A DNA stretch of 64,000 bases. It comes from Arcobacteraceae bacterium (GTDB lineage Bacteria; Campylobacterota; Campylobacteria; Campylobacterales; Arcobacteraceae). The DNA is taken from NCBI GenBank assembly GCA_028687375.1, contig JAQUAG010000001.1, positions 124,001-188,000 of the forward strand, given 5' to 3'. Under the pieces are notes generated by a model. It saw only the letters and a list, made by a program, of their open reading frames with translations, searched no databases and had not been told where the DNA came from. The translations under genes were made by a program, and so were the position numbers. Positions 1 to 64,000 of this stretch are shown here, piece after piece; position 1 is the first letter of the stretch, and every line of letters begins with the position of its first letter.

Positions 1-401
1 CCTATAATTTCAATATTTAATGGCAAAGTTGGATAATACTTGTGTTGTCTTAATGTAAAAAAAGTAGTAAGTAAACCAACCAATCCTGCACCGCTTCCAC
101 ATGGCAAATATAATATCTTTAAGGTTTTATCTGAAAATACAGTCGCTAATTGTGATGCAATATGATTTAAATCTCCATCTGGATTTATCACAACATACTG
201 TGATCTTACAGCACCATTTGGGAATCTTCCTACAAAATGATTTATTGCTTCATCTTCCTCATTCCCACCTATTGAACCTTGCAAATTTACTTTTGATTCT
301 TCAAATTTACCAAGTGCATTTAACTTATCAATATATGATTTTATTAATAGTGGTGATAGTTTTAACTGCTTATTTTCAAATAGGTCTGATGGAATTTTCA
401 T
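1..401 (-). CDS. Methyltransferase-like protein, C-terminus beyond window (partial)
   Basis: The first 133 residues are visible; the gene runs off the left edge. Residues 99-106 (LPCGSGAG) preceded by a hydrophobic strand (KILYLP) look like the SAM-binding motif I of a class I methyltransferase, but the rest of the fold lies outside the window, so this is a motif-level inference. The ATG overlaps the stop codon of the upstream gene as ATGA, so translation is coupled to it. It is the last visible gene of the long minus-strand operon that begins with the HTH gene near 13.7 kb and includes the hsd genes. A modification or RNA-methylating role beside a nuclease would suit a defence module, but substrate and function are unknown. 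Confidence 0.6.
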   Translation of the reverse strand, partial: MKIPSDLFENKQLKLSPLLIKSYIDKLNALGKFEESKVNLQGSIGGNEEDEAINHFVGRFPNGAVRSQYVVINPDGDLNHIASQLATVFSDKTLKILYLPCGSGAGLVGLLTTFFTLRQHKYYPTLPLNIEII

Positions 402-1276
402 TTTATTACCTCAAATTTAAATTCTTTTGGATTTTCATCGTGAGGATAAAAACTTTTTATTTTATACACGACTGTTGTAAAAGGCTCATATATTTTGATA
501 GCTTTTTCAATATCAAATCCCATTAGCCAATTACACTCAATTTCTAGCTCATCTTTATACTTTATTGCAAATAATTCTGTTTCATCAATAACTTCTAGAA
601 CACTATCATTTTGAACTACACTTTTGACATATTCAAAAAAACTTTTATCAATAAAAAAGTTACTGCCATCTATCCCTGCTTTTGAACCTAAACTTTCGAT
701 AATATAAGACTTAGATAAAGCAGTATTCATTTGTAGTGGTCGAGGATTATGCATTAATGCATAATCCCCAGTATTTATAGCTAACTGGGATTTTTGATTT
801 TTGTCTTTTTTTGTATAGTTATAAACTAAATCATCTACTGTAATTTCATCTAAAAAACTATTGAATCTCTCTCCATAGGATAAAACTGTTCTAGCTCCAA
901 TATTATCGTTTTTATTTACATTCACATGTGAGATAATAATATTTCTAATCCACATTGAAATTTCGAAGAGTTGATTAATCATCGCAGTATCTCTCCAAAC
1001 TAATGGTATTGTCCTTACAATCCCATCATTTAAAATAAAAATGTACTCATTTATAGAAGCAAAATTAAGATAATGATGTCGATAAAAGTTTTTTAGTCTT
1101 AAGTCAATTTGTTGCCATTTTTCATAATCTAATTCCCATTGATTTTTATAAAAGTCTTTGCCAAATCCTAGTAAATCACTCCAAACTGTTAAATTTTTAA
1201 TAATCTCAAATTGTTTATTTTGAGATTTTTTATCTTTTTCATCTAGTCCTGAAAAATATTCCATATTCTCTGTCAT
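398..1276 (-). CDS. Hypothetical protein, third gene of module behind hsdS
   Basis: A 292-residue soluble protein with no signal peptide or membrane segment and no family I recognise. The N-terminal 120 residues are mostly helical and charged with many aromatic residues. The middle carries a short conserved-looking stretch (HNPRPLQMNTALSKSYIIES, near residues 176-195). The ATG follows the upstream stop codon with no gap (TAA then ATG) and the 3' end overlaps the methyltransferase-like gene by 4 nt, so it is embedded between a predicted nuclease and a predicted methyltransferase. Position argues for a role in one complex with them. Function unknown. Confidence 0.75.
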   Translation of the reverse strand: MTENMEYFSGLDEKDKKSQNKQFEIIKNLTVWSDLLGFGKDFYKNQWELDYEKWQQIDLRLKNFYRHHYLNFASINEYIFILNDGIVRTIPLVWRDTAMINQLFEISMWIRNIIISHVNVNKNDNIGARTVLSYGERFNSFLDEITVDDLVYNYTKKDKNQKSQLAINTGDYALMHNPRPLQMNTALSKSYIIESLGSKAGIDGSNFFIDKSFFEYVKSVVQNDSVLEVIDETELFAIKYKDELEIECNWLMGFDIEKAIKIYEPFTTVVYKIKSFYPHDENPKEFKFEVIK

Positions 1277-2929
1277 TTAATTATCTTTCATATTCCATAA
1301 TTGTGGAAATACAGGCATTCTAAAGTGTCTATTTGATATTAAAATTAAAGGAAATAATCCGTGTTTAACACTTGATAAGTTTTTAATATCAATAAAATTG
1401 TCACTATCATGAATTTCTTCCATTAATTTGGCAAAATCTTTAGGATGTTTGTGTATTGTAATTGGGGCTTCAGCATATCCACATTTATATGCGGCATTAG
1501 ATATGTACATAAATTTTTCTATATCAACATCAGGATACCAGATTTGTAGTGTTGATTTTTCATAAATTTCTGTTGATACATGATGAATAAATTTATAACT
1601 TTCGATTAAGCCAAGTGATATACACCATTGAGCCAAGATTGGTAACATTGTTGAAGTTTGAATATATTCTTCTTTATTTGCACCATCTTTTAAATTGAGT
1701 TCTACTAACTCATCAAAATTATCAGAATCAATTGGAAAATATTTCCCTTGAGCATTATATGCAAATTGTATATGAGAAATTAAATTACTTATCCATTCAT
1801 CTATAAAATCAATTTCATTCCATAAATTTAAGAGCAATATTGCCAATGAAATATCAATGATATGCTCATCATACACGGGGTTATACATAGCTTTATGATT
1901 TTGGATGTATATTTTTAACAAGCTAGATATATGTTGAGAGTAATTTAGATATTCTTTGTTTTCAGTTTGAAAACCTGTAAAGTAACATAAATGACCAAGT
2001 TCAGCTAAAATTCCTACTTGTTCAAATAAAATTTTACTTTCTTGAATAAAATGATGCCCATACATTGATAATCCATCTTTAATCCTCATTGCAGGAGCAA
2101 GTTTTTCACAGTATTCTGAAACAATATTAATATGCTTAAAATATATTTTACTGACTACATCTGTTAAATTCTTTTTATTAGTCAAATTATTTTTATAGAG
2201 ATAATCCCATACATTTAAAACAGTTCTTTCAGATGCTAATAAAGCAGGTTTTAGATTATTTTCTTCTTTTGACCAACTATATATGATATTAAGTGCTAAA
2301 TATATTAATCTCAATGCTTTTAACTGTTTTTTGGGTGATAAAGTCGCTAATTTCTCATCTTCAAGTACATATTTTAAAAAATCATAGTAATCTCTTAAAT
2401 CATAATCTGTGTCGTTCAAAAGTGCTAATGTTTTACGAAACTTACTTCTAATCTTTTGTGGTATCATATGCTCATTAAATAGATGTTCTTCAATTAAAAT
2501 AGCAAGCTCATCACCACCCCAAAATGCATATTCAAGTTGATTTTCAATAGTATATTTATCAGTATATTGGCTCCATGTTAGCTGTATCGTTTGTTTTAAA
2601 TCTCCACCAGTAGCAAGTACTATCTTTTTAGGATATTTTTGATATTGTTCTTCTAAGTGGCTTGATATATATGTTTCTCGTATATCTTCAAGAGATGGTC
2701 GAACAGCTTGCTCTGAACCACCATCCCAATCTTTTCTATCAATATCACCTTCTTTTACAGTAAATAAAAAAACTTTTTCAATACCGTCTTTATCAATACC
2801 AACAGACGCTATATCGACACCATATTGTCTAACGCCAATTTGTGCTTTGCTAATGACTATATGCTTCATTGATAATAGTAGTTCAGGTATTAAAGCATCT
2901 AGCTCATTGGATTCTTTCAATAAACTCAA
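1277..2929 (-). CDS. Predicted restriction-endonuclease-fold protein
   Basis: A 550-residue protein. Residues 31-65 contain GVRQYGVDIASVG followed by a hydrophobic strand VFLFTVKEGDI. The spacing of Asp39 and the x-V-K at 57-59 resembles the D...(E/Q)xK core of PD-(D/E)xK nucleases, with Thr where Glu or Gln is more usual. The remaining 450 residues look all-helical and repeat-like and I cannot assign them. The predicted start is TTG with a weak ribosome site; a later ATG at residue 21 would still keep the nuclease motif. It sits 14 nt after the upstream 569-residue gene and directly abuts the next. Inferred role: the cutting component of a defence module; activity is unproven. Confidence 0.65.
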   Translation of the reverse strand: MSLLKESNELDALIPELLLSMKHIVISKAQIGVRQYGVDIASVGIDKDGIEKVFLFTVKEGDIDRKDWDGGSEQAVRPSLEDIRETYISSHLEEQYQKYPKKIVLATGGDLKQTIQLTWSQYTDKYTIENQLEYAFWGGDELAILIEEHLFNEHMIPQKIRSKFRKTLALLNDTDYDLRDYYDFLKYVLEDEKLATLSPKKQLKALRLIYLALNIIYSWSKEENNLKPALLASERTVLNVWDYLYKNNLTNKKNLTDVVSKIYFKHINIVSEYCEKLAPAMRIKDGLSMYGHHFIQESKILFEQVGILAELGHLCYFTGFQTENKEYLNYSQHISSLLKIYIQNHKAMYNPVYDEHIIDISLAILLLNLWNEIDFIDEWISNLISHIQFAYNAQGKYFPIDSDNFDELVELNLKDGANKEEYIQTSTMLPILAQWCISLGLIESYKFIHHVSTEIYEKSTLQIWYPDVDIEKFMYISNAAYKCGYAEAPITIHKHPKDFAKLMEEIHDSDNFIDIKNLSSVKHGLFPLILISNRHFRMPVFPQLWNMKDN

Positions 2930-2943
2930 GTATTCTTTTATAA

Positions 2944-4653
2944 TTAGTTTAATTTATCACCTTTTTTGGCAACTCTAAAATGATATCTCTGTATTGCCGA
3001 TGATATGGGATGTGCATTTTCACTAAGAGGGAAAGCCATTTCTGTTGATATTTTTTGCATATCTGTAGGCTTAGTATATTGTCCATTTATATTATAAAAG
3101 TTACCTTTTCCATATTTGATATATATTTTAGTAGCTAGTTGACTAAAAATACTATTTTGTTCAGCTTTTTTCATTACTTCTGCCATTGAAAGCTGGTTTG
3201 CTTTGTGAATTTCTCTGGATTCTTGAGAAGAGGGAACTAATTCTTTTAATCTTGGTAATGATTGGTATGTTTTAAGAGATTGTTCAACATATTGTAATAT
3301 TTGTTGTTGCATATTTTTTTGAGCTTTATTCAAGTTTTTTATGTCTATATTCTTAAAAAATTCAATTGTATTATACGGATAATCAACTCCAATATGATTT
3401 ATAAATATGTCAATAAGTAATCCTTGACTAGATAAAGATAAATTGTTTTTAGAGCTAATTGACCAAATTAAATTTTTTAAATTATCAAAATCATATAAGT
3501 AGCCTAAAACTTTTCTACATATAAATAACAAATCTTCATCACTATATTGTTCTAGAGATTCAGCATCTAAAGTTGATTCTTTTGTAATGAACCTCAAAAT
3601 AATCATATGTAATTTAGTATTTTCCATATAAAAAATATCAGTGATAAACTTATTGTGCAACACATGAAATTTTGAAGAAAAATCATGTATAAAATATTCT
3701 AAACTTTTACTTGGAAAATTAGAAGATATATCACTATTTTTAACCCATTCAATAAAAAAATTTTTGATAACAATATATTCGTTGCCCTCTTCTAAAATAT
3801 TTACAAAAACATGAGATAAGTTATTAACTATTCCTAATTCATTTGACATGGTATCTGTTAATGAAAATAAACAATTTTGATACCATTCTTCAAAAATTGC
3901 TTCTTTTTTATTAGATGTTAGTATTCTTGATATATGAAATTTAATATTTTTGTTTTTGGTAGCAGATAATTTCAAAAGTATCATTTTAAATGAAGCATAT
4001 TTATCTTTCATTCTATTGCAACTATATACAATAGAACTATTGAAAGACTCATCATTTAAAGCTACTATTTTATTCAACAATTCAAATATTTCATTTTGTT
4101 GTTCATCAGTCAAATCAATTTTTGATATAGCTTCAATAGAAGCTAAAGTTTTATTTTTATCAGAAGTGATATCTAAAAATTTCTTTATTGTTGTGTATTG
4201 ATTCATATTATGCTCATTATGTAAAGTCAATAAAATTGTAGATATATGATAAATTGAAAAATCTTGATTATTTCTATAAAGTTCATTTAGTAAATTCAAT
4301 GAAAAATCTTTATGATATATACAAATATTTTTAGTAATTTCATATTGTGTAAAGTTTGCTAAATCTCCATTCATCTGTATGTACAAAATTTCATAAAGTT
4401 TGAGTATATTTTGTATATCAAGAATAGAATGAAAAGCTATTCTTTCTAAAATATGTGATATAAAAAACACATCTTGCTTATCATTAATAGCATTACTCGC
4501 CAATTTAAAATAATCTATTTCTATTTGCTTTGTTAACTCTTCACAAACCAATATTAATTCAGATTCATCTCTGATACCATATAAAATTTGATAGAAATCA
4601 TAGGGATTTTGTATTGAGTTTTTTAAATTTGCTATGATTTCTTTTGTTTTCAT
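2944..4653 (-). CDS. Large helical hypothetical protein coupled to hsdS
   Basis: A 569-residue protein, Lys/Asn/Ile-rich and apparently alpha-helical throughout, reminiscent of HEAT-like repeats, without a signal peptide or membrane segment. The last 90 residues differ in style (YIKYGKGNFYNINGQYT, then PLSENAHPIS) and may be a separate small domain. Its ATG overlaps the hsdS stop codon (TGATG), so it is translated together with HsdS. This links the four downstream genes to the type I restriction operon. I recognise no family. A sensor or scaffold role is only a guess from the repeat-like composition. Confidence 0.7.
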   Translation of the reverse strand: MKTKEIIANLKNSIQNPYDFYQILYGIRDESELILVCEELTKQIEIDYFKLASNAINDKQDVFFISHILERIAFHSILDIQNILKLYEILYIQMNGDLANFTQYEITKNICIYHKDFSLNLLNELYRNNQDFSIYHISTILLTLHNEHNMNQYTTIKKFLDITSDKNKTLASIEAISKIDLTDEQQNEIFELLNKIVALNDESFNSSIVYSCNRMKDKYASFKMILLKLSATKNKNIKFHISRILTSNKKEAIFEEWYQNCLFSLTDTMSNELGIVNNLSHVFVNILEEGNEYIVIKNFFIEWVKNSDISSNFPSKSLEYFIHDFSSKFHVLHNKFITDIFYMENTKLHMIILRFITKESTLDAESLEQYSDEDLLFICRKVLGYLYDFDNLKNLIWSISSKNNLSLSSQGLLIDIFINHIGVDYPYNTIEFFKNIDIKNLNKAQKNMQQQILQYVEQSLKTYQSLPRLKELVPSSQESREIHKANQLSMAEVMKKAEQNSIFSQLATKIYIKYGKGNFYNINGQYTKPTDMQKISTEMAFPLSENAHPISSAIQRYHFRVAKKGDKLN

Positions 4654-5942
4654 CAGTTTTCAAACGCCTCTTTAAGGACTGTTGCCATTAGGTTATCAAC
4701 TTTGGTTTTGTTTTGGTTGATTTCAGCTTCAAGTTCATCACAAATCGCAAAAAATTTTTCTATTGTGGCTACTATCTCTTTTTGCTCTTCAAGGGGTGGA
4801 AGAGGAAATAAAGCATTTTTACCATCATCTGTACCTAATCTAGGCATCTTCATACCCTTCGTTAAACTATTTACATATTTAAGAAAATCTTTTCTTTTTA
4901 AAGCATACATTGCATAGTAACTATCAATATTTATATAAAATGTTAATGGCAAAATTTCTGTTGTGCAAACACCATTTTCATCAGCAACAATTACTTTATC
5001 TAAATAAGGTCGCAGTTTTGAATATAAAACATCAAACTGATGGAATACACTTTTTGTACTTGAACTATTTCTTTCATTTCCTCTAATTTTACAAAGCAAT
5101 TTTGAGGATTCTTTTTCAATATCTTCTAAATCTAAAATCCAAGTATCTTCTTTAATATCTTTTGGTTCAATCTTAGAACTAGAACCATAATTACATACTT
5201 CCCCCAATCTACACCATTCCCAACTTTGTGGAATATCAAATGGAATTTCATCTTCATTTATTGGTGCTAGTGGTTTTGAAGCTTTAAGTTTTTTCTCTTT
5301 TATAAGCTTCTCTTTTTCTATTTTTATCTGATCTAAAAGTTCTTTGGCTGTGCCGATATCAGGATTTTTAGCTCTCCATTTTGCTGTGAGTTTACCTTCA
5401 ATCGCTTCTTGCAAAATAGTTTGTTTTAGCTGTTTTAAAAGGAATTGTTGTGTATTGATTTCTTCTACTAATTCATTGTTTTCATTCACTAAGTTTTTAA
5501 ATAGCTCAACAATTTTTAGCTGTTCATCTATAGGTGGTAAAGGTATTTCAACTGTTTTGATTTTCGATATAGATAAAGATACATTTGCAGCTCCAGACAT
5601 TAATGGTACTAAAATCATATCTTTTAATCTTGATAGATATAAATGTAAAAATTGAGCATTTAAGATTGTTTCATCTTTTGGAATTAAGGCTACTAATATT
5701 GTCCCAAGAGCAAATTTTCCTTCTTGATAATGTACATAGTTTAAACTTGCATGACCGTGTCCAGTTGATGAAACTAATGGAATACAAACAGCTTTTGTAT
5801 CAAACTGGTAAGAATCATTTGTTTTTCTTTCTGCTGAAGTTGTTACTAAAGGATAATCCCCTGGTATAGCTTTTGCCAATCCTGTCTTACCTTTTTCAAA
5901 AAAACATAATTTATCAAGGTTTACTTTTTGCCAATTACTCAT
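4653..5942 (-). CDS. hsdS: Type I restriction-modification specificity subunit HsdS
   Basis: About 429 residues from the chosen ATG, which has GGAG 8 nt upstream; an in-frame ATG and TTG lie 12-15 nt earlier. It shows the classical two-repeat layout: target-recognition domain 1 (residues 1-150), a conserved helix ending in IPLPPIDEQLKIVELFKNL, target-recognition domain 2, then a second helix (FPLPPLEEQKEIVATIEKFF). HsdS gives DNA sequence specificity to the HsdM2S methylase and HsdR2M2S restriction complexes. A linker region (LLDQIKIEKEKLIKEKKLKA) is lysine-rich and coiled. The gene follows the AlbA_2 gene after an unusual 150-nt gap and overlaps the downstream 569-residue gene by 1 nt. The target sequence cannot be predicted. 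Confidence 0.95.
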   Translation of the reverse strand: MSNWQKVNLDKLCFFEKGKTGLAKAIPGDYPLVTTSAERKTNDSYQFDTKAVCIPLVSSTGHGHASLNYVHYQEGKFALGTILVALIPKDETILNAQFLHLYLSRLKDMILVPLMSGAANVSLSISKIKTVEIPLPPIDEQLKIVELFKNLVNENNELVEEINTQQFLLKQLKQTILQEAIEGKLTAKWRAKNPDIGTAKELLDQIKIEKEKLIKEKKLKASKPLAPINEDEIPFDIPQSWEWCRLGEVCNYGSSSKIEPKDIKEDTWILDLEDIEKESSKLLCKIRGNERNSSSTKSVFHQFDVLYSKLRPYLDKVIVADENGVCTTEILPLTFYINIDSYYAMYALKRKDFLKYVNSLTKGMKMPRLGTDDGKNALFPLPPLEEQKEIVATIEKFFAICDELEAEINQNKTKVDNLMATVLKEAFEN

Positions 5943-5994
5943 ACTTTGCTCCATCAATCATGCAATCCCGCAGGCACGAGGACAAACAACAGTC

Positions 5995-6092
5995 AAGCAA
6001 ATTTTGAGAAGGGAAAGCCCTATAATAAAGGGTTTCTCCAATATTTTTAAGTCTATTATAAGTGTTCAGTGAAGCAACGGTGAAGCAAATTT
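5995..6092 (-). promoter_or_regulatory. hsdS leader with direct repeats and hairpin
   Basis: The only long spacer in the hsd operon. The 11-mer AAGCAAATTTT (plus strand) occurs at 5995-6005 and 6082-6092, flanking an imperfect hairpin at 6006-6038 built from GAGAA/TTCTC and AAAGCCC/GGGTTT arms. This could be an attenuator, an mRNA processing site or an internal promoter that sets HsdS levels. Low certainty. Confidence 0.35.
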
Positions 6093-6095
6093 TCA

Positions 6096-7562
6096 TCATC
6101 TTGCCCAACTTGGTATATAAGTTCTTGCTTTTGTTCCTACATTTTCATCATAGATAGCTATTTTGTTCGCTTCAATTGCATCATTTATGATTTTTGAAAC
6201 CATTGAACGATTTTTGACATCAATGTTAAATCTCTCTCTAAGAGATGTGTTTGTCATATAGTCATGTTGGATATATCTTAAGCTCGCATGTAAATAACAA
6301 GCTCTTATCTTATCTGCTTTGTCCATATCTTTTAGCTCTTTATGTGCAAAAAGTATCGCTACTGTATGATCACCATTTGTTTCAAATATTGGGGCAGGAA
6401 GCTGATAAAGCTCTGTTTGGATTACTATCTTATCTACACCACTTCCTCTCTCTTCACAAATACCGATTCTTCTCATAAATGATGCTATTGCTTCATTTCT
6501 TGATTTTGGAGGAGAGTCCAAAAATCTTTCAGTATCTACAAGGGGAGTTCCTGGATTGGTTACTTCAAAACGGTTTGCAAAAATCTCTATCATCACCGAG
6601 CTGCCAGTAGCAAAGAAATCTTGATGGATAATAGCATTTGCAACGATTTCTCTTATTGAGAGTTCTGGATACATTGTTTTGTTTTCTCGAAATGCTTGTT
6701 TTATCACTTCGTTTGATGGAAGCATATTGTTTATGTATTCTATAAGTCCTTCAAATCCAACAGCATAACCTTTATTCCCAACTATCTCTTTTGTAGTTTG
6801 AAATTTTGTATTATCTTTGTATTGGATAACCCTTATGGCTTTTCTTTTGAGGTTATTGAACTTTGATAAATCCTTTGCAAAAAGTATTGCTCCCAAGTTT
6901 GTGATGGCATATTTTGCATTATCAAGTTTATTGACCATATTATCAGCTATAAGTGCTTCTAAGATAGCATTTCTATTTTCTGGTAAAGGTATATTTAATA
7001 GCTCAAAATATTTAGTATATTCAAGATATCCTAGTACTTCACTAGCGTCTATATTATCTACTGCTATTTGCTTCTCAAAAGGTACTTTGTCAAATATTCT
7101 CCAAAGTTCTCTCTCTTTTTCTGCTAACTCTTTAAGCTTTTTTTTGTGAGAGCCGAGTCTGATGTATTCTGTACCTGAAAATGTTACTGGGTGTCTATAT
7201 GCAGGTGCTATCTCAAGTAAAACGATACTTCTTTCATCTATCTCTACTTCGTAAAATTTAAAATCAATTTTTGGTTCTAGAAGTCGCAATATCCAGTTTT
7301 CTAGTGCTTCTCCACCTTTTTTTGCAGATGATGGAGTGAAAGTCGTACCTAAAATTTCATGAGTAGCATCATCTACACCCCAAATGATATAGCCATTTGT
7401 TTTACCATTGAGTGCAGCTGAGTTTGAAAGAGCACTTATATATTCACCTATCATTTGAGGATCTTCGTTATTGTGTTTGAACTCTATCCATTCAGTTTCA
7501 TTTGGAAGTTTTATAATCTCATTTACAAGAGATTTGATATAGTCTGTGCTTCTTACTATCAT
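6096..7562 (-). CDS. AlbA_2 (Schlafen-type) DNA-binding / HATPase_c_4 accessory protein of type I RM locus
   Basis: 488 residues. The N-terminus (ETEWIEFKHNNEDP, near residues 21-35, then a glycine-rich NGYIIWGVDD) matches the AlbA_2/Schlafen putative nucleic-acid-binding domain. The C-terminal half (REIVANAIIHQDFF, EIFANRFEVTNPG, EERGSGVDKI) matches the divergent GHKL-type ATPase region seen in COG2865 proteins, followed by a winged-helix-like tail. Such genes are often found between hsdM and hsdS; in Campylobacter jejuni comparable insertions are called mlo genes. The start codon overlaps the hsdM stop (ATGA). Probable role: regulator or accessory of restriction, not proven. Confidence 0.85.
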   Translation of the reverse strand: MIVRSTDYIKSLVNEIIKLPNETEWIEFKHNNEDPQMIGEYISALSNSAALNGKTNGYIIWGVDDATHEILGTTFTPSSAKKGGEALENWILRLLEPKIDFKFYEVEIDERSIVLLEIAPAYRHPVTFSGTEYIRLGSHKKKLKELAEKERELWRIFDKVPFEKQIAVDNIDASEVLGYLEYTKYFELLNIPLPENRNAILEALIADNMVNKLDNAKYAITNLGAILFAKDLSKFNNLKRKAIRVIQYKDNTKFQTTKEIVGNKGYAVGFEGLIEYINNMLPSNEVIKQAFRENKTMYPELSIREIVANAIIHQDFFATGSSVMIEIFANRFEVTNPGTPLVDTERFLDSPPKSRNEAIASFMRRIGICEERGSGVDKIVIQTELYQLPAPIFETNGDHTVAILFAHKELKDMDKADKIRACYLHASLRYIQHDYMTNTSLRERFNIDVKNRSMVSKIINDAIEANKIAIYDENVGTKARTYIPSWAR

Positions 7563-8992
7563 GAAAGCTCACTTTTTAATTTTTCTAAAAGTGTATTACT
7601 TTTTGCAAAAGAGTTTGACAACATCTCTAAAAGTTCTGATGATGTATGTGTTTGTTCTACTTCATTTTTATGAGGGTTTTTGATGTCAAGGTTGTAGCCA
7701 TTTGCTTTGATAGTTTCTATATCCACTTTCCAAGCTTGTTCATTTTCCTCACGGTTATTCCACCAAGCTTTAAGTGGCTCAAACTCTTCAAGCTTTATAG
7801 GTTTTGTTTTGCTATATGCTTTTTGACCCTCTGGTAATTTATGTTCATAGTACCAAATCTCTTTTGTTGGTATCCCTTTTGTAAAGAATAGAAGATTTGT
7901 TGCAACAGATGCATAAGGTTGAAATACTGAGTTTGGAAGTCGTACAATTGTATGAAGATTACAATCAGTTAGTAGTTTTTCTCTAATTCTTTGTTTTACT
8001 CCATCACCCGTAAGACTTCCATCTGGTAGAACTATTCCAGCTCTTCCACTATCTTTTAAAAATGCAATCATAAGTATCAAAAACAAATCTGCACTCTCTT
8101 TTGTACGGTAGTTCATAGGAAAATTCATCTCCATACCATCACTTACATTACCACCAAAAGGAGGATTTGCCAAAATACAATCAACTCTGTCTTTTGAAGT
8201 GATAGATGAGATTTCTCTTGAGAGTGCATCATCATAAACTATATTTGGCACTTCTATATCATGAAGTATGAGGTTTGTAAGTGCTAGCATATGAGGAAGT
8301 GGTTTTAACTCCATCCCTTTGATATTTTTTTGCATAGTGATTCTATCATCAGTGTTTTTGAGCTCACCACTTTTGATAATATGTTCAATAGTATTTACCA
8401 AAAATCCGCCCGTACCACATGCTGGGTCCATGGTAACTTCATGAAGTTTTGGATCTACCATTTCAGTGATAAATTGAGTAATAGCCCTTGGAGTATAAAA
8501 CTCTCCACTATTTCCAGCACTTTGAAGCTCTTTTAGGATAGTTTCGTAAATATCTCCAAATAGATGTCTATCTTCACTGCTGTTAAAATCAACTTCATTT
8601 ATTTTGTTGATAACTTGTCTGATGATAGTACCAGACTTCATGTAGTTGTTGTTACCTTCAAAAACTTCTTTTACTAAAAGTGCTCTTTTATTTGTCGCTG
8701 CTGTTGGTAAATTTTTTAGAGTAGGAAAAAATTTATTGTCTATAAAATCTAAAAGTGCATCCCCTGTCGTTCCCTCATTATTACTTGCCCAATTTCTCCA
8801 TTGTAGCTCACTAGGAATTGGTGAAATATAATCATCTTCAAGTAGTTCTATCTCGATATCTTTGTCATCAAAAATTTTAAGAAATATCATCCATCCAAGC
8901 TGTTCTATTCTTTGGGCATCACCGTTTAGCCCTTTATCACCTCTCATCAAGTTTTGGATTGATTTTATTATCGCACTTATATTATGATTCAT
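7559..8992 (-). CDS. hsdM: Type I restriction-modification DNA methyltransferase subunit HsdM
   Basis: 477 residues, usual for HsdM. It has an N-terminal helical HsdM domain (residues 5-140), the SAM-binding motif DPACGTGGF at 189-197, and the catalytic N6-adenine motif NPPF at 275-278. It methylates adenine in the sequence recognised by HsdS and also forms the core of the restriction complex. Only 3 nt separate it from hsdR upstream and it overlaps the AlbA_2 gene by 4 nt, so the set is cotranscribed. All catalytic motifs are intact. Confidence 0.97.
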   Translation of the reverse strand: MNHNISAIIKSIQNLMRGDKGLNGDAQRIEQLGWMIFLKIFDDKDIEIELLEDDYISPIPSELQWRNWASNNEGTTGDALLDFIDNKFFPTLKNLPTAATNKRALLVKEVFEGNNNYMKSGTIIRQVINKINEVDFNSSEDRHLFGDIYETILKELQSAGNSGEFYTPRAITQFITEMVDPKLHEVTMDPACGTGGFLVNTIEHIIKSGELKNTDDRITMQKNIKGMELKPLPHMLALTNLILHDIEVPNIVYDDALSREISSITSKDRVDCILANPPFGGNVSDGMEMNFPMNYRTKESADLFLILMIAFLKDSGRAGIVLPDGSLTGDGVKQRIREKLLTDCNLHTIVRLPNSVFQPYASVATNLLFFTKGIPTKEIWYYEHKLPEGQKAYSKTKPIKLEEFEPLKAWWNNREENEQAWKVDIETIKANGYNLDIKNPHKNEVEQTHTSSELLEMLSNSFAKSNTLLEKLKSELS

Positions 8993-8995
8993 TTA

Positions 8996-11383
8996 CTATG
9001 CTACCTCTTTATAAATTTCATGTTCTATTTCTTGTATTAGTTCCAAATATTTTGGTTTACCGCCAAACATATTTACGATCTCTAATGCGGAGCCAAATTC
9101 GTTAAACTCTGGAAGTTTAAGTACACTTATGGTTTCAATTGTTTCTATCCCCTCATCGGCATATTTTTCAAGAAGTTTTTCTATAACTGCTCTTGTTTTA
9201 CCTTCATATTTAGTAAAATAGTCTCTTTTCTTGATATTTTCAACTCTCTCTTTTCTTGTAAGCGGTGGTCTATCATAAGCCACATGGCAAATAAGATCAA
9301 ATATATCCATATCTTTGCCAATTTCATCTTTGAGTTCAGAAAATAAAATATCTTTTTCATAAAGCTCATCAATGATGGCTTGTTTTTTCTGGGCAGTTGT
9401 CCATTTATTTAAAAACTCATCAAGGCAGCTGAACTCTTCGTGAACTTTTTGCTTTGTATAGTCTTTGTAGCTTGTGGTTACAAGCTCCCCTTTGTCATTT
9501 CTTACTTGAATTCTCTCATTTAAAATTGTTACATCTACACCGTTTATATAGATTTTTTCTCTTGGTGTTTTTTCATCTTCATCAATCTCTCCACCATCTC
9601 TAATTGTAGGTGGTTCAAAAATAATCTCCTCACCACTTTCTTCGTCTATAATTGGTGTATCGTCATTTTCTTCTTCCTCTAGCTCAGGAAGTGGTTCATC
9701 TTCTTTTATCTCTTTGATTCGAACAGCTTCACCATCAAAATCAGGATCAGCAAATTTATCTGTAACATTTCTAAAATCCATAATTGTAAAAAATGTTTTA
9801 CCGTACTCTTCGTTTATTCTTGTACCTCGTCCGATGATTTGCTTAAACTCTGTCATAGAATTTATATTACTATCAAGTACTACGAGTTTACAAGTTTGGG
9901 CATCAACACCAGTAGTCATTAGTTTTGAAGTAGTGGCGATTACGGGGTATCTCTCTTGTGGGTTGATAAAATTATCAAGTTCTCTTTTACCTTCATCATT
10001 ATCGCCTGTTATTTGCATTACATATTTTGGATTTTGTGCCATTAAATCACTATTTAGATTTGCAATAGCACTTCTCATCCTGCTTGCATGGTCAATGTCG
10101 GTACAAAATACAATTGTTTTGTCAAATCTATCATGTTTGTTTAAAAACTCTGTGACTTTTGATGCAACAGCTTCTGTTCTCTCGTCGATAACTAGATTTT
10201 TATCAAAATCTTTTCTATTATAGATTCTCTTATCTACATCGTTGCCATCTTTGTCTTTTTTGCCAGCTTCTGGTTCATAGCCTTCTAAATCTACATTTAA
10301 ACCAACTCTAATAACTTTGTACGGAGCCAAAAATCCATCTTCTATACCTTCTTTGAGAGAATAGGTATAAACAGGCTCTCCAAAGTATTCGATATTTGAA
10401 ACCTCTTTTGTCTCTTTTGGAGTTGCAGTAAGTCCAATATGTGTAGCACTCCCAAAATAATCAAGTATCTCTCTCCAGGCACTATCTTCGGCTGCACTTC
10501 CTCTATGAGCCTCATCTATCACTATCAAATCAAAAAAATCAGGACTGAATTCTCTGTAAGCATCTTTATCTTCATCATAGTTCGTAAGTCCTTGATAAAG
10601 AGCCAAATATATTTCATACGATTTATCGATTTGCTTTTTTTTGATAACGGTCATTTTATCTTTGAAGTGTCTAAAATCTCCCCGTTTTGTTTGGTCAATA
10701 AGAGCATTTCTATCAGCTAAAAAGAGTATTCTCTTTTTTGCACCACTTTTCCAAAGTCTATGGATGATTTGAAATGCAGTGTAAGTCTTACCTGTACCCG
10801 TTGCCATCACAAGTAAAACTCTTTTTTGACCTTTTGCAATAGCTTCTACAGTTCTATTGATAGCTATTTGTTGGTAATATCTTGGATTTCTACTTGTCCC
10901 ATCAAAAAAGTAATCTTGAGAAACTACTTTTTCTTCATCTGGTGTTGAGATACCTTTATATTTTTTGTATCGTTGCCAAAGTTCTTCTGGAGTTGGAAAG
11001 TTCTCAAGTGATATTTCTCGCTCTATTGTACCATTGGAAAGTGTTTTATCATGTTCATAAAAACCATCACCATTGCTACTAAACACTACAGGAATATCTA
11101 AAATTCTTGCATATTCGATACTTTGTTGAATTCCATCTTGAAGTTTATGATTGTTGTCTTTTGCTTCGATAATAGCTACTGCAATATTTGGTTTATAGTA
11201 AAGAATATAATCAGCTCTTTTACCTTCACCTCGTTTGGTTAGGTTACCTTTTACATAGATTTTTCCATCCGTAAAAGAGACTTCTTCTCTTATCTGAGTT
11301 TCAATGTTCCAACCAGCATATGAGAGGGCTGGAGTGATATATTTGGTACAAATATCTCTTTCTGAGAGTTCTTTTTTTGACAT
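8996..11383 (-). CDS. hsdR: Type I restriction endonuclease motor subunit HsdR (EcoEI-like)
   Basis: 795 residues, the length of EcoEI-type R subunits. The N-terminal HSDR_N nuclease has Asp58 and ExK (Glu73, Lys75). The SF2 translocase follows: Walker A (ATGTGKT, 194-200), DEAH box (290-293), TATP (GLTATP) and motif VI (IIGRGTRINE). An acidic linker of about 40 residues (EEEENDD region, near 570-610) precedes the C-terminal domain that binds HsdM. It translocates and cleaves unmodified DNA with HsdM and HsdS. It starts 16 nt after the DUF262 gene. It appears intact and functional. Confidence 0.96.
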   Translation of the reverse strand: MSKKELSERDICTKYITPALSYAGWNIETQIREEVSFTDGKIYVKGNLTKRGEGKRADYILYYKPNIAVAIIEAKDNNHKLQDGIQQSIEYARILDIPVVFSSNGDGFYEHDKTLSNGTIEREISLENFPTPEELWQRYKKYKGISTPDEEKVVSQDYFFDGTSRNPRYYQQIAINRTVEAIAKGQKRVLLVMATGTGKTYTAFQIIHRLWKSGAKKRILFLADRNALIDQTKRGDFRHFKDKMTVIKKKQIDKSYEIYLALYQGLTNYDEDKDAYREFSPDFFDLIVIDEAHRGSAAEDSAWREILDYFGSATHIGLTATPKETKEVSNIEYFGEPVYTYSLKEGIEDGFLAPYKVIRVGLNVDLEGYEPEAGKKDKDGNDVDKRIYNRKDFDKNLVIDERTEAVASKVTEFLNKHDRFDKTIVFCTDIDHASRMRSAIANLNSDLMAQNPKYVMQITGDNDEGKRELDNFINPQERYPVIATTSKLMTTGVDAQTCKLVVLDSNINSMTEFKQIIGRGTRINEEYGKTFFTIMDFRNVTDKFADPDFDGEAVRIKEIKEDEPLPELEEEENDDTPIIDEESGEEIIFEPPTIRDGGEIDEDEKTPREKIYINGVDVTILNERIQVRNDKGELVTTSYKDYTKQKVHEEFSCLDEFLNKWTTAQKKQAIIDELYEKDILFSELKDEIGKDMDIFDLICHVAYDRPPLTRKERVENIKKRDYFTKYEGKTRAVIEKLLEKYADEGIETIETISVLKLPEFNEFGSALEIVNMFGGKPKYLELIQEIEHEIYKEVA

Positions 11384-11399
11384 TTAAATCACCTCCAAC

Positions 11400-13487
11400 T
11401 TACTCAAATTGTTTTTCAAAAGCTTGTCTTACTAAGCCTATGATATATGGAATTTCATCTATAGAGTTTAATATTACTTCAGTATCCCCATTGCCCCAAG
11501 TTCCTACATTTGATACATCTCTTCCAAGTTTTTTTGGATCTTCTAGTTCATTTAGTGCGATGTTTACATAAAGTTTTAAACTATTTGCTTGCGGAACTAT
11601 ATCTACAAAATTTGTTTCAGCTTTATAAGCTATATAGAGTTTTAAAAATTCCTCAGTTACATTTGAGTCTAAAGACAATACCTCTTTTCTAAATTCTTCA
11701 AAAAGCTTTTTATTTTGAGTTTTTAAAAGGTTTGGATGATCATCAATAGTGTAATTGCTATTTGAAGCTTTAGGTGCTTTATAAGTCTCTAAAATTGATG
11801 TTTCAAGTTTTGGACTAACCCATACATTGGCTGCTTGATTTGATAAAATACTAGCTCTACTTTTTATAGCATCTTCATTCCAAATAAGATTTGAATCTCT
11901 CAAATACTCATTTAGCTTGAGAGGACTTTTAGCAAAACCACCCTCCATATCTCTTTTTTCTTCAAAAGGTTTATCGCTATATTCAGAGTTATATCCTGTA
12001 AGAGTTAAGTTTCCTAATGTATGAAGCCATTGAGCTTGAATATCTTGCCAGTTTTCTCCTAAAGTATTTTTCCACTCTTGTGATAGGTTTTCATTTTGAG
12101 GCATAATATGTTCAATCGTATAATCATTGACATTAACTCTCTCTTTTCTACCAAAATTCTCTAATCTTCTAAGCCAATAACTTCTATTTCTGAAGTTATA
12201 AAGATCTTTTGATGATAAATGTATTTTAAATTCATCATCTGTTGGAAACTTCTTATAAGATGTTAAAAGCATAAATGTAGCTTGAATACTCTCTAAATAT
12301 CTATCTTTTTTGATTGATTTTGTAAAATTTGCAAATGTTTTATTGAGTGAATTGGTAGGAATTGCACAAATTGCTCTTCTAAATACATAACTTTCTATTA
12401 ATCTAATAGCTTTTTCAAAATCATCTTTAGATAAATGATTGTTTTCATAATCATCATAAAGCTCTAATAATAATGGATATGCAACATCGACTTTTAATTC
12501 TTTTAAATCTTTGAAAGCATAAGATAACTCTTTATCTTCTTCTTGTCCTAATGCCATTTTACAAAAATATTGAGAATAAGCTCTGATATCTGATACCAAT
12601 GATTCTATAGATAGATTTTCTTCTCTATGATATTTTTTAAATGCTTCATAAATACTATCTATTTTCGGAATTTCTTTTGTTTTTACAGTGAGATAATGCC
12701 TCATAAAAGCATCAAAATATGTCTGATATGCTTCTTGTCCAAAATCAAGCTCCATCGGTCGCCAATACTCTTCGTAGAGTCGTGATTGAAGGTCATGTTC
12801 TAATCCCATCAGAATGTAATTTCTGATTAAATCTGCTTGAGTTAGCTCTTTACCTGTTGAGTTCATGCTTTCAAAAATTAATTGAGGATTATCATATTGT
12901 CTATCAAGTGATATATCTACAATTAGTAGTTTAGCTATACCTTTACAAATAGTTTCAAGTTCATCTATATTTTCAGCCAGTTTCTTTTTAAAAAACTCAT
13001 AATTTACTTTTACTCTAAGAGAATAATCTTTTGGGAAATTTACTTTGCTTTTATCAATAAGGGCTATTAAAGTGTCTTTGTCTGTTTGAGATAAGATAAG
13101 TTTATATTTTTTGTTATCTTTTTTTCTAGGATCCATAAGGTAAAAATCTTTTAATTGTTCTTTTGAAAAACCATCTATTATTTCTTGCTCATCGTCTAAT
13201 AAATCGGATAGTGCAGTTAAAAGCAGTGTAACCGTTGTAAGCCTTTGTTGACCATCTATAATTAAAAGTGGCGATTGTGCTGTTACAGAGTATTGCCCAT
13301 CCTGGACATAAACAACAGAACCAATAAAGTGAGCCCCTATTTGATTATTTTTTCCTGCTCTTAATATATCTTTCCATAATTGTAAACATTCATTTTCAGT
13401 CCAGCTATAAGTTCTTTGATAAATTGGAATGACGAATTGTGAAGACTTTGATATAAATTCTAGTAAATTTGATTGAATGGCTGTCAT
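11400..13487 (-). CDS. DUF262/DUF1524 (GmrSD-like) nuclease with C-terminal DUF5655-like domain
   Basis: 695 residues. The N-terminal DUF262 domain shows PIYQRTYSW (21-29) and the signature DGQQR (78-82), a ParB/Srx-like NTP-binding motif. The DUF1524 HNH-type nuclease motif EHIMPQ lies near residue 460 and is followed by LGNLTLTGYNSEYSDKPF. The final 110 residues (LFEEFRKEVLSLD... to the end) look like a DUF5655 domain. Relatives such as GmrSD and BrxU are modification-dependent restriction enzymes; RloF of Campylobacter type I loci is probably similar. GAGGAT lies before the ATG. Upstream of hsdR in one operon, it could attack modified phage DNA that HsdR cannot. Confidence 0.9.
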   Translation of the reverse strand: MTAIQSNLLEFISKSSQFVIPIYQRTYSWTENECLQLWKDILRAGKNNQIGAHFIGSVVYVQDGQYSVTAQSPLLIIDGQQRLTTVTLLLTALSDLLDDEQEIIDGFSKEQLKDFYLMDPRKKDNKKYKLILSQTDKDTLIALIDKSKVNFPKDYSLRVKVNYEFFKKKLAENIDELETICKGIAKLLIVDISLDRQYDNPQLIFESMNSTGKELTQADLIRNYILMGLEHDLQSRLYEEYWRPMELDFGQEAYQTYFDAFMRHYLTVKTKEIPKIDSIYEAFKKYHREENLSIESLVSDIRAYSQYFCKMALGQEEDKELSYAFKDLKELKVDVAYPLLLELYDDYENNHLSKDDFEKAIRLIESYVFRRAICAIPTNSLNKTFANFTKSIKKDRYLESIQATFMLLTSYKKFPTDDEFKIHLSSKDLYNFRNRSYWLRRLENFGRKERVNVNDYTIEHIMPQNENLSQEWKNTLGENWQDIQAQWLHTLGNLTLTGYNSEYSDKPFEEKRDMEGGFAKSPLKLNEYLRDSNLIWNEDAIKSRASILSNQAANVWVSPKLETSILETYKAPKASNSNYTIDDHPNLLKTQNKKLFEEFRKEVLSLDSNVTEEFLKLYIAYKAETNFVDIVPQANSLKLYVNIALNELEDPKKLGRDVSNVGTWGNGDTEVILNSIDEIPYIIGLVRQAFEKQFE

Positions 13488-13505
13488 TAAATTATCCTCA
13501 TATTG

Positions 13506-13688
13506 CTATTTTTCATCGGCAGCTTTACCGCTTTTTACCCAAGCATCAACTTCATCTTTTCTAAAAAGCCATTTTCTACCAACTTTATTTGCAGGCATTT
13601 GCTTTTGTTCGATCCATTTATAAACAGTATCTCTTGTAGTGTGCAGGTATTCGCATATTTCATTGACAGTAAGCCATTTGTCTTCCAT
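13506..13688 (-). CDS. Excisionase-family (HTH_17) small DNA-binding protein
   Basis: About 60 residues from the ATG at 13688, which has CAAGG 8 nt upstream; the longer TTG start is less likely. The whole protein is a MerR/excisionase-type helix-turn-helix: WLTVNEICEYLHTTRDTVYK, then KMPANKVGRKWLFRKDEVDAWV-like wing residues. It is the first gene of the restriction operon, 18 nt before the DUF262 gene. Possible roles are transcription control of the operon or an element-linked accessory factor. Confidence 0.85.
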   Translation of the reverse strand: MEDKWLTVNEICEYLHTTRDTVYKWIEQKQMPANKVGRKWLFRKDEVDAWVKSGKAADEK

Positions 13689-13752
13689 GATTAGTACCTT
13701 GAATAAAATATCACTTATTTTACTCAAATTTGGCTAAGTATAAGTTGTATTG

Positions 13753-13770
13753 ATGAATAGTGATGAATAA
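13753..13770. promoter_or_regulatory. Direct repeat TGATGAAT upstream of restriction operon
   Basis: TGATGAAT occurs twice exactly 10 bp apart (13753 and 13763), about 65 bp upstream of the HTH gene start and just behind a possible -10 region on the minus strand (TTATACTT near 13740). Spacing by one helical turn fits a regulator-binding site, perhaps for the small HTH protein itself. Inference only. Confidence 0.35.
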
Positions 13771-13789
13771 TTTTGTAAAGATTGAGAAG

Positions 13790-13844
13790 TAAAAAGGTTT
13801 CAGCCCTCAAGAACTAGCAGAGTCGCTCCAGTCTTAGGGCTTGA
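13790..13844 (-). terminator. Probable rho-independent terminator after the 67-residue gene
   Basis: Read on the minus strand, AGCCCTAAGA pairs with TCTTGAGGGCT (one bulged base) around a roughly 20-nt loop, and a CCTTTTTA stretch follows. It lies between the 67-residue gene and the restriction operon, so it would separate the recombinase unit from the defence unit. Confidence 0.55.
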
Positions 13845-13881
13845 TATTCAAAGCAAATTCTACCAAAATTTAGCTCAAATT

Positions 13882-14085
13882 TCAACCAATTCGCACTCCA
13901 AAATCCTCTGGCTTGATATGAAAGTATGATGCTATTTTTTGATACATTACTTCATTTACTTCACTTAAAATCCCTTCACTTTGCTCATCTATGATTTTCT
14001 CTTTGATGTCATAGGCGAATAGCAATTTATTTTCTTCATCTAGTTTGACAGCCGTTAAATACTCTTTAATGATAAGTGGTTCCAT
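13882..14085 (-). CDS. Small hypothetical protein downstream of recombinase
   Basis: 67 residues, acidic, no signal peptide. AAAGGAA lies about 10 nt before the ATG. It follows the tyrosine recombinase gene by 29 nt and precedes a terminator-like hairpin, so it is probably cotranscribed with the recombinase. The C-terminus (YHIKPEDFG-like, FHIKPEDFGVRIG) has no assignment. Function unknown. Confidence 0.6.
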   Translation of the reverse strand: MEPLIIKEYLTAVKLDEENKLLFAYDIKEKIIDEQSEGILSEVNEVMYQKIASYFHIKPEDFGVRIG

Positions 14086-14114
14086 TTTTATTTTTCCTTT
14101 GTAATGATTTATTT

Positions 14115-15041
14115 TTAGTGTCCAAGATAATGCTCAGTGATACTTGCCCTATAGTGCTTCATCTCCCAACTAACCCCTTGTAAGGCTTGTTCATAAGTGT
14201 AGCCGTGATTTTGATACTCCCTTACACGATTTTGTGCAAAGGTCCATCTAAATCCATGTGAGCCATGATGAGGGATATTTAACTTTTGGCATGTGGTTTT
14301 GATATCATCAATATACTCTTGGTAAGAGATTTTAAAATATGAAGTATCGTTTTGCAAAAAGAAGTTTTGCAAGGTTTCATAGGTTTTTGTTGAGATAAAC
14401 ACATCGCCAACTTTTCCACCTTTTTCTTTGGTTTCAATCACTCCGACACTTTTGTTGCTAATCTCATCAATTTTTATAGCTTTTAGTTGTTCCTTTTTTA
14501 TAAGTGCCACTCCCTCACTTCTAGCACCACCTTCAAGCTGTATGGTTGCAGCTAATTTGTGTTTTGGATTGGAGAGATTTTCTATTATTAGATGTGGATT
14601 ATCATACACACGGTTATGATAGTTATTTGCTACAAGTTTTAAATCTCTAGCATTGTTTAAAATCTCTTGTCTTATTTTAAAATCATAGATAATTTGAAAT
14701 TGGTATTTCTCTTTTGAGTAGCGATTAAGGGCAATTTCTAGTTTACCAAGAGCAGATGTGATTTTTTCTAAATACTGTTCTGAGGGGTAATATTCTATCT
14801 TATACTCAATATAGCTTTTGATATGCTCATCAGTGATTAGCTCACAGTTTTTGAGTTTAAAATGCTCTTTGAGGTAGTTAAAAAAGTTATTCCAAACATT
14901 TCTATAACTCTCCATCGTTTTAAAAGATGATACACATCCAAAATGCTCATGATTTGGATTGATTCTATCAGATTTTTTTGCACCTTCAAAGAATATGAGC
15001 TTTGTAAGCACTGCTGTTTGATAATATACACTTCCTCTCAT
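14115..15041 (-). CDS. Tyrosine recombinase / phage integrase family protein
   Basis: 308 residues. The catalytic set is complete: Arg174 (GARSEG), Lys near 207-210 (EKGGK), His262-x-x-Arg265 (HGFR), His296 and the nucleophile Tyr305 nine residues later, three residues from the C-terminus. The N-terminal 110 residues resemble a SAM-like core-binding domain. It differs clearly from the second integrase at 20.1-21.2 kb. It stands between the restriction operon and small element genes, so it could mobilise the defence cargo or act as a resolvase. A 550-bp upstream non-coding region would hold its promoter. Recombinase identity is secure; its target is unknown. Confidence 0.85.
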   Translation of the reverse strand: MRGSVYYQTAVLTKLIFFEGAKKSDRINPNHEHFGCVSSFKTMESYRNVWNNFFNYLKEHFKLKNCELITDEHIKSYIEYKIEYYPSEQYLEKITSALGKLEIALNRYSKEKYQFQIIYDFKIRQEILNNARDLKLVANNYHNRVYDNPHLIIENLSNPKHKLAATIQLEGGARSEGVALIKKEQLKAIKIDEISNKSVGVIETKEKGGKVGDVFISTKTYETLQNFFLQNDTSYFKISYQEYIDDIKTTCQKLNIPHHGSHGFRWTFAQNRVREYQNHGYTYEQALQGVSWEMKHYRASITEHYLGH

Positions 15042-15547
15042 TTTTTTGCTTTTTTCATTTATCTATAATTTTTCTTTTTCCTGCCTCTATATACAGGTAT
15101 GCGTTGAGTCCTTCTACTTTTTTTCACTTTGAAAGCATCAAACAAAGATTAGATTTTTAATAGATCTAATAAAACTAAATTTAGGCGTTTCTCCTACTGC
15201 TAAAAGCAGCTATACAGTTTTGAAAAGTATCTGAAAACTTTACATTTTGCTTCACAGTTTTTAAATAGTCTAGAAAGAAAAGATTCTGGTAAACTCTTCC
15301 ACCTAGCTCAACTTTAGTCATTGTTTGAATCAATGCTTACTTTTGGTAAGGGTTATAAAAAAGAAAATTCTAACACCAAATTTGTCAACTATAACCGATA
15401 GTAAAAAAATATATTTGCAATAAGATTTTTTGCTCCCCGTTTCCTTATTTTTTTAGATTGTTTAAAAAATGGCTTGTTTTTGGGGATTTTTAGAGAATAG
15501 TTTACAAAAAGAGAAGAGGTGGAATTTACATCTTTTTTTACAAAGCT
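15042..15547. other. Non-coding region upstream of the tyrosine recombinase
   Basis: About 500 bases with no gene I can support. It is AT-rich with several short TTTACAAA-type repeats towards the right (near 15512, 15537 and 15547). It must contain the promoter for the recombinase gene at 15041, but I see no convincing -10/-35 pair. Confidence 0.5.
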
Positions 15548-15579
15548 TTACAAAAGAGTTGACAGGAACTCTTTTGTAA
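15548..15579. repeat. Perfect 13-bp inverted repeat
   Basis: TTACAAAAGAGTT, 6-nt spacer GACAGG, then AACTCTTTTGTAA. It lies just beyond the stop codon of the 112-residue gene (minus strand). No T-run follows on either strand, so a plain rho-independent terminator is doubtful. It could be a protein-binding palindrome, a recombination site or an mRNA-stabilising hairpin. Confidence 0.7.
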
Positions 15580-15592
15580 GATGGTGGAAAGT

Positions 15593-15931
15593 TTATGATT
15601 TTTCATCCCATTTGATTGTATTGCTGATATTTTTTTCCATAGCTGCATCAAAAATTATTTCCGCAAACTCTTTATAAAGCTTTTTAATACGCTTTGGTGC
15701 TTTCTCTTTTTGAAATGCTTTTTTTACTTCACCTTGTATCATAGCTTTAACCACTGGTAATGGATAAAATGCTCTTAAACAACACATTGCACCATAGAAT
15801 ATTGTTTTAGAAGATGACTTTGGATTGCTATTTGCAAAATAAATTATCACATACTCTTTTTCATTTTTTGTGAATTCCTCACCAGTTTTCTCTTTGAACA
15901 TATTTTTAAATTTATCGAATAAAAACGCCAT
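15593..15931 (-). CDS. Hypothetical protein of mobile element
   Basis: 112 residues, basic, no signal peptide. The central part (FYGAMCCLRAFYPLPVVKAM) is hydrophobic and may be a buried helix pair; the C-terminus is helical. It starts immediately after the stop of the membrane coiled-coil gene with no gap, so the pair is cotranscribed with the HTH gene upstream. No family recognised. Confidence 0.65.
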   Translation of the reverse strand: MAFLFDKFKNMFKEKTGEEFTKNEKEYVIIYFANSNPKSSSKTIFYGAMCCLRAFYPLPVVKAMIQGEVKKAFQKEKAPKRIKKLYKEFAEIIFDAAMEKNISNTIKWDEKS

Positions 15932-16339
15932 TTATTGCTCCTTTTGTTTATTGTGTTTATTGTGTCGTTTGACAATATTTTTTAGTTTTGTAATCTCATC
16001 TTCCAAAGATTGTCTCACATAATGAGTTGACTTTATCTCTGTATGAAATTTTGAGAGGCTGTTGTCTATAAGTTTGAAACTATCTTGAATATCTTTTTGC
16101 TCCTTTGCATTTTCATTTGCAATTTTTAAAAGATATTTTTTATACTCACCAAATTGCTCTTCAATCTCATCAACATTTTGAGCTAGTTGGGTTTGAAACT
16201 CTGATGAATAGTTCATAAGAAGCTTTTGAATACCAAGTGCAAATCTATCTTGTAAAAAGTAAAATATTCCAGCTCCAGCAATCACTCCACTAAAAAAGAC
16301 AACCACCTGCATCATCATAAAAGTTGTTTGGTTATACAT
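15932..16339 (-). CDS. Membrane-anchored coiled-coil protein
   Basis: About 135 residues from the ATG at 16339, chosen because AAGGA lies 9 nt upstream; an ATG 9 nt earlier overlaps the upstream gene further. One N-terminal membrane segment (VVVFFSGVIAGAGIFYFL) is followed by a charged helical region (residues 40-130) with heptad-like spacing. It overlaps the end of the HTH gene by a few nucleotides. Topology suggests an inner-membrane anchor with a cytoplasmic or periplasmic coiled coil. Function unknown. Confidence 0.65.
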   Translation of the reverse strand: MYNQTTFMMMQVVVFFSGVIAGAGIFYFLQDRFALGIQKLLMNYSSEFQTQLAQNVDEIEEQFGEYKKYLLKIANENAKEQKDIQDSFKLIDNSLSKFHTEIKSTHYVRQSLEDEITKLKNIVKRHNKHNKQKEQ

Positions 16340-16853
16340 TTTTCGCATCCTTTTTTATGATGTACTCGTTTATGTATTGAGATAGATAGGTATGAGAGAT
16401 AGTTTTTCTATATTTACTTTGCAAGTGTTGTTTTATATCTCTTAGACTATACCCATCATTATGCAGTGCCAAAATAACTGAATGAATCGATAAAAGCATT
16501 TGAAGCTTCTGCTTTGGTTTTTCTTTTTTGAGTTTTATTCGCTCTAATTTGGCGATACCTCCAAGTTCATTTAGAGTTTGGCTTTTATTTTTTGATTTTA
16601 AAAGCTGCTCTTTGTCGTAAAAGTGCTTGATAGCAAGTAAATATGAAGCCAGAGATAAAAGCTTTTTATCAATTCCCTCATTTTTTAGTTTAAAAAACTG
16701 ATTTTTTTGCTCATCAAATATCAGTATCTGAAATTCGATGTTTTGTTTATTGAACCAGTTTATAAGTGTTTTTCGCTGCTCTTTGGAGAGCTTTGTGTGA
16801 AACTCTAAACTTGAAAGAGTACTACTGTCAACAATGTTGTTTTTTTGTTCCAT
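16332..16853 (-). CDS. HTH-type protein, probable element regulator
   Basis: 173 residues from the ATG at 16853, which has GAGGTGAAC directly upstream; the longer reading frame starts inside the regulatory palindrome and is unlikely. The C-terminus (VILALHNDGYSLRDIKQHL, then ISHTYLSQYINEYI) looks like a helix-turn-helix of the kind found in plasmid mobilisation and replication regulators. It is divergent from a 59-residue plus-strand gene with a similar HTH pattern, with a 15-bp-arm palindrome between them. Likely a DNA-binding protein; exact role unknown. Confidence 0.65.
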   Translation of the reverse strand: MEQKNNIVDSSTLSSLEFHTKLSKEQRKTLINWFNKQNIEFQILIFDEQKNQFFKLKNEGIDKKLLSLASYLLAIKHFYDKEQLLKSKNKSQTLNELGGIAKLERIKLKKEKPKQKLQMLLSIHSVILALHNDGYSLRDIKQHLQSKYRKTISHTYLSQYINEYIIKKDAKNV

Positions 16854-16882
16854 GTTCACCTCGTTTGATTTTATTTGTTTAT

Positions 16883-16922
16883 TACATTCATATTTTTTTA
16901 GATTTGTAAAAATATGAATGTA
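16883..16922. promoter_or_regulatory. 15-bp-arm palindromic operator between divergent genes
   Basis: TACATTCATATTTTT, a 10-nt spacer, then AAAAATATGAATGTA, a perfect inverted repeat between the start codons of two divergent small DNA-binding genes. The exact right-hand 15-mer recurs at 19702-19716, before the excisionase-like gene. This fits an operator used by a regulator of the element. Confidence 0.75.
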
Positions 16923-16949
16923 GATGTAGATTTTTAAAAGGAGCAACAA

Positions 16950-17129
16950 ATGGCAGCAAAAAGTAGAATGGAAAAATATAGATTACAAATCGTAGATTTG
17001 ATATATAAAGGTGTTTCAGTTAGATCAACTTGGAGAATAATAAATGCAGACCTTCCAGAAGAAGGTAAAATCAGCTATAACGCATTTTTACATTTCGTAA
17101 ATAGAAATGTAAAAGCTACTACATTATGA
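16950..17129 (+). CDS. 59-residue small HTH-like protein
   Basis: Begins with ATG preceded by AAAAGGAGC at ideal spacing and encodes 59 residues starting MAAKSRMEKYRLQIVDL. The pattern I-x2-LIYKGVSVRSTWRII resembles the C-terminal HTH of the divergent 173-residue protein (LHNDGYSLRDIKQHL). Its 3' end overlaps the end of the repressor gene tail-to-tail by 6 nt. Probably a DNA-binding regulator or accessory factor of the mobile element. Confidence 0.7.
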   Translation: MAAKSRMEKYRLQIVDLIYKGVSVRSTWRIINADLPEEGKISYNAFLHFVNRNVKATTL

Positions 17130-17834
17130 AAAGTATTTTTCTACTAATTCAATTGTCAGCTTATCAATTTTATAAAGCTGGCTTTTGATAAATTTTTTTG
17201 TTTCAGGCAAAGTCATAATCATTTCACTCATTGAGATGGTATCTAAATCATCTTTTGCCCAATCGATAAGTGCATGTAAATCTTTGTCTTTAATCCACAC
17301 ACCATATTTTAGAGTATTTAATTTAGAAAACTCATATTGTGCTAAAAGCTCATGAAATTTGACATCTAAATCTTTTGTACCTGCTTGTAGATTCGTTTTT
17401 TCTAAATGCAACAAAAAAGAGTAGAGTAAAACTAACATTCTCTCCCCATCGCCGCTTACTACATTTGAAAGTTTCTCAAAAAAAGTTTGACCTTTGATTC
17501 TTTGAATTTTTGTTTTTAGTTTTATCATAATAGTTTGACTATCGATAAAATTTTCTAAAATAGTTGCTAACTCATCTTCTTTTTGATTTTCAATAGCCAA
17601 AGTTTGAGCTCTAAAGCAGTTCGAGCTATACCCATAAACAAGCCTATCCATAGATACATTAGCATCTATATTAGTAAGAACTTTTTCGATCAAAGTACCT
17701 AAAGAATTTCTCTTTTTTAGCATAGAGAGTGCATTTTTTGTCATCTGTAGTTTTTCAGCAAGTTCTGCTTCATTTTTTAAATTTAGTTCCTCTACAAGAT
17801 ATTTTACAGCTAATTCTGTATTAATTTCATGCAT
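17124..17834 (-). CDS. CI-like phage repressor HTH protein
   Basis: About 236 residues from the ATG at 17834, preferred because AAGAAGG lies about 8 nt upstream; a GTG 51 nt earlier is possible. The N-terminus (VKYLVEELNLKNEAELAEKL, then QMTKNALSMLKKRNSLGTLI) matches the CI-type repressor helix-turn-helix. The rest is helical, with no visible S24 protease motif. It is divergent from the plus-strand replication genes across a 126-bp region containing a TTCAC/GTGAA palindrome. Inferred role: master repressor of the element's replication and excision genes. Confidence 0.75.
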   Translation of the reverse strand: MHEINTELAVKYLVEELNLKNEAELAEKLQMTKNALSMLKKRNSLGTLIEKVLTNIDANVSMDRLVYGYSSNCFRAQTLAIENQKEDELATILENFIDSQTIMIKLKTKIQRIKGQTFFEKLSNVVSGDGERMLVLLYSFLLHLEKTNLQAGTKDLDVKFHELLAQYEFSKLNTLKYGVWIKDKDLHALIDWAKDDLDTISMSEMIMTLPETKKFIKSQLYKIDKLTIELVEKYFS

Positions 17835-17880
17835 TTTAAGTGCCTTCTTTAAAGTTAATTTAAAATTATATAGTGTATTA

Positions 17881-17896
17881 TTCACGAATTAGTGAA
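17881..17896. promoter_or_regulatory. Candidate repressor operator
   Basis: TTCACGAATTAGTGAA, arms TTCAC/GTGAA around a 6-bp spacer, in the divergent promoter region between the CI-like repressor and the plus-strand gene at 17961. A second half-site-like GTTCAC lies near 17930. Position is what a CI-type repressor operator would need. Confidence 0.55.
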
Positions 17897-17960
17897 CTAA
17901 TTATATTTTGATTAACAATTATACTATTCGTTCACAAAAAAATAGTTGAAAGGATAAAAA

Positions 17961-18596
17961 ATGCAACTTGTTGAAATTTTAAGCCATAGCAATAAAATCA
18001 AAACTGTTGATGATTTGTTAAATCATTTTGATTTAGTTGTTGAACTTGCAAGAGATGATATTTACAAAATTGCTAAATCAAAACGACTTTTATTTGGTGA
18101 TTTTGATTTTGCATACGCTGATGCAGTTGAAATGCTAAAAAGTCAGCTTCAAAAATCCCACCTAAAAGGAGTTAGTAGATTTTTACAGTGTGAAAATATA
18201 GCTAATGCCGTGAGTTGGCTAATAGAGAGACTACTTAACAATATGAGAAACATAACCACCAATCAAAAGTATAAACTCTACTGTGCCCCTAGCTTTGGAC
18301 AACTTCATGAAAATATCAAATCAAATGATGAACTTGAAGCGGTGCTTGAGCTTATGGAACTTGAAAAATTTGATAGAGATACCATAAAAAAAGGACTTCA
18401 AACAATTTGGAAAAACTCAATGCTTGAGGAAGATTTGGACTATCTTGATATGGAATATCTTTGTAAAAAGTTTGGATTTGAAGTATCACAGATTGTGGGA
18501 ACTGAAGCAATTAATTTGCAAAAGTATAAAAAAGAACAAACTCAAAGTGGACAAGTTCAACTAATGATGGTATTTGATGATGAATATGCCAGTTGA
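17961..18596 (+). CDS. Hypothetical protein, first gene of element replication unit
   Basis: 211 residues, acidic and helical, no membrane segment. GAAAGG lies about 8 nt before the ATG. It is the first gene after the operator region and is followed by the replisome-organiser-like gene, so it is probably an early replication or control gene. No family recognised. Confidence 0.65.
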   Translation: MQLVEILSHSNKIKTVDDLLNHFDLVVELARDDIYKIAKSKRLLFGDFDFAYADAVEMLKSQLQKSHLKGVSRFLQCENIANAVSWLIERLLNNMRNITTNQKYKLYCAPSFGQLHENIKSNDELEAVLELMELEKFDRDTIKKGLQTIWKNSMLEEDLDYLDMEYLCKKFGFEVSQIVGTEAINLQKYKKEQTQSGQVQLMMVFDDEYAS

Positions 18597-18723
18597 TTTT
18601 AAAGGCTTAAAAAGAGGGCTTGAGGCGTCGCCAAACATTCTCAAGCCAAGCTATCCAGAGTGGATAAGTTTGAATTATACACAAATTTATCTTTTTTCAA
18701 ATGAGGTGATGTATGAGCGATAA
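18577..18723 (+). CDS. Possible small overlapping ORF (48 residues)
   Basis: Fills the space between two element genes: it starts inside the 3' end of the 211-residue gene (ATGATG near 18577, or ATG at 18586) and ends inside the first codons of the replisome-organiser gene. The translation includes NILKPSYPEWISLNY. Overlap at both ends is typical of translational coupling, but the ribosome site is weak. Confidence 0.4.
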   Translation: MMNMPVDFKGLKRGLEASPNILKPSYPEWISLNYTQIYLFSNEVMYER

Positions 18724-19696
18724 TAAACATTACTACTATATCAAATTAAAAGCTGATTATTTTGATAGTGATGAAATGATTGTTCTTGAAAGTATGCCAG
18801 ATGGGTATAAATACTCAAATATTTTGCTCAAATTTATCCTACGAAGTATCAAAAATGATGGGAAGTTAATGTTCAATAAAACAATCCCTTTTAACTCAAA
18901 TATGCTAGCTAATGTAACAAGGCATAGTGTAGGGGATATTGAAAAAGCAGTAGATATATTTCAAAAATTAAATCTAATCGAAATACTACAAAATGGTGCA
19001 ATTTACATCAATGATATTCAAAACTATATTGGAAAATCTTCAACGGAAGCTGATAGAAAAAGAGCCTATAGACTAAGAATTAATGAAGATAAAAAACTCT
19101 TGGGACAAATGTCCGAAGAATGTCCAGACAAAAATCCACCAGAGCTAGAGCTAGAAATAAAGCTAGAGAAAGAAAAAGAGCTAAAGCTAAAAGCTACAGA
19201 GCAAAATGATATGAAAAGCTTTTTGAGCTTTAAAAGTTTTTGTGTTGAAAAATATAAAGGGCAGGTGCTTACAAATTGTTGTCCAACACTACTTGTAGGG
19301 AATGAGCTGAGAATTAATGATAATGGCTATCTTGAAAGTTATTACAATGGAAATAAAATAGATATCAATCCAAATAGAGCAAAAGAATTGTGGAAAATTT
19401 TATATGAGAACCAAGATGTGATAGGTGTAGTAAAAAACGATTATATTGAAAAGTATGTAGGTAGATATATAAAAATTGAAATTCAAAGCAAAATGACAAA
19501 TAAGCTTGAGACATTTTATTATGAAATTATCGGCTATAACATAGAAGATGAACTATATCGCTTGATTTTAAAAGATGTGCAAACATCTACAAAAGCAAAT
19601 GCAAATAAGCTTTATACACTAGAACAAATGGCAAAGCTTCCATTTGTAGATGTAAAGGAAGTAGAAAATGAAATTTATAAATCAGATAATCGTTAA
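18713..19696 (+). CDS. Phage replisome organiser-like replication protein
   Basis: 327 residues. The first 120 residues (YYYIKLKADYFDSDEMIVL, LLKFILRSIKNDGKL, NLIEILQNGAIYINDIQNYI, ADRKRAYRLR) match the N-terminal domain of phage replisome organisers, a winged-helix that binds the origin. A Glu/Lys/Leu-rich linker (residues 138-165) leads to a C-terminal part I cannot assign. AGGTGATGT precedes the ATG. It argues for a phage-like, self-replicating integrative element. Confidence 0.75.
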   Translation: MSDNKHYYYIKLKADYFDSDEMIVLESMPDGYKYSNILLKFILRSIKNDGKLMFNKTIPFNSNMLANVTRHSVGDIEKAVDIFQKLNLIEILQNGAIYINDIQNYIGKSSTEADRKRAYRLRINEDKKLLGQMSEECPDKNPPELELEIKLEKEKELKLKATEQNDMKSFLSFKSFCVEKYKGQVLTNCCPTLLVGNELRINDNGYLESYYNGNKIDINPNRAKELWKILYENQDVIGVVKNDYIEKYVGRYIKIEIQSKMTNKLETFYYEIIGYNIEDELYRLILKDVQTSTKANANKLYTLEQMAKLPFVDVKEVENEIYKSDNR

Positions 19697-19701
19697 AAAT
19701 A

Positions 19702-19716
19702 AAAAATATGAATGTA
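19702..19716. promoter_or_regulatory. Copy of operator half-site upstream of excisionase-like gene
   Basis: AAAAATATGAATGTA, identical over 15 bp to the right arm of the palindrome at 16883-16922. It lies about 20 bp before the excisionase-like start codon, in the gap after the replication gene. This links control of that gene to the small-regulator region 2.8 kb away. Confidence 0.65.
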
Positions 19717-19734
19717 TTGTAATAGGAGGAAAAA

Positions 19735-20079
19735 ATGTTTGAATCACTTGAAAATGTTTTAATGCAAATTATGCAGTCGTTGCATCGTCAAGAGCAAATG
19801 ATGCAGCTTGTAATTACACACTTTAAAAATAAAAATGATGTTGCAAAATTTCTTGGTGTGTCGGTTGGTACAATTAACAACTACATCAAAGATGGAAGAT
19901 TTGAGCTTGGTAAACACTATTTTATCAATGAAAAAAACAATATAGAGTTTATCCCATCTGGAATAGTGGACTTCAAAGATAAATCAACAAAACAAAATAG
20001 AGTTGTAGAGGTTAAAACTCCAGAAAGACACTTACATCCTACTGCTAGAAAGTTTTTAGGAGGACAAAAAGTTGGCTAA
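19735..20079 (+). CDS. Excisionase-like / HTH protein preceding integrase
   Basis: 114 residues with a strong ribosome site (AGGAGG). An N-terminal helix rich in Met and Gln (residues 1-30) precedes a helix-turn-helix (NDVAKFLGVSVGTINNYIKD) and a wing-like part. It overlaps the integrase gene by 8 nt, the usual arrangement for a recombination directionality factor that sets the direction of integrase. Carries a regulatory half-site upstream. Role by context. Confidence 0.65.
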   Translation: MFESLENVLMQIMQSLHRQEQMMQLVITHFKNKNDVAKFLGVSVGTINNYIKDGRFELGKHYFINEKNNIEFIPSGIVDFKDKSTKQNRVVEVKTPERHLHPTARKFLGGQKVG

Positions 20080-21229
20080 AAATATCAGATTTATCTATAC
20101 AGATATTAAATTTACCATAAAAGAGAGATACAATAAATGGTGGCTTGATTTTTATTTGCCAGATGGGAAAAGGATTAGAAGATCTACTGAACTATCTTCA
20201 AATCAGCAAAATTTGACAATCATAAAACGACAAATCATTCCTGATATTATCATTGGACTTGGAAAAGAGCCAGTAGAAGAGATTCAAGAGTCAAAAGAGT
20301 GGATACTTGATGATTTTGCAGATGAGTATTTTGAACTTCATAGAACTCAAATAAGAGAGCACACAAACGAAAAGAACAAACAGCACTATAAAAATCATGT
20401 GTCGCCATATTTTGGAAAAAGATTGATTTCAAGTTTGACTCCTATAGAGCTTGAGAAATGGCAAAATAGGTTGCTTTTAAAGTATAGGCATTTAACAGTA
20501 CAAAAATATCGTTCAGTCTTATATTCAATACTTCAAAAAGCTTATAACAACGATATTATTTTAAAAAATCCACTTGAAAAGGTCAATGCTCCTAAAATGC
20601 AGATTAACAATCAGCAAAAAGAGGTATTGCCTTTTACTCACAAAGAGTTAGCCTTGATACTTGAAAATAGTTCAGGATATATAAAAAACTTTATTAGCTT
20701 TATGGCTGCAACTGGTATGCGACCAGGGGAGATTGTCGCTTTAAAATGGAGTGATGTAGATTTTGAAAGAAAAATGATCTCTATTGAGAGAACAAGAGTA
20801 CGAAGTAAAAAGGGTGAAAAACCAAAAGATGGACTTACTAAAACGATGTCATCAAATCGAAAAATAGATTTGTTGCCAATCGCAGAACAAGCACTGCTTG
20901 AGCAAATGAAACTTACAGTTGATGCAACATATATTTTTTTAAATCAATCAAATGAACCCTTCTATGGTCATGACATTATAGGAAAAAGATTTAGGGAGAT
21001 TATAAAACAAAGCGGTGTGAAAGAGAGACCATTGTATAATTTAAGACATACTTTTGCTTCACAGATGATAAGCCGAGGGGCAGATATTGTTTGGGTGTCT
21101 AATATGCTTGGACATAAAAATGTTTCAATTACCCTCTCAACATATACAAAATTTATCAAAGAAGATGATGAAGTAAGAATAAGAAATATTGAAAAAATGG
21201 GCACGATTATGGGCACTTTCTCTGAGTGA
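20072..21229 (+). CDS. int: Tyrosine recombinase integrase of the mobile element
   Basis: 385 residues. An N-terminal arm-binding domain (residues 1-65), a SAM-like core-binding domain (about 85-175) and a catalytic domain with Arg in TGMRPGEI, the box LYNLRHTFAS (Tyr in place of the usual first His), His in LGHKNVSIT and the nucleophile Tyr in STYTKF. It overlaps the excisionase-like gene and ends exactly at the 5' edge of the chromosomal ybgC gene, with no intervening space. That position marks the right attachment junction of the element. Confidence 0.93.
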   Translation: MAKNIRFIYTDIKFTIKERYNKWWLDFYLPDGKRIRRSTELSSNQQNLTIIKRQIIPDIIIGLGKEPVEEIQESKEWILDDFADEYFELHRTQIREHTNEKNKQHYKNHVSPYFGKRLISSLTPIELEKWQNRLLLKYRHLTVQKYRSVLYSILQKAYNNDIILKNPLEKVNAPKMQINNQQKEVLPFTHKELALILENSSGYIKNFISFMAATGMRPGEIVALKWSDVDFERKMISIERTRVRSKKGEKPKDGLTKTMSSNRKIDLLPIAEQALLEQMKLTVDATYIFLNQSNEPFYGHDIIGKRFREIIKQSGVKERPLYNLRHTFASQMISRGADIVWVSNMLGHKNVSITLSTYTKFIKEDDEVRIRNIEKMGTIMGTFSE

Positions 21230-21237
21230 GAAGTGCT

Positions 21238-21259
21238 AAAGCCCTAAAAATAGGGGTTT
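21238..21259. repeat. Small hairpin at element-chromosome junction
   Basis: AAAGCCCTA, AAAA, then TAGGGGTTT: CCCTA pairs with TAGGG and AAA with TTT around one mismatch. It sits between the integrase stop codon and the likely ybgC start, and its GGGG probably doubles as the ybgC ribosome site. It could be part of the attachment core or a weak terminator. Confidence 0.4.
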
Positions 21260-21264
21260 GTAAG

Positions 21265-21627
21265 GTGCAGATACGAGTTTATTACGAAGATACAGATTGT
21301 GGTGGAATAGTTTATCACAGTAATTATCTGAACTTTTGTGAGAGAGCGAGAAGTGAATTATTTTTTCAAAAAGGTTTAAGCCCACATGATAAAAATAATT
21401 TTTTTGTTGTAAAACATATGGAGTGTGATTTTATAGCTTCTGCAAAATTTGGAGATATATTAACTATAAATACACAAATACTTGAGATAAAAAAAGCTTC
21501 ATTAAAAATCGAACAACTTATTACAAGAAAAGAAGAAAATATATTTAAAACTATTGTTACTTTGGTATTTTTAAAAGATGGGAAACCATCACGGATTCCA
21601 GAGGAAAAACTAGCTATTTTTAGCTAA
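21265..21627 (+). CDS. ybgC: YbgC/4-hydroxybenzoyl-CoA-type thioesterase
   Basis: 120 residues from a GTG start at 21265; the hot-dog thioesterase motif IRVYYEDTDCGGIVYHSNYL begins at residue 3, so little or nothing is missing at the N-terminus. GGGG lies 8 nt upstream. A longer frame from 21226 would overlap the integrase stop and add residues unlike the family. Family role: hydrolysis of short-chain or lipid acyl-CoA thioesters, in many bacteria linked to Tol-Pal. The mobile element ends immediately upstream, so the original promoter and start may have been replaced. Confidence 0.88.
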   Translation: MQIRVYYEDTDCGGIVYHSNYLNFCERARSELFFQKGLSPHDKNNFFVVKHMECDFIASAKFGDILTINTQILEIKKASLKIEQLITRKEENIFKTIVTLVFLKDGKPSRIPEEKLAIFS

Positions 21628-21643
21628 TTTCCTCTTTAGAATA

Positions 21644-23266
21644 TTAAGAATTTTTTGAATTTAATCCAGCTTCTACAAATGATAGAATGATTGGATTTGG
21701 TGTTTGTAGACTACTTTTAAATTCAGGGTGGAATTGGACACCAACAAACCATTTATGTGCTGGTATTTCAACAACCTCAATAAGTCCATTTGATTCACCA
21801 GTTACTATCATCCCTGCTTTTTCTAACATCTCTTTATATGCAGGATTTGCTTCATATCTGTGTCTATGTCTTTCACTGCTAATCCCAGCACCATAAGCTT
21901 TTTCTAAAATAGATCCAGCTTTCGCTTCAAATGGATATCCTCCAAGTCTCATAGTTCCACCCATTGGTGAAGTGTGAGTTCTTATTTGGTTATTTCCATT
22001 TGTATCTAAAAATTGCTCTATTAGATAAATAGCTGGTTCAGTTGTATCTTTATCAAACTCAACACTATTTGCTTCTTTTATCCCTACAACATTTCTAAGA
22101 TATTCTAAAATAGAAAGTTGCATCCCAAGACAAATCCCAAGATATGGAATATTGTTTTCTCTTGCAAATTTAATAGCTTCTATTTTTCCTTCAACACCTC
22201 TATGTCCAAATCCACCAGCAACTAAAACACAATCGCTATCTGCAATTATATCTTTCGCACCTTTTTCTTCTATTTTTTCACTATCACACCAATTGATATT
22301 AATTTTACTATTTAAATGTGCTCCACAATGGATAAGTGCCTCTTGAAGTGATTTATATGCTTCTTTAAGTTCAAGATATTTTCCAACGAAAGCGATATTT
22401 ACCTCATCTTTTGGATGAACGATATGTTTTACAAGGTTATCCCATTTATCCATATCTGGTTTCATTTTTTCCATCTCAAAATGTTTTGCAATTGGCTCCA
22501 TAATTCCTTCTTTTAAGAAATTCATAGGAACAGCATAGATACTAGCAGCATCACCAGCTTCGATAACACAATCCTCTTCAACATCACAACTATATGCTAA
22601 TTTTCTTTTCAAATCAGCTGGAAGTTTTTTCTCAGTTCTACAAACCAGCATATGAGGCATAATTCCAATTCTTCTAAGCTCTTGAACGCTGTGTTGTGTT
22701 GGTTTTGTTTTCAGTTCACCAGCGGCTGCGATATATGGTACAAGTGTTACATGGATATTCATAGTTGTTGTTTTTGGATTTTCGTGTCTTACTTCTCTTA
22801 CAGCTTCCATAAATGGTAACCCTTCGATATCCCCAACAGTTCCACCAAGTTCAACTATCAAAAATTCATGCCCTTTTCCAGCTGCATAAATACGACTTTT
22901 TATCTCATCAACGATATGAGGGATAACTTGAATTGTTTTCCCTAAATATCCCCCTTCTCTCTCTCTTTTTATAACAGCACTATACACTTGACCTGTTGTA
23001 AAATTATTCATTTTTCCAAGAGTTCTATCTAAAAATCTCTCATAATGCCCAAGGTCAAGATCGGTTTCTCCACCATCTTCAGTTACATAAACCTCTCCAT
23101 GCTCCAATGGACTCATAGTTCCAGGATCTACATTGAGATATGGGTCAATTTTTAACATACTTACATCATAGCCACTTTGTTTCAATAAAGCTGCAATACT
23201 AGCACTTGTAATACCTTTTCCTAAACTACTTAAAACTCCACCTGTTACAAATATATATTTTGTCAT
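21644..23266 (-). CDS. pyrG: CTP synthase
   Basis: 540 residues, full length. The N-terminal synthetase domain begins YIFVTGGVLSSLGKGI; the C-terminal class I glutamine amidotransferase domain carries GICLGMQ with the catalytic Cys near residue 378 and a C-terminal VQFHPEF motif with His and Glu. It converts UTP and glutamine to CTP, the last pyrimidine step. It runs towards ybgC, with the stop codons 17 nt apart. Confidence 0.98.
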   Translation of the reverse strand: MTKYIFVTGGVLSSLGKGITSASIAALLKQSGYDVSMLKIDPYLNVDPGTMSPLEHGEVYVTEDGGETDLDLGHYERFLDRTLGKMNNFTTGQVYSAVIKREREGGYLGKTIQVIPHIVDEIKSRIYAAGKGHEFLIVELGGTVGDIEGLPFMEAVREVRHENPKTTTMNIHVTLVPYIAAAGELKTKPTQHSVQELRRIGIMPHMLVCRTEKKLPADLKRKLAYSCDVEEDCVIEAGDAASIYAVPMNFLKEGIMEPIAKHFEMEKMKPDMDKWDNLVKHIVHPKDEVNIAFVGKYLELKEAYKSLQEALIHCGAHLNSKININWCDSEKIEEKGAKDIIADSDCVLVAGGFGHRGVEGKIEAIKFARENNIPYLGICLGMQLSILEYLRNVVGIKEANSVEFDKDTTEPAIYLIEQFLDTNGNNQIRTHTSPMGGTMRLGGYPFEAKAGSILEKAYGAGISSERHRHRYEANPAYKEMLEKAGMIVTGESNGLIEVVEIPAHKWFVGVQFHPEFKSSLQTPNPIILSFVEAGLNSKNS

Positions 23267-23288
23267 TTTTACTCTCTCTATTTTCTTT

Positions 23289-23909
23289 TTATTTTTTTAC
23301 TGGATTTACAAGTACATTAATACTTTCTAAATATTTTATTACATCTTTTTTATCACTTGAAATAAGTGAATATGGACTCATTAAAATTCCAGCTCCCTTA
23401 TCTCTATCATGCATACCATATGCTCTCATAATGTCTGAAAAATCTTCACTACTCATCCCAATTAGCTTATCTGAAGTATGTGGTTTTAATTCACCATTTA
23501 GTCCATGACATCTAGCACATTGTTTCTCATAAATTTTCTTCCCACTTGCTAAAGCTTCATTTTCTTTCTCATCTTTTGCTTTTTGGGTTTTTTGATTATC
23601 TAAAATTGTTAATTGTTCTTTGAGTGCTTCTGAAGAAATAGGTGCAATAGGAATACCTGCAACATCTGAACTTTTAGAGAAAATATATGTGTAGTTCATA
23701 CCATTTTCCCCTTTTGAAGTTGAAATGTCTTTTATACTCCAACCACTCTTTTTCATATCATTTACAGAATATTTACCATTACAATCTCCACCATCAAGAG
23801 TGACAGTTTCTATTTTTGAAGGTGTTGTGAAGTTTTCTTTATAGCACATAGTAACATCAGCAAAAAGTGATGTGGTTAAAACTAGAGCAAGTAGAGGATT
23901 TTTATACAT
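23289..23909 (-). CDS. Periplasmic c-type cytochrome
   Basis: 206 residues with an N-terminal signal peptide (residues 1-17, NPLLALVLTTSLFA). A single haem c site CARCH near residue 131 is followed by a plausible distal Met in AGILMSPYS. The first 120 residues form an unassigned domain. It would carry electrons in the periplasm; partner unknown. Upstream of pyrG but probably separately expressed. Confidence 0.85.
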   Translation of the reverse strand: MYKNPLLALVLTTSLFADVTMCYKENFTTPSKIETVTLDGGDCNGKYSVNDMKKSGWSIKDISTSKGENGMNYTYIFSKSSDVAGIPIAPISSEALKEQLTILDNQKTQKAKDEKENEALASGKKIYEKQCARCHGLNGELKPHTSDKLIGMSSEDFSDIMRAYGMHDRDKGAGILMSPYSLISSDKKDVIKYLESINVLVNPVKK

Positions 23910-23944
23910 GGTATGCCTTTTGGTTTTTTATAAAACAATCGGCA

Positions 23945-24340
23945 TTATATCTTTAATAAGGTTATACTTTTCTCAATATCATAGAGTTCATAACGAATAT
24001 ATTTAAAATTTTCACTATCTTTTAAAGATAACAATTTTCCAAATTCTTCTAATACCCTTGCACTCTCTTGAGCTCTTTTAAAATTAGCGATAAGAATAGA
24101 AGTAAGATTTTCTCTTGTTTGCTCACTTGAAGTAGATGATTTTAAAACATCATTTTTAATATCTCTTGATTCTAAAAGTTCTTGGTAGTTTTCTATTCGA
24201 GCAAGATGTCGAATAGTTTTTAATCTTGAAGCGGTTGTTTTGTCGTTGAAGATATATCGAAATATATCCTCAACAACTCGAATACCTTCCCTAAGACGGT
24301 TTAGATTTGCATCTATAAGTCTTAGATTTTCTTTAGTCAT
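23945..24340 (-). CDS. ThiD2-domain protein (stand-alone)
   Basis: About 131 residues from ATG at 24340; a TTG 18 nt earlier is also open. The sequence LRLIDANLNRLREGIRVVED is the signature of the ThiD2 domain, known as an HMP-phosphate kinase domain usually fused to ThiE in thiamine synthesis. Here it stands alone, with no ThiE beside it. It overlaps the end of the BI-1 gene by 8 nt, so the two are coupled. Stand-alone ThiD2 may supply HMP-PP for thiamine; activity is inferred. Confidence 0.8.
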   Translation of the reverse strand: MTKENLRLIDANLNRLREGIRVVEDIFRYIFNDKTTASRLKTIRHLARIENYQELLESRDIKNDVLKSSTSSEQTRENLTSILIANFKRAQESARVLEEFGKLLSLKDSENFKYIRYELYDIEKSITLLKI

Positions 24341-25055
24341 CCGATTTATTACCAGCAAATGAAGCTAGTATTTGAAGAAGTGAGATAAAAAGATTTAAGA
24401 AATCCAAGTAAAGTGCAATTGCAGCTTCGATTGGAGTTGAAAATCCACCTTTTATAATTTGTTGTGTATCGTATAAAATAAATGCACTAAATACTAAAGC
24501 ACCTATCATAGCAATCCCTAATTGAAGGATTGGAGAACCAATAAAGATATTACTGATTGATCCAACAATTAAGATAATCACAGCAATAAATAACATTTTT
24601 CCCATACTACTAAAATCTTTTTTAGTTGTCATAGCAAACATAGAAATTCCACCAAAAGCAACTGAAGTCATTAAAAATGCTTGAGCAACAATTGAAGCAC
24701 CACCTGGCATATTAAACACTGAACTAAGAAGCGGAGTTAATGTAAGTCCACTTACAAAAGTAAATCCAAAAAGCACAGCCAAATTAATACCTGGTTTATC
24801 TTTAACTGCATATAGTCCAAAGAGCATAGCAAACTCTAAAATAACAAGTCCCCAATACCAACTAGAGATAACAGAAGCCATCCCAAGTCCTATATATGCT
24901 CCAACAGTAGCTGCAAGTAAACTACTTGCAAATAATTGATACGTAGCTCTTAAAAACCCTACTAAGTTTTCAGGTCTCGAACTAGCTTGCGATTCATAAC
25001 TTGAATAAGTTTCACTATTCGATTTTCCATCAGATAGATATTCTCTATTGTACAT
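24333..25055 (-). CDS. Bax inhibitor-1/YccA family membrane protein
   Basis: 240 residues with a polar N-terminus (1-35) and seven hydrophobic segments, including AMLFGLYAVKDKPGINLAVL and the C-terminal YLDFLNLFISLLQILASF ending typical of BI-1 proteins, which act as membrane quality-control or calcium-leak proteins. Overlaps the ThiD2 gene by 8 nt. GGAAAG lies just upstream of the ATG. Confidence 0.9.
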   Translation of the reverse strand: MYNREYLSDGKSNSETYSSYESQASSRPENLVGFLRATYQLFASSLLAATVGAYIGLGMASVISSWYWGLVILEFAMLFGLYAVKDKPGINLAVLFGFTFVSGLTLTPLLSSVFNMPGGASIVAQAFLMTSVAFGGISMFAMTTKKDFSSMGKMLFIAVIILIVGSISNIFIGSPILQLGIAMIGALVFSAFILYDTQQIIKGGFSTPIEAAIALYLDFLNLFISLLQILASFAGNKSDD

Positions 25056-25184
25056 CTTTCTTTCCTTTTAAATTGAAATTTTGGAAATCTTACCAGAAAC
25101 TCTTAAACTTTTCTTTAAGAGCTTAAATTAAATTTTTAATACAATAATCCCTGACAATAGGTAATTTCCTAAAAAACTTTTTGC

Positions 25185-25190
25185 TATAAT
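25185..25190 (+). promoter_or_regulatory. -10 box of pyrB promoter
   Basis: TATAAT preceded by TTTTTGC, 26 bp before the pyrB ATG, with a T-rich upstream region as usual in Campylobacterota vegetative promoters. AAAAGG serves as ribosome site. Confidence 0.6.
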
Positions 25191-25216
25191 CGAAAAAAAA
25201 TTTAAAAGGTCAAAAG

Positions 25217-26116
25217 ATGAAACACCTAATAACACCAAACGATTTGACAAACGAAGAGATAGAAGAGCTATTTGAAGATGCAAAATTATTTAAAGACTTA
25301 AAATCAAACAATCTCCTTGATGGAAAAATTGTGGTTACTCTTTTCTTTGAAAGCTCTACAAGAACAAGAAGTAGCTTTGAAATAGCTGCTAAAAGACTAG
25401 GTGCTGATGTAGTAAATCTTGAAGTTAATACAAGTTCTACAAATAAAGGGGAAACAGTAGAAGATACTGTAGCAAACCTAAATGCTATGAAACCCGATGC
25501 TATCATCATAAGACATAAAGATTGTGGATTACCAGAGAGTTTAAAAAGTTATGTAGATTGCCCTATTATAAATGCTGGTGATGGTAAAAATGCCCATCCA
25601 ACGCAAGCTTTACTTGATCTTTTTACTATTGATGAACATTATAATGGTGATATTGAAGGGAAGAATATAGCTATCGTTGGTGATATTGCAAACTCAAGAG
25701 TGGCCACTTCAAACTTAGAATTATTACCACGATTTGGGCTCAATCCTATTTTAGTAGCACCAAAAAGATTTAAAGTAACTTCATCTTTTAAAACTGTTTC
25801 AAATATCAAAGATGTAATCGATGATCTTGATATTATTATGAGTTTACGAGTGCAACATGAAAGACATGAAATAACTGCAAGTCCAGAAAAACAAGCAAAA
25901 CAAAAAGAAAAATATATAAAAAAATATTGCATTACAAAAAAACTAATGGGAAATAGAGATATTTTATTGCTTCATCCAGGTCCTGTAAATAGAAATATCG
26001 ATATTAGCGATGAGATGTTACTAGATCCTAGAAGTAAAGTTCTTAAACAAGTTGAAAATGGTGTTGCAATACGAATGGCTGTATTAAAAAAATTTATTTT
26101 ACAAAAAAGTGAATGA
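25217..26116 (+). CDS. pyrB: Aspartate carbamoyltransferase catalytic subunit
   Basis: 299 residues. The carbamoyl-phosphate motif FESSTRTRSSFE (near residues 47-58) and the later HPTQALLDLFTI, together with LRVQHERH and HPGPVNR, identify the ATCase catalytic chain. It makes N-carbamoyl-aspartate, the first committed step of pyrimidine synthesis. No pyrI regulatory chain is next to it. It overlaps the next small gene by 4 nt (ATGA). Confidence 0.97.
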   Translation: MKHLITPNDLTNEEIEELFEDAKLFKDLKSNNLLDGKIVVTLFFESSTRTRSSFEIAAKRLGADVVNLEVNTSSTNKGETVEDTVANLNAMKPDAIIIRHKDCGLPESLKSYVDCPIINAGDGKNAHPTQALLDLFTIDEHYNGDIEGKNIAIVGDIANSRVATSNLELLPRFGLNPILVAPKRFKVTSSFKTVSNIKDVIDDLDIIMSLRVQHERHEITASPEKQAKQKEKYIKKYCITKKLMGNRDILLLHPGPVNRNIDISDEMLLDPRSKVLKQVENGVAIRMAVLKKFILQKSE

Positions 26117-26415
26117 TAATGTTTGAGAATGATAATGAAATTTTAAGTTTTAGAAAAACTCTTAAACAAGTTGTAAAAGATTTAGAAACTATTCATAATT
26201 GCCAAATCAAAGAATTTCAAGAGATAATAATTGAAAAGTTTGATAGATACTCTTATGAAGGAGAGGATGAAGTTGTTGGGTTCGATAAGTGGGAAGATAT
26301 TAGTAATGATGGGAAATATGAACTGCAAGTTGGTATAAATCATGAGCATGCTTATGTTTTCACAATTTTTGTAACTGTTCACAATAGTAGTGTTACTGTT
26401 ACAAATGTGCTTTAA
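26113..26415 (+). CDS. Hypothetical protein coupled to pyrB
   Basis: 100 residues, acidic and soluble. Start ATG overlaps the pyrB stop; a second ATG is 6 nt later. The C-terminal half (GKYELQVGINHEHAYVFTIF) looks like beta strands. A strong terminator follows, so the transcript is pyrB plus this gene. No family recognised. Confidence 0.75.
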   Translation: MIMFENDNEILSFRKTLKQVVKDLETIHNCQIKEFQEIIIEKFDRYSYEGEDEVVGFDKWEDISNDGKYELQVGINHEHAYVFTIFVTVHNSSVTVTNVL

Positions 26416-26426
26416 CTTCAATTTTT

Positions 26427-26455
26427 AGAGTCATTTAGACTCTTTTTCTTTTTTT
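26427..26455 (+). terminator. Rho-independent terminator of pyrB unit
   Basis: AGAGTC, ATTTA loop, GACTCT, followed by TTTTCTTTTTTT. A clear stem with a T-run after the small gene at 26415. Confidence 0.8.
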
Positions 26456-26463
26456 GGTTACAA

Positions 26464-26493
26464 TTAATATATCAATATATCTTGATATATTAA
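26464..26493. promoter_or_regulatory. ArsR-type operator 1
   Basis: TTAATATATCAA, spacer TATATC, then TTGATATATTAA: perfect 12-bp arms. The core (ATATCAA, TATATC, TTGATAT) recurs at 28991-29018. It lies 45-75 bp before the metallo-beta-lactamase-fold gene. ArsR repressors are known to bind such ATCAA/TTGAT palindromes, and an ArsR gene is encoded 6 kb downstream. Confidence 0.8.
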
Positions 26494-26537
26494 AATTATT
26501 CTGTTACACTTCTTCAATTAAAACTTAAGGAAGTTAC

Positions 26538-27458
26538 TTGAAATACTATCTAATCGCTACAATTTTATTGGCAACAAACCTTTTTGCTGGCTCGATTTAC
26601 AATCTAAAACCTATTACTATAACGAAAGATATCCATTGCGTTATTGGGGATCTCAATCCTCCTACAAAACAAAATAATGGTTTTGTTTCTAATATGTGCT
26701 ATGTTGATATTGGGGATAGTGTTGTTGTTTTAGATGCAGGTCCAACTTATAAATTTGCAAAAGAATTTTATGAAGTTATAGAGAAAGATTACCCAAATAA
26801 AAAAATCTCCCATGTAGTTTTATCAAATTTCCACGATGATAGAACGCAAGGTGCTTCTTTTTTCCAAGAACTTGGAGCAAAAATTGTTGGATATAAAAAT
26901 TTAAATGATGATATCAAAGAAAATCAAAGTAAATTTGAAAGAATGAAGATGATTTTATCACCAGATATTTTAGATAAAACAAAACTAATTTTAGCCGATA
27001 CTTTAGTTGAAAATGGGTACAAAATAGTTGGAAGTAAAAAAACTTTGGAGATAATCAAGTTAAGCGCTATTTCTGAAGAGAAAAGTGATATTGTAATTTA
27101 CAGTAAAGATGATAGCTTCTTTTTTGTTGGGAATATTGTCTTTAATGGTCGAATGTTAAACTATACAAAAAATTCAAATATCGATGGGTGGATTGAAGCC
27201 TTAGAAAATTTATCAAAATTCAACGCAAAATATATTTTAGGTGGTCATGGAGATGAGTACGATAAGAACTCATATAAAGTATCGTTAGAATATCTTCAAA
27301 TATTAAGGAGCGATTTAAAACAAGCATATGATGATGGAGTGGATACTTTGGATTTAGTAAAAGCTGTAAAAAGTGATAAATTTAACTATCTAAATTTTTA
27401 TAAACAACTCAACTATAGTAATATTCAAAATTACTATAATCAACTTGAATGGAAATAA
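26538..27458 (+). CDS. Periplasmic metallo-beta-lactamase-fold protein with degenerate metal site
   Basis: 306 residues with signal peptide (residues 1-17, ending NLFAG). The fold is suggested by MCYVDIGDSVVVLDAGPT followed by VVLSNFHDDRTQG and a later GGHGDEYD. The canonical HxHxDH is altered to N97-x-H99-x-D101-R102, so two metal-binding His are missing. Related quinoprotein-relay and SoxH-like proteins are exported MBL-fold proteins. It begins the first ArsR-controlled unit and lies 3 nt before arsB. A role in arsenic or thiol chemistry is inferred from context only. Activity may differ from that of standard hydrolases. Confidence 0.75.
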   Translation: MKYYLIATILLATNLFAGSIYNLKPITITKDIHCVIGDLNPPTKQNNGFVSNMCYVDIGDSVVVLDAGPTYKFAKEFYEVIEKDYPNKKISHVVLSNFHDDRTQGASFFQELGAKIVGYKNLNDDIKENQSKFERMKMILSPDILDKTKLILADTLVENGYKIVGSKKTLEIIKLSAISEEKSDIVIYSKDDSFFFVGNIVFNGRMLNYTKNSNIDGWIEALENLSKFNAKYILGGHGDEYDKNSYKVSLEYLQILRSDLKQAYDDGVDTLDLVKAVKSDKFNYLNFYKQLNYSNIQNYYNQLEWK

Positions 27459-27461
27459 TTT

Positions 27462-28724
27462 ATGCTATTACCTAGTCTAATTTTTATCATTACTCTAATT
27501 CTCATCATCACTCAACCTTTTAAACTCCAAATTGGAACTATTGCTATAGTTGGTGCTATTATCTCTTTAGTGATTGGAACTGTAAATATAGCTGATGTAT
27601 TTACAGTTACTTCAATAGTTTGGGATGCTACTTTAGCATTTATTGGGATTATTATCCTTTCGATGGTACTTGATACAATTGGTTTCTTTGAATGGTGTGC
27701 GATTAAAATGGCAAAATTAAGTGGTGGAGATGGTCACCTTATGTTTGTCTATTCACTTCTTTTGGGAAGTTTCGTTTCAGCACTTTTTGCAAATGATGGT
27801 GCTGCACTTATCTTAACCCCAATCCTTTTAGCAAAAATGAAAATTTTGAAACTCAATACCAAAACAATTGTGGCATTTTTACTTGCTGGTGGATTTATAA
27901 GCGATAGTGCGTCCCTTCCTTTTGTATTTTCAAATCTTACAAATATCGTAACAGCAAACTATTTTCATATAGGTTTTGTAGAGTATTTATCTAATATGTT
28001 TATCCCATTTATTGTAAGTGTGATTATCTCGATAGTTATCCTTTGGCTAGTTTTGAAAAACGATATTCCTAAAAAAGTTGATGTAACGCTACTTAAAAAT
28101 CCTGATGATGTTTTAAAAAGCAAACCACTTTTTTATCTTTCGTGGATATTTTTAGCCTTATTATTGATGGCTTATTTTATAGGGGATAATTACCATTTAC
28201 CTATCTCTTTATTTGCTTTAGGTGGGGCTCTTTTATTTTTAGTTATTGCCTCATCTATGAAAGCAATCCACCCTTGGCTTATTTTAAAAACTGCTCCATG
28301 GCAAATCGTTTGGTTTAGTATTGGGCTTTATATTGTGGTCTATGGATTAAAAAATGGTGGCTTGACTGATTATCTAAGTGTAGTTTTACAAAATTTATCT
28401 AACCAAAATGATTTAATGGCGATTCTAGGAACTGGATTTATTAGTGCTATTTTAAGTGCTATTATGAACAATATGCCAACCGTTATGATAATGGATATAG
28501 CACTTGCAGATATTCCAAATCAAGCTTTAGCGTATGCAAATATCATAGGATGTAATCTTGGACCAAAAATGACCCCATTTGGATCTCTTGCTACACTTCT
28601 TTGGCTTCATGTTTTGGCTTCTAAAGGTGTAAAAATTGGATTTTGGGAGTATAGCAAATTTGGGCTTCTTGTCACTCCACCTATTCTTTTTGTGGTACTT
28701 GTATCGTTATGGATTTTTATTTAA
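27462..28724 (+). CDS. arsB: Arsenite efflux transporter ArsB
   Basis: 420 residues, about 11-12 hydrophobic segments. FANDGAALILTPILLAKM and NNMPTVMIMDIALA are typical of the ArsB/NhaD ion transporter superfamily and the length fits ArsB (about 425-430). It extrudes arsenite or antimonite. Encoded directly after the MBL-fold gene, under the first ArsR-type operator. No arsA ATPase gene nearby, so it would act as a secondary transporter. Confidence 0.9.
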   Translation: MLLPSLIFIITLILIITQPFKLQIGTIAIVGAIISLVIGTVNIADVFTVTSIVWDATLAFIGIIILSMVLDTIGFFEWCAIKMAKLSGGDGHLMFVYSLLLGSFVSALFANDGAALILTPILLAKMKILKLNTKTIVAFLLAGGFISDSASLPFVFSNLTNIVTANYFHIGFVEYLSNMFIPFIVSVIISIVILWLVLKNDIPKKVDVTLLKNPDDVLKSKPLFYLSWIFLALLLMAYFIGDNYHLPISLFALGGALLFLVIASSMKAIHPWLILKTAPWQIVWFSIGLYIVVYGLKNGGLTDYLSVVLQNLSNQNDLMAILGTGFISAILSAIMNNMPTVMIMDIALADIPNQALAYANIIGCNLGPKMTPFGSLATLLWLHVLASKGVKIGFWEYSKFGLLVTPPILFVVLVSLWIFI

Positions 28725-28747
28725 TCCTATAATTCTAAAGTACCTAT

Positions 28748-28767
28748 CGAAAGGTTACGATAGCACT
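28748..28767. repeat. Small hairpin after arsB
   Basis: CTATCG, 8-nt loop, CGATAG, between arsB and the small lysine-rich gene. A TATAAT-like box lies just before it (28729), so it could sit in the leader of the small gene. No T-run directly follows. Confidence 0.35.
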
Positions 28768-28827
28768 CCTTTTAAGCGTTACTCCTATACAATGTATCCA
28801 TTAGCAAATCAAAAGAAAGGGGATATT

Positions 28828-28929
28828 ATGGCAAAAAGTCAAGATGCAAAAAAAACAGTTAAGAAAAAATCAGAAAAAACTTTAAAAGAAAAACGAAATG
28901 ATAAAAAAGCAAAGAAAACTCAAGGTTAA
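28828..28929 (+). CDS. Small lysine-rich protein (33 residues)
   Basis: Encodes 33 residues beginning MAKSQDAKKTVKKKSEKTL, with GAAAGGGG at good spacing before the ATG. Nearly half the residues are Lys or Arg. A longer frame through the arsB end does not look real. It has its own possible promoter (TATAAT near 28729). Small basic proteins of this sort can bind nucleic acid or ribosomes; function unknown. Confidence 0.7.
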   Translation: MAKSQDAKKTVKKKSEKTLKEKRNDKKAKKTQG

Positions 28930-28990
28930 AATTGCTGTGATACATTTTTAAAAAGAATCTTTTTCGATTGATTTCTTTTTAAAATCGATA

Positions 28991-29018
28991 TTACATATCA
29001 ATATATCTTGATATGTAA
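28991..29018. promoter_or_regulatory. ArsR-type operator 2
   Basis: TTACATATCAA, spacer TATATC, TTGATATGTAA, perfect 11-bp arms. Same spacer and core as the palindrome at 26464-26493. It lies about 45 bp before arsC and would control the arsC-to-arsR unit. Confidence 0.82.
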
Positions 29019-29064
29019 TCATAAATATGATATAGTTTTGAAACATTACACTAAAGGATAATTT

Positions 29065-29469
29065 ATGAGTAAAAAAGTATTGATTTTATGCACAGGAAAT
29101 AGTTGCCGAAGTATTATTGCTGAAGCTTTAGTAAATGCAAAACTTGAAGGTGTAATTGCCAAAAGTAGCGGTGTAAAAGCAAGTGGAAAAGTCAATCCAA
29201 ATGCTAAGAAGTTGCTTGTGGAAAAAGGGATTTGGAAAGAGGAGTATCACAGTAAAACATTAGATAGTGTGATTGATGAAGAGTTCGATTTAGTTGTAAC
29301 TGTTTGTGACCATGCAAATGAAACTTGTCCAATGTTTCCGCGCCCTGCTCCAAAAATCCATGTCGGTTTTGAAGACCCAGATGGAAAAGGATTTGAAGCT
29401 TTTGAAGCAACATATAAAGAGATAGAAGAGGTTTTATTACCAAAGGTTAAAGAGGCTTTGGATGTTTGA
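29065..29469 (+). CDS. arsC: Arsenate reductase ArsC, thioredoxin-coupled (LMW-PTP fold)
   Basis: 134 residues. P-loop CTGNSCR (Cys9 to Arg15) and the redox pair Cys81 and Cys88 (CDHANETC) match the Cys10/Cys82/Cys89 triad of Staphylococcus aureus ArsC. It reduces arsenate to arsenite for export, using thioredoxin. First gene of the second ArsR-controlled unit; overlaps the permease gene by 8 nt. AAAGGATA precedes the ATG. Confidence 0.95.
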   Translation: MSKKVLILCTGNSCRSIIAEALVNAKLEGVIAKSSGVKASGKVNPNAKKLLVEKGIWKEEYHSKTLDSVIDEEFDLVVTVCDHANETCPMFPRPAPKIHVGFEDPDGKGFEAFEATYKEIEEVLLPKVKEALDV

Positions 29470-30421
29470 TTGGTGGGAGTTTCTAAGTGGAAAACTTACT
29501 TTTGAAATTTTAGGGCTTACGAAAGAGAGTCATTTAGGGGAAGCAATCCATTTTTTTCTTTATGATACTATTAAGATTTTTATCCTTTTAATTACTATTA
29601 TTTTTGCAGTTAGCTTCCTTCGTACCTATTTTAACACTGAAAAAGTTCGAGTCTATCTTCAAGGGAAAAGTGAATTTAGTGGTAATATCTTAGCTGCAAT
29701 TTTTGGGATTATTACCCCATTTTGTAGCTGTTCAGCGATACCACTTTTTTTAGGATTTATGCAAGCAAGAATTCCTATAGGGATAACTTTTAGTTTTTTA
29801 ATCTCTGCACCACTCAATAATGAAATAGCAATAGCGATGCTTTTTGGACTTTTTGGATGGAAAATTACAGCACTTTATATTGGACTGGGACTTAGTGTAG
29901 CTATTATTGGTGGCTATATTATTGGTAAAATGAAACTAGAGAAATATGTACTTATTCCAGTTACTCCAATGGAGGGGGAACTTGATGATGTAGAGATAAA
30001 ATTATCGCTACAACAAAGAGTAAAAGAATCTTGGGAATATACAGCTGATATATTCAAAAAAATCTATCTATATGTGATAGCTGGAGTTGGTATAGGAGCA
30101 TTTATTCATGGTTTTGTTCCTGCTGATTTTATCGCAACTTACACTGGTGGAGAGAGTTGGTTTGCGGTTCCCTTAGCAGTTTTGATGGGAATTCCAATGT
30201 ATTCAAATGCTGCTGGAATTATGCCACTTATAGAGGTTTTGACAAGTAAAGGGATGCTTTTAGGAACGGCACTCGCATTTATGATGGCAGTTACGGCACT
30301 AAGTTTACCAGAAGCTATGATACTCAAAAGAATACTTCATATCAAACTTATTGCAATATTTTTTGGAATAGTTGGATTTGGAATACTACTCGTTGGGTAT
30401 CTTTTTAATGCAATTTTATAA
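29462..30421 (+). CDS. DUF318/COG0701 permease (ArsP-type)
   Basis: 319 residues with about eight hydrophobic segments. TPFCSCSAIPLFLGF and FLISAPLNNEIAIAM are signatures of the DUF318 permease family, which includes ArsP exporters of trivalent organoarsenicals in Campylobacter. The cysteine pair in FCSCS may bind metalloid. It is coupled to arsC by an 8-nt overlap. Alternative: a general thiol/metal permease, since family members differ in substrate. Confidence 0.85.
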   Translation: MFDWWEFLSGKLTFEILGLTKESHLGEAIHFFLYDTIKIFILLITIIFAVSFLRTYFNTEKVRVYLQGKSEFSGNILAAIFGIITPFCSCSAIPLFLGFMQARIPIGITFSFLISAPLNNEIAIAMLFGLFGWKITALYIGLGLSVAIIGGYIIGKMKLEKYVLIPVTPMEGELDDVEIKLSLQQRVKESWEYTADIFKKIYLYVIAGVGIGAFIHGFVPADFIATYTGGESWFAVPLAVLMGIPMYSNAAGIMPLIEVLTSKGMLLGTALAFMMAVTALSLPEAMILKRILHIKLIAIFFGIVGFGILLVGYLFNAIL

Positions 30422-30445
30422 ATATAAATAAAAAAAGGAAATACA

Positions 30446-30676
30446 ATGAAAATAGAAATATTAGGAACAGGTTGTGCAAAATGTAAAGCACTTGAGAGCA
30501 ATGCAAAAGAGGCACTTACAAAAATTGGTGGCTTTCACGAGATAGTAAAAGTAGATGATATTATGGAGATTATGAAATACAATGTAGTAAGTACCCCTGC
30601 ACTTGTTGTTGATGGTGTTGTAAAAAGTACAGGAAAACTTTTAAGTGTTGAAGAGATAATTGCTTTAATCGGTTAA
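30446..30676 (+). CDS. Redox-active disulfide protein (thioredoxin_3 family)
   Basis: 76 residues starting MKIEILGTGCAKCKAL, with the redox motif CAKC (Cys10, Cys13) and cis-Pro in STPALVVDG. Such small thioredoxins often sit beside DUF318 permeases. It could recycle ArsC or act with the permease. AAAAGG lies upstream of the ATG. Confidence 0.9.
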   Translation: MKIEILGTGCAKCKALESNAKEALTKIGGFHEIVKVDDIMEIMKYNVVSTPALVVDGVVKSTGKLLSVEEIIALIG

Positions 30677-30723
30677 GAACTTATTTAAAAGAATAAAAAA
30701 CATGATTGTAATTGTAAAGTAAA

Positions 30724-31431
30724 ATGTTAGAAAACTTCATCCTTGAACTTCTTAGTTCAACAAATTTTATTTGGCTTTTTTTAGGAGCTTTTGGAGCTGG
30801 TGCAATTACAAGTCTTGCTCCTTGTTCACTTCTTACTGTACCACTTTTAGTAGGCAGTGCTGTTGCTTTTAGTAAAGATGTTGATGAAAAAAATAAAGCA
30901 AAGTTTACACTTATTTTTTCATCGATTTTTGCTTTTGGAGTTGTTATTAGTTTTTCTATTTTAGCTTTTTTGGTAGCAAAACTTGGGCTATTTTTCTCTA
31001 TTGCTCCTTTTTGGGCATACTTATTGGCTGGAATCTTAGCTCTACTATTTGGGCTTTATTCTTTGGGAATTTTAGAGGAGATTGATAAAACAAAGATATT
31101 CCACAAACTCTTAAAACTCAAATTCTTGGGAATATTTTTGATTGGAATTGTTTTTGGACTTGTGAGTACTCCTTGTGCTTCGGCTCCACTTGTAGCTATT
31201 ATCTCATTAGCTTCTAGTTTAGGAAGTTTTGAAGCTTATATTTTAGTGCTTGTATTTGCTTTTGGGCATTCTTTATTGCTTTTGATTGCTGGAGCTAGTA
31301 TTGGATTTACCCAAAAAATAACAAGCAATAAAGCAATCACAATCCTTTCTGCAATAGTAACCAAGTTTTTTGCTTTTGTTTTAATTGTAGTTTCACTCTA
31401 TTTATTTTATCAAGGTTATCGAGGATTATGA
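30724..31431 (+). CDS. CcdA/DsbD-type transmembrane thiol-electron transporter
   Basis: 235 residues with six or so membrane segments. Cys in SLAPCSLLTVPLL and in VSTPCASAPLVAI are the two conserved membrane cysteines of CcdA-like proteins. They move electrons from cytoplasmic thioredoxin to periplasmic thiol proteins. It overlaps the downstream thioredoxin-like lipoprotein by 4 nt, the likely partner. Confidence 0.88.
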   Translation: MLENFILELLSSTNFIWLFLGAFGAGAITSLAPCSLLTVPLLVGSAVAFSKDVDEKNKAKFTLIFSSIFAFGVVISFSILAFLVAKLGLFFSIAPFWAYLLAGILALLFGLYSLGILEEIDKTKIFHKLLKLKFLGIFLIGIVFGLVSTPCASAPLVAIISLASSLGSFEAYILVLVFAFGHSLLLLIAGASIGFTQKITSNKAITILSAIVTKFFAFVLIVVSLYLFYQGYRGL

Positions 31432-31808
31432 AAAGACTATTACTATTATTGTTTATGATATTTTTACTTGGTGGCTGTGGTGCTGAAACAGATAAATCAA
31501 AATCTTATTTTAAAACTATAAAAGAGAAAATAGGAAAGAAAGCTATGGTGCTTGAGATTGGTGCGAGTAGTTGTAAAACTTGTATTAATATGAAAAAAAC
31601 AATTGATGCACTCAAATTAAATAATCCAAATCTTCCAATCCATATTATAGATGTGTATGATGATATGAGTGTTTTTTCTTATTTTAAAATTCAAATGATA
31701 CCAACTCAAGTGGTCATCAATGAAAAAGGTCAAGAAGTTTATAGACATATTGGTGGTTTAAGTGGTGAAGAGATGCTTAAACTTGTGGAATTATCAAAAA
31801 AATACTAG
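31428..31808 (+). CDS. Thioredoxin-like lipoprotein
   Basis: 126 residues. Lipoprotein signal with lipobox LGGC (Cys17), then a thioredoxin fold with CKTC (Cys49, Cys52) and cis-Pro in MIPTQVVI. Probably reduced by the CcdA-like protein encoded directly upstream with a 4-nt overlap. Acts in the periplasm, anchored to a membrane. Substrate unknown; presence in an arsenic operon suggests a thiol-redox role there. Confidence 0.88.
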   Translation: MKRLLLLLFMIFLLGGCGAETDKSKSYFKTIKEKIGKKAMVLEIGASSCKTCINMKKTIDALKLNNPNLPIHIIDVYDDMSVFSYFKIQMIPTQVVINEKGQEVYRHIGGLSGEEMLKLVELSKKY

Positions 31809-31817
31809 GAATTATTA

Positions 31818-32738
31818 ATGGATAACAAATATATTTTACAAAAAGTGATATTTTTAAATATTATTTTAGTTATAGCTGAAATAGGTGCTGGAATTTTCAG
31901 TGGTTCGATGGCACTTATTGCAGATGCTTTTCATAATTTAGGGGATGTGTTGGCTCTTGTTATCTCACTTGTTGCCATCATCTATGGAGCGAAAGAAGCG
32001 ACAAAACAAATGACTTTCGGATATATAAAAGCTGAAATGATGGCTGCATTCGTAAATTCATTGTTTTTGATTATCACAATGATTTTTATCTTTCTTGAGT
32101 CTATAAATAGATTTTTTGAGCCAAACTCGATAGATGCACCAATAGTTATTTTTACTTCGCTTATAGCATTGGTTATAAATGGTTATAGTTCATATTTATT
32201 AAGTGAAAAAGGGGTCTCCCATCATCATCACCATGATGAAGAAGATTCACACCATCACCACCATCAAGACTTAAATATCTCTTCAGCATATCTTCATATG
32301 TTAGGCGATGCTATTATTTCACTAAGTGTTGTTGTTGGTGGTATAGTTATTTACTTTTTTGGAATTGTAGCGATTGATACAATACTTTCGAGTCTTTTTA
32401 GTATCTATATCATTAAAGAAACTTACCCTTTATTGAAAAAGTCATTTATCTCTCTTATGGATGGGAATAGTGTTGATTTAGAAGCAGTAACCGCACTTAT
32501 TTTAGAAGTTCCAGAGGTTCATTCGATTCATGATTTACATATTTACAATCCAAATTCCAAAGAGGTATATGGTAGTATTCATATTGTTTTTTCAGACAAT
32601 TTAGATCTAAAAACCATTGAGCATATTATTGAAAATATAAGAAAAAAACTTTTATTAATAGGAATTAGTCACTTTGTGATTCAACCTGAAAGTGTTAAAT
32701 ATCATAGCACTTCCAATCAATGTGAAAATCATTTATGA
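31818..32738 (+). CDS. CDF family cation exporter
   Basis: 306 residues. Six membrane segments with the metal site pattern ALIADAFHNLGD, a His-rich cytoplasmic loop (two runs of five His near residues 135-150) and the second site LGDAII. Exports divalent cations such as zinc, cadmium or cobalt. Placed between the thioredoxin-like lipoprotein and arsR, so under the arsenic operon promoter. Confidence 0.93.
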   Translation: MDNKYILQKVIFLNIILVIAEIGAGIFSGSMALIADAFHNLGDVLALVISLVAIIYGAKEATKQMTFGYIKAEMMAAFVNSLFLIITMIFIFLESINRFFEPNSIDAPIVIFTSLIALVINGYSSYLLSEKGVSHHHHHDEEDSHHHHHQDLNISSAYLHMLGDAIISLSVVVGGIVIYFFGIVAIDTILSSLFSIYIIKETYPLLKKSFISLMDGNSVDLEAVTALILEVPEVHSIHDLHIYNPNSKEVYGSIHIVFSDNLDLKTIEHIIENIRKKLLLIGISHFVIQPESVKYHSTSNQCENHL

Positions 32739-32794
32739 TTTTTATTTTTAATACAGCTTCTATTCACAAAATATAAAAAGGATAAAAAAAGAAT

Positions 32795-33100
32795 ATGGAT
32801 ATTTTTTTAAAAACAGTCGGCGCACTTAATGATGAGACAAGAGTGCAAATACTTAATTTCATCAATCATCACAAAGAGGTTTGTGTTTGCGATATTGAAA
32901 ATTCATTTGATATGATTCAATCTAGAATTTCAAGACATCTAAAGATTTTAAAAGATGCTGGATTTTTAAAGGTTTCAAGGGAGGGAAGATGGGCTTATTA
33001 TAGTATAAGAACCCCTCTTGATAGATTTAGACAATCTGTCTTAGAGGAGGTTAGTTACCTAAATCTTACTCTTCCAGAGTTAATCAAATCGTGTAAATAG
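32795..33100 (+). CDS. arsR: ArsR family metalloregulator
   Basis: 101 residues, winged helix. The metalloid-binding motif CVC (Cys30, Cys32) in EVCVCDIENSF followed by the recognition helix QSRISRHLKIL matches classic ArsR. It should repress from the palindromes at 26464 and 28991 and release on arsenite. No palindrome lies at its own start, so it depends on read-through from arsC. Confidence 0.95.
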   Translation: MDIFLKTVGALNDETRVQILNFINHHKEVCVCDIENSFDMIQSRISRHLKILKDAGFLKVSREGRWAYYSIRTPLDRFRQSVLEEVSYLNLTLPELIKSCK

Positions 33101-33114
33101 CTATTTAGCTATTT
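33095..33114. terminator. Palindrome containing both arsR and rhlE stops
   Basis: AAATAGCTA, TT, TAGCTATTT: perfect 9-bp arms. The stop codons of arsR and rhlE both lie inside it. May terminate both converging transcripts, though it lacks a G+C-rich stem. Confidence 0.4.
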
Positions 33115-34539
33115 GTCGTAATTTCTTTTTCGTGAATGCCCAGCATCCGATCTTGTGTTAGTTGAAAAACTTCTTGGTGATCTGCTGTCACCACTTCCAG
33201 CTTTTTTATCTTTTTCCCATGGTCTTTTGTCACGGTTATCTGGTTTTTTAGGTTGTCCATCTTTTGATGCAGTTGGTTTTCCACCACCTGCATTATTTCG
33301 ATTATTTCCACCATTTCGTGCATCTCTTTCAGCTCTAATCTTTTGGTCTCTACTTTGAGTATTTCCTCTACCACGACTAGGTTTTTCAGGTGCAACATAA
33401 ACTTGTTTTGAAGTAAATCCCTCTAAGAAAATTTGTTTAATCTCTTTTTTTATCAGTCTTTGAATTCCATTAAGATACTCTAACTCTTCACCACAAACTA
33501 AAGAAATTGCACTTCCTTCATTTCCTGCTCGTCCAGTTCTTCCAATTCTATGAACATAATCCTCGCTAATATTTGGCAATTCAAAATTCACAACATGAGG
33601 CAGTAAATCTATATCAATCCCCCTTGCAGCGATATCAGTAGCCACTAAAACTCTTACATTATTTGCTTTAAAATCTTCCAAAGCTTTTGTTCTAGCACCT
33701 TGAGATTTATTTCCATGAATCGCAGCTGATGTTATCCCTCTTTGAGCAAGAAATTCACTTAGCTTATTTGCTCCATGTTTAGTTCTTGTAAAAACAAGCA
33801 CTTGAGTCCATTTTCCATCTTCAATCAGATGAGCCAATAGTTCCCTTTTTTTCTCTTTATCAAGGATATAAAGTGCTTGGCTAATACCTCCACCAGTTTC
33901 ATTTCTTCTTGCTACTTCAAGTAAAACTGGACTATTAAGTAAATCATCCGCTAAAGTTTTTATCTCATTTGAAAATGTTGCAGAGAAAAGGAGATTTTGT
34001 CTATTTTTTGGCAAAATTGCAAGAACTTTTTTGATGTCATTGATAAATCCCATATCAAGCATTCTATCTGCTTCATCAAGTATTAAAAATTCAACTTTAG
34101 ATAAATCAACTGTTTTTTGCCCCACATGATCAAGTAATCTCCCAGGTGTTGCCACTAGGATATCAACACCTTTTTTAAGTGTTGCAATTTGTGGATTTAT
34201 ACCAACTCCACCAAATATTACAGTTGATTTAAGTGGTAAATATTTACCATAAGTATCAACACTTTGTTCAACTTGAGCTGCAAGTTCTCTAGTAGGAGTA
34301 AGTATTAAAGCTCTTACATGTGGTTTTGCATCTGTTTTTTTAGCCCTATTTAAAAGTTCTAAAAGTGGAAGTGTAAATCCAGCCGTTTTCCCTGTACCAG
34401 TTTGAGCACCAGCTAGTACATCTTTTTTTTCTAGTATCACAGGGATAGCTTTTAATTGGATTGGAGTTGGAGTTTCGTACCCCTCCTCTTTAAGTGCTTT
34501 TAAAATAGGAGCGCTTAAACCTAAACTTGAGAATGACAT
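33109..34539 (-). CDS. rhlE: DEAD-box RNA helicase, RhlE type
   Basis: 476 residues. Q-motif and Walker A (AQTGTGKT), DEAD (LDEADRMLD), SAT (FSATF) and motif VI ([10 protein letters not shown]) are all present. The last 90 residues are Arg/Gly/Asn/Lys-rich and disordered, typical of RhlE tails that bind RNA. Likely roles: ribosome assembly and mRNA decay, cold adaptation. Confidence 0.95.
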
Positions 34540-34616
34540 TAATTACCTTTTTTGTGTTGGTCGCAATCGACCTAATTTATAAGAGTGTATTATAAGTTTG
34601 TAAAAAAGGAGCTTTT

Positions 34617-35201
34617 ATACCAAATTTAATAATAAATACCTACTGTGATGCTGTTAAAAATCTACCAAATGATGATATAAATAAAATCTATCATGATAAT
34701 TTTTATGGTTTTCCTATATCTGATGACAATGAACTTTTTGAAAGACTAATACTTGAAATAAATCAAGCTGGGCTTAGTTGGAGTACCATCTTAAAAAAAC
34801 AATCAAATTTTAAAAAAGCGTATGATAATTTTGATATAAAAAAAGTGACGATGTATGGTGAAAATGATAAACAAAGGCTTCTAAATGATAGTCGAATTAT
34901 ACGAAATCGCCTTAAAATTGAAGCTACTATTTTCAATGCAAATACTATTTTAGAACTTCAAAAAGAGTTTGGAAGTTTCCAAAACTGGTTTCTTTTTCAC
35001 CATCCAAAAACAAAACTTGAATGGGTCAAACTTTTTAAAAAAACATTTAAATTTACTGGTGGTGAAATAGTTGGAGAATTTTTAATGAGTATAGGCTACC
35101 TTGATGGAGCACATACTAAAAAGTGTTATATCTATCCTAAGATTGTTAGTTCAAAGCCAAAGTGGATGGAAAATAAAAAGACTAATTTGAATCTAGTTTA
35201 G
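34617..35201 (+). CDS. tag: DNA-3-methyladenine glycosylase I, apparent ATA start
   Basis: 194 residues if translation begins at ATA (34617). No ATG, GTG or TTG is in frame between the upstream stop (34593) and 34839, yet the full Tag domain is present from codon 8: YCDAV, YHDNFYGFPI, QAGLSWSTILKKQ, RNRLKI and the final HTKKC. The four zinc ligands of Tag (Cys, His, His, Cys) are conserved. GGAG lies 5 nt before the ATA, and a TATTAT box precedes it. Tag removes 3-methyladenine from alkylated DNA. Either the start is a rare ATA or the start codon has been lost and the gene is silent. Confidence 0.8.
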   Translation: MPNLIINTYCDAVKNLPNDDINKIYHDNFYGFPISDDNELFERLILEINQAGLSWSTILKKQSNFKKAYDNFDIKKVTMYGENDKQRLLNDSRIIRNRLKIEATIFNANTILELQKEFGSFQNWFLFHHPKTKLEWVKLFKKTFKFTGGEIVGEFLMSIGYLDGAHTKKCYIYPKIVSSKPKWMENKKTNLNLV

Positions 35202-35254
35202 ACAGAGATAGCTTTCCATCATAGATTTTTTAATGTCTTAATTTCATATTCAAG

Positions 35255-35806
35255 TTATTCCATAAGACTATAGAATAGTAAACTACTTATTGTAAAACTA
35301 TCAATAATCTTACCTTCTTTTATATCTTTATAAATCTCTTCTTTACTATACCAACTATAAGATTTTATATGTTCCGTATTTTGTAGTTGAATATCATTGA
35401 TTTCTTGATTTATATTTATTAAAAATAATGAAACTTTGGATGCAATTATCGATGAATTAATTGAAATCTCACCTATTTTCGTAATATTATCAGTTCGTTT
35501 GTTAAAAATTATATTTGTTTCTTCATACAATTCTCTAATTGCACAATTTTCTAAAGACTCATTTTTTTCAATATATCCTCGAGGTAATTCAATGCATATT
35601 TCATCAATCCCATATCTATAATTTTCAAGTAGTAGATATTTTTCTTTATACTCACATAAAACAACAGCACCTGGTGTAGTTGTTCCATTTTCAATAATTT
35701 TAATATGCTTAAATACCTTTTTACTCTCTACATTCTCAACTAAATTATTTTGCAACTCTATATATTTATTAACAAATATAATTTCTTTTTCTTTTGTGGT
35801 TAACAT
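35255..35806 (-). CDS. Nudix hydrolase
   Basis: 183 residues. Nudix box LPRGYIEKNESLENCAIREL continuing YEET (residues about 74-97) has the expected G, E, RE and EE positions. It is close to ADP-ribose pyrophosphatase-like Nudix proteins in layout. Its ATG is 1 nt after the upstream stop codon, so it is coupled to the 366-residue unknown. Substrate unknown: ADP-ribose, NADH or a nucleotide alarm signal are possible. Confidence 0.88.
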   Translation of the reverse strand: MLTTKEKEIIFVNKYIELQNNLVENVESKKVFKHIKIIENGTTTPGAVVLCEYKEKYLLLENYRYGIDEICIELPRGYIEKNESLENCAIRELYEETNIIFNKRTDNITKIGEISINSSIIASKVSLFLININQEINDIQLQNTEHIKSYSWYSKEEIYKDIKEGKIIDSFTISSLLFYSLME

Positions 35807-35807
35807 T

Positions 35808-36908
35808 TCATTTTACACCTATTAATAAATTATTAGAATCTGCAATTCCAATTAATTTTGTTTTTGGAATTATATAAGAGGCAACATTATGCAATACGCT
35901 TACTCCTTTATCTTCAACTGTATTCATTAACTCACTAGCGACATAATCAATTATTTTAGCTGGATTAGTAACTAATTCTAAGATTTCTAGTTTTGATTTA
36001 ATCGTATCAAAAGTTTTGTACAATCCATAAAGTTTAAATAATTTTCCCTCATTTGAATAAGAATCAAAAAAAGTTTCATACAAGTTATCAATATTGCTAA
36101 TACTTTTATACCTAAATATTTCACCTTTTTGAATAAAAGAACTGTTATAAGAGATGTCAATAATATCTATTTGAAGTTGCTGTAGCATTTTATGTGGAAA
36201 AACTTTTACTAAATCATCAACTTTTAAAATTGAATAAAAATCAGATCTATTTTTAATATTTTTATCATTATTAATTATATCCCTAAAACAAATTAGTAAT
36301 TTAAAATATTGATTTGATTCATTAGTATACATTTTAATATTTTTAATAGTATGTCCTATTCTTTTTAAAATAGATTCTCTTAATATAGGGAAAATATTAT
36401 TATGAACTTTAAATATATTTTGTCCAGTTTCATTGTATAGATATTTTGAAAAGTTATTAATAAGTTCTAATTTATGTCTGATTTTATTTCTAAGATATAC
36501 GTCCTCTTCTACTTTAAACTTATTTATTTGGAATGAACTAAATAAGTAATTACTATTAATTTTATCATTATAGTATCGCTCAAATGGATTTTCTTTTGTT
36601 CCATTTTCAAAATAATTATTTTCAATATAATTATTAAATATATGAATTTTGATAGTGTATTCTATACCATCTTTTTGTAATTCTAAAATTTTTTTCACAA
36701 AAAACTTTTTGATTGTTTCATCTTTTACAACATCTTCAAACCCTTGACTATCAAAAATCATATTAGGGTTCATACCTACAGATTTTGCCATTAATAAACT
36801 TGATTTGAATTTTTTAATATACTCATTAATAGAATATGTAGTATTTACACTATCACTATCAGCAATATATAAATTTGTTCTAAAAAGTTCCTGCAATATT
36901 CTCTCCAA
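35808..36908 (-). CDS. Hypothetical protein coupled to Nudix hydrolase
   Basis: 366 residues, soluble, Asn/Ile/Lys-rich and mostly helical, with no motif I recognise. Its stop is 1 nt before the Nudix ATG, so the two are made together. It stands alone in an accessory-looking stretch left of the tRNA-derived repeat. It may be a toxin-like or sensor partner to the Nudix enzyme; this is speculation. Confidence 0.7.
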   Translation of the reverse strand: MERILQELFRTNLYIADSDSVNTTYSINEYIKKFKSSLLMAKSVGMNPNMIFDSQGFEDVVKDETIKKFFVKKILELQKDGIEYTIKIHIFNNYIENNYFENGTKENPFERYYNDKINSNYLFSSFQINKFKVEEDVYLRNKIRHKLELINNFSKYLYNETGQNIFKVHNNIFPILRESILKRIGHTIKNIKMYTNESNQYFKLLICFRDIINNDKNIKNRSDFYSILKVDDLVKVFPHKMLQQLQIDIIDISYNSSFIQKGEIFRYKSISNIDNLYETFFDSYSNEGKLFKLYGLYKTFDTIKSKLEILELVTNPAKIIDYVASELMNTVEDKGVSVLHNVASYIIPKTKLIGIADSNNLLIGVK

Positions 36909-37147
36909 AGTAAAAGTTTATACCGTATTTTTAAAAATTAAATACAACTTCAGCTATTGAATTTCATTTCTTAACTACTCTTAGGCTGCTAGCTTTTGAT
37001 GTTTTTAACTTAAAATTTAGTACCTTTTCTATCTACTAAAATTATAAATTGAAATATTTAATTTTATTTGCTTAAATTATGTTGATTCTTTTTTAAAATA
37101 AATTATAACAGATTAAGACTAATAAGCTATTAGATTTTTTAGGTCAT
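36909..37147. other. Non-coding region left of att repeat
   Basis: About 240 AT-rich bases with no supported gene. It presumably holds the promoter of the 366-residue gene (minus strand), though no box stands out. Confidence 0.5.
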
Positions 37148-37165
37148 ATGGCGGACGATATAGGA
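37148..37165. other. Left attachment repeat (fragment of tRNA-Ser 3' end)
   Basis: The 18-mer ATGGCGGACGATATAGGA is identical to the 3' end of tRNA-Ser at 43569-43586 (minus-strand CCA, discriminator, acceptor and T-arm). The rest of the tRNA is absent here. This is the classic signature of an integration event at a tRNA gene. Confidence 0.88.
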
Positions 37166-37223
37166 AACTAGCCAATACATCGCTAAATGCCTTGGTTAAC
37201 ATATTTTCAAAATGGCGGATAGT

Positions 37224-37255
37224 AAAAAGTGGCATAGTTTGCTCCAAAAAGTGGA
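37224..37255. repeat. AAAAAGTGGC-type repeats at left end of element
   Basis: AAAAAGTGGC at 37224-37233 and AAAAAGTGGA at 37246-37255, 22 bp apart, close to the left attachment repeat. The same decamer occurs three times near the right end. Candidate arm-type recombinase-binding sites. Confidence 0.6.
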
Positions 37256-37289
37256 TTAGTTTATTTAGAGCAGTTTAATATTTTAATGC

Positions 37290-38609
37290 TTAAAAATTTT
37301 CAATAACTTCAAAAGTTTTATTATTTTCATAAGGTGTTATTGTTGATAAAAAAAATTCTTCTTCTGTCATACTTTGAGCTTCTTCAATAGATAAATTATG
37401 AAAACTTAAAAATTTTTCATCATCCTCTAATTCCATTTTTTGCCATAGTTCATTATTTTTATAATTCTTTTGGTCTTCCTCTTGTTCCAATTCTAATTTT
37501 GCTAAATGATAATTTAAAATATATTCATCCTCATTTTTTGGAGTTTTCATATATAAAAAGATTTGACTTAATCTATCATTTTTATTTTCTCTTGATTCTT
37601 TTGTAGCTCGATAAAATAAATCAAAATCCTTTTCTCTGTTGATAGTTGAAAATATTTTTTTCTCTTTTTCTGCTAATACTTTTTTTATATGTTCTTGAGC
37701 TAAAAAATAGATATAAATTAAATCCTGTTGTAAATCTTGTTTAGTTCGTTTCATTGAATAATAGATATACAAAAACTCCTTTTTGATATCATTTTTTATA
37801 AAATTGCTTGAAGTTATTTTTTTAATTTTTAATAGCTTAAATATTTTATGCTCTTTATTCTCAATATTTTTTTTCGTGCTTTCTTGATTTTTTTGAATAT
37901 ATTTTAATAAATATGAGATAATATTTTGTTTTTGATTTTCCTGATTTTCTTGTAATGGTTCAATTTCTAAAAAATTACCACTTTTAAAAATAGTTTGCAT
38001 ATTTTGCTCTGATATGTTTTTATTGAAAATAATGCTTTTTTCTGAAATATTTAATAATTTAAAATTTTTATTATTTAATAATTTATTATAATCTTTATAA
38101 GTTCCTTTGATATTTATAAGTCCCAAAATGTCAAATTGTTCTTTTTTGTTTAAAATTGTTGAAATGAAATTATTAAAATATTTTGGTTCTATTTTATAAA
38201 TAATGTGAAGATGAATATTTCCCTTTTTAGTTAATTCTTTGACTTTGATATAATCTAATTCTTTTATATTTTTTATAATTTCATGATGCGCCTTTTCTAT
38301 CTCTATATTTTGATTTTTAATAATTTCCATAATTTCTAATTCTGCTACTTCATTTTTTATATAATATTTTGGGTTAATTGTATAAGTTAAAAATAGAAAT
38401 GTTTTTTGTGGATCTTGTTCTATAAAATGCTTATTTTTATAATAATTAAATATGTTATCGCCTGTGATTTGGTTTTTTTCAATATGTTTTAAATTTGTCA
38501 TGGATTTGTCCTTTTCATTTATGCAAAATATTTTGCTTATTTTTTCAATTCTTCTTTTTTCATTTTCTTCATATTTTTCAATATGGTTATTTAATAAATT
38601 ATTTCTCAT
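37290..38609 (-). CDS. rep: Rolling-circle replication initiator (HUH endonuclease)
   Basis: 439 residues. Motif 1 FLFLTYTI (near residue 71), HUH motif KGNIHLHIIYKI (HLH near residue 132) and a Tyr motif YLLKYIQKN (near residue 232) occur in the order and spacing of single-Tyr HUH Rep proteins. It would nick the origin and start rolling-circle replication. The C-terminal 170 residues are helical and acidic. AAGAGGAAG lies before the ATG. Three TTGAAGTTTTATT repeats precede it, possible control sites. Confidence 0.8.
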   Translation of the reverse strand: MRNNLLNNHIEKYEENEKRRIEKISKIFCINEKDKSMTNLKHIEKNQITGDNIFNYYKNKHFIEQDPQKTFLFLTYTINPKYYIKNEVAELEIMEIIKNQNIEIEKAHHEIIKNIKELDYIKVKELTKKGNIHLHIIYKIEPKYFNNFISTILNKKEQFDILGLINIKGTYKDYNKLLNNKNFKLLNISEKSIIFNKNISEQNMQTIFKSGNFLEIEPLQENQENQKQNIISYLLKYIQKNQESTKKNIENKEHKIFKLLKIKKITSSNFIKNDIKKEFLYIYYSMKRTKQDLQQDLIYIYFLAQEHIKKVLAEKEKKIFSTINREKDFDLFYRATKESRENKNDRLSQIFLYMKTPKNEDEYILNYHLAKLELEQEEDQKNYKNNELWQKMELEDDEKFLSFHNLSIEEAQSMTEEEFFLSTITPYENNKTFEVIENF

Positions 38610-38631
38610 TTTTTCGGTCTTCCTCTTGTCG

Positions 38632-38703
38632 TTGAAGTTTTATTATTTGCTGCTATTGTTTGGTTTTGAAGTTTTATTATTAGGTAGTTGAAGTTTTATT
38701 TTA
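38632..38703. repeat. Iteron-like repeats upstream of rep
   Basis: TTGAAGTTTTATT at 38632, 38666 and 38688, in the 116-bp gap between the acidic gene and rep. The first and second extend to 16 bp (with ATT). These may be Rep-binding or autoregulation sites. Confidence 0.65.
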
Positions 38704-38725
38704 AAAGGCTTTAATGCCCTTTATT

Positions 38726-39076
38726 TTAATAATTTTCATCGTTATCATCTGGATCGTGTTCTTCTCTGTGGTTCATCCAATCGTCCTCTGGCCAGTCTTC
38801 TTGTTCTTCGTCATCTTCTTCTTGTTCGTCATCTTCTTGTTCTTCATTTTCATCGCTTTCGTTGTTGTCCATATAAAATTCTTCTAGGAATTCCTCATCT
38901 GTCATATCTAGCTCTGCCAATATTTGATCTTTTTTATCCTGTATAAAATCGAATTCATCTTGTAAATTATTTATTTCTTCATCATTTGTTGAGTTGTCAA
39001 TTGCTTCTGCTAATTCTTCTTGCATTTCTTGTAATTCGCATAAATCACTGTATAAATTTTCTTGATCTGGTGTCAT
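38726..39076 (-). CDS. Highly acidic small protein
   Basis: 116 residues, of which the C-terminal half is almost all Asp/Glu/Gln/Asn (runs such as EDDEQEEDDEEQED). It resembles DNA-mimic or nucleic-acid-displacing proteins in charge, but that is inference. First gene after upstream box A; ACAAGGAAAAGAAC precedes the ATG. Probably cotranscribed with rep. Confidence 0.75.
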   Translation of the reverse strand: MTPDQENLYSDLCELQEMQEELAEAIDNSTNDEEINNLQDEFDFIQDKKDQILAELDMTDEEFLEEFYMDNNESDENEEQEDDEQEEDDEEQEDWPEDDWMNHREEHDPDDNDENY

Positions 39077-39185
39077 GTTCTTTTCCTTGTTTTTTATTGT
39101 TATAATTTGTTAAAAAAATATATTTAATATTTTTCACCTTTTTGCTTGATCCATAATATATTTTATATAATAAATTTTTTTTTAT

Positions 39186-39243
39186 AATTTGAAAAAAAGA
39201 AATAAAGGAAGTAGTTTAATAGTTTAAGTTTTATTTAATATTT
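39186..39243. promoter_or_regulatory. Upstream box A (repeated ~57-bp element)
   Basis: Nearly identical to boxes at 40651-40707 and 42431-42488. On the minus strand it reads TTAAACTACTTC..., followed by a T-rich stretch, CAAATTATA and a -10-like TATATAAAAT region, then the acidic gene. Likely shared promoter/operator. Confidence 0.75.
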
Positions 39244-39246
39244 AGA

Positions 39247-40122
39247 TTATTTTGCTGCTCGTTTGCTTTTTATTCTTTCCATCATTTCTGATTTTTTTGC
39301 TGCTGGTTTCTCTTTTGCTGGTTCTTTTTCTTTTGCTTCTTTTTTCTCTTTTTCTGGTAATTTATGAGGTGTTAATATTGTATAGCTATAAAATAATAAA
39401 AATGTTTCTATATTTTCCTTTACTTCATATTTTTCCGCTTCATCTGTATTTATGTTAAAATAATTTTCTAATATTAATTTTTTTAATTCCTTGTTTTGGT
39501 TGAAAAATATATTTTGCTTTAATTGTTTGATCTGCTTGATATATAAATGTTTTGGATTTAATACAAAAAAGAACTTTAAAAAGATAAATATTTTCGGAAT
39601 ATAATAATTTTGGACCTTATGATTTGATAATTTTACTTGCTCTATTGTTTGTAAAATATTTAAAAAATTCAATAAAATAAAAATAAAAATTGCTAATATA
39701 TTTATATAGTAAAAATATTTATTTGGGTTAATAGTCTTTTTCATTTCAAAAACGTCTATCATTGATAATATTTCCTCTTTAATAGCTGGATTTATATTTA
39801 AGTTCTCAAAAACTAATTTTAAATTATTATTTATTAGATCAAAAGTATTTTGAATGAAAAAGAAGGCTGTGTATGTCAAAAAATCCTTATACATCAAAAA
39901 CATATTATATATGTTAAAGTTGTTATAATAGTTATAATAATATATAATAGAAAATGCGATTGTGTATGAAATAAAAATTATTCCTGAACTATTCAATAAT
40001 ATTTTTTTATAGTTGTTAAATGTCCCCATATTGTTTATGAATGGGTTAATTATAATTGCTCTTGCTAATCTTTCCTCTTGGACTTGTAGCCCTGTTTGAT
40101 TGTTATTTTGGTTATTTTCCAT
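39247..40122 (-). CDS. Multi-pass membrane protein of integrated element
   Basis: About 291 residues from the ATG at 40122 (AAGGA 9 nt upstream); earlier in-frame ATGs overlap the preceding gene. At least three membrane segments (IIFISYTIAFSIIYYY, FLTYTAFFFIQ, YINILAIFIFILLNFL) plus a long charged C-terminus ending in Lys/Glu/Ala-rich repeats (EKEKKEAKEKEPAKEKPAAK). No Walker motif, so it is not a Zot-type ATPase. May be an assembly or secretion protein partnered with the pilin-like gene. Confidence 0.7.
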   Translation of the reverse strand: MENNQNNNQTGLQVQEERLARAIIINPFINNMGTFNNYKKILLNSSGIIFISYTIAFSIIYYYNYYNNFNIYNMFLMYKDFLTYTAFFFIQNTFDLINNNLKLVFENLNINPAIKEEILSMIDVFEMKKTINPNKYFYYINILAIFIFILLNFLNILQTIEQVKLSNHKVQNYYIPKIFIFLKFFFVLNPKHLYIKQIKQLKQNIFFNQNKELKKLILENYFNINTDEAEKYEVKENIETFLLFYSYTILTPHKLPEKEKKEAKEKEPAKEKPAAKKSEMMERIKSKRAAK

Positions 40123-40393
40123 TTTGCAAATTCCTTTCATATAAATACCTTTCATATACAATTCTCATATATAATTCCACTGTTTTTTGTTCCTCTTTTG
40201 CTTCTTCTGCTAATAAAAAATCATTATAAAAATATCTTTCTAATAATTCCTTTTCTTCTTCAATTAGTTCATTATCTCTTTCTATTAATCCGACAGCAGC
40301 TCCGTTATAAATTCCTTCTTCCATTTCTAAAAAAATAGAATAACGTTCTTTATAATTTGCATTTAATTTTATGGCTAATTCATTATTTTCCAT
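40112..40393 (-). CDS. Small helical acidic protein
   Basis: 93 residues, highly charged helices (ELIEEEKELLERYF, EEAKEEQKTVELYMRIVYER). Starts where the 65-residue gene ends and overlaps the membrane gene by 11 nt. GGAGC lies before the ATG. Function unknown. Confidence 0.65.
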   Translation of the reverse strand: MENNELAIKLNANYKERYSIFLEMEEGIYNGAAVGLIERDNELIEEEKELLERYFYNDFLLAEEAKEEQKTVELYMRIVYERYLYERNLQNGK

Positions 40394-40590
40394 TAATTTG
40401 CTCCTTTAATTATTTCATCTATTTTTTGCATAATAAGTCTTCTTCTAATTTGTAAAACTTGATATTTTTTCATTAATTGATCTAATTCTTCCATATCCTC
40501 ATTTATTCGTTTTTGTAAAATTATAATTTCCTCATAATTTATTTTGATTTCTGCTATTGTTTGGTTTAATTCGTTTTGTAGATTTTCCAT
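40393..40590 (-). CDS. Small coiled-coil protein
   Basis: 65 residues with heptad-like leucine/isoleucine spacing (ELNQTIAEIKINYEEIIILQ) throughout. First gene after box B with AAGGAAGGAC at ideal distance before the ATG. Possibly an oligomerising or DNA-binding factor. Function unknown. Confidence 0.65.
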   Translation of the reverse strand: MENLQNELNQTIAEIKINYEEIIILQKRINEDMEELDQLMKKYQVLQIRRRLIMQKIDEIIKGAN

Positions 40591-40650
40591 TTTGTCCTTC
40601 CTTGTTTTGTTTAGTTATATATTTATTATAGATAATATTTTTTATTTGAT

Positions 40651-40707
40651 AATTTGAAAAAAAGAAATAAATGAAGTAGTTTAAAAGTTTAAGATTAGTT
40701 TAATATT
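40651..40707. promoter_or_regulatory. Upstream box B (repeated ~57-bp element)
   Basis: Second copy of the repeated upstream box, about 60 bp before the 65-residue gene. A minus-strand TATAAT lies at 40625-40630 between box and gene. Matches copies A and C at nearly all positions. Confidence 0.78.
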
Positions 40708-40711
40708 ATAA

Positions 40712-41002
40712 TTAATCAAGAAAAGTTCCTGATAAATTACCCTTTTTATTAGTTAATTCTTTTTCGTAGTCTGATAGATCAATAATTTCCTCTTCAATAG
40801 TTGAATTAAAAAGATCATTCTCTATATAGTTATTTTTAGTAGGGATAAAGTAAAATAATTCTTCATCATTGATATCTATACTAGAAAAATAAAGATTTAT
40901 AAAATCCTCAATAGATAATTCGCACTTCTTAGCCATTCTTTCTATTTTAATTTTGTCTTCTTCTTTAATATGTATAGTTTTAAGAAATATTTTTTGGAAC
41001 AT
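40712..41002 (-). CDS. Small hypothetical protein
   Basis: 96 residues, acidic C-terminal half. The N-terminus (IHIKEEDKIKIERMAKKCEL) could be a ribbon-helix-helix or helical DNA-binding segment. It overlaps the upstream 62-residue gene by 23 nt, with AAGGAGGGATAC before its ATG. Last gene of the pilin group. Confidence 0.6.
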   Translation of the reverse strand: MFQKIFLKTIHIKEEDKIKIERMAKKCELSIEDFINLYFSSIDINDEELFYFIPTKNNYIENDLFNSTIEEEIIDLSDYEKELTNKKGNLSGTFLD

Positions 41003-41168
41003 TGTATCCCTCCTTATATGCGAATGGGTAATCTCTTTTTAAAATATCATTTATAATTTGATATAATTTTGTTGAATTATTTAAACTTATTAGCCTTAGT
41101 AATTTAGCATCCTCTTCTTTTAAGATGACGCTTTCGAAATGTTCATTATTTTTATTTGTATATTTCAT
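40980..41168 (-). CDS. Small ribbon-helix-helix-like protein
   Basis: 62 residues, with a strand ESVILKEEDAKLLRLIS and two helices, the size and layout of ribbon-helix-helix regulators such as those controlling plasmid copy number. AAAAAGGAGG precedes the ATG. Downstream of the pilin-like gene by 13 nt. Regulator role inferred from size and pattern. Confidence 0.55.
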   Translation of the reverse strand: MKYTNKNNEHFESVILKEEDAKLLRLISLNNSTKLYQIINDILKRDYPFAYKEGYNVPKNIS

Positions 41169-41181
41169 TATTTCCTCCTTT

Positions 41182-41763
41182 TTAAAAATATACGACTTGA
41201 AGTTTTCCGTCTTGAATATCTCCAGTACCTGCTGTTGTTGCTTGTTGCACTTCTGTTATAGTTGTATCTTTATGATATACTCCGCTTTTAATAAAAAATC
41301 CATTCATATTAGTTTCTAGTGCTTTTAAAAAATCTATTGAAGAATTCTCTATATTATTACTAGCATCTATAAATATTACTAATCTATCTTGATATTCTGT
41401 TATTTTATATTTAATTCCACTTGCTGCTTTATAATAGTCTTTAATGTCTGTTATTGCACCTTTTAAATATACTGCATTCGTATCATTTTTTAAAATATTA
41501 TTTGTGTCTAATATTCCTTTATTTGCTAAAGTGGGAAAATTGATATTAGTTAAAGTTCCTGCATTTAAAAGTCTATATTGATCTGCTGCGGCTCTAAATG
41601 TGCTTAAATCATTTTTAATACCCATTTCCACAGCTGGAAGAGTTGAATTTTTTAAACTTGGTAAAATATACATTAAGAAAATAGCTAAAATCGCTATAAA
41701 TCCTATTAATGCACTCCACATAAAACCCTCTTTTTTATTATTTTTTATATTTGAATTTCTCAT
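41182..41763 (-). CDS. Type IV prepilin-like protein
   Basis: About 193 residues from the ATG at 41763, chosen because AAGGAGC lies 6 nt upstream; an ATG 21 nt earlier is also open. The N-terminus has a basic leader ending KKEG, then FMWSALIGFIAILAIFLMY: a prepilin peptidase site Gly/Phe followed by a hydrophobic helix. The usual Glu at +5 of type IVa pilins is replaced by Ala. The C-terminal globular part (DLSTFRAAADQYRLL onward) has no Cys pair. It could form a pilus, or act as coat protein of a filamentous particle. Confidence 0.72.
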   Translation of the reverse strand: MRNSNIKNNKKEGFMWSALIGFIAILAIFLMYILPSLKNSTLPAVEMGIKNDLSTFRAAADQYRLLNAGTLTNINFPTLANKGILDTNNILKNDTNAVYLKGAITDIKDYYKAASGIKYKITEYQDRLVIFIDASNNIENSSIDFLKALETNMNGFFIKSGVYHKDTTITEVQQATTAGTGDIQDGKLQVVYF

Positions 41764-41773
41764 CTTTTGCTCC

Positions 41774-42325
41774 TTATTTTTCATTTGTTTCTTTTGATAA
41801 AATAATATGTTTTTTTAGATTATTAGTTATAGAATAAAACGCTTTCCCTTCTTTACTTCTGAAAATTGACACATAATCCAAAATCATATTTTTATTTAAT
41901 GGGATTATTTTTCCATCTATTTTTTCACTATCTTTGATTTTTATTGTTAATCCTTGATTAGTTGAAGTCATAACAGCTAAACTCAAAATATTCGTTTTTT
42001 CATCTTTTACCACTCTCAATACTCTTACATTTTCTAACATTTCCCCAATCTCAAAAAATTCTTTTTCTAAATCTACCTCACCAAAAGCTAATTTTTTATC
42101 TGCTGCTATACTGATAAAGTTTCCATTTTTATGACCAAAACAAATTACACTTTTACCTATATTTTTTTCTAATTGTTTTTCAATATTTTCATCCTTAGTT
42201 GTTAAATAATAAGTATTAAATCCTTTATTAGTTAATTCTAATATGCTAAACATTTTTTTATTTTCACCCTCTTTATTAGTTGTTTCTTTGATCCCTTGGA
42301 TTTTATTTCCTAATATTTTTACCAT
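41774..42325 (-). CDS. Hypothetical protein preceding prepilin-like gene
   Basis: 183 residues, mixed strands and helices, no membrane segment. First gene after box C, with ACAAGGACGGAC before the ATG, the same leader style as the 65-residue gene. Ends just before the pilin-like start. No family recognised. Confidence 0.65.
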   Translation of the reverse strand: MVKILGNKIQGIKETTNKEGENKKMFSILELTNKGFNTYYLTTKDENIEKQLEKNIGKSVICFGHKNGNFISIAADKKLAFGEVDLEKEFFEIGEMLENVRVLRVVKDEKTNILSLAVMTSTNQGLTIKIKDSEKIDGKIIPLNKNMILDYVSIFRSKEGKAFYSITNNLKKHIILSKETNEK

Positions 42326-42430
42326 TTTGTCCGTCCTTGTTTTTTTTAATTTTAATTGTTGTTAAAAAGTTATAAAACTTTCACCTTTTGCTGCTTTCTA
42401 ATATTATTATAGATATAATTTTTTTTTTAT

Positions 42431-42488
42431 AATTTGAAAAAAAGAAAAAAATGAAGTAGTTTAATAGTTTAAGTTTAATTTAATATAT
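42431..42488. promoter_or_regulatory. Upstream box C (repeated ~57-bp element)
   Basis: Third copy of the repeated box, about 105 bp before the 183-residue gene. A minus-strand TATAATAAT stretch follows near 42405-42415. Boxes A and C also share a downstream TTTCACCTTTT (plus strand). Confidence 0.78.
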
Positions 42489-42839
42489 TTGATGTTTTTG
42501 ATTTATTAGATTTTTTATTGTGTTTTAAAATGAAAAGATTATTTTAATTTATATATATGCTTTATTTTAGTTTTAAATAGGCTAGAAATGACTTTTTATA
42601 TATTCCCCTTATGTTTCCTTTCCTTTATATTGTTTTTGCTTTCTATACCCCTTAAAATTAGTTTTTTCAATTTGCATCCTCATTTATATCCTGTTTTTTA
42701 TGTATCCCCCATAAAAAACTAACATAGCAACGCGAAATATTAGAAAAAAAATTCTCATTCCCAAAAATCAAAATCAAAACAAGACAAAAATGAAAAACGG
42801 TCCACTTAAAGTTTTTTGTTTTTTTGGTCTTCTTTTGTT

Positions 42840-43008
42840 TTACTACCTAACTAAAAAACTACTTCAAAAATTTCTCAAAAAAACTACCTCAAAAAATTAA
42901 CTACCTGATTTAAAAAACTACCTCAAAAATTTCTCAAAAAAACTATCTGAAAAAATTGACTACCTGACTTAAAAAACTACCTCAAAAATTTCTCTAAAAA
43001 CTACTTAA
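42840..43008. repeat. 59-bp tandem array with ACTACCT sub-repeats
   Basis: About 2.6 copies of a 59-bp unit (starts 42852, 42911, 42970), each containing AACTACCTCAAAAA-type sub-repeats. The string AAACTACYTCA is shared with the minus-strand reading of the three upstream boxes. It lies in the non-coding right end of the element. A Rep or regulator binding array, or the replication origin, is the likely role. Confidence 0.8.
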
Positions 43009-43568
43009 TATTCATGCTTGTTTTACTGTGTATAGTTATATACGGCTGATTGCCTAACTTCATGACACTGAGCGAGAACTATCTGCAAATGCGGACTAAT
43101 GGCTTAACAAAGGGATTTAACTCTGTTGAAACTGAGCAAAAAGTGGCAAAAAGTGGCAAAATTTGGCAAATTTATTATGTTAAGACATACAAAAGGCTTA
43201 TTTATGGGATTTATCTTAAAAAATTATACAATTTTATTATTTTGTATAACATATAATACTATTAAAAATTATACAAATTAAAAACTTTAAAAAATGTAAT
43301 TTTATATAACTTTTTCTTATAATAGAATAGTAAAAAAATTAGTAGATTATTGAGTTAATAATTTTTAATTTTTTACTTAATGCAAACTCTTTTGCGTATG
43401 TATCTAATGTCAAGGAATTATGATTAATTTTCTTCCTGAAATAATAGGTATTATTTACTTTGATAAGGTTAAAAGAAAAAGGGGAATAGTTTTTATTAAA
43501 AAGTGGCTTACTATGAAAAATTTGCTTTTTTTCTTGTTGGAATGCGTTAACTGTGGGCTTTATAAGTA
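43009..43568. other. Non-coding right end of element
   Basis: No convincing gene. Contains tandem decamers AAAAAGTGGC at 43138-43147 and 43148-43157, a degenerate third copy directly after, and another at 43498-43507. TTATACAA occurs at 43224, inverted at 43242 and again at 43269. These look like recombination or replication control sites. Confidence 0.65.
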
Positions 43569-43569
43569 A

Positions 43570-43657
43570 TGGCGGACGATATAGGATTCGAACCTATGGT
43601 GGATTGCTCCACACTACCTTTCCAAGGTAGCAAATTAAACCGCTCTTACAATCGTCC
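43570..43657 (-). tRNA. tRNA-Ser (GGA)
   Basis: 88 nt including an encoded CCA. Acceptor GGACGAT pairs with ATCGTCC, anticodon GGA in the loop of ACCTTGGAAAGGT, long class II variable arm (GTGTGGAGCAATCCACC) and T-arm with GGTTCGAATCC. The 3' end is the attachment site used by the 6.4-kb element to its left; integration has preserved the tRNA. Confidence 0.97.
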
Positions 43658-43672
43658 ATTTGAAGATTTGGA

Positions 43673-45136
43673 TTATACTTGTTTTTTGATTAAGAGATTA
43701 TTTTCTAACTTTTTTTGAACCTCATCTATCACCTCTCCCCACATTCCCAACTCTTTTTGTCTAAAAATCGTAACAGATGGATACCAAGGGGAATCAACTC
43801 TACTTTCTAACCATCTCCACTCACTATTTTGAGAGAGTAAAAGATATGTTATTTTCCCTAAAGCACCACTAAAATGTGCCAATGCACTATCAATCGTGAT
43901 AATAAAATCAAGATGGGAGAGGATTTGTCCACTATCGTGAAAATCACTTACTATCTCATTACAATCAAAAACATTGTGATACTCGTTTTGAATTTTTAAG
44001 AGTTCTTTATTTTCTCCTATTTGCAAACTATAAAATTCCACATCTTCAAGAGTAAAAAGAGTTTTAAAAATTTCCAAAGGGATTGAGCGATAGTTGTCAT
44101 TTTTATGCTCTTTATTCCCTTGATATGCAAATCCAACTTTTATTTTTTTTGTATTTTGAATAATTTGAAAACTTATATCATCACTCAAAGAAACTCTAAG
44201 ATAAGGTATGTTAATTGGGATTGTTTCTAGAGTTGTTTTAAAAATGCGAGGCATAGAGAGGAGTGAAACAACAAAATCAATATCATATAAAATATCTGCA
44301 TTGGTAACCACATTAATCCCATCAATAAGTTCAAATACCCGTATCAACTCTTTTCTAACTGCGACATAAATCTTTTTAGGATTCTCTTTTTTAATAAGCT
44401 CGATATATCTTATAAACTGAATATTATCTCCAAATCCTTGCTCCTCTTGGATAAGAATAGTTTTATTTGTGATATTTTCTCCATTGTAAAATGGCAATTC
44501 ATAGCTTAGTTTTTTAAGCGGATTAGTCGCTTCAAATCTACTTTCATAATGTTCCCAACCATTTATAAAGTCACCATTTCTTAGTTCAATAAGTGAAATT
44601 GCAAAAATACTATCACTATAATCACTTTTATACTCTAGTGTCTTTTTAAAATACCAAAGAGCTTTTTTATAATCTGTCAAATGATTGAACACCAACCCTT
44701 TTGCATGATATGCTTTATAGTAAGTTGGATCTATTTCTATCACTTTATCAAAGTAACTTATCGCTTTGCTATACTCTTCAATAGAAGATAAAGTATTTCC
44801 AAGATTGTAGTAAATATCAACATCTGGTGTTTTGGAGAGTTGTAATGCTTTAAAAAGGCAATTGATAGTTTTATGGTACTCTTTAATTTTTTTATAACAA
44901 ATAGCAAGATTTGAATACGCTGAGACATAATCTTTATCTAAAGAGAGAGCCTTTTTAAAGTTTTCGATGGCATTGTAAAACTCCTCAAGATGAAGATAAA
45001 CAACCCCTAAATTAAAATATATTTTTTTATTATTTGGCTCGTAGGGAAGAGCTTTTTTATAAAGTTTTACAGCCTCTTTATAGTTTTTCTCCCCTACCCT
45101 TTTTGAAGCTTTTTCTATAAGTTTTGTAAAAGTCAT
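43673..45136 (-). CDS. TPR protein with glycosyltransferase-like C-terminal domain
   Basis: 487 residues. Residues 1-195 form five or six TPR repeats (KIYFNLGVVYLHLEEFYNAI type). The C-terminal 250 residues (ILIQEEQGFGDNIQFIRYI, later GFAYQGNKEHKND and ITIDSALAHFSGALG) resemble GT9/GT41-like ADP-heptose-type glycosyltransferase folds common in TPR proteins. It overlaps batD by 4 nt, so it ends the MoxR/Bat operon. A role in cell-surface or protein glycosylation is inferred. Confidence 0.8.
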   Translation of the reverse strand: MTFTKLIEKASKRVGEKNYKEAVKLYKKALPYEPNNKKIYFNLGVVYLHLEEFYNAIENFKKALSLDKDYVSAYSNLAICYKKIKEYHKTINCLFKALQLSKTPDVDIYYNLGNTLSSIEEYSKAISYFDKVIEIDPTYYKAYHAKGLVFNHLTDYKKALWYFKKTLEYKSDYSDSIFAISLIELRNGDFINGWEHYESRFEATNPLKKLSYELPFYNGENITNKTILIQEEQGFGDNIQFIRYIELIKKENPKKIYVAVRKELIRVFELIDGINVVTNADILYDIDFVVSLLSMPRIFKTTLETIPINIPYLRVSLSDDISFQIIQNTKKIKVGFAYQGNKEHKNDNYRSIPLEIFKTLFTLEDVEFYSLQIGENKELLKIQNEYHNVFDCNEIVSDFHDSGQILSHLDFIITIDSALAHFSGALGKITYLLLSQNSEWRWLESRVDSPWYPSVTIFRQKELGMWGEVIDEVQKKLENNLLIKKQV

Positions 45137-46575
45137 ATCTCTTCACTTTCAAAAACTTCTAAAATTGCATTTTTATCTATTTTATTTATTTTACTAAAAT
45201 AGAGATTTTCTTCTAACTGTTTTATAATCTCTTTTAATTCCACTTTTTGTGAATAAGGGAGAAGCAAATCATACAGTTCTTTATCTGTCTTTGCTTTTTT
45301 GATATTTACTTCAAATGGTCTCTCTTTTTGTTTTGCTTTTGGATATTTTTTTCTCATTAAAAAATAAGTAATAAAACTTCCTAAAATTAATCCTCCAAAA
45401 AGATAAAAATATTTTTCTTCTCCCTTGGAATTTCCTTGAGTAGTGGTCACGTCAGCAGTTCCCTCTTCCAATACTTTCACTTGATTTTTTTTCTTTCCTA
45501 TCACTTTTATATTAAATGCAGTGGTGTTGAGATCAATTTCTTTTTTTGTTTTTTTATCAAAATATTTAAAAGTAATCGGTGGAATTGTAAAATTTCTATC
45601 ACTTATAATTGATATCTTTTGGATAAAAGTTCCACCATATCTTCCATTTTCATACGCTTGGGTAATCGTTGGTTTTGAAGAATAAACAACTTGTTCTGGC
45701 AAATCTAATTTAAACTCTTCAATATCATCAATATTCCCAAATCCTTCAATTGATAAAGTAAGATTTGTTGGGTTGTTACTTGTTGTTGCTGTTTTATCAA
45801 CACTTGCTTGAATTTTGTATTCCCCTTGAACACTAAGTCCACCACCAAGAGGCTGTACTGTAATAGCTTTATCATTTGAAAATACTTTCAATTCTTTTGT
45901 TTCATAACTATTAAAATCTTTTATCGACACTGAGATAAGCTGATTGCCAAGTTTTAACTCTCCACTTTTTTGAGGAAATACAAGAAAAGTTGTTTTATAA
46001 ACCATATATCCATTCTCCTCTTTTGGATCATCCCCTTTAAGCTCTTTGACCCAAAAGTTTTTTGGTTTAAATGGTTCTAGTTTTGCATCAACGATATTGA
46101 GTCCAACTTTATATTTAAAAGTTATTGCTGTTTCTATAGCTTCCCCAACATACACCTTATCTTTTAGAGTTGAAAGTGTTAAGATAAAGGCATCTTTTGC
46201 AGTAGATACTTGTGGTGTTGTTTTTTTAATCGCTATTTTAGGAGTAAGTTCTTTTCTCCCATTTACAACAATACTAAACGATGGAATCTCCATAGAATTA
46301 CTTGGAACAAATGAATAATTTACCATCTTTCCTCTTGTTGTTTTGCCATTAATCACATAAATTTGTTCACTAGTACTCGTTCCAACAATAGGAAATCCAG
46401 CGATATCTTTAATATCTGGAAATTCTATATTTTCCCCTGTTGCTTTGATTTGCAACGTTACACTATCTCCAGCATAAAAAAATTTTTTATCAACAGTAGC
46501 CGTAACGTTTGCAAACAATAAATTAGTAAAGATTATAAGAAAGATTGCCTTACCAAGGGTTGATATTTTTTTCAT
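45133..46575 (-). CDS. batD: BatD-like protein
   Basis: About 480 residues from the ATG at 46575, which has GGAG 8 nt upstream. Signal peptide (FLIIFTNLLFAN), several beta-sandwich domains (EYKIQASVDKTATTSN, NLTLSIEGFGNIDDIE) and one C-terminal membrane segment (YFYLFGGLILGSFITYFLM) as in BatD/oxygen-tolerance family proteins. It works with the two vWA proteins and MoxR encoded upstream. Confidence 0.88.
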   Translation of the reverse strand: MKKISTLGKAIFLIIFTNLLFANVTATVDKKFFYAGDSVTLQIKATGENIEFPDIKDIAGFPIVGTSTSEQIYVINGKTTRGKMVNYSFVPSNSMEIPSFSIVVNGRKELTPKIAIKKTTPQVSTAKDAFILTLSTLKDKVYVGEAIETAITFKYKVGLNIVDAKLEPFKPKNFWVKELKGDDPKEENGYMVYKTTFLVFPQKSGELKLGNQLISVSIKDFNSYETKELKVFSNDKAITVQPLGGGLSVQGEYKIQASVDKTATTSNNPTNLTLSIEGFGNIDDIEEFKLDLPEQVVYSSKPTITQAYENGRYGGTFIQKISIISDRNFTIPPITFKYFDKKTKKEIDLNTTAFNIKVIGKKKNQVKVLEEGTADVTTTQGNSKGEEKYFYLFGGLILGSFITYFLMRKKYPKAKQKERPFEVNIKKAKTDKELYDLLLPYSQKVELKEIIKQLEENLYFSKINKIDKNAILEVFESEEI

Positions 46576-47308
46576 TTTTTTCTCCATTATTATTAGAAAT
46601 AGGCAACATAAGTGTTTTTATATCACGACTTCCAAGCATTTGCGACCACTTCTTCTCTTCCAAATCAGAAAGTTCAGCTCCCTTTTTTATCTGAGTTTTA
46701 AGCTTCTCTTTTTTTTGTTGCTCTTCAAGTTGTTGCTGTTTTTCATCTTTCATCTCACCATTTTCATTGGTTTTATTTTTATTATTTTTTTCTTTCTCTT
46801 TTTGTTGTTTTTGATTATCTTGTTGTTTTTCATCTTTTTTTTGATTTTCATTTGTACTATTTGTATCGTTATTTTGTGGTTCTTGATTTTGCTCGTTTTG
46901 TTTATTGTTTTCCTCTTTTTTCTTTTTTAAAAGTTCAAGATTATACAAAGTATCTTTATCTTTTTGAACTTTTAAAGCCTCTTCGTAGCTTTCAATAGCT
47001 TCATCGATACGGTTAAGTTTTGCATAGCTATTCCCTAAATTATGAAGTGTTTTGTATTTGAAATCATCACTTTTTACATTTTTATAAGAATCTATTGCTT
47101 TTTCATAGTTTTTTTCTTTATAGTAAAGATTTCCCATATTGTAGTTTATCGCATCATCTTTATCTTTGATTTGTTTATAGTTATAAAGTGCATCATTATA
47201 TTTTCCCTCATTTATTAGTCCTGAAGCTTTGTAAAGGTAAAAATAATCAAAAATAGTTCCAAATAATGATGTCGTAGTTACAATCAATATAAAAAATAAA
47301 AACTTCAT
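46550..47308 (-). CDS. TPR protein of Bat operon (BatE/BatC-like)
   Basis: 252 residues with a signal peptide, TPR repeats (residues 30-125, INYNMGNLYYKEKNYEKAID) and a low-complexity Gln/Asn/Lys/Glu tail (130-215). Such TPR partners accompany vWA proteins in Bat operons. Overlaps both neighbours. Confidence 0.82.
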   Translation of the reverse strand: MKFLFFILIVTTTSLFGTIFDYFYLYKASGLINEGKYNDALYNYKQIKDKDDAINYNMGNLYYKEKNYEKAIDSYKNVKSDDFKYKTLHNLGNSYAKLNRIDEAIESYEEALKVQKDKDTLYNLELLKKKKEENNKQNEQNQEPQNNDTNSTNENQKKDEKQQDNQKQQKEKEKNNKNKTNENGEMKDEKQQQLEEQQKKEKLKTQIKKGAELSDLEEKKWSQMLGSRDIKTLMLPISNNNGEKNEKNINPW

Positions 47309-48255
47309 CTTTTTCTCCTAAATCCACTAATTGCCACCATAAAAAATAAAAACCCAAGAGCAAGAGGGATATAGAAAAGTTCTTCATTGTCGGTGATTTG
47401 AACATCGGAAGATTTTTTCTCTATCGATTTTTCCCTAACTACATCCAAAAGCTTACTAATATCATCATTTTGAGGAGAATACTCCAAGTAAGCACCACCA
47501 GTTCCAAAGGCTAATTTTTTTATATTTTCATTGAGTTTAGTGATAACAATGTCACCATTTTCATCTTTTAAAACATCTCCATTTTCATCTATGGCACTTC
47601 CCTTTTTTGTCCCAATTGCATAGATAAAAACTTTAATATTATTTGTTTTTGCCATTGCTATCTCATCTGTAAAATTATCACTATCACATCCATCTGTAAG
47701 GATAAGTAATGCTTTATCTTTACTCCCATCAAGAAGTTTAGAGGTGGCATTTAATGCTTCACTCACAAGTGAACCATACACACTAATCGAATCTAAACTT
47801 AACTTATCAACCAAATATTTGACAGTACCATAATCACTTGTAAGAGGAGAGATAAGAAAACCTTTGCTACTAAAGGCAATAGCAGCTACTTTTTCATCTT
47901 GCAAAGCCAAAAGGAGTTGATTAAATTTATTTTTAGCAAACAAAAATCTATTTGGGTATACATCTGTAGCCATCATAGATTTTGAGATATCAAAAGCAAC
48001 TACTAAAGAAACAGCACTTTGTGAAACTGTTATTGGTTTATTTTCAATAATTGGTCTTGCAAGAGCAATGATAAGAAAAAGAAAACTAAGGGAAAGAAGA
48101 ACTAAATTTAATCTATTTTGGTCTCTTCCAATGATAATCTTTTTAAGCATCTTTGGTGAAAATAATGCTTCATAACTTTTGTTTTTTCCTTTAATAAAAA
48201 CTAAAACAAGAAGTAAAAAAAGTACTAAAAAAGCGTATGGATTGTAAAAACTCAT
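47305..48255 (-). CDS. batB: vWA-domain membrane protein BatB
   Basis: 316 residues: two N-terminal membrane segments, a von Willebrand A domain with MIDAS motif DISKSM (near residue 94) and LTDGCDSD, and a C-terminal membrane segment (FYIPLALGFLFFMVAI). Overlaps batA and the TPR gene by 4 nt. Confidence 0.9.
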   Translation of the reverse strand: MSFYNPYAFLVLFLLLVLVFIKGKNKSYEALFSPKMLKKIIIGRDQNRLNLVLLSLSFLFLIIALARPIIENKPITVSQSAVSLVVAFDISKSMMATDVYPNRFLFAKNKFNQLLLALQDEKVAAIAFSSKGFLISPLTSDYGTVKYLVDKLSLDSISVYGSLVSEALNATSKLLDGSKDKALLILTDGCDSDNFTDEIAMAKTNNIKVFIYAIGTKKGSAIDENGDVLKDENGDIVITKLNENIKKLAFGTGGAYLEYSPQNDDISKLLDVVREKSIEKKSSDVQITDNEELFYIPLALGFLFFMVAISGFRRKR

Positions 48256-49148
48256 GAATTTTTCCTATTGATAAGAAGTAACATAAATAGAAGTCCAATA
48301 GCCACATCAAGTGGATACTGATACAAATATGTTTTTTTCACTAATTGGTCTGTTTTAATGGTACTTTTTCCCAAGGTATCAATCTGTTTATAAATCTTTT
48401 TTAACTCATCTTTACTAGTTGCTTCGTAAAACTTCCCTTTAGTTGCATCTGCTATTTGTTTTAAACTCACTGGGTCAAAATCCCCTCTATTTCCAATCCC
48501 TACCGTGTAAACTCTAATTCCATATTTTTTGGCAACACTAATAGCCACTTCTATTGGGATAGTGTTTGCATTGTCCATTCCATCAGTTAAAAGGATAGCT
48601 ACTTTGTTTTTCGATTTTGACTTTTTAAAGAGATTACTACTTAGATACAACGCTTCATAAAGTGCAGTTTGTCTTTGCCCTGCAATTCCAACTTCTAAAA
48701 GATTTAAAAGATATGTAAAGGTAGTTTTATCATAAGTAAGGGGAACTGCCACATAAGCAAAATCAGCAAATACACTCAAAGCTAATCTATCTGTTTCCCT
48801 CTTTTGAATAAAATCTGTTAATATCTCTTTTGCTATGCTAAACTTATTATTTTCAAGCATACTTCCACTTGTATCAAGGATAAGTGATATTTCATATCCT
48901 GTATTTTCATTTAAGATAAGTTCATCTTTTTTCACAGGATTAGCCAATGCTATCACCAAAAAGAAAAATACTAAAAATCGTAAAACTTTTAAAATATATC
49001 CTTGATTTTTTGTGGCAGATTTGAGCATTACCATATTTGAAAAATAGATACTTTGTGACTTTTCCTTACAAAAATAAAGGCAAATAGGATAAATTGCAAG
49101 GAGTAATAAAGCATAAGGAAAGAGAAAAGAGATACCATAAAAATTCAT
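48252..49148 (-). CDS. batA: vWA-domain membrane protein BatA
   Basis: 298 residues of the same layout as BatB: N-terminal membrane segments, MIDAS DTSGSM and LTDGMDNA, C-terminal hydrophobic segment. MIDAS sites bind metal and peptide ligands. Overlaps the DUF4381-like gene by 4 nt. Confidence 0.9.
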   Translation of the reverse strand: MNFYGISFLFPYALLLLAIYPICLYFCKEKSQSIYFSNMVMLKSATKNQGYILKVLRFLVFFFLVIALANPVKKDELILNENTGYEISLILDTSGSMLENNKFSIAKEILTDFIQKRETDRLALSVFADFAYVAVPLTYDKTTFTYLLNLLEVGIAGQRQTALYEALYLSSNLFKKSKSKNKVAILLTDGMDNANTIPIEVAISVAKKYGIRVYTVGIGNRGDFDPVSLKQIADATKGKFYEATSKDELKKIYKQIDTLGKSTIKTDQLVKKTYLYQYPLDVAIGLLFMLLLINRKNS

Positions 49149-49525
49149 CTGATTCTCACTTTAATATAATCTTTCATTTGCTCTTTTAGTTCCTCATCAA
49201 TTTTTGGAATATCTTTTTTGTATTTGTAAATCTCTAGTTGCTTTACAATCTTTATAAACTCATCTCTAAAATGCTCTTCAAGGGTAATATAACCATGTTT
49301 TGTGAATTCATATGCAAGAGTTTTATCATCTTGCTGAAAATCAAATGATTTCAAATATAAAACAGATTGTTTTCTCTTATCAAATTTTTTATTTTTTCTA
49401 AAAAATTTATATATAAAATAAGCCCCAACTAAAATACAAATAATAAGCAATCCAATAAAAGCTCCATCAATAAAGCTATCATCAAGTATAGTAACAATAG
49501 GTTTTATATCTTTTAACTCTTCCAT
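49145..49525 (-). CDS. Small membrane protein of Bat operon (DUF4381-like)
   Basis: 126 residues with one membrane segment (GAFIGLLIICILVGAYFIYKF) and a cytoplasmic helical tail, as in small Bat-operon proteins. Sits between the DUF58 and batA genes. Confidence 0.75.
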   Translation of the reverse strand: MEELKDIKPIVTILDDSFIDGAFIGLLIICILVGAYFIYKFFRKNKKFDKRKQSVLYLKSFDFQQDDKTLAYEFTKHGYITLEEHFRDEFIKIVKQLEIYKYKKDIPKIDEELKEQMKDYIKVRIR

Positions 49526-49537
49526 TGTAAGTTACCT

Positions 49538-50389
49538 CTATCTATCTTTTATAAGTTCAAATAATTTTGAAACAACATCATCATCTGTATATATTTTTTT
49601 ATATCGAACTTTATATTTTGTAAATAATTCAAAAAGTTTCAAATCGTGTTCTTTTAAAAGTGCTTCATATTTTTTTAAACTCCCCTCATCTAAAAAAATA
49701 TTTTCACTACCCAAAGTTGTTGTATCTTTCACTGTAAAATCTCCAAGAAGTTTCAAATCTTCCTCTAACCTATCTCGTACAACAACAGCATAAATTTCAT
49801 GTTTTGCACTTAAAAATCTCAATTTGGGTAATTCAAGAAAATCTCCAATTAAAAAAATAATCGATTTTTGTTTTACACTTGAAAGAAGATAATTCTCAAG
49901 ATTTTTAAAATCGATATTTTTCCCTAAAGTTTGAAGTTCATTGGCTATTTTTATATCTCGCTCTATTGTTATCTTATTTTTTGAAAGATAGTTTGCTTCT
50001 TCCACTTTTGTACTAAAAAATACAGTAGATACTAAATCTTTTTTACTAAGTGCTGAGAAAGAGAGGTTTGCTAAAATATCACTCATTACCTCTTTTTTTG
50101 CTCTATAACTTCCAAAGTAGATACCACCACTTACTAAAAATACAAATACAAAATGGAGTCGTTTATCTTCACTAAAAATATTAACGCAAGGTGTTCCTGT
50201 ACGAGCTGTTACTTTCCAATTAAGATGTCGTATATCATCACTTGTGTTGTATTCCCTAAGCTCTCTAAAATCAAGCCCATTTCCACTAAAAACAGAACTA
50301 TGTTCACCACTTAGATGGGAAAATATCCGTTGCTTTGTTGTGAGTTGTAGGTTATTTTGATACAACTTACTATTTGTGATTTTATCCAT
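49538..50389 (-). CDS. DUF58 family protein of MoxR/Bat operon
   Basis: 283 residues with the DUF58 signature FRELREYNTSDDIRHLNWKV (near residues 42-61), then a vWA-like fold. DUF58 proteins are standard partners of MoxR ATPases. 9 nt after moxR. Confidence 0.92.
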   Translation of the reverse strand: MDKITNSKLYQNNLQLTTKQRIFSHLSGEHSSVFSGNGLDFRELREYNTSDDIRHLNWKVTARTGTPCVNIFSEDKRLHFVFVFLVSGGIYFGSYRAKKEVMSDILANLSFSALSKKDLVSTVFFSTKVEEANYLSKNKITIERDIKIANELQTLGKNIDFKNLENYLLSSVKQKSIIFLIGDFLELPKLRFLSAKHEIYAVVVRDRLEEDLKLLGDFTVKDTTTLGSENIFLDEGSLKKYEALLKEHDLKLFELFTKYKVRYKKIYTDDDVVSKLFELIKDR

Positions 50390-50398
50390 TGTGTGCCA

Positions 50399-51337
50399 TT
50401 ATGGTTTTGGAAGTTTCTCTATAATTTTTTGAATAATATCATCAGCTGTCATATCGTTTGCAATTGCTTGATAATTCAAAATAATTCTATGTCTTAGAAC
50501 TAAAAATGCGACTTTTGAAATATCATAAGGGGTTACAAAATCTTTCCCTTCTAAAAATGCATACGCTTTTGAAGCTTTATAAAGATCGATACTAGCCCTT
50601 GGACTTGCTCCAAAATCGATATATTGTTTGAGTTCAGGAAGTCCATAAAGTTCAGGATTTCTTGTAGCAAAAATAATTTGCAAAATATATCGTGAAAGTT
50701 CATCATCGATATGAACATCTTTTATCTTTTGTTTGATAGCTATAAAATCATCAAATCCAAGTACTTTATTGATAGTTTCAAACCCTTTTTTAGCAACTCT
50801 TTGAACTATTTCAAATTCCTCTTCAATAGTATTGTAGGAAACTTTGATTTTAAACATAAATCTATCTAAAGAAGCTTCAGGAAGTTCATAAGTCCCCTCT
50901 TGTTCTACTGGGTTAGCGGTCGCTAAAACCATAAAAGGATATGGAAGTTTAAAAGTATCATCACCAATCGTTACTTGTTTTTCTGCCATCGCTTCAAGTA
51001 AGGCTGACTGCACTTTTGCCCCTGCTCTATTTATCTCATCTGCTAGGAGAAGATTTGTAAACAGTGGACCGTGTTTTATTTTAAAATCGTTATTTTTTAA
51101 GTCAAGTATCTCACTTCCAGTAATATCACTTGGAAGTAAATCAGGGGTAAATTGTACCCGTTTAAAAGAAAACCCTAAAGCTTTAGCTAAAGAGTTAATC
51201 GCTGTAGTTTTAGCAAGTCCTGGCATCCCTTCAACAAAAATATGTCCATCACTTAAAAGTGCCATAAGCATCCCATTTATAAGCTCATCTTGTCCAACAA
51301 TAACTTTTCTGATCTCATTTTTTATAGTTTCTATCAT
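50399..51337 (-). CDS. MoxR family AAA+ ATPase
   Basis: About 312 residues from ATG at 51337 (GAGG upstream; a TTG 21 nt earlier is weaker). Walker A variant GMPGLAKTT, Walker B LLADEINRA and sensor motifs (LATANPVEQEG, DRFMFKIKV) are as in MoxR proteins, which act as chaperones that assemble metal- or vWA-containing complexes. First gene of the Bat operon. Confidence 0.95.
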   Translation of the reverse strand: MIETIKNEIRKVIVGQDELINGMLMALLSDGHIFVEGMPGLAKTTAINSLAKALGFSFKRVQFTPDLLPSDITGSEILDLKNNDFKIKHGPLFTNLLLADEINRAGAKVQSALLEAMAEKQVTIGDDTFKLPYPFMVLATANPVEQEGTYELPEASLDRFMFKIKVSYNTIEEEFEIVQRVAKKGFETINKVLGFDDFIAIKQKIKDVHIDDELSRYILQIIFATRNPELYGLPELKQYIDFGASPRASIDLYKASKAYAFLEGKDFVTPYDISKVAFLVLRHRIILNYQAIANDMTADDIIQKIIEKLPKP

Positions 51338-51545
51338 ATGTACCTCAAAAATATTCAATTATATCAACGATTATAACAAATAAAACTAAATGAAATCTTC
51401 GTATTTACAATTGACATTACCTCATAAAGAATTAAGCTTTTTTTTAGTAACATCGCAAACTTTTATAAGATGAAGGGCGATAGGATATTTATAGCTCGAC
51501 CTTTCACACATAAAACACAAAAAAATAAAAAACAAAGGTACCAAA

Positions 51546-51746
51546 ATGAAAAAAGATATACACCCAGACTATAAAGTTTGTCAAGTTAGTTGTGCTTGTG
51601 GAAATGCATTTGAAACAAAATCAAATGTTGAATCTATGAGAATTGACATCTGTGCAAAATGCCACCCATTCTTTACAGGTGAGCAAAAAATCGTAGATGC
51701 CGCTGGAAGAGTTGAAAAATTCAACGCTAAATACGCTCAAAAGTAA
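51546..51746 (+). CDS. rpmE: 50S ribosomal protein L31
   Basis: 66 residues with zinc-binding cysteines (CACGNAF and CAKCHPF), the zinc-containing type. Preceded by AAAGGTACC and the promoter region after the divergent moxR gene. Confidence 0.97.
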
Positions 51747-51760
51747 TTAACAAACGTTAA

Positions 51761-52576
51761 GTGCTTACATTTGTTCCAACCCCAATAGGAAACTTAGAGG
51801 ATATATCTTTTAGAAGCTTAAATGCTCTAAAAGATGCGGAACTAATTCTTTGTGAAGACACACGAGTAACCAAACAACTTCTCAATCTTATCAATCAAAA
51901 ACTAAATTTTCCAATCGATACCCAATCAAAACAATTTTTAAGTGTTCACTCTCATAATGAAGAGAAATATACTTCAAATGAATTTCTCCTTACTTTTAAA
52001 GAAAAAAATTGTGCATATGTAAGCGATGCTGGGATGCCATGTGTAAGTGACCCTGGAGCTATTTTGGTTGATTTTTGTATCAAAAATGAGATTTCTTACG
52101 ATGTAATTCCAGGTGCAAATGCACTTTTGACAGCTTATGCTATGAGTGGATTTAACCAAAAAGAGTTTTTATTTTATGGCTTTCTACCACATAAAGCTGG
52201 AAATAGAAAATCACCACTGTATGATTTGATGAATAGCGAATATTTAATTATTTTATATGAATCACCTCATAGAATTATGCAACTTTTAGAAGAGATAAAT
52301 GCACTCAATCCAAGCAAAGAGATTTTTTTAGTCAAAGAGCTTACAAAGATGTATCAAAAATCTTTTAAAGGTAAAATCTGCGATATTTTAGAGCAATTTA
52401 AAACTGTCGATACAAGAGGTGAATGGGTTGTGATTCTTTCTAGTGTTGAAAAAAAAGAGGGTGAAAATCTTACAATCGAAGATATAAAAGAGTTAAGCTT
52501 ACCCCCAAAACAAAAAGCTAAAATATTAGCTAAGATGACTGGAAAAAGTATCAAAGAGATCTACGAAACGCTTTAA
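51761..52576 (+). CDS. rsmI: 16S rRNA (cytidine1402-2'-O)-methyltransferase
   Basis: 271 residues from a GTG start. Begins FVPTPIGNLEDISFR, with CEDTR and SDAGMPCVSDPGA, the tetrapyrrole-methylase-fold signature of RsmI. It 2'-O-methylates C1402 of 16S rRNA. 14 nt after rpmE, so cotranscribed. Confidence 0.95.
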   Translation: MLTFVPTPIGNLEDISFRSLNALKDAELILCEDTRVTKQLLNLINQKLNFPIDTQSKQFLSVHSHNEEKYTSNEFLLTFKEKNCAYVSDAGMPCVSDPGAILVDFCIKNEISYDVIPGANALLTAYAMSGFNQKEFLFYGFLPHKAGNRKSPLYDLMNSEYLIILYESPHRIMQLLEEINALNPSKEIFLVKELTKMYQKSFKGKICDILEQFKTVDTRGEWVVILSSVEKKEGENLTIEDIKELSLPPKQKAKILAKMTGKSIKEIYETL

Positions 52577-52596
52577 GATAAGTTCTCTTATTTAAG

Positions 52597-52619
52597 TAAC
52601 ACCGACTGGAGTCGGTTAT
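52597..52619. terminator. Small hairpin between rsmI and ppnP
   Basis: ACCGACT, GG, AGTCGGT, extended by partly pairing TAA/TTA ends. It lies between the stop codons of converging genes; no T-run, so termination is uncertain. Confidence 0.5.
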
Positions 52620-52621
52620 TA

Positions 52622-52933
52622 CTACTTGATATAACTACAACAATAATCCGTAACAGTTTTTATTTTTAAATCAAACGATGAATTAGCAGGAACACTGAAA
52701 GTTTCTGGCGTATTTAAAGTTTTCCACTCTTCATTTGGAAGTCTTATATCTAACTCTCCACTCATTATTTCCATAATCTCAGCTTCAGCTGTTCCAAATG
52801 TATAATCCCCTGGTAACATAATCCCTAGAGATTGAACATCTCCATTTTCAAGTGTGATAGTTCTACTTGTCACTTTTCCATCATAATAGATGTTTGCCTC
52901 TTTTTTTACTGTAATATTTTTAATCTCTGCCAT
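52622..52933 (-). CDS. ppnP: Pyrimidine/purine nucleoside phosphorylase PpnP
   Basis: 103 residues, cupin fold (EVS-like: KKEANIYYDGKVTSRTI, LPGDYTFGTAEAEIMEI) as in the DUF1255/PpnP family. It phosphorolyses nucleosides to base and ribose 1-phosphate. Stands alone. Confidence 0.9.
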   Translation of the reverse strand: MAEIKNITVKKEANIYYDGKVTSRTITLENGDVQSLGIMLPGDYTFGTAEAEIMEIMSGELDIRLPNEEWKTLNTPETFSVPANSSFDLKIKTVTDYCCSYIK

Positions 52934-53002
52934 TTTTATTCCTTTTTATTATTTTATATTTATGCCAACAATAGTTAGCTTGTACGAAATTTTTGCCCAT
53001 AA

Positions 53003-53028
53003 AAAAACCTCGAAAAATCGAGGTTTTA
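53003..53028 (-). terminator. Rho-independent terminator of por operon
   Basis: On the minus strand AAAACCTCGA, TTT, TCGAGGTTTT with following T-run to TTTTTTT. A strong stem after the porB stop codon. Confidence 0.88.
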
Positions 53029-53052
53029 AAATCTATTTCAAGAGAAGTTTGA

Positions 53053-54039
53053 TTAAACTCTAGCTTCTTCTCTTCTTTGCAGATAATCCCAATCTCTATC
53101 TACCCTTTTTTGCCATTCAGTGATTACATGCTCATTTTCTGGTTTAAATAAGTGTTTAAATCTTCCTTGCGCACCTAAATAATCTCTAACTGGAACGATA
53201 TTCTTTGGTCTGTATGTGATATTTAATTCTCTACCACCAATAATTTCATATAGTGGGAAAACTAAAGAATCTGTAGCTAAATCAGACACTTCAATAGTTT
53301 GGTGTTCTAAGAACTTCCACTCTGTTGTACATGCTGACATAGCATTGATATAAACTGGACCTTCAGTAGCAAATCCTGTTTGGATTTTTTTCACCATATC
53401 TTTCCATTTATTTGGAGCAATTTGAGCAACATAAGGTGCACCATGCGCTGCCATAATTTGCATCATATCTTTTTTATGTTTTTTCTCACCATAAGAGTGT
53501 GTTCCAGCAGGACTTGTAGTAGCACTTGCTCCAATTGGAGTAGATGAGCTTCTTTGACCACCTGTGTTTGCATACACTTCATTGTCTAAACAAACATACA
53601 TCATATTATGTCCTCTTTCAAAACATCCACTTATCCATTGAAATCCAATATCATAAGTTGAACCATCTCCACCAAAAGCTACAAATTTAGGTTCAGGAGT
53701 ATTTGGGTCAATTCTCCCTTTATTTCTTAAAGCTTTGTTTGCAGCTTCAGCACCAGCAATTGCTGTTGATCCATTTTCAAATCCAATATGAATCCATGAA
53801 CTATCCCAACTTGTATGTGGATAGATTGCAGTACAAACTTCAAGACAACCTGTACTTGAACCAATTACCATATTGTCATTCGTTGCATTTAATACTTCTC
53901 TAACAATAATAGAGTGAGCACAACCTGGACAAAGTACGTGAGCTCCCTCAAATCTTTCAGCCGCTGTTGAAAATGCTTTTAAGTTTTTAATCTCTTTATT
54001 CCCTTGTGGTTGACAACCACCATTTAGACTACAACTCAT
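53053..54039 (-). CDS. porB: Pyruvate:ferredoxin (flavodoxin) oxidoreductase beta subunit
   Basis: 328 residues. CPGCAHS, later GGDGSTYDIG and DNEVYANTGGQ (thiamine-diphosphate region with iron-sulfur cysteines) fit the PorB subunit. Decarboxylates pyruvate to acetyl-CoA with reduced ferredoxin. 3 nt after porA. Confidence 0.94.
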   Translation of the reverse strand: MSCSLNGGCQPQGNKEIKNLKAFSTAAERFEGAHVLCPGCAHSIIVREVLNATNDNMVIGSSTGCLEVCTAIYPHTSWDSSWIHIGFENGSTAIAGAEAANKALRNKGRIDPNTPEPKFVAFGGDGSTYDIGFQWISGCFERGHNMMYVCLDNEVYANTGGQRSSSTPIGASATTSPAGTHSYGEKKHKKDMMQIMAAHGAPYVAQIAPNKWKDMVKKIQTGFATEGPVYINAMSACTTEWKFLEHQTIEVSDLATDSLVFPLYEIIGGRELNITYRPKNIVPVRDYLGAQGRFKHLFKPENEHVITEWQKRVDRDWDYLQRREEARV

Positions 54040-54042
54040 TTT

Positions 54043-55281
54043 CTACTCCTCTACACTATAATATTTTAATTCTGGTCCTCTAACCCCAACAAATCGTTGG
54101 ATAGCACCATCTAATTTACCGTTTGCAACTTCTTCTAAAGCATGATTAAATACACTTTTTAAGTTTTCAATATTGATATCTCTTCCACCAAGACCATAGA
54201 TGATATTTGATAAAAGTGGTCTAGCTGATGTATTAAATAATGCAGCAGCAACATCATTGTATATAAGTCCTGTTTGACCACCTGGAGCTGATCTATCCAT
54301 ACAAACTACCGCTTTTGTATTTTTTAACATTTTAGCTAATGTGTTTAATTGAGTTGGTCTAAATACTCTTGGCATAATAACACCAACTTTTTTACCCTCA
54401 GCTCTTAATCTATCAACTGCCATTTGGGCTGTTTGATATGTAGTACCTAAACATATTACAACTACATCAGCATCTTCAACCATATAACTTTCAATCATAT
54501 TGTATTTTCTACCAGTAAGTTTTGCATACTCTTCAAAAACTTCTTCAATTACTTTTGGAGATTTCATCATGGCATCATGTTGTTTTGCTTTGTGTTCAAA
54601 ATGCCAATCTGATTCAGTTTGAACACCATGAGTTACGGGTTTAGAGAAATTTAAAAGTGAATTTACCTCTTTATAATCCCCAACAAAATTATAAGCAACT
54701 TCATCGCTAAGTGGTCTTACATTTTGCGCTTTATGTGATGTTAAAAATCCATCTTGATTTACAATAACTGGAAGTCTTACATCTAAATGCTCAGCAATTC
54801 TAAATGCACAAAGAACTAAATCGTAAGATTCTTCAGGAGTACAAGCATCCATAGATATCCATCCACTTTGATTCGCAAGATACATATCTGAGTGGTCACC
54901 ATTTACATTTAGTGGTGCAGCTAATGCTCTGTTAATCATACAAAGTACGATTGGCATTCTCATTCCAGATGCTTGATATAATGTTTCAACCATAAGAGCG
55001 AGACCTTGTGATGAAGTTGCAGTTGCAGCACGAGCTCCTGCAGCTGATGCTCCAATACATCCAGACATAGCAGCATGTTCAGATTCAACCATCACGAACT
55101 CACCATCAATATATCCGTTTGCATGATGCATCGCATATCCCTCAACCGTTCCAGTTGAAGGTGTAATAGGATAAGCAGCTACCACATCTACGCTTGCTTG
55201 TCTTAAAGCGTGAGAGTTTGCAAGATTTCCATCCCAAACTTCAACTTTATTTAATTCCATTGTTCTTTTATTTTTAAACAT
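54043..55281 (-). CDS. porA: Pyruvate:ferredoxin oxidoreductase alpha subunit
   Basis: 412 residues; AYPITPSTGTVEGYA and HAAMSGCIGASAAGARAAT match PorA/OorA. The first ATG has AAAGGTGA 8 nt upstream; a second ATG at residue 8 lies nearer the usual start. 3 nt after porD. Confidence 0.94.
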   Translation of the reverse strand: MFKNKRTMELNKVEVWDGNLANSHALRQASVDVVAAYPITPSTGTVEGYAMHHANGYIDGEFVMVESEHAAMSGCIGASAAGARAATATSSQGLALMVETLYQASGMRMPIVLCMINRALAAPLNVNGDHSDMYLANQSGWISMDACTPEESYDLVLCAFRIAEHLDVRLPVIVNQDGFLTSHKAQNVRPLSDEVAYNFVGDYKEVNSLLNFSKPVTHGVQTESDWHFEHKAKQHDAMMKSPKVIEEVFEEYAKLTGRKYNMIESYMVEDADVVVICLGTTYQTAQMAVDRLRAEGKKVGVIMPRVFRPTQLNTLAKMLKNTKAVVCMDRSAPGGQTGLIYNDVAAALFNTSARPLLSNIIYGLGGRDINIENLKSVFNHALEEVANGKLDGAIQRFVGVRGPELKYYSVEE

Positions 55282-55284
55282 TAG

Positions 55285-55752
55285 TTATTCACCTTTCTCA
55301 TTTTTTGTAGGCCATTGCGTAAGCGCCTCTTCATTTTTTACTGTTTCACTAAACATGATTAATGATTTTGGATTTGTTGGACAAACTTGAACACAAATTC
55401 CACATCCTTTACAGTGGTCATAATCGATACCAACCATCTCTTTATCTCTTGAGATAATTGAACTATCAGGACAATACAACCAACAATTTTGACAATCGAT
55501 ACATAAATCAACATTCCAAACAGGTTTTACAACCCTCCAATCTCCAACATACTTGTTCATAGAGTTTGTTTCAGAGTATTGTCTATTCTCTGGTTGCACA
55601 TTTACAACAGTATGGTCTATTTCATTTTCGAAAGAGAAACATGCAGCACCTGGTACAAGTTCATTCCACCCCATATCCCAAATAGATTTTGGAGCTGTTA
55701 CTCCACCTAAAGTAGGTACAACTCTACTAGATAAGTCTTTTTCTTTTGCCAT
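55285..55752 (-). CDS. porD: Pyruvate:ferredoxin oxidoreductase delta (ferredoxin) subunit
   Basis: 155 residues with two 4Fe-4S motifs CIDCQNCWLYCP and CKGCGICVQVCP after an N-terminal extension. Passes electrons from the TPP site to ferredoxin. Confidence 0.94.
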   Translation of the reverse strand: MAKEKDLSSRVVPTLGGVTAPKSIWDMGWNELVPGAACFSFENEIDHTVVNVQPENRQYSETNSMNKYVGDWRVVKPVWNVDLCIDCQNCWLYCPDSSIISRDKEMVGIDYDHCKGCGICVQVCPTNPKSLIMFSETVKNEEALTQWPTKNEKGE

Positions 55753-55761
55753 AATTTTCTC

Positions 55762-56328
55762 CTACTTAACTTCGTCGTATGCTCGCTGAATCGCTAACAT
55801 ATTCGCTTCTTTGATTTTTTCAGGTAATTTCCCAAGTGTTTTCTTTAATGCTATTTTAAAATCTTCAATATCTAACATACCTGATAATTTTATAAATGCT
55901 CCAAGAGCAGGTGTATTTGGTATTGGTCGTCCAATAGTTTCAGTTGCTATTTTTAAACAATCAAGGATAAATACGTTATCTTCTTTCCCTTGTAATGCTG
56001 GTATCAAACTAATTAATTCATTCTTATCAGTTAAATGTGTTGTAATAATATACTTTGTATTTTCATTGCAATCTAGTGTAATATTATCTGTATATGCTAA
56101 TGCTGGATCTATTACAAATACATAGTTTGGGCACATATATCTTTCATGATTTAATATTTTTTTATCATCAATCCTATTGTAAGCAGTCATTGCAGCACCT
56201 CTTTTTGCTGAACCATAAAATGAAAATGCTTGTACTTCTTTACCAGTTTCTGCAGCAACTGAAGCTAATCCTTTCGCTCCAGTAACTGCCCCTTGACCAG
56301 CTCTACTATGCCATCTAATTTCTAGCAT
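55762..56328 (-). CDS. porG: Pyruvate:ferredoxin oxidoreductase gamma subunit
   Basis: 188 residues beginning MLEIRWHSRAGQGAVTGAKG, the typical PorG start. First gene of the por operon, 9 nt before porD. AAGGAGAAAAA precedes the ATG. Confidence 0.94.
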   Translation of the reverse strand: MLEIRWHSRAGQGAVTGAKGLASVAAETGKEVQAFSFYGSAKRGAAMTAYNRIDDKKILNHERYMCPNYVFVIDPALAYTDNITLDCNENTKYIITTHLTDKNELISLIPALQGKEDNVFILDCLKIATETIGRPIPNTPALGAFIKLSGMLDIEDFKIALKKTLGKLPEKIKEANMLAIQRAYDEVK

Positions 56329-56422
56329 TTTTTCTCCTTATTATAAATATACTTATAGAATAAATTAAAAATTATTAATTATTACTTGCCCAATTTTAAG
56401 CAAATACAACTTATATTATGCT

Positions 56423-57079
56423 TTATCTTTTTAGATTAATTATTCTTTTTACAGCTTGTAAAGAGTTCTCTTCAACAATAGTTGTATATTGTGACAACTC
56501 TTCTATTTTACCATATCCACATAACACCCCAACACCATTTATTTTTGCCTCATTTGCTGCAATTAAATCAAGTTTTGTATCTCCAATCATATAAACGTCA
56601 TAAAGGTCCAACGAGACATCCATCATTTCCATTGCTTTATATACTGGTTCAGGGTGTGGTTTTGGATTTACAACCTCTTGCCTCCCTACTATACATTCAA
56701 AATATTTCATAATTCCCATATTCTCTAATAACGGTATGCTGTATTGTGTAGTTTTTGTTGTTACAACACCCAGTCTTGCATACTTTGATGCTAACTCAAC
56801 ACTATGTGCTGCATCATCGAGTAATAAAGTCATATCTAAAGATATCTCTCTATATCTTCTTTTGTATTGATCTACAAAATCCCACACCTCCTCTTTGGGA
56901 ACTCCTAGTTGCTCGTACATAGTATCTAACGGATAGCCTATAAGATTTTTTATCTCTTCATCATCTCCATTAAATTCAAAACCTTTTACTTTAAAACTAT
57001 GATAAAAACCATCGAGTATAGCATCCGTGCTATCTATAAGTGTTCCATCAAGATCAAATAATATCACCAAATCTTTCAT
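56423..57079 (-). CDS. HAD-superfamily phosphatase (phosphoglycolate phosphatase-like)
   Basis: 218 residues. HAD motif I DLDGTLIDST at the N-terminus, motif II TTKTT, motif III KPHPEP and motif IV GDTKLD. Likely a Gph/PpaX type phosphatase. Confidence 0.9.
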   Translation of the reverse strand: MKDLVILFDLDGTLIDSTDAILDGFYHSFKVKGFEFNGDDEEIKNLIGYPLDTMYEQLGVPKEEVWDFVDQYKRRYREISLDMTLLLDDAAHSVELASKYARLGVVTTKTTQYSIPLLENMGIMKYFECIVGRQEVVNPKPHPEPVYKAMEMMDVSLDLYDVYMIGDTKLDLIAANEAKINGVGVLCGYGKIEELSQYTTIVEENSLQAVKRIINLKR

Positions 57080-57208
57080 TCTTCTCCTTTATATAGTCAT
57101 ATTTGTATATTGTACTCAACTAAAATAAAATCTATAAAAATTCTCATCAATCTTGAGATTATTAAGGTATGTTTTGTATAATTGAAAAAATTAATTTAAG
57201 GCTAATCT

Positions 57209-57646
57209 ATGAAAAAAGTATTATTGCTTATGATGTTGTTCATTTATTCTTTTGGAGATATGAAATTTGCAGAGCCACTCCCCTCTTTTGAAAATCCAAG
57301 AAAATGGGTAATCAAACTTAACTCTGCAAATATTGAAGATGTAAATCATATGTTAAGTTCAATTAACAATGTTCTAAAAGTTTATCCAACTGAATCTATT
57401 AAAATTGCTGTTGTTACTTATGCACAGGGAGTTAGAGCTGTGAGAAATGATTATGATCCAGATACTCTTACAAGAATCAAATCTCTTATGGAATATGAAG
57501 TTGAATTTATTGTATGTCGAAATACTATGGAAACTATGGGATGGAAAGATCCTGAATTTTTAAAAGGTGTATCTTTTGTACAAGCAGGAATCGCGGAAGT
57601 AATAGAGAGACAAGCTGATGGATGGATTGGGGTTACACCTTACTAA
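57209..57646 (+). CDS. Periplasmic DsrE-family protein
   Basis: 145 residues with a signal peptide (MKKVLLLMMLFIYSFG) and a DsrE/F-like fold (AVVTYAQGVRAVRND, FIVCRNTMETMGW) with a conserved Cys. Stand-alone exported DsrE-like proteins are common in this phylum; role in sulfur or thiol chemistry unknown. Confidence 0.83.
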   Translation: MKKVLLLMMLFIYSFGDMKFAEPLPSFENPRKWVIKLNSANIEDVNHMLSSINNVLKVYPTESIKIAVVTYAQGVRAVRNDYDPDTLTRIKSLMEYEVEFIVCRNTMETMGWKDPEFLKGVSFVQAGIAEVIERQADGWIGVTPY

Positions 57647-57685
57647 TATTTTTCTCCTCGTTATTTAAGGAGAAAAAAATTCAAT

Positions 57686-57721
57686 AAAAAAAGGCTAGGT
57701 AAAATTTACCTAGCCTTTTTT
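57686..57721. terminator. Bidirectional terminator between DsrE gene and rplT
   Basis: AAAAAAGGCTAGGTAAA pairs perfectly with TTTACCTAGCCTTTTTT; A-run on one side, T-run on the other, so it serves both converging transcripts. Confidence 0.93.
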
Positions 57722-57736
57722 AGTAATTATAAATAA

Positions 57737-58099
57737 TTATTTACTTGCTAATCCAGCTTTAGCATTTGCAACTAAAGATGTAAATGAAACAGGATCATTC
57801 ATAGCCATATCAGCTAAAATTTTTCTGTCTAGTTCAATACCAGCAACTTTTAATCCATTTATAAATCTTGAGTAGTTGATATCATTCAATCTACAACCAG
57901 CATTTATTCTAATTATCCAAAGTCTTCTGAAATCTCTTTTTTTAGCTCTTCTATCTCTAAAAGCATACACTAGTGCATGTTCTACAGCTTCTTTTGCTTT
58001 TCTAAAGTGTTTTCTTCTTCCACTATAGAAACCTTTAGCCATTTTTAATATTTTTTTATGTCTTCTTCTTCTTACTATACCTGTTTTAACTCTTGGCAT
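57737..58099 (-). CDS. rplT: 50S ribosomal protein L20
   Basis: 120 residues, very basic, begins [19 protein letters not shown] as L20 does. 94 nt after rpmI. Binds 23S rRNA early in assembly. Confidence 0.98.
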
Positions 58100-58141
58100 T
58101 ATATTTCCTTTCTTTACCGCAATATATTTATATTTTTAGGT

Positions 58142-58190
58142 GTCAGTTTACACTGAACTTGTCCGAATTAAATCGGAGGGACAAAAAAGC
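58142..58190 (-). promoter_or_regulatory. Hairpins in rpmI-rplT spacer
   Basis: CAGT/ACTG small stem and a larger TTGTCCGA/TCGGA..GACAA imperfect stem between rpmI and rplT. Could be an L20-binding or processing site; low certainty. Confidence 0.3.
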
Positions 58191-58193
58191 TTA

Positions 58194-58391
58194 TTAAGCT
58201 TTACAAAGCATTGCTTTAACTCTTTTAACATCTGTAGAATCTACAGTTTGTGGTCCTCTAAGCTTAACTTTTCTTGATTGATCCATTTTAGTTAAGATGT
58301 GGCTTCTAAAAGCACTTCCTCTTTTAATTTGACCATTTTTTTTGATTTTAAATCTTTTAAGTGCACCACTGTTTGATTTCATTTTTGGCAT
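58194..58391 (-). CDS. rpmI: 50S ribosomal protein L35
   Basis: 65 residues, basic, begins [20 protein letters not shown]. Upstream of rplT in the usual order. Confidence 0.98.
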
Positions 58392-58484
58392 AATTCAGAA
58401 CTCCTTTCATAAATTTGTAACGATTTTTACATAAAGTTGCGAATAATACAGAAAACTTTCTTTAAATTTGCTTTTGTACTTATT

Positions 58485-59477
58485 TTAGTGAATTCGACTA
58501 TGAACATCAAGTAAATCAAAATGTGTAAAGTCGTCGTTTAAATACTGTTCAACTGCAACTCTTCCAATCATAGCAGCATTATCACTACAATATTGAAGTG
58601 GTGCTAAAATAACTTCACAATCATATTGTTTACAAAGATTTTCACACTCACCTCTTAGTCTTATATTAGCACTTGCACCACCAACGATTGCAAACCTTTG
58701 GGGTGGTTTCATTTTAAAATATTTTTTGAGTTTCATCAGAATATGGGCGACTGCTGTTTTTTCAAAACTAGCACAAATATTTGCTATTTTTTGTTCATCT
58801 AAATTATTCTGCTTTTCCTCTTCTAAAATAGCCATTCTTACTGCATTTTTTAGCCCACTAAAACTAAATTCTATATTTGGAGATTGTCTTAAAGGAATAG
58901 GAAAATCATAAGCTGTATCACTCCCTTTTTGTCCACTTTCTTGAACTATTGGACCACCTGGATATCCAAGGTGGAGCATCTTCGCTACCTTATCAAAACT
59001 CTCACCAAAACTATCATCACTTGTTTGCCCGACTATTTGCATCTCTTCTAAACTTTTAACTTCAATAATTTGTGTATGCCCCCCAGAAACTAACAACACC
59101 GTCATTGGTAGCAACGCTTTTTTTTCTATAAAGCAAGAGTAGATATGCCCTTTGAGATGATTCACTGCTATAATTGGTAACTTTAGAGATACACTTAAAG
59201 CTTTTGCCATCATCACGCCTTCAGTAAGTGTAACGCTGAGTCCTGGGGCATTTGTGACAGCAATTGCTTTTAGTTCTTTAAAATACTCTTTGCACTCCTC
59301 AAGTATTTTAGGAAGTGCTTCTGCATGTAGTCTTGCCGCGAGTTCAGGTACAACTCCACCATACACACTATGATCAATCTCCTGAGATATTTTTTTGTGG
59401 TAAATTAACTCTAATGTATCTATTTTTGTAATTGCTATCGAGCTATCATCACAACTACTTTCTATACTTAAAATCAT
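58485..59477 (-). CDS. tsaD: tRNA threonylcarbamoyltransferase TsaD
   Basis: 330 residues. [12 protein letters not shown] at the start, metal-binding NHLKGHIYS and ASANIRLR motifs. Transfers threonylcarbamoyl to A37 of tRNAs. Overlaps the hydrolase gene by 4 nt. Confidence 0.97.
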
Positions 59478-60007
59478 CGTGCAATCCAGTCATATGCACA
59501 ATCAAGTTTTCCAAATCCACTTGTAGCATTAATATGTCCAGCACCCTCAAGTACTTTTAGCCCTATTCCTAAAATATCATGTAGCATATAAGCCTCATCT
59601 ATTGATAAATAAGGATCATTATCTCCGCAAGCCATTATTTTCTCTTTTGCTCTTAAATCCTGTGGAACTAGATAGGGGAAGAATGATGAGAGTTCAGCTA
59701 TTGTACAAGTTGGTGATACAGGTGCCACAAGCATCAACTTTTCAATCCCTTCCACTGCATAATTATTCACATAATGAAACCAAAGAATATTGGATAACGA
59801 ATGACAAACAACAATATCTGGTTTAAAATGTTTCATCTCAACATCCAAATACCCCAACCACTCTTGCAAATCTGGTAAATCTCTATTTGGTAAAGTAGGA
59901 AAAGATACCGCGTAGTTATTTTCAATCAATTTTATTGCTAAATGTGACTGCCAATGGGGAAAATCACTCCCATTCCAACCATGTAAAATTAAAACTTTTT
60001 TACTCAT
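59474..60007 (-). CDS. RBBP9/YdeN-type serine hydrolase
   Basis: 177 residues, alpha/beta hydrolase with [12 protein letters not shown], nucleophile CHSLSNI, Asp in GDNDPY and His in [10 protein letters not shown]. Coupled to tsaD by 4-nt overlap. Confidence 0.88.
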
Positions 60008-60438
60008 TAATTACCATCCCTTATACATTTAACATATTTAGGGTAAGTCTTATTATCATAATAAATTGTTCCTGTATTGAAATGGACATAATATCCCCAT
60101 GTAAAGAAATTTCTCCATGTTCTATCTTGCGTCCAATAATGATCAAGAAGTACATACTGAAAAGCTTTTACGATTTTTGGCTCTTTATTTTTTCTCTTTT
60201 TGTCAATAATCTTTTTGAACTCTTTAACTGTTGGCAACCGCCAATCAGCATATCCATCAAGTTCTAAATCTTCACAATACAAAACTGCAGTGTCTTGATG
60301 TTTTAATACTTTTACATCATTAGGTGAATCTTGCCACATTGTATTGTTTAGAGTATCCACTACATGATTTTCACTTTTATAAAAATCTACTCCAAATATT
60401 AAAGAGGAAAAGAGGAGGAAAAGAAAAATACTTTTCAT
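60007..60438 (-). CDS. Exported DUF1566 (Lcl-like) protein
   Basis: 143 residues with a signal peptide and the DUF1566 pattern DGYADWRLPTVKEF and YVKCIRDG. Function unknown in general. Overlaps dxr by 4 nt. Confidence 0.85.
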   Translation of the reverse strand: MKSIFLFLLFSSLIFGVDFYKSENHVVDTLNNTMWQDSPNDVKVLKHQDTAVLYCEDLELDGYADWRLPTVKEFKKIIDKKRKNKEPKIVKAFQYVLLDHYWTQDRTWRNFFTWGYYVHFNTGTIYYDNKTYPKYVKCIRDGN

Positions 60439-61514
60439 ATCGTAAGCTCCATAACAAATCTTTTTACCTCATCGTTTGCTAAAAAAATATCATCTGTATT
60501 TTGTACTTTAAGATTATGAAATTTATTGACAGTTGCTATACTTATTTTTGAGATATCTAAAAATCCAATCTTTCCATCTAAAAATTTTGCTACCGCAAAA
60601 TCATTAGCACTATTGATTACAACACCTAGATTTTCATTGTGTAATAATTCATCTTTAAGTTCCCAAATAGGATATCTATCTTTTTCAATTGCACGGAACT
60701 CTAAATTTTGGATTTTTAATAAATCAACTTTTGTTAAAATCTCTTCATTTACTTTTTCTAAAATTGCATAAGCAATAGGAAGTTGCATAGAAACATTCGC
60801 AATATGAGCCGTTGTACTTCCATCTTTAAAATTTATCAAAGCATGGATGATTGATTTTGGTTCGATAATCGCATCACATGCCTTTGTATCAAAAAGCCAT
60901 CGAGCTTCAATAAGCTCGAAAAGTTTATTTGTCATAGTGGCACTATCTATTGTTATCTTATTTCCCATCGACCAATTTGGATGATTTAAAGCTTCTTTTA
61001 CAGATACATTTTTTAATTTTTCTAGTGGCATATCTCTAAAACTTCCACCACTTGCAGTTACAAGTAAACTATCTATAGTTTTTGTTTTATCATATAAATA
61101 CCAAAGTCCAAAATGTTCACTGTCAATTGGAATAATATTTGTTGTATCTATAAATTTTCCAGCAGCAACTAAACTCTCTTTATTTGCTAGTGCTAATTTT
61201 TTTCCACATTCTAGTGCTTTTAACGTTGGCTTTAATCCTGTAAATCCTACTAAGGCATTGACAACCAAATTTGAAGTGCTATTTTCAATAGCATCTAAGA
61301 TTGCAACTTCCCCTGCTTTTACATTTGGATGATTTACTTTTTGAATCTCTTCAATATTTGATATGATAACAAGTTTTGGATTGTGAATTTTGATTTGTTG
61401 GTTTAAAAGTTCTATATTTTTTCCAGCAACTAAAACCTCAACCTCAAGATGAAATTTTGAAGCAATAAGGAGAGTATTTACCCCAATAGAACCTGTTGAG
61501 CCTAAGAGAATCAT
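60435..61514 (-). CDS. dxr: 1-deoxy-D-xylulose 5-phosphate reductoisomerase
   Basis: 359 residues. NADPH motif GSTGSIGVNT at the N-terminus, metal/catalytic motif IDSEHFGLWYL and HPNWSMGNKITIDSATM. MEP pathway of isoprenoids. 4 nt after cdsA. Confidence 0.97.
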   Translation of the reverse strand: MILLGSTGSIGVNTLLIASKFHLEVEVLVAGKNIELLNQQIKIHNPKLVIISNIEEIQKVNHPNVKAGEVAILDAIENSTSNLVVNALVGFTGLKPTLKALECGKKLALANKESLVAAGKFIDTTNIIPIDSEHFGLWYLYDKTKTIDSLLVTASGGSFRDMPLEKLKNVSVKEALNHPNWSMGNKITIDSATMTNKLFELIEARWLFDTKACDAIIEPKSIIHALINFKDGSTTAHIANVSMQLPIAYAILEKVNEEILTKVDLLKIQNLEFRAIEKDRYPIWELKDELLHNENLGVVINSANDFAVAKFLDGKIGFLDISKISIATVNKFHNLKVQNTDDIFLANDEVKRFVMELTI

Positions 61515-61518
61515 AGTT

Positions 61519-62280
61519 TTAGATAACTAAAAGTTTAAGCAATATATACATCAAAATACCACCAAAAAGATAGCCATCTGTTCTATCAAGTATCCCACCA
61601 TGCCCTGGTAAAATATCTCCACTATCTTTTACATCAGCTTCTCTTTTTAAATAACTCTCAAAAAGATCTCCAAAAACAGACCCAAGAGAAACTACAAAAG
61701 AGACAAAGAGTATAGTTTGTATCTCATAAGCAGATGGTGCAAATACAAATCCAAGTGCCATTGCAATTAAAACTCCACCAAATACACCCTCTAATGTTTT
61801 TTTAGGACTTGTCGCACAGAATTGTCTTTTTCCTATGCTTCTCCCAACAAAGTAAGCCCCTACATCAGTCCCTGCAACTAAAACTAAAAGCCATAAAAGA
61901 GAACCCATCCCAAATGAAAGATAAAGAGAAAATAGAAAAAGATAAGAAACTAAAGGATACAAAAGTGGTAAAAATAATGCTTTGTCAAATGTTTTTGTAT
62001 AGGCTAATATCGAAGCAAAAAAGAGGATTGAAAGAAATACTAAATCTTGAGGATTTGGATAAAAGTATGCCAAAATCCAAGTAAATCCAGAAACTAAATA
62101 AATAAGATTTCTCTCACTTTTAAAAAGTTTCATAGCCTCAGATACACCAACCATCATAATTCCACCCAAGAATAGCCAAGTGATGATTTTACTATCAATG
62201 ACTCCGATAAATAAAACTACTGCAACAAGGATAACTCCCGTCCTTATTCTTTCGCTACTATCCTTTAAAACTTCAAACAT
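61519..62280 (-). CDS. cdsA: Phosphatidate cytidylyltransferase
   Basis: 253 residues, about eight membrane segments and the C-terminal CdsA signature KREADVKDSGDILPGHGGIL then DRTDG. Makes CDP-diacylglycerol. Confidence 0.96.
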   Translation of the reverse strand: MFEVLKDSSERIRTGVILVAVVLFIGVIDSKIITWLFLGGIMMVGVSEAMKLFKSERNLIYLVSGFTWILAYFYPNPQDLVFLSILFFASILAYTKTFDKALFLPLLYPLVSYLFLFSLYLSFGMGSLLWLLVLVAGTDVGAYFVGRSIGKRQFCATSPKKTLEGVFGGVLIAMALGFVFAPSAYEIQTILFVSFVVSLGSVFGDLFESYLKREADVKDSGDILPGHGGILDRTDGYLFGGILMYILLKLLVI

Positions 62281-62315
62281 TTATCCCCTTTTTCATCTTA
62301 CTTTATTATTATTTT

Positions 62316-63644
62316 TTATATCTTAACTACTGTCGTATAGTATGGATTATACAAAACATTTGCTTTTGATTGAATTTTGATATTTCGTCTTTGAGTATAA
62401 TCAACAACAAAAACTCCCTTACTATCACTTGAAAATCTAGCACAAATTTTACTAGCTTCTTCAATAATATATTCTGGAAGCTCTTTTTTCGTATTTTGTA
62501 CAATCACATGGGCAGAGACTCTCCCTTGAAGATGAAACCAAAAATCGTTGGCTTTACTATTTTCAAGTAAATAGATATTTTCCCTCTCATCTCGTCCTAA
62601 CATAATTTTATATCCATCGATAAAAAAGCTTTGATATGGTTCCATTTTTTTTGTTTTTTTGATATTTTTATCTTTTTTAGGGAGGTAAAACTCTATCTCA
62701 TCGATTGAATTTGCACTTTTTATTATCTCAATGAGTCTGCTTAAAAAATCCACTTTCTGTGATAAGTTTTCATATTCTAAATATTGATTTTCTATTTTTT
62801 GTTTGAGTTTTTTTCCACTTTTAAATAAAAAATCTACATAATTTGATGGTGTTGAAAAGCTATCGTCAAGGAGAATTTTTATTTTTTCTCCCTCAAAGTC
62901 AATCAACTCTATCTCTTTTTCATATGGTTTTATTTGATACAAATTTGCCAAAAGAAGATTCGCTTTTCCATACATTTCATCAGCTTGCTTCTTTAACATC
63001 TCTTTATCTTCAAGATGTAAAATAATATTTTCTAATTTCTCTTTCTCTTTTAAAAGTTGATTTGTTTTTTGAATTTTAATATTGTGTAAAAGGCTATCTT
63101 CCTTTTGTTGATAGTTATTTTTGAGATAACTTACAATGTCATCACACTCTAAATTTTGAAAAATAAAGTTAGGTTTTGGAACATCAAGTAACTTGATACC
63201 AACTTTAACAACTCTTGATGAACTTTGTTCATCGATATGCCTAAGGGCTTCTAGGATAACTCTATTTTCATCAACAATAATTGTATTTGTATTTTTACCA
63301 GTGAACTCAAACTGTAAAGTAACTATCTCTTTTTTGTAGCTTGATTTGGCAGTCACCTCAATGCAAAGGATTTTATCATTATTTAAAAGGTAGCTTTTAT
63401 TAATTTGTGAATTTGTGAATTTTTTTTGAAGTAGCACATCAAAAGGTGATTTAAAATCTTTTTTAATATTTTCATTATTCTCTTTGATATAAACAAGAGA
63501 ATTACCACGAGTCATATCAAAATAAAATGTCTCATCTCTTGAGAATTCAATTTTTAGAGTATTATTCTCAACTCTTTTAATATGTTTGATATGAGAAAAT
63601 TTAGCAAGATATTCACAAAAAGCTTTTAGAAGATAATATTTCAT
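62316..63644 (-). CDS. NFACT family (RqcH/fibronectin-binding-like) protein
   Basis: 442 residues: NFACT-N domain (1-190), a coiled-coil (190-310) and NFACT-R domain (DFWFHLQGRVSAHVIV near residue 375). Relatives act in ribosome quality control by adding Ala tails. Role in this organism not shown. Confidence 0.85.
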   Translation of the reverse strand: MKYYLLKAFCEYLAKFSHIKHIKRVENNTLKIEFSRDETFYFDMTRGNSLVYIKENNENIKKDFKSPFDVLLQKKFTNSQINKSYLLNNDKILCIEVTAKSSYKKEIVTLQFEFTGKNTNTIIVDENRVILEALRHIDEQSSSRVVKVGIKLLDVPKPNFIFQNLECDDIVSYLKNNYQQKEDSLLHNIKIQKTNQLLKEKEKLENIILHLEDKEMLKKQADEMYGKANLLLANLYQIKPYEKEIELIDFEGEKIKILLDDSFSTPSNYVDFLFKSGKKLKQKIENQYLEYENLSQKVDFLSRLIEIIKSANSIDEIEFYLPKKDKNIKKTKKMEPYQSFFIDGYKIMLGRDERENIYLLENSKANDFWFHLQGRVSAHVIVQNTKKELPEYIIEEASKICARFSSDSKGVFVVDYTQRRNIKIQSKANVLYNPYYTTVVKI

Positions 63645-63770
63645 TTTTACTCCAGATAGAAAAAACTGTTTTTACAGGGTTATTAGATATATCAAAAAAC
63701 TGATAAATAAGAGAAAAATTATCCAATTTTAACACTAAAATTGGATAAAAAATTCGTTGAATAAAATCTT

Positions 63771-64000
63771 TTAAACGCCTGCTGCTTCCATCAATCTAGC
63801 TTGATAATCAGCTGTTAATGGATCAATTATCTCATCAAGTAATCCATCTTGCATGATATTATCTAATCGGTATAGCGTAAGGTTTATTCTATGGTCAGAG
63901 ATTCTCCCTTGTGGATAGTTGTAAGTTCTAATTCTTCCACTTCTATCTCCAGTTCCAACTTGCTCTTTTCTATTGGCATCCTCTTTTGTCATTCTCTCTT
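63771..64000 (-). CDS. prfA: Peptide chain release factor 1, C-terminal part
   Basis: The last 76 residues are visible: [20 protein letters not shown] followed by [20 protein letters not shown], typical of RF1 after the GGQ domain. The start lies beyond the right edge. RF1 reads UAG/UAA stops. Confidence 0.93.

Follow-up and report, generated by a model that had tools for sequence, protein, structure and literature searches.

In the 64-kb window (the whole stretch of DNA that was analysed), an integrated element carries a short site ahead of the genes of two small TraK-like proteins, p59 and p173, and ahead of an excisionase-like gene, xis. Related elements in other bacteria have retained the site at the same positions, and on this ground it is very probably, as judged from sequence, a switch that couples the exit of the element from the chromosome to its mobilisation functions. 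That a single control circuit would join the small DNA-binding genes and excision is well supported by the same comparison. As the best explanation, to which we give a probability of roughly 0.55, we propose that a small regulon has AAAWTATGAATRTA as its operator, which is probably read by the TraK-like p59 and/or p173 acting as a repressor. The site, its positions, its conservation, its co-occurrence with p59, and the borders of the element are observed, and the reader, the sign of control, and mobilisation are inferred. The features are collected in Table 1.

Table 1. Positions of the sites, genes, and borders of the element (positions in the window)
Feature	Position	Strand	Remarks
Site 1, left arm of inverted repeat, sense for the 173-aa gene	16883-16897	-	exact AAAAATATGAATGTA
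Site 2, right arm, sense for the 59-aa gene	16908-16922	+	exact AAAAATATGAATGTA
Site 3, copy ahead of xis	19702-19716	+	exact AAAAATATGAATGTA
Fourth site, ahead of the 72-aa ORF p72	~5 kb left of the window		slightly different copy, TCAAAATATGAATATA; far left end of the element
Cargo: Olokun (OloB, OloA), type I RM (S, M, R), Orf5/HEC-06-like gene	1277..13487	-	
67-aa partner ORF	13882..14085	-	kept beside the 308-aa gene
308-aa protein	14115..15041	-	tyrosine-recombinase fold; candidate MpsA/MobK-type relaxase
112-aa ORF	15593..15931	-	downstream of p173; conserved in L014/L089
138-aa ORF	15932..16348	-	downstream of p173; conserved in L014/L015/L089
p173, 173 aa	16332..16853	-	C-terminal TraK-like PF17273 match below cut-off
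p59, 59 aa	16950..17129	+	TraK-like single domain; three-helix AlphaFold model, pLDDT 83
CI-like repressor	17124..17885	-	PF07022
p211, 211 aa	17961..18596	+	conserved in most related elements
Replisome organiser	18713..19696	+	PF09681
xis, excisionase-like HTH protein	19735..20079	+	
int, tyrosine integrase	20072..21229	+	adjoins ybgC
Right end of the element, at the start of ybgC	21266..21300	+	

Copies of the site in the window

A preliminary description of this DNA had reported an identical 15-mer at distant places of the element, as the 15-bp arms of a perfect palindrome between two divergent small genes and again ahead of the excisionase-like gene. Both places were confirmed: AAAAATATGAATGTA forms the two perfect arms of an inverted repeat with a spacer of 10 nt, between the 59-aa and the 173-aa ORFs, and recurs exactly ahead of xis. 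Its TATGAAT core lies ~39 nt ahead of the ATG of the 173-aa gene (16853), 37 nt ahead of that of p59 (16950), and 28 nt ahead of that of xis, with site 3 itself ending 18 nt short of the ATG. The regulon also reaches further than the pair first described, as it includes a fourth gene, p72, at the other end of the element.

Perfect inverted repeats whose arms measure 15 bp or more and whose loop is 3-20 nt are limited in the 64 kb to sites 1 and 2 plus one terminator-like hairpin (~57688), and none appeared in six Markov simulations of the window. The hairpin (57687-57721, perfect 15-bp arms AAAAAGGCTAGGTAA and TTACCTAGCCTTTTT) is probably a transcription terminator.

The possibility that the 15-mer is simply common in the genome failed: the whole-genome count gave three exact copies, all in the window, and zero elsewhere in the 2,537,712 bp. 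The sequence is AT-rich and its three copies lie within 2.8 kb, as would be expected if they were due to chance or to a recent duplication of an AT-rich word; yet only 0.13-0.16 exact copies are expected per genome from the composition of the window, and the same positions are kept in diverged relatives. This comparative evidence contradicts such an origin, which we consider close to untenable.

Conservation of the site in related elements

When other elements were searched, the site was found to be kept ahead of xis, p59, and the left gene (p173 in the window) in diverged relatives. The right-hand module of the element is kept in L012-L015, L046, and L052, with int adjoining ybgC where the locus extends that far; L012-L015 and L046 are Sulfurimonas-type, including one scaffold labelled Rhodobacterales. 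All these loci have an inverted repeat with a TATGAAT core between the position of p59 and the left side, and in the related elements (Sulfurimonas-type and of other Campylobacterota) the site AAAWTATGAATRTA stands ahead of the same genes in sense orientation. In 15-kb loci of the element, nearly all matches to the pattern WWWTATGAATR are the arms or the xis site, and L013, L014, L015, L046, and L052 have exactly three matches each, one per arm and one ahead of xis. Relative to its gene, TATGAAT lies without exception in the sense direction, at 34-41 nt from the start codon of p59, ~39-42 nt from that of the left gene (best cases), 28-44 nt from that of xis, and 42-43 nt from that of p72. The p72 copy is present in four genomes (that of the window, G434, G332, and G404), and G332 has a second p72-like ORF without the site (in L146).

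The palindrome is retained while its letters change: in L014, L015, and L046 the arms are TATTCATAATTTT and AAATTATGAATA, different from those of the window and L013 and palindromic still. Co-evolution of the arm sequence with p59 or p173 was rejected, because identical or near-identical proteins have different arms (p173 is 100% identical in the window and in L046, and p59 is near-identical in L013 and L014). Most elements have a core-to-core spacing of 22-25 nt, against 15 nt in L049 and 17 nt in L050, and L047 has a single half site ahead of p59, with no second arm in the ~300 bp before the contig end. On the basis of this variable spacing and of the one-armed L047, the palindrome is probably not one unit, and would rather consist of two back-to-back, gene-proximal copies of a per-gene element, while a strict dyad operator or a hairpin as the unit was rejected. 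Where p173 and p59 are divergent, their two copies would make up the palindrome.

In the alignment of 39 sites, TATGAAT and an A-tract are the main conserved stretch, and the 100% conservation of TATGAAT is partly by construction, because the 39 rows were picked by this word. Outside AAAWTATGAATRTA, the ribosome-site positions, and the opposite arm, there is little conservation, and no conserved -35 was found in this alignment. TATGAAT occurs upstream of 9/207 gene starts, eight of them within loci of the element family and the ninth ahead of a relaxase gene. A host promoter word was rejected, as upstream TATGAAT was absent at the non-element gene starts examined, except for that relaxase gene, and no -35 is conserved. 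The reading of ATGAAT as the start of a leader peptide was also rejected: lengths and frames vary and, judging from the alignment, no ribosome site stands ahead of it.

Across 399 genomes, the palindrome pattern was found in 14 genomes versus 10 by the control, a count that is weak on its own, so that real cases were told from chance by their context. L016 was rejected as a relative, owing to a spurious 8-residue match to a phage-like contig. Some copies also have a broken p59. In L015 (8001-8180) p59 is frameshifted, and the Rhodobacterales label of this scaffold with a Sulfurimonas-type element indicates mis-binning or transfer. L018/L056 (genome G021; around 7450-7530 of L056) is a decayed remnant in which the inverted repeat and the first part of p59 persist, the p59 frame being broken. 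The Malaciobacter mytili plasmid pAMYT (L060/L007) has an XRE repressor with broken pieces of p59 and p211, a remnant of a related element.

Candidate readers of the site

Excisionase relatives were gathered from 399 genomes of the order, and the upstream DNA was taken for 20 loci. The xis sites were scored by inspection; in L137 and L138 TATGAAT is a probable coding-sequence start, and both were scored as lacking the site. Of the elements with a close p59 relative (or the L052 variant), 8/8 have the site ahead of xis, as do two of the 19 scored elements without one (none in 17/19). Both of these p59-less bearers are decayed remnants, L123 having a stop in xis and L141 being truncated. Fisher's exact test for the xis site versus p59 gave 2e-5 when the remnants were included and 9e-7 when they were left out. 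On the xis tree the site requires four changes and there are only two supported independent pairs, which makes a tree-aware test powerless; by number of elements the association is strong, and in terms of independent events it is weak, the supported pairs being few.

The excisionase-like protein could itself read the site, repressing or activating its own and other genes, like RdfS of the Mesorhizobium ICE. The site does stand ahead of xis, and recombination directionality factors can control their own and transfer genes (PMC11963761); against this, many excisionase relatives lack the site, palindromes are present in L049 and L085, where no related xis was detected, and the site-bearing xis proteins belong to two or more deep clades that also contain site-less ones. 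We regard this as very improbable.

The operator reading proposes that p59, the p173 operon divergent from it, xis, and p72 are each controlled by one sense copy just upstream. A TraK-like protein (p59, and/or p173, the latter with a related C-terminal domain) would bind the site over the -10/+1 region and repress its own operon and xis jointly, and the relief of repression would switch on mobilisation and excision together. The placement over -10/+1 follows from the distance to the ATG, if transcription starts lie ~20-30 nt upstream of it, as they do for most AcaCD promoters of SGI1 (PMC5058578). This place favours a repressor operator or a -10-like element over a -35 activator site.

The likeness of both proteins to TraK is distant. 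Against PF17273 (DUF5338), p59 scored 14.7 bits, p173 19.8, and the p59 of L048 22.0, all below the Pfam cut-off of 25.9; this is the family of TraK, since TraK of R751 matches it at 100.5 bits. The p59 profile aligned with R751 TraK over 43 columns (pair E 5e-4, only 32% probability). These sub-cut-off matches suggest a distant relationship of p59 and p173 to IncP TraK. The AlphaFold model of p59 gave no significant structural match in the fold search, and no PDB match of use. Relatives of p59 adjoin a MOBF relaxase in L048 and a coupling protein in L049, and the beginning of p59 hardly varies, at either the DNA or the protein level (partly judged by eye).

As for TraK at oriT, two genes diverge from a short stretch between them that contains an inverted repeat, and p173 and p59 have the same orientation as traJ and traK in R751. 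Unlike there, p59 is half as long as TraK, the left gene, whose role in transfer is putative, belongs to a family other than the NikA-like TraJ, and the repeat recurs ahead of xis and p72. These likenesses raise the alternative that the palindrome is primarily an oriT or relaxosome site bound by TraK-like proteins, as IncP TraK binds oriT between traJ and traK, and a similar palindrome lies upstream of a relaxase gene in L088. However, the copies ahead of xis and p72 require a role in gene control, the arm spacing varies, only ~96 bp separate the two start codons, and a better oriT candidate lies in the sequence conserved ahead of the 308-aa gene. Such a primary role is improbable.

Against the operator reading, the arm variants fail to follow the p59 or p173 sequence, the p59 association has few independent events behind it, and p59 lacks a significant structural match. 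Some loci speak against p59 as the reader: L085, L086, and L087 have palindromes without p59, L048 has p59 yet only a degenerate half site, and the L088 palindrome has neither p59 nor p173 relatives nearby. The site could instead be a promoter or activator element for another factor, such as the activator of a helper conjugative element, an alternative sigma factor, or p211. The sense orientation and near-constant distance to start codons agree with this, as do the same-core palindrome that two Malaciobacter genomes have ahead of a relaxase gene, with no p59 relatives nearby, the persistence of the site where other genes replace p59, and the precedent of AcaCD, which switches on xis and other SGI1 genes (PMC5058578). 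On the other hand, the -10/+1 place is too near the start codon (AcaCD sites lie 61-98 bp upstream; PMC5058578), a conserved -35 is missing, the site was not seen ahead of other genes of the loci, and its xis copy tracks p59. We consider a factor of this kind a serious but unlikely candidate.

The proposal of the preliminary description that one regulator links small-gene control to excision is supported as a shared regulon, given the site kept ahead of xis, p59, and the left gene and the xis copy that tracks p59; the palindrome, in turn, is probably not its unit, and the regulator itself is only inferred.

The element, its candidate relaxase, and known systems

From right to left, the element consists of the integrase and xis beside ybgC, the replisome organiser, p211, the CI-like repressor, p59, the inverted repeat, p173, two small ORFs, and the 308-aa gene. 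Part of the ybgC start is repeated, as ATGAAAATTCGTGTATATTACGAAAATAA, at ~118606 of the contig (G000:C40), ~5.4 kb left of the window; this partial copy marks the left end and gives an element of ~26.7 kb (118.6-145.27 kb of the contig). By PADLOC models, the cargo comprises Olokun, type I RM, an Orf5/HEC-06-like gene, a CBASS cyclase with a 2TM effector, and a DRT reverse transcriptase. In relatives the cargo differs, with BREX (PglZ, BrxL), Zorya, or CBASS genes instead. We take these elements to be a family from Campylobacterota, integrated at the start of ybgC, probably mobilizable, and with anti-phage genes as cargo. In the left part of the element (L091, 3758-5491 and 1450-2981), the DRT-type reverse transcriptase (UG36) and the CBASS cyclase with its 2TM effector lie beside the fourth site.

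The best Foldseek matches of the 308-aa protein were XerH, IntI4, lambda Int, and Cre, and its R174, H262, R265, and Y305 are invariant in 10 relatives. MobK of pIGRK is a relaxase with a tyrosine-recombinase fold, and MpsA of SGI1 has been proposed as one (PMC8152469, PMC6414798). On the basis of its fold and the candidate catalytic residues, the 308-aa protein is a candidate relaxase of the MpsA/MobK type: it shares the fold and the conserved R, H, R, and Y with the MpsA/MobK/TcpM relaxases, and differs from MobK in length and N-terminal domain. By analogy, since its fold matches that of MobK and MpsA, mobilisation of the element is plausible. Upstream of the gene, ~550 bp with no clear gene (15042-15592) are a candidate oriT, and AAAAAnGGAAACnG and GA.TGACT.AAC are retained upstream of its relatives.

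In its logic, the system seems closest to SGI1 with its AcaCD-dependent xis, and RdfS of the Mesorhizobium ICE is also comparable. As in the AcaCD regulon of IncC-mobilised SGI1, one control site stands ahead of xis and other genes, and excision would be tied to mobilisation. Also as in SGI1, xis lies beside int and there is a tyrosine-recombinase-like candidate relaxase; the integrase has an adjacent excisionase, insertion is at ybgC in the relatives checked, and the left end has the partial ybgC-start copy. Unlike in SGI1, the site is far nearer the start codon, and the proteins, the host phylum, and the insertion site are different; no AcaCD/FlhDC site or gene was found. RdfS of ICEMlSymR7A likewise couples excision and transfer-gene control via one DNA-binding protein, but without a clear motif, whereas here the motif is sharp and tracks another gene (p59).

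Elements that carry anti-phage genes must leave the chromosome and transfer in step. For SGI1 and a small number of ICEs this coupling is already understood in detail; the literature searched held no account of it, or of this element family, in Campylobacterota, and one may still exist. Because the site is short, sharp, and countable, the regulon, the reader, and the helper are directly testable, and more such elements can be found with it. We tentatively suggest, with less than even confidence, that these are an undescribed family of mobile defence islands of Campylobacterota, in which a dedicated operator and a 59-residue TraK-derived repressor would control mobilisation and excision, and which may be moved by a tyrosine-recombinase-type relaxase that has this switch in common with conjugative elements of the same hosts.

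In Malaciobacter, a short TATGAAT inverted repeat lies directly upstream of a MobA/VirD2-type relaxase gene (L088, 8717-8742; also in G082, in L077). In L088 the surroundings look like a conjugative element, as genes of the VirB11-like, coupling-protein, and MobC kinds are present.
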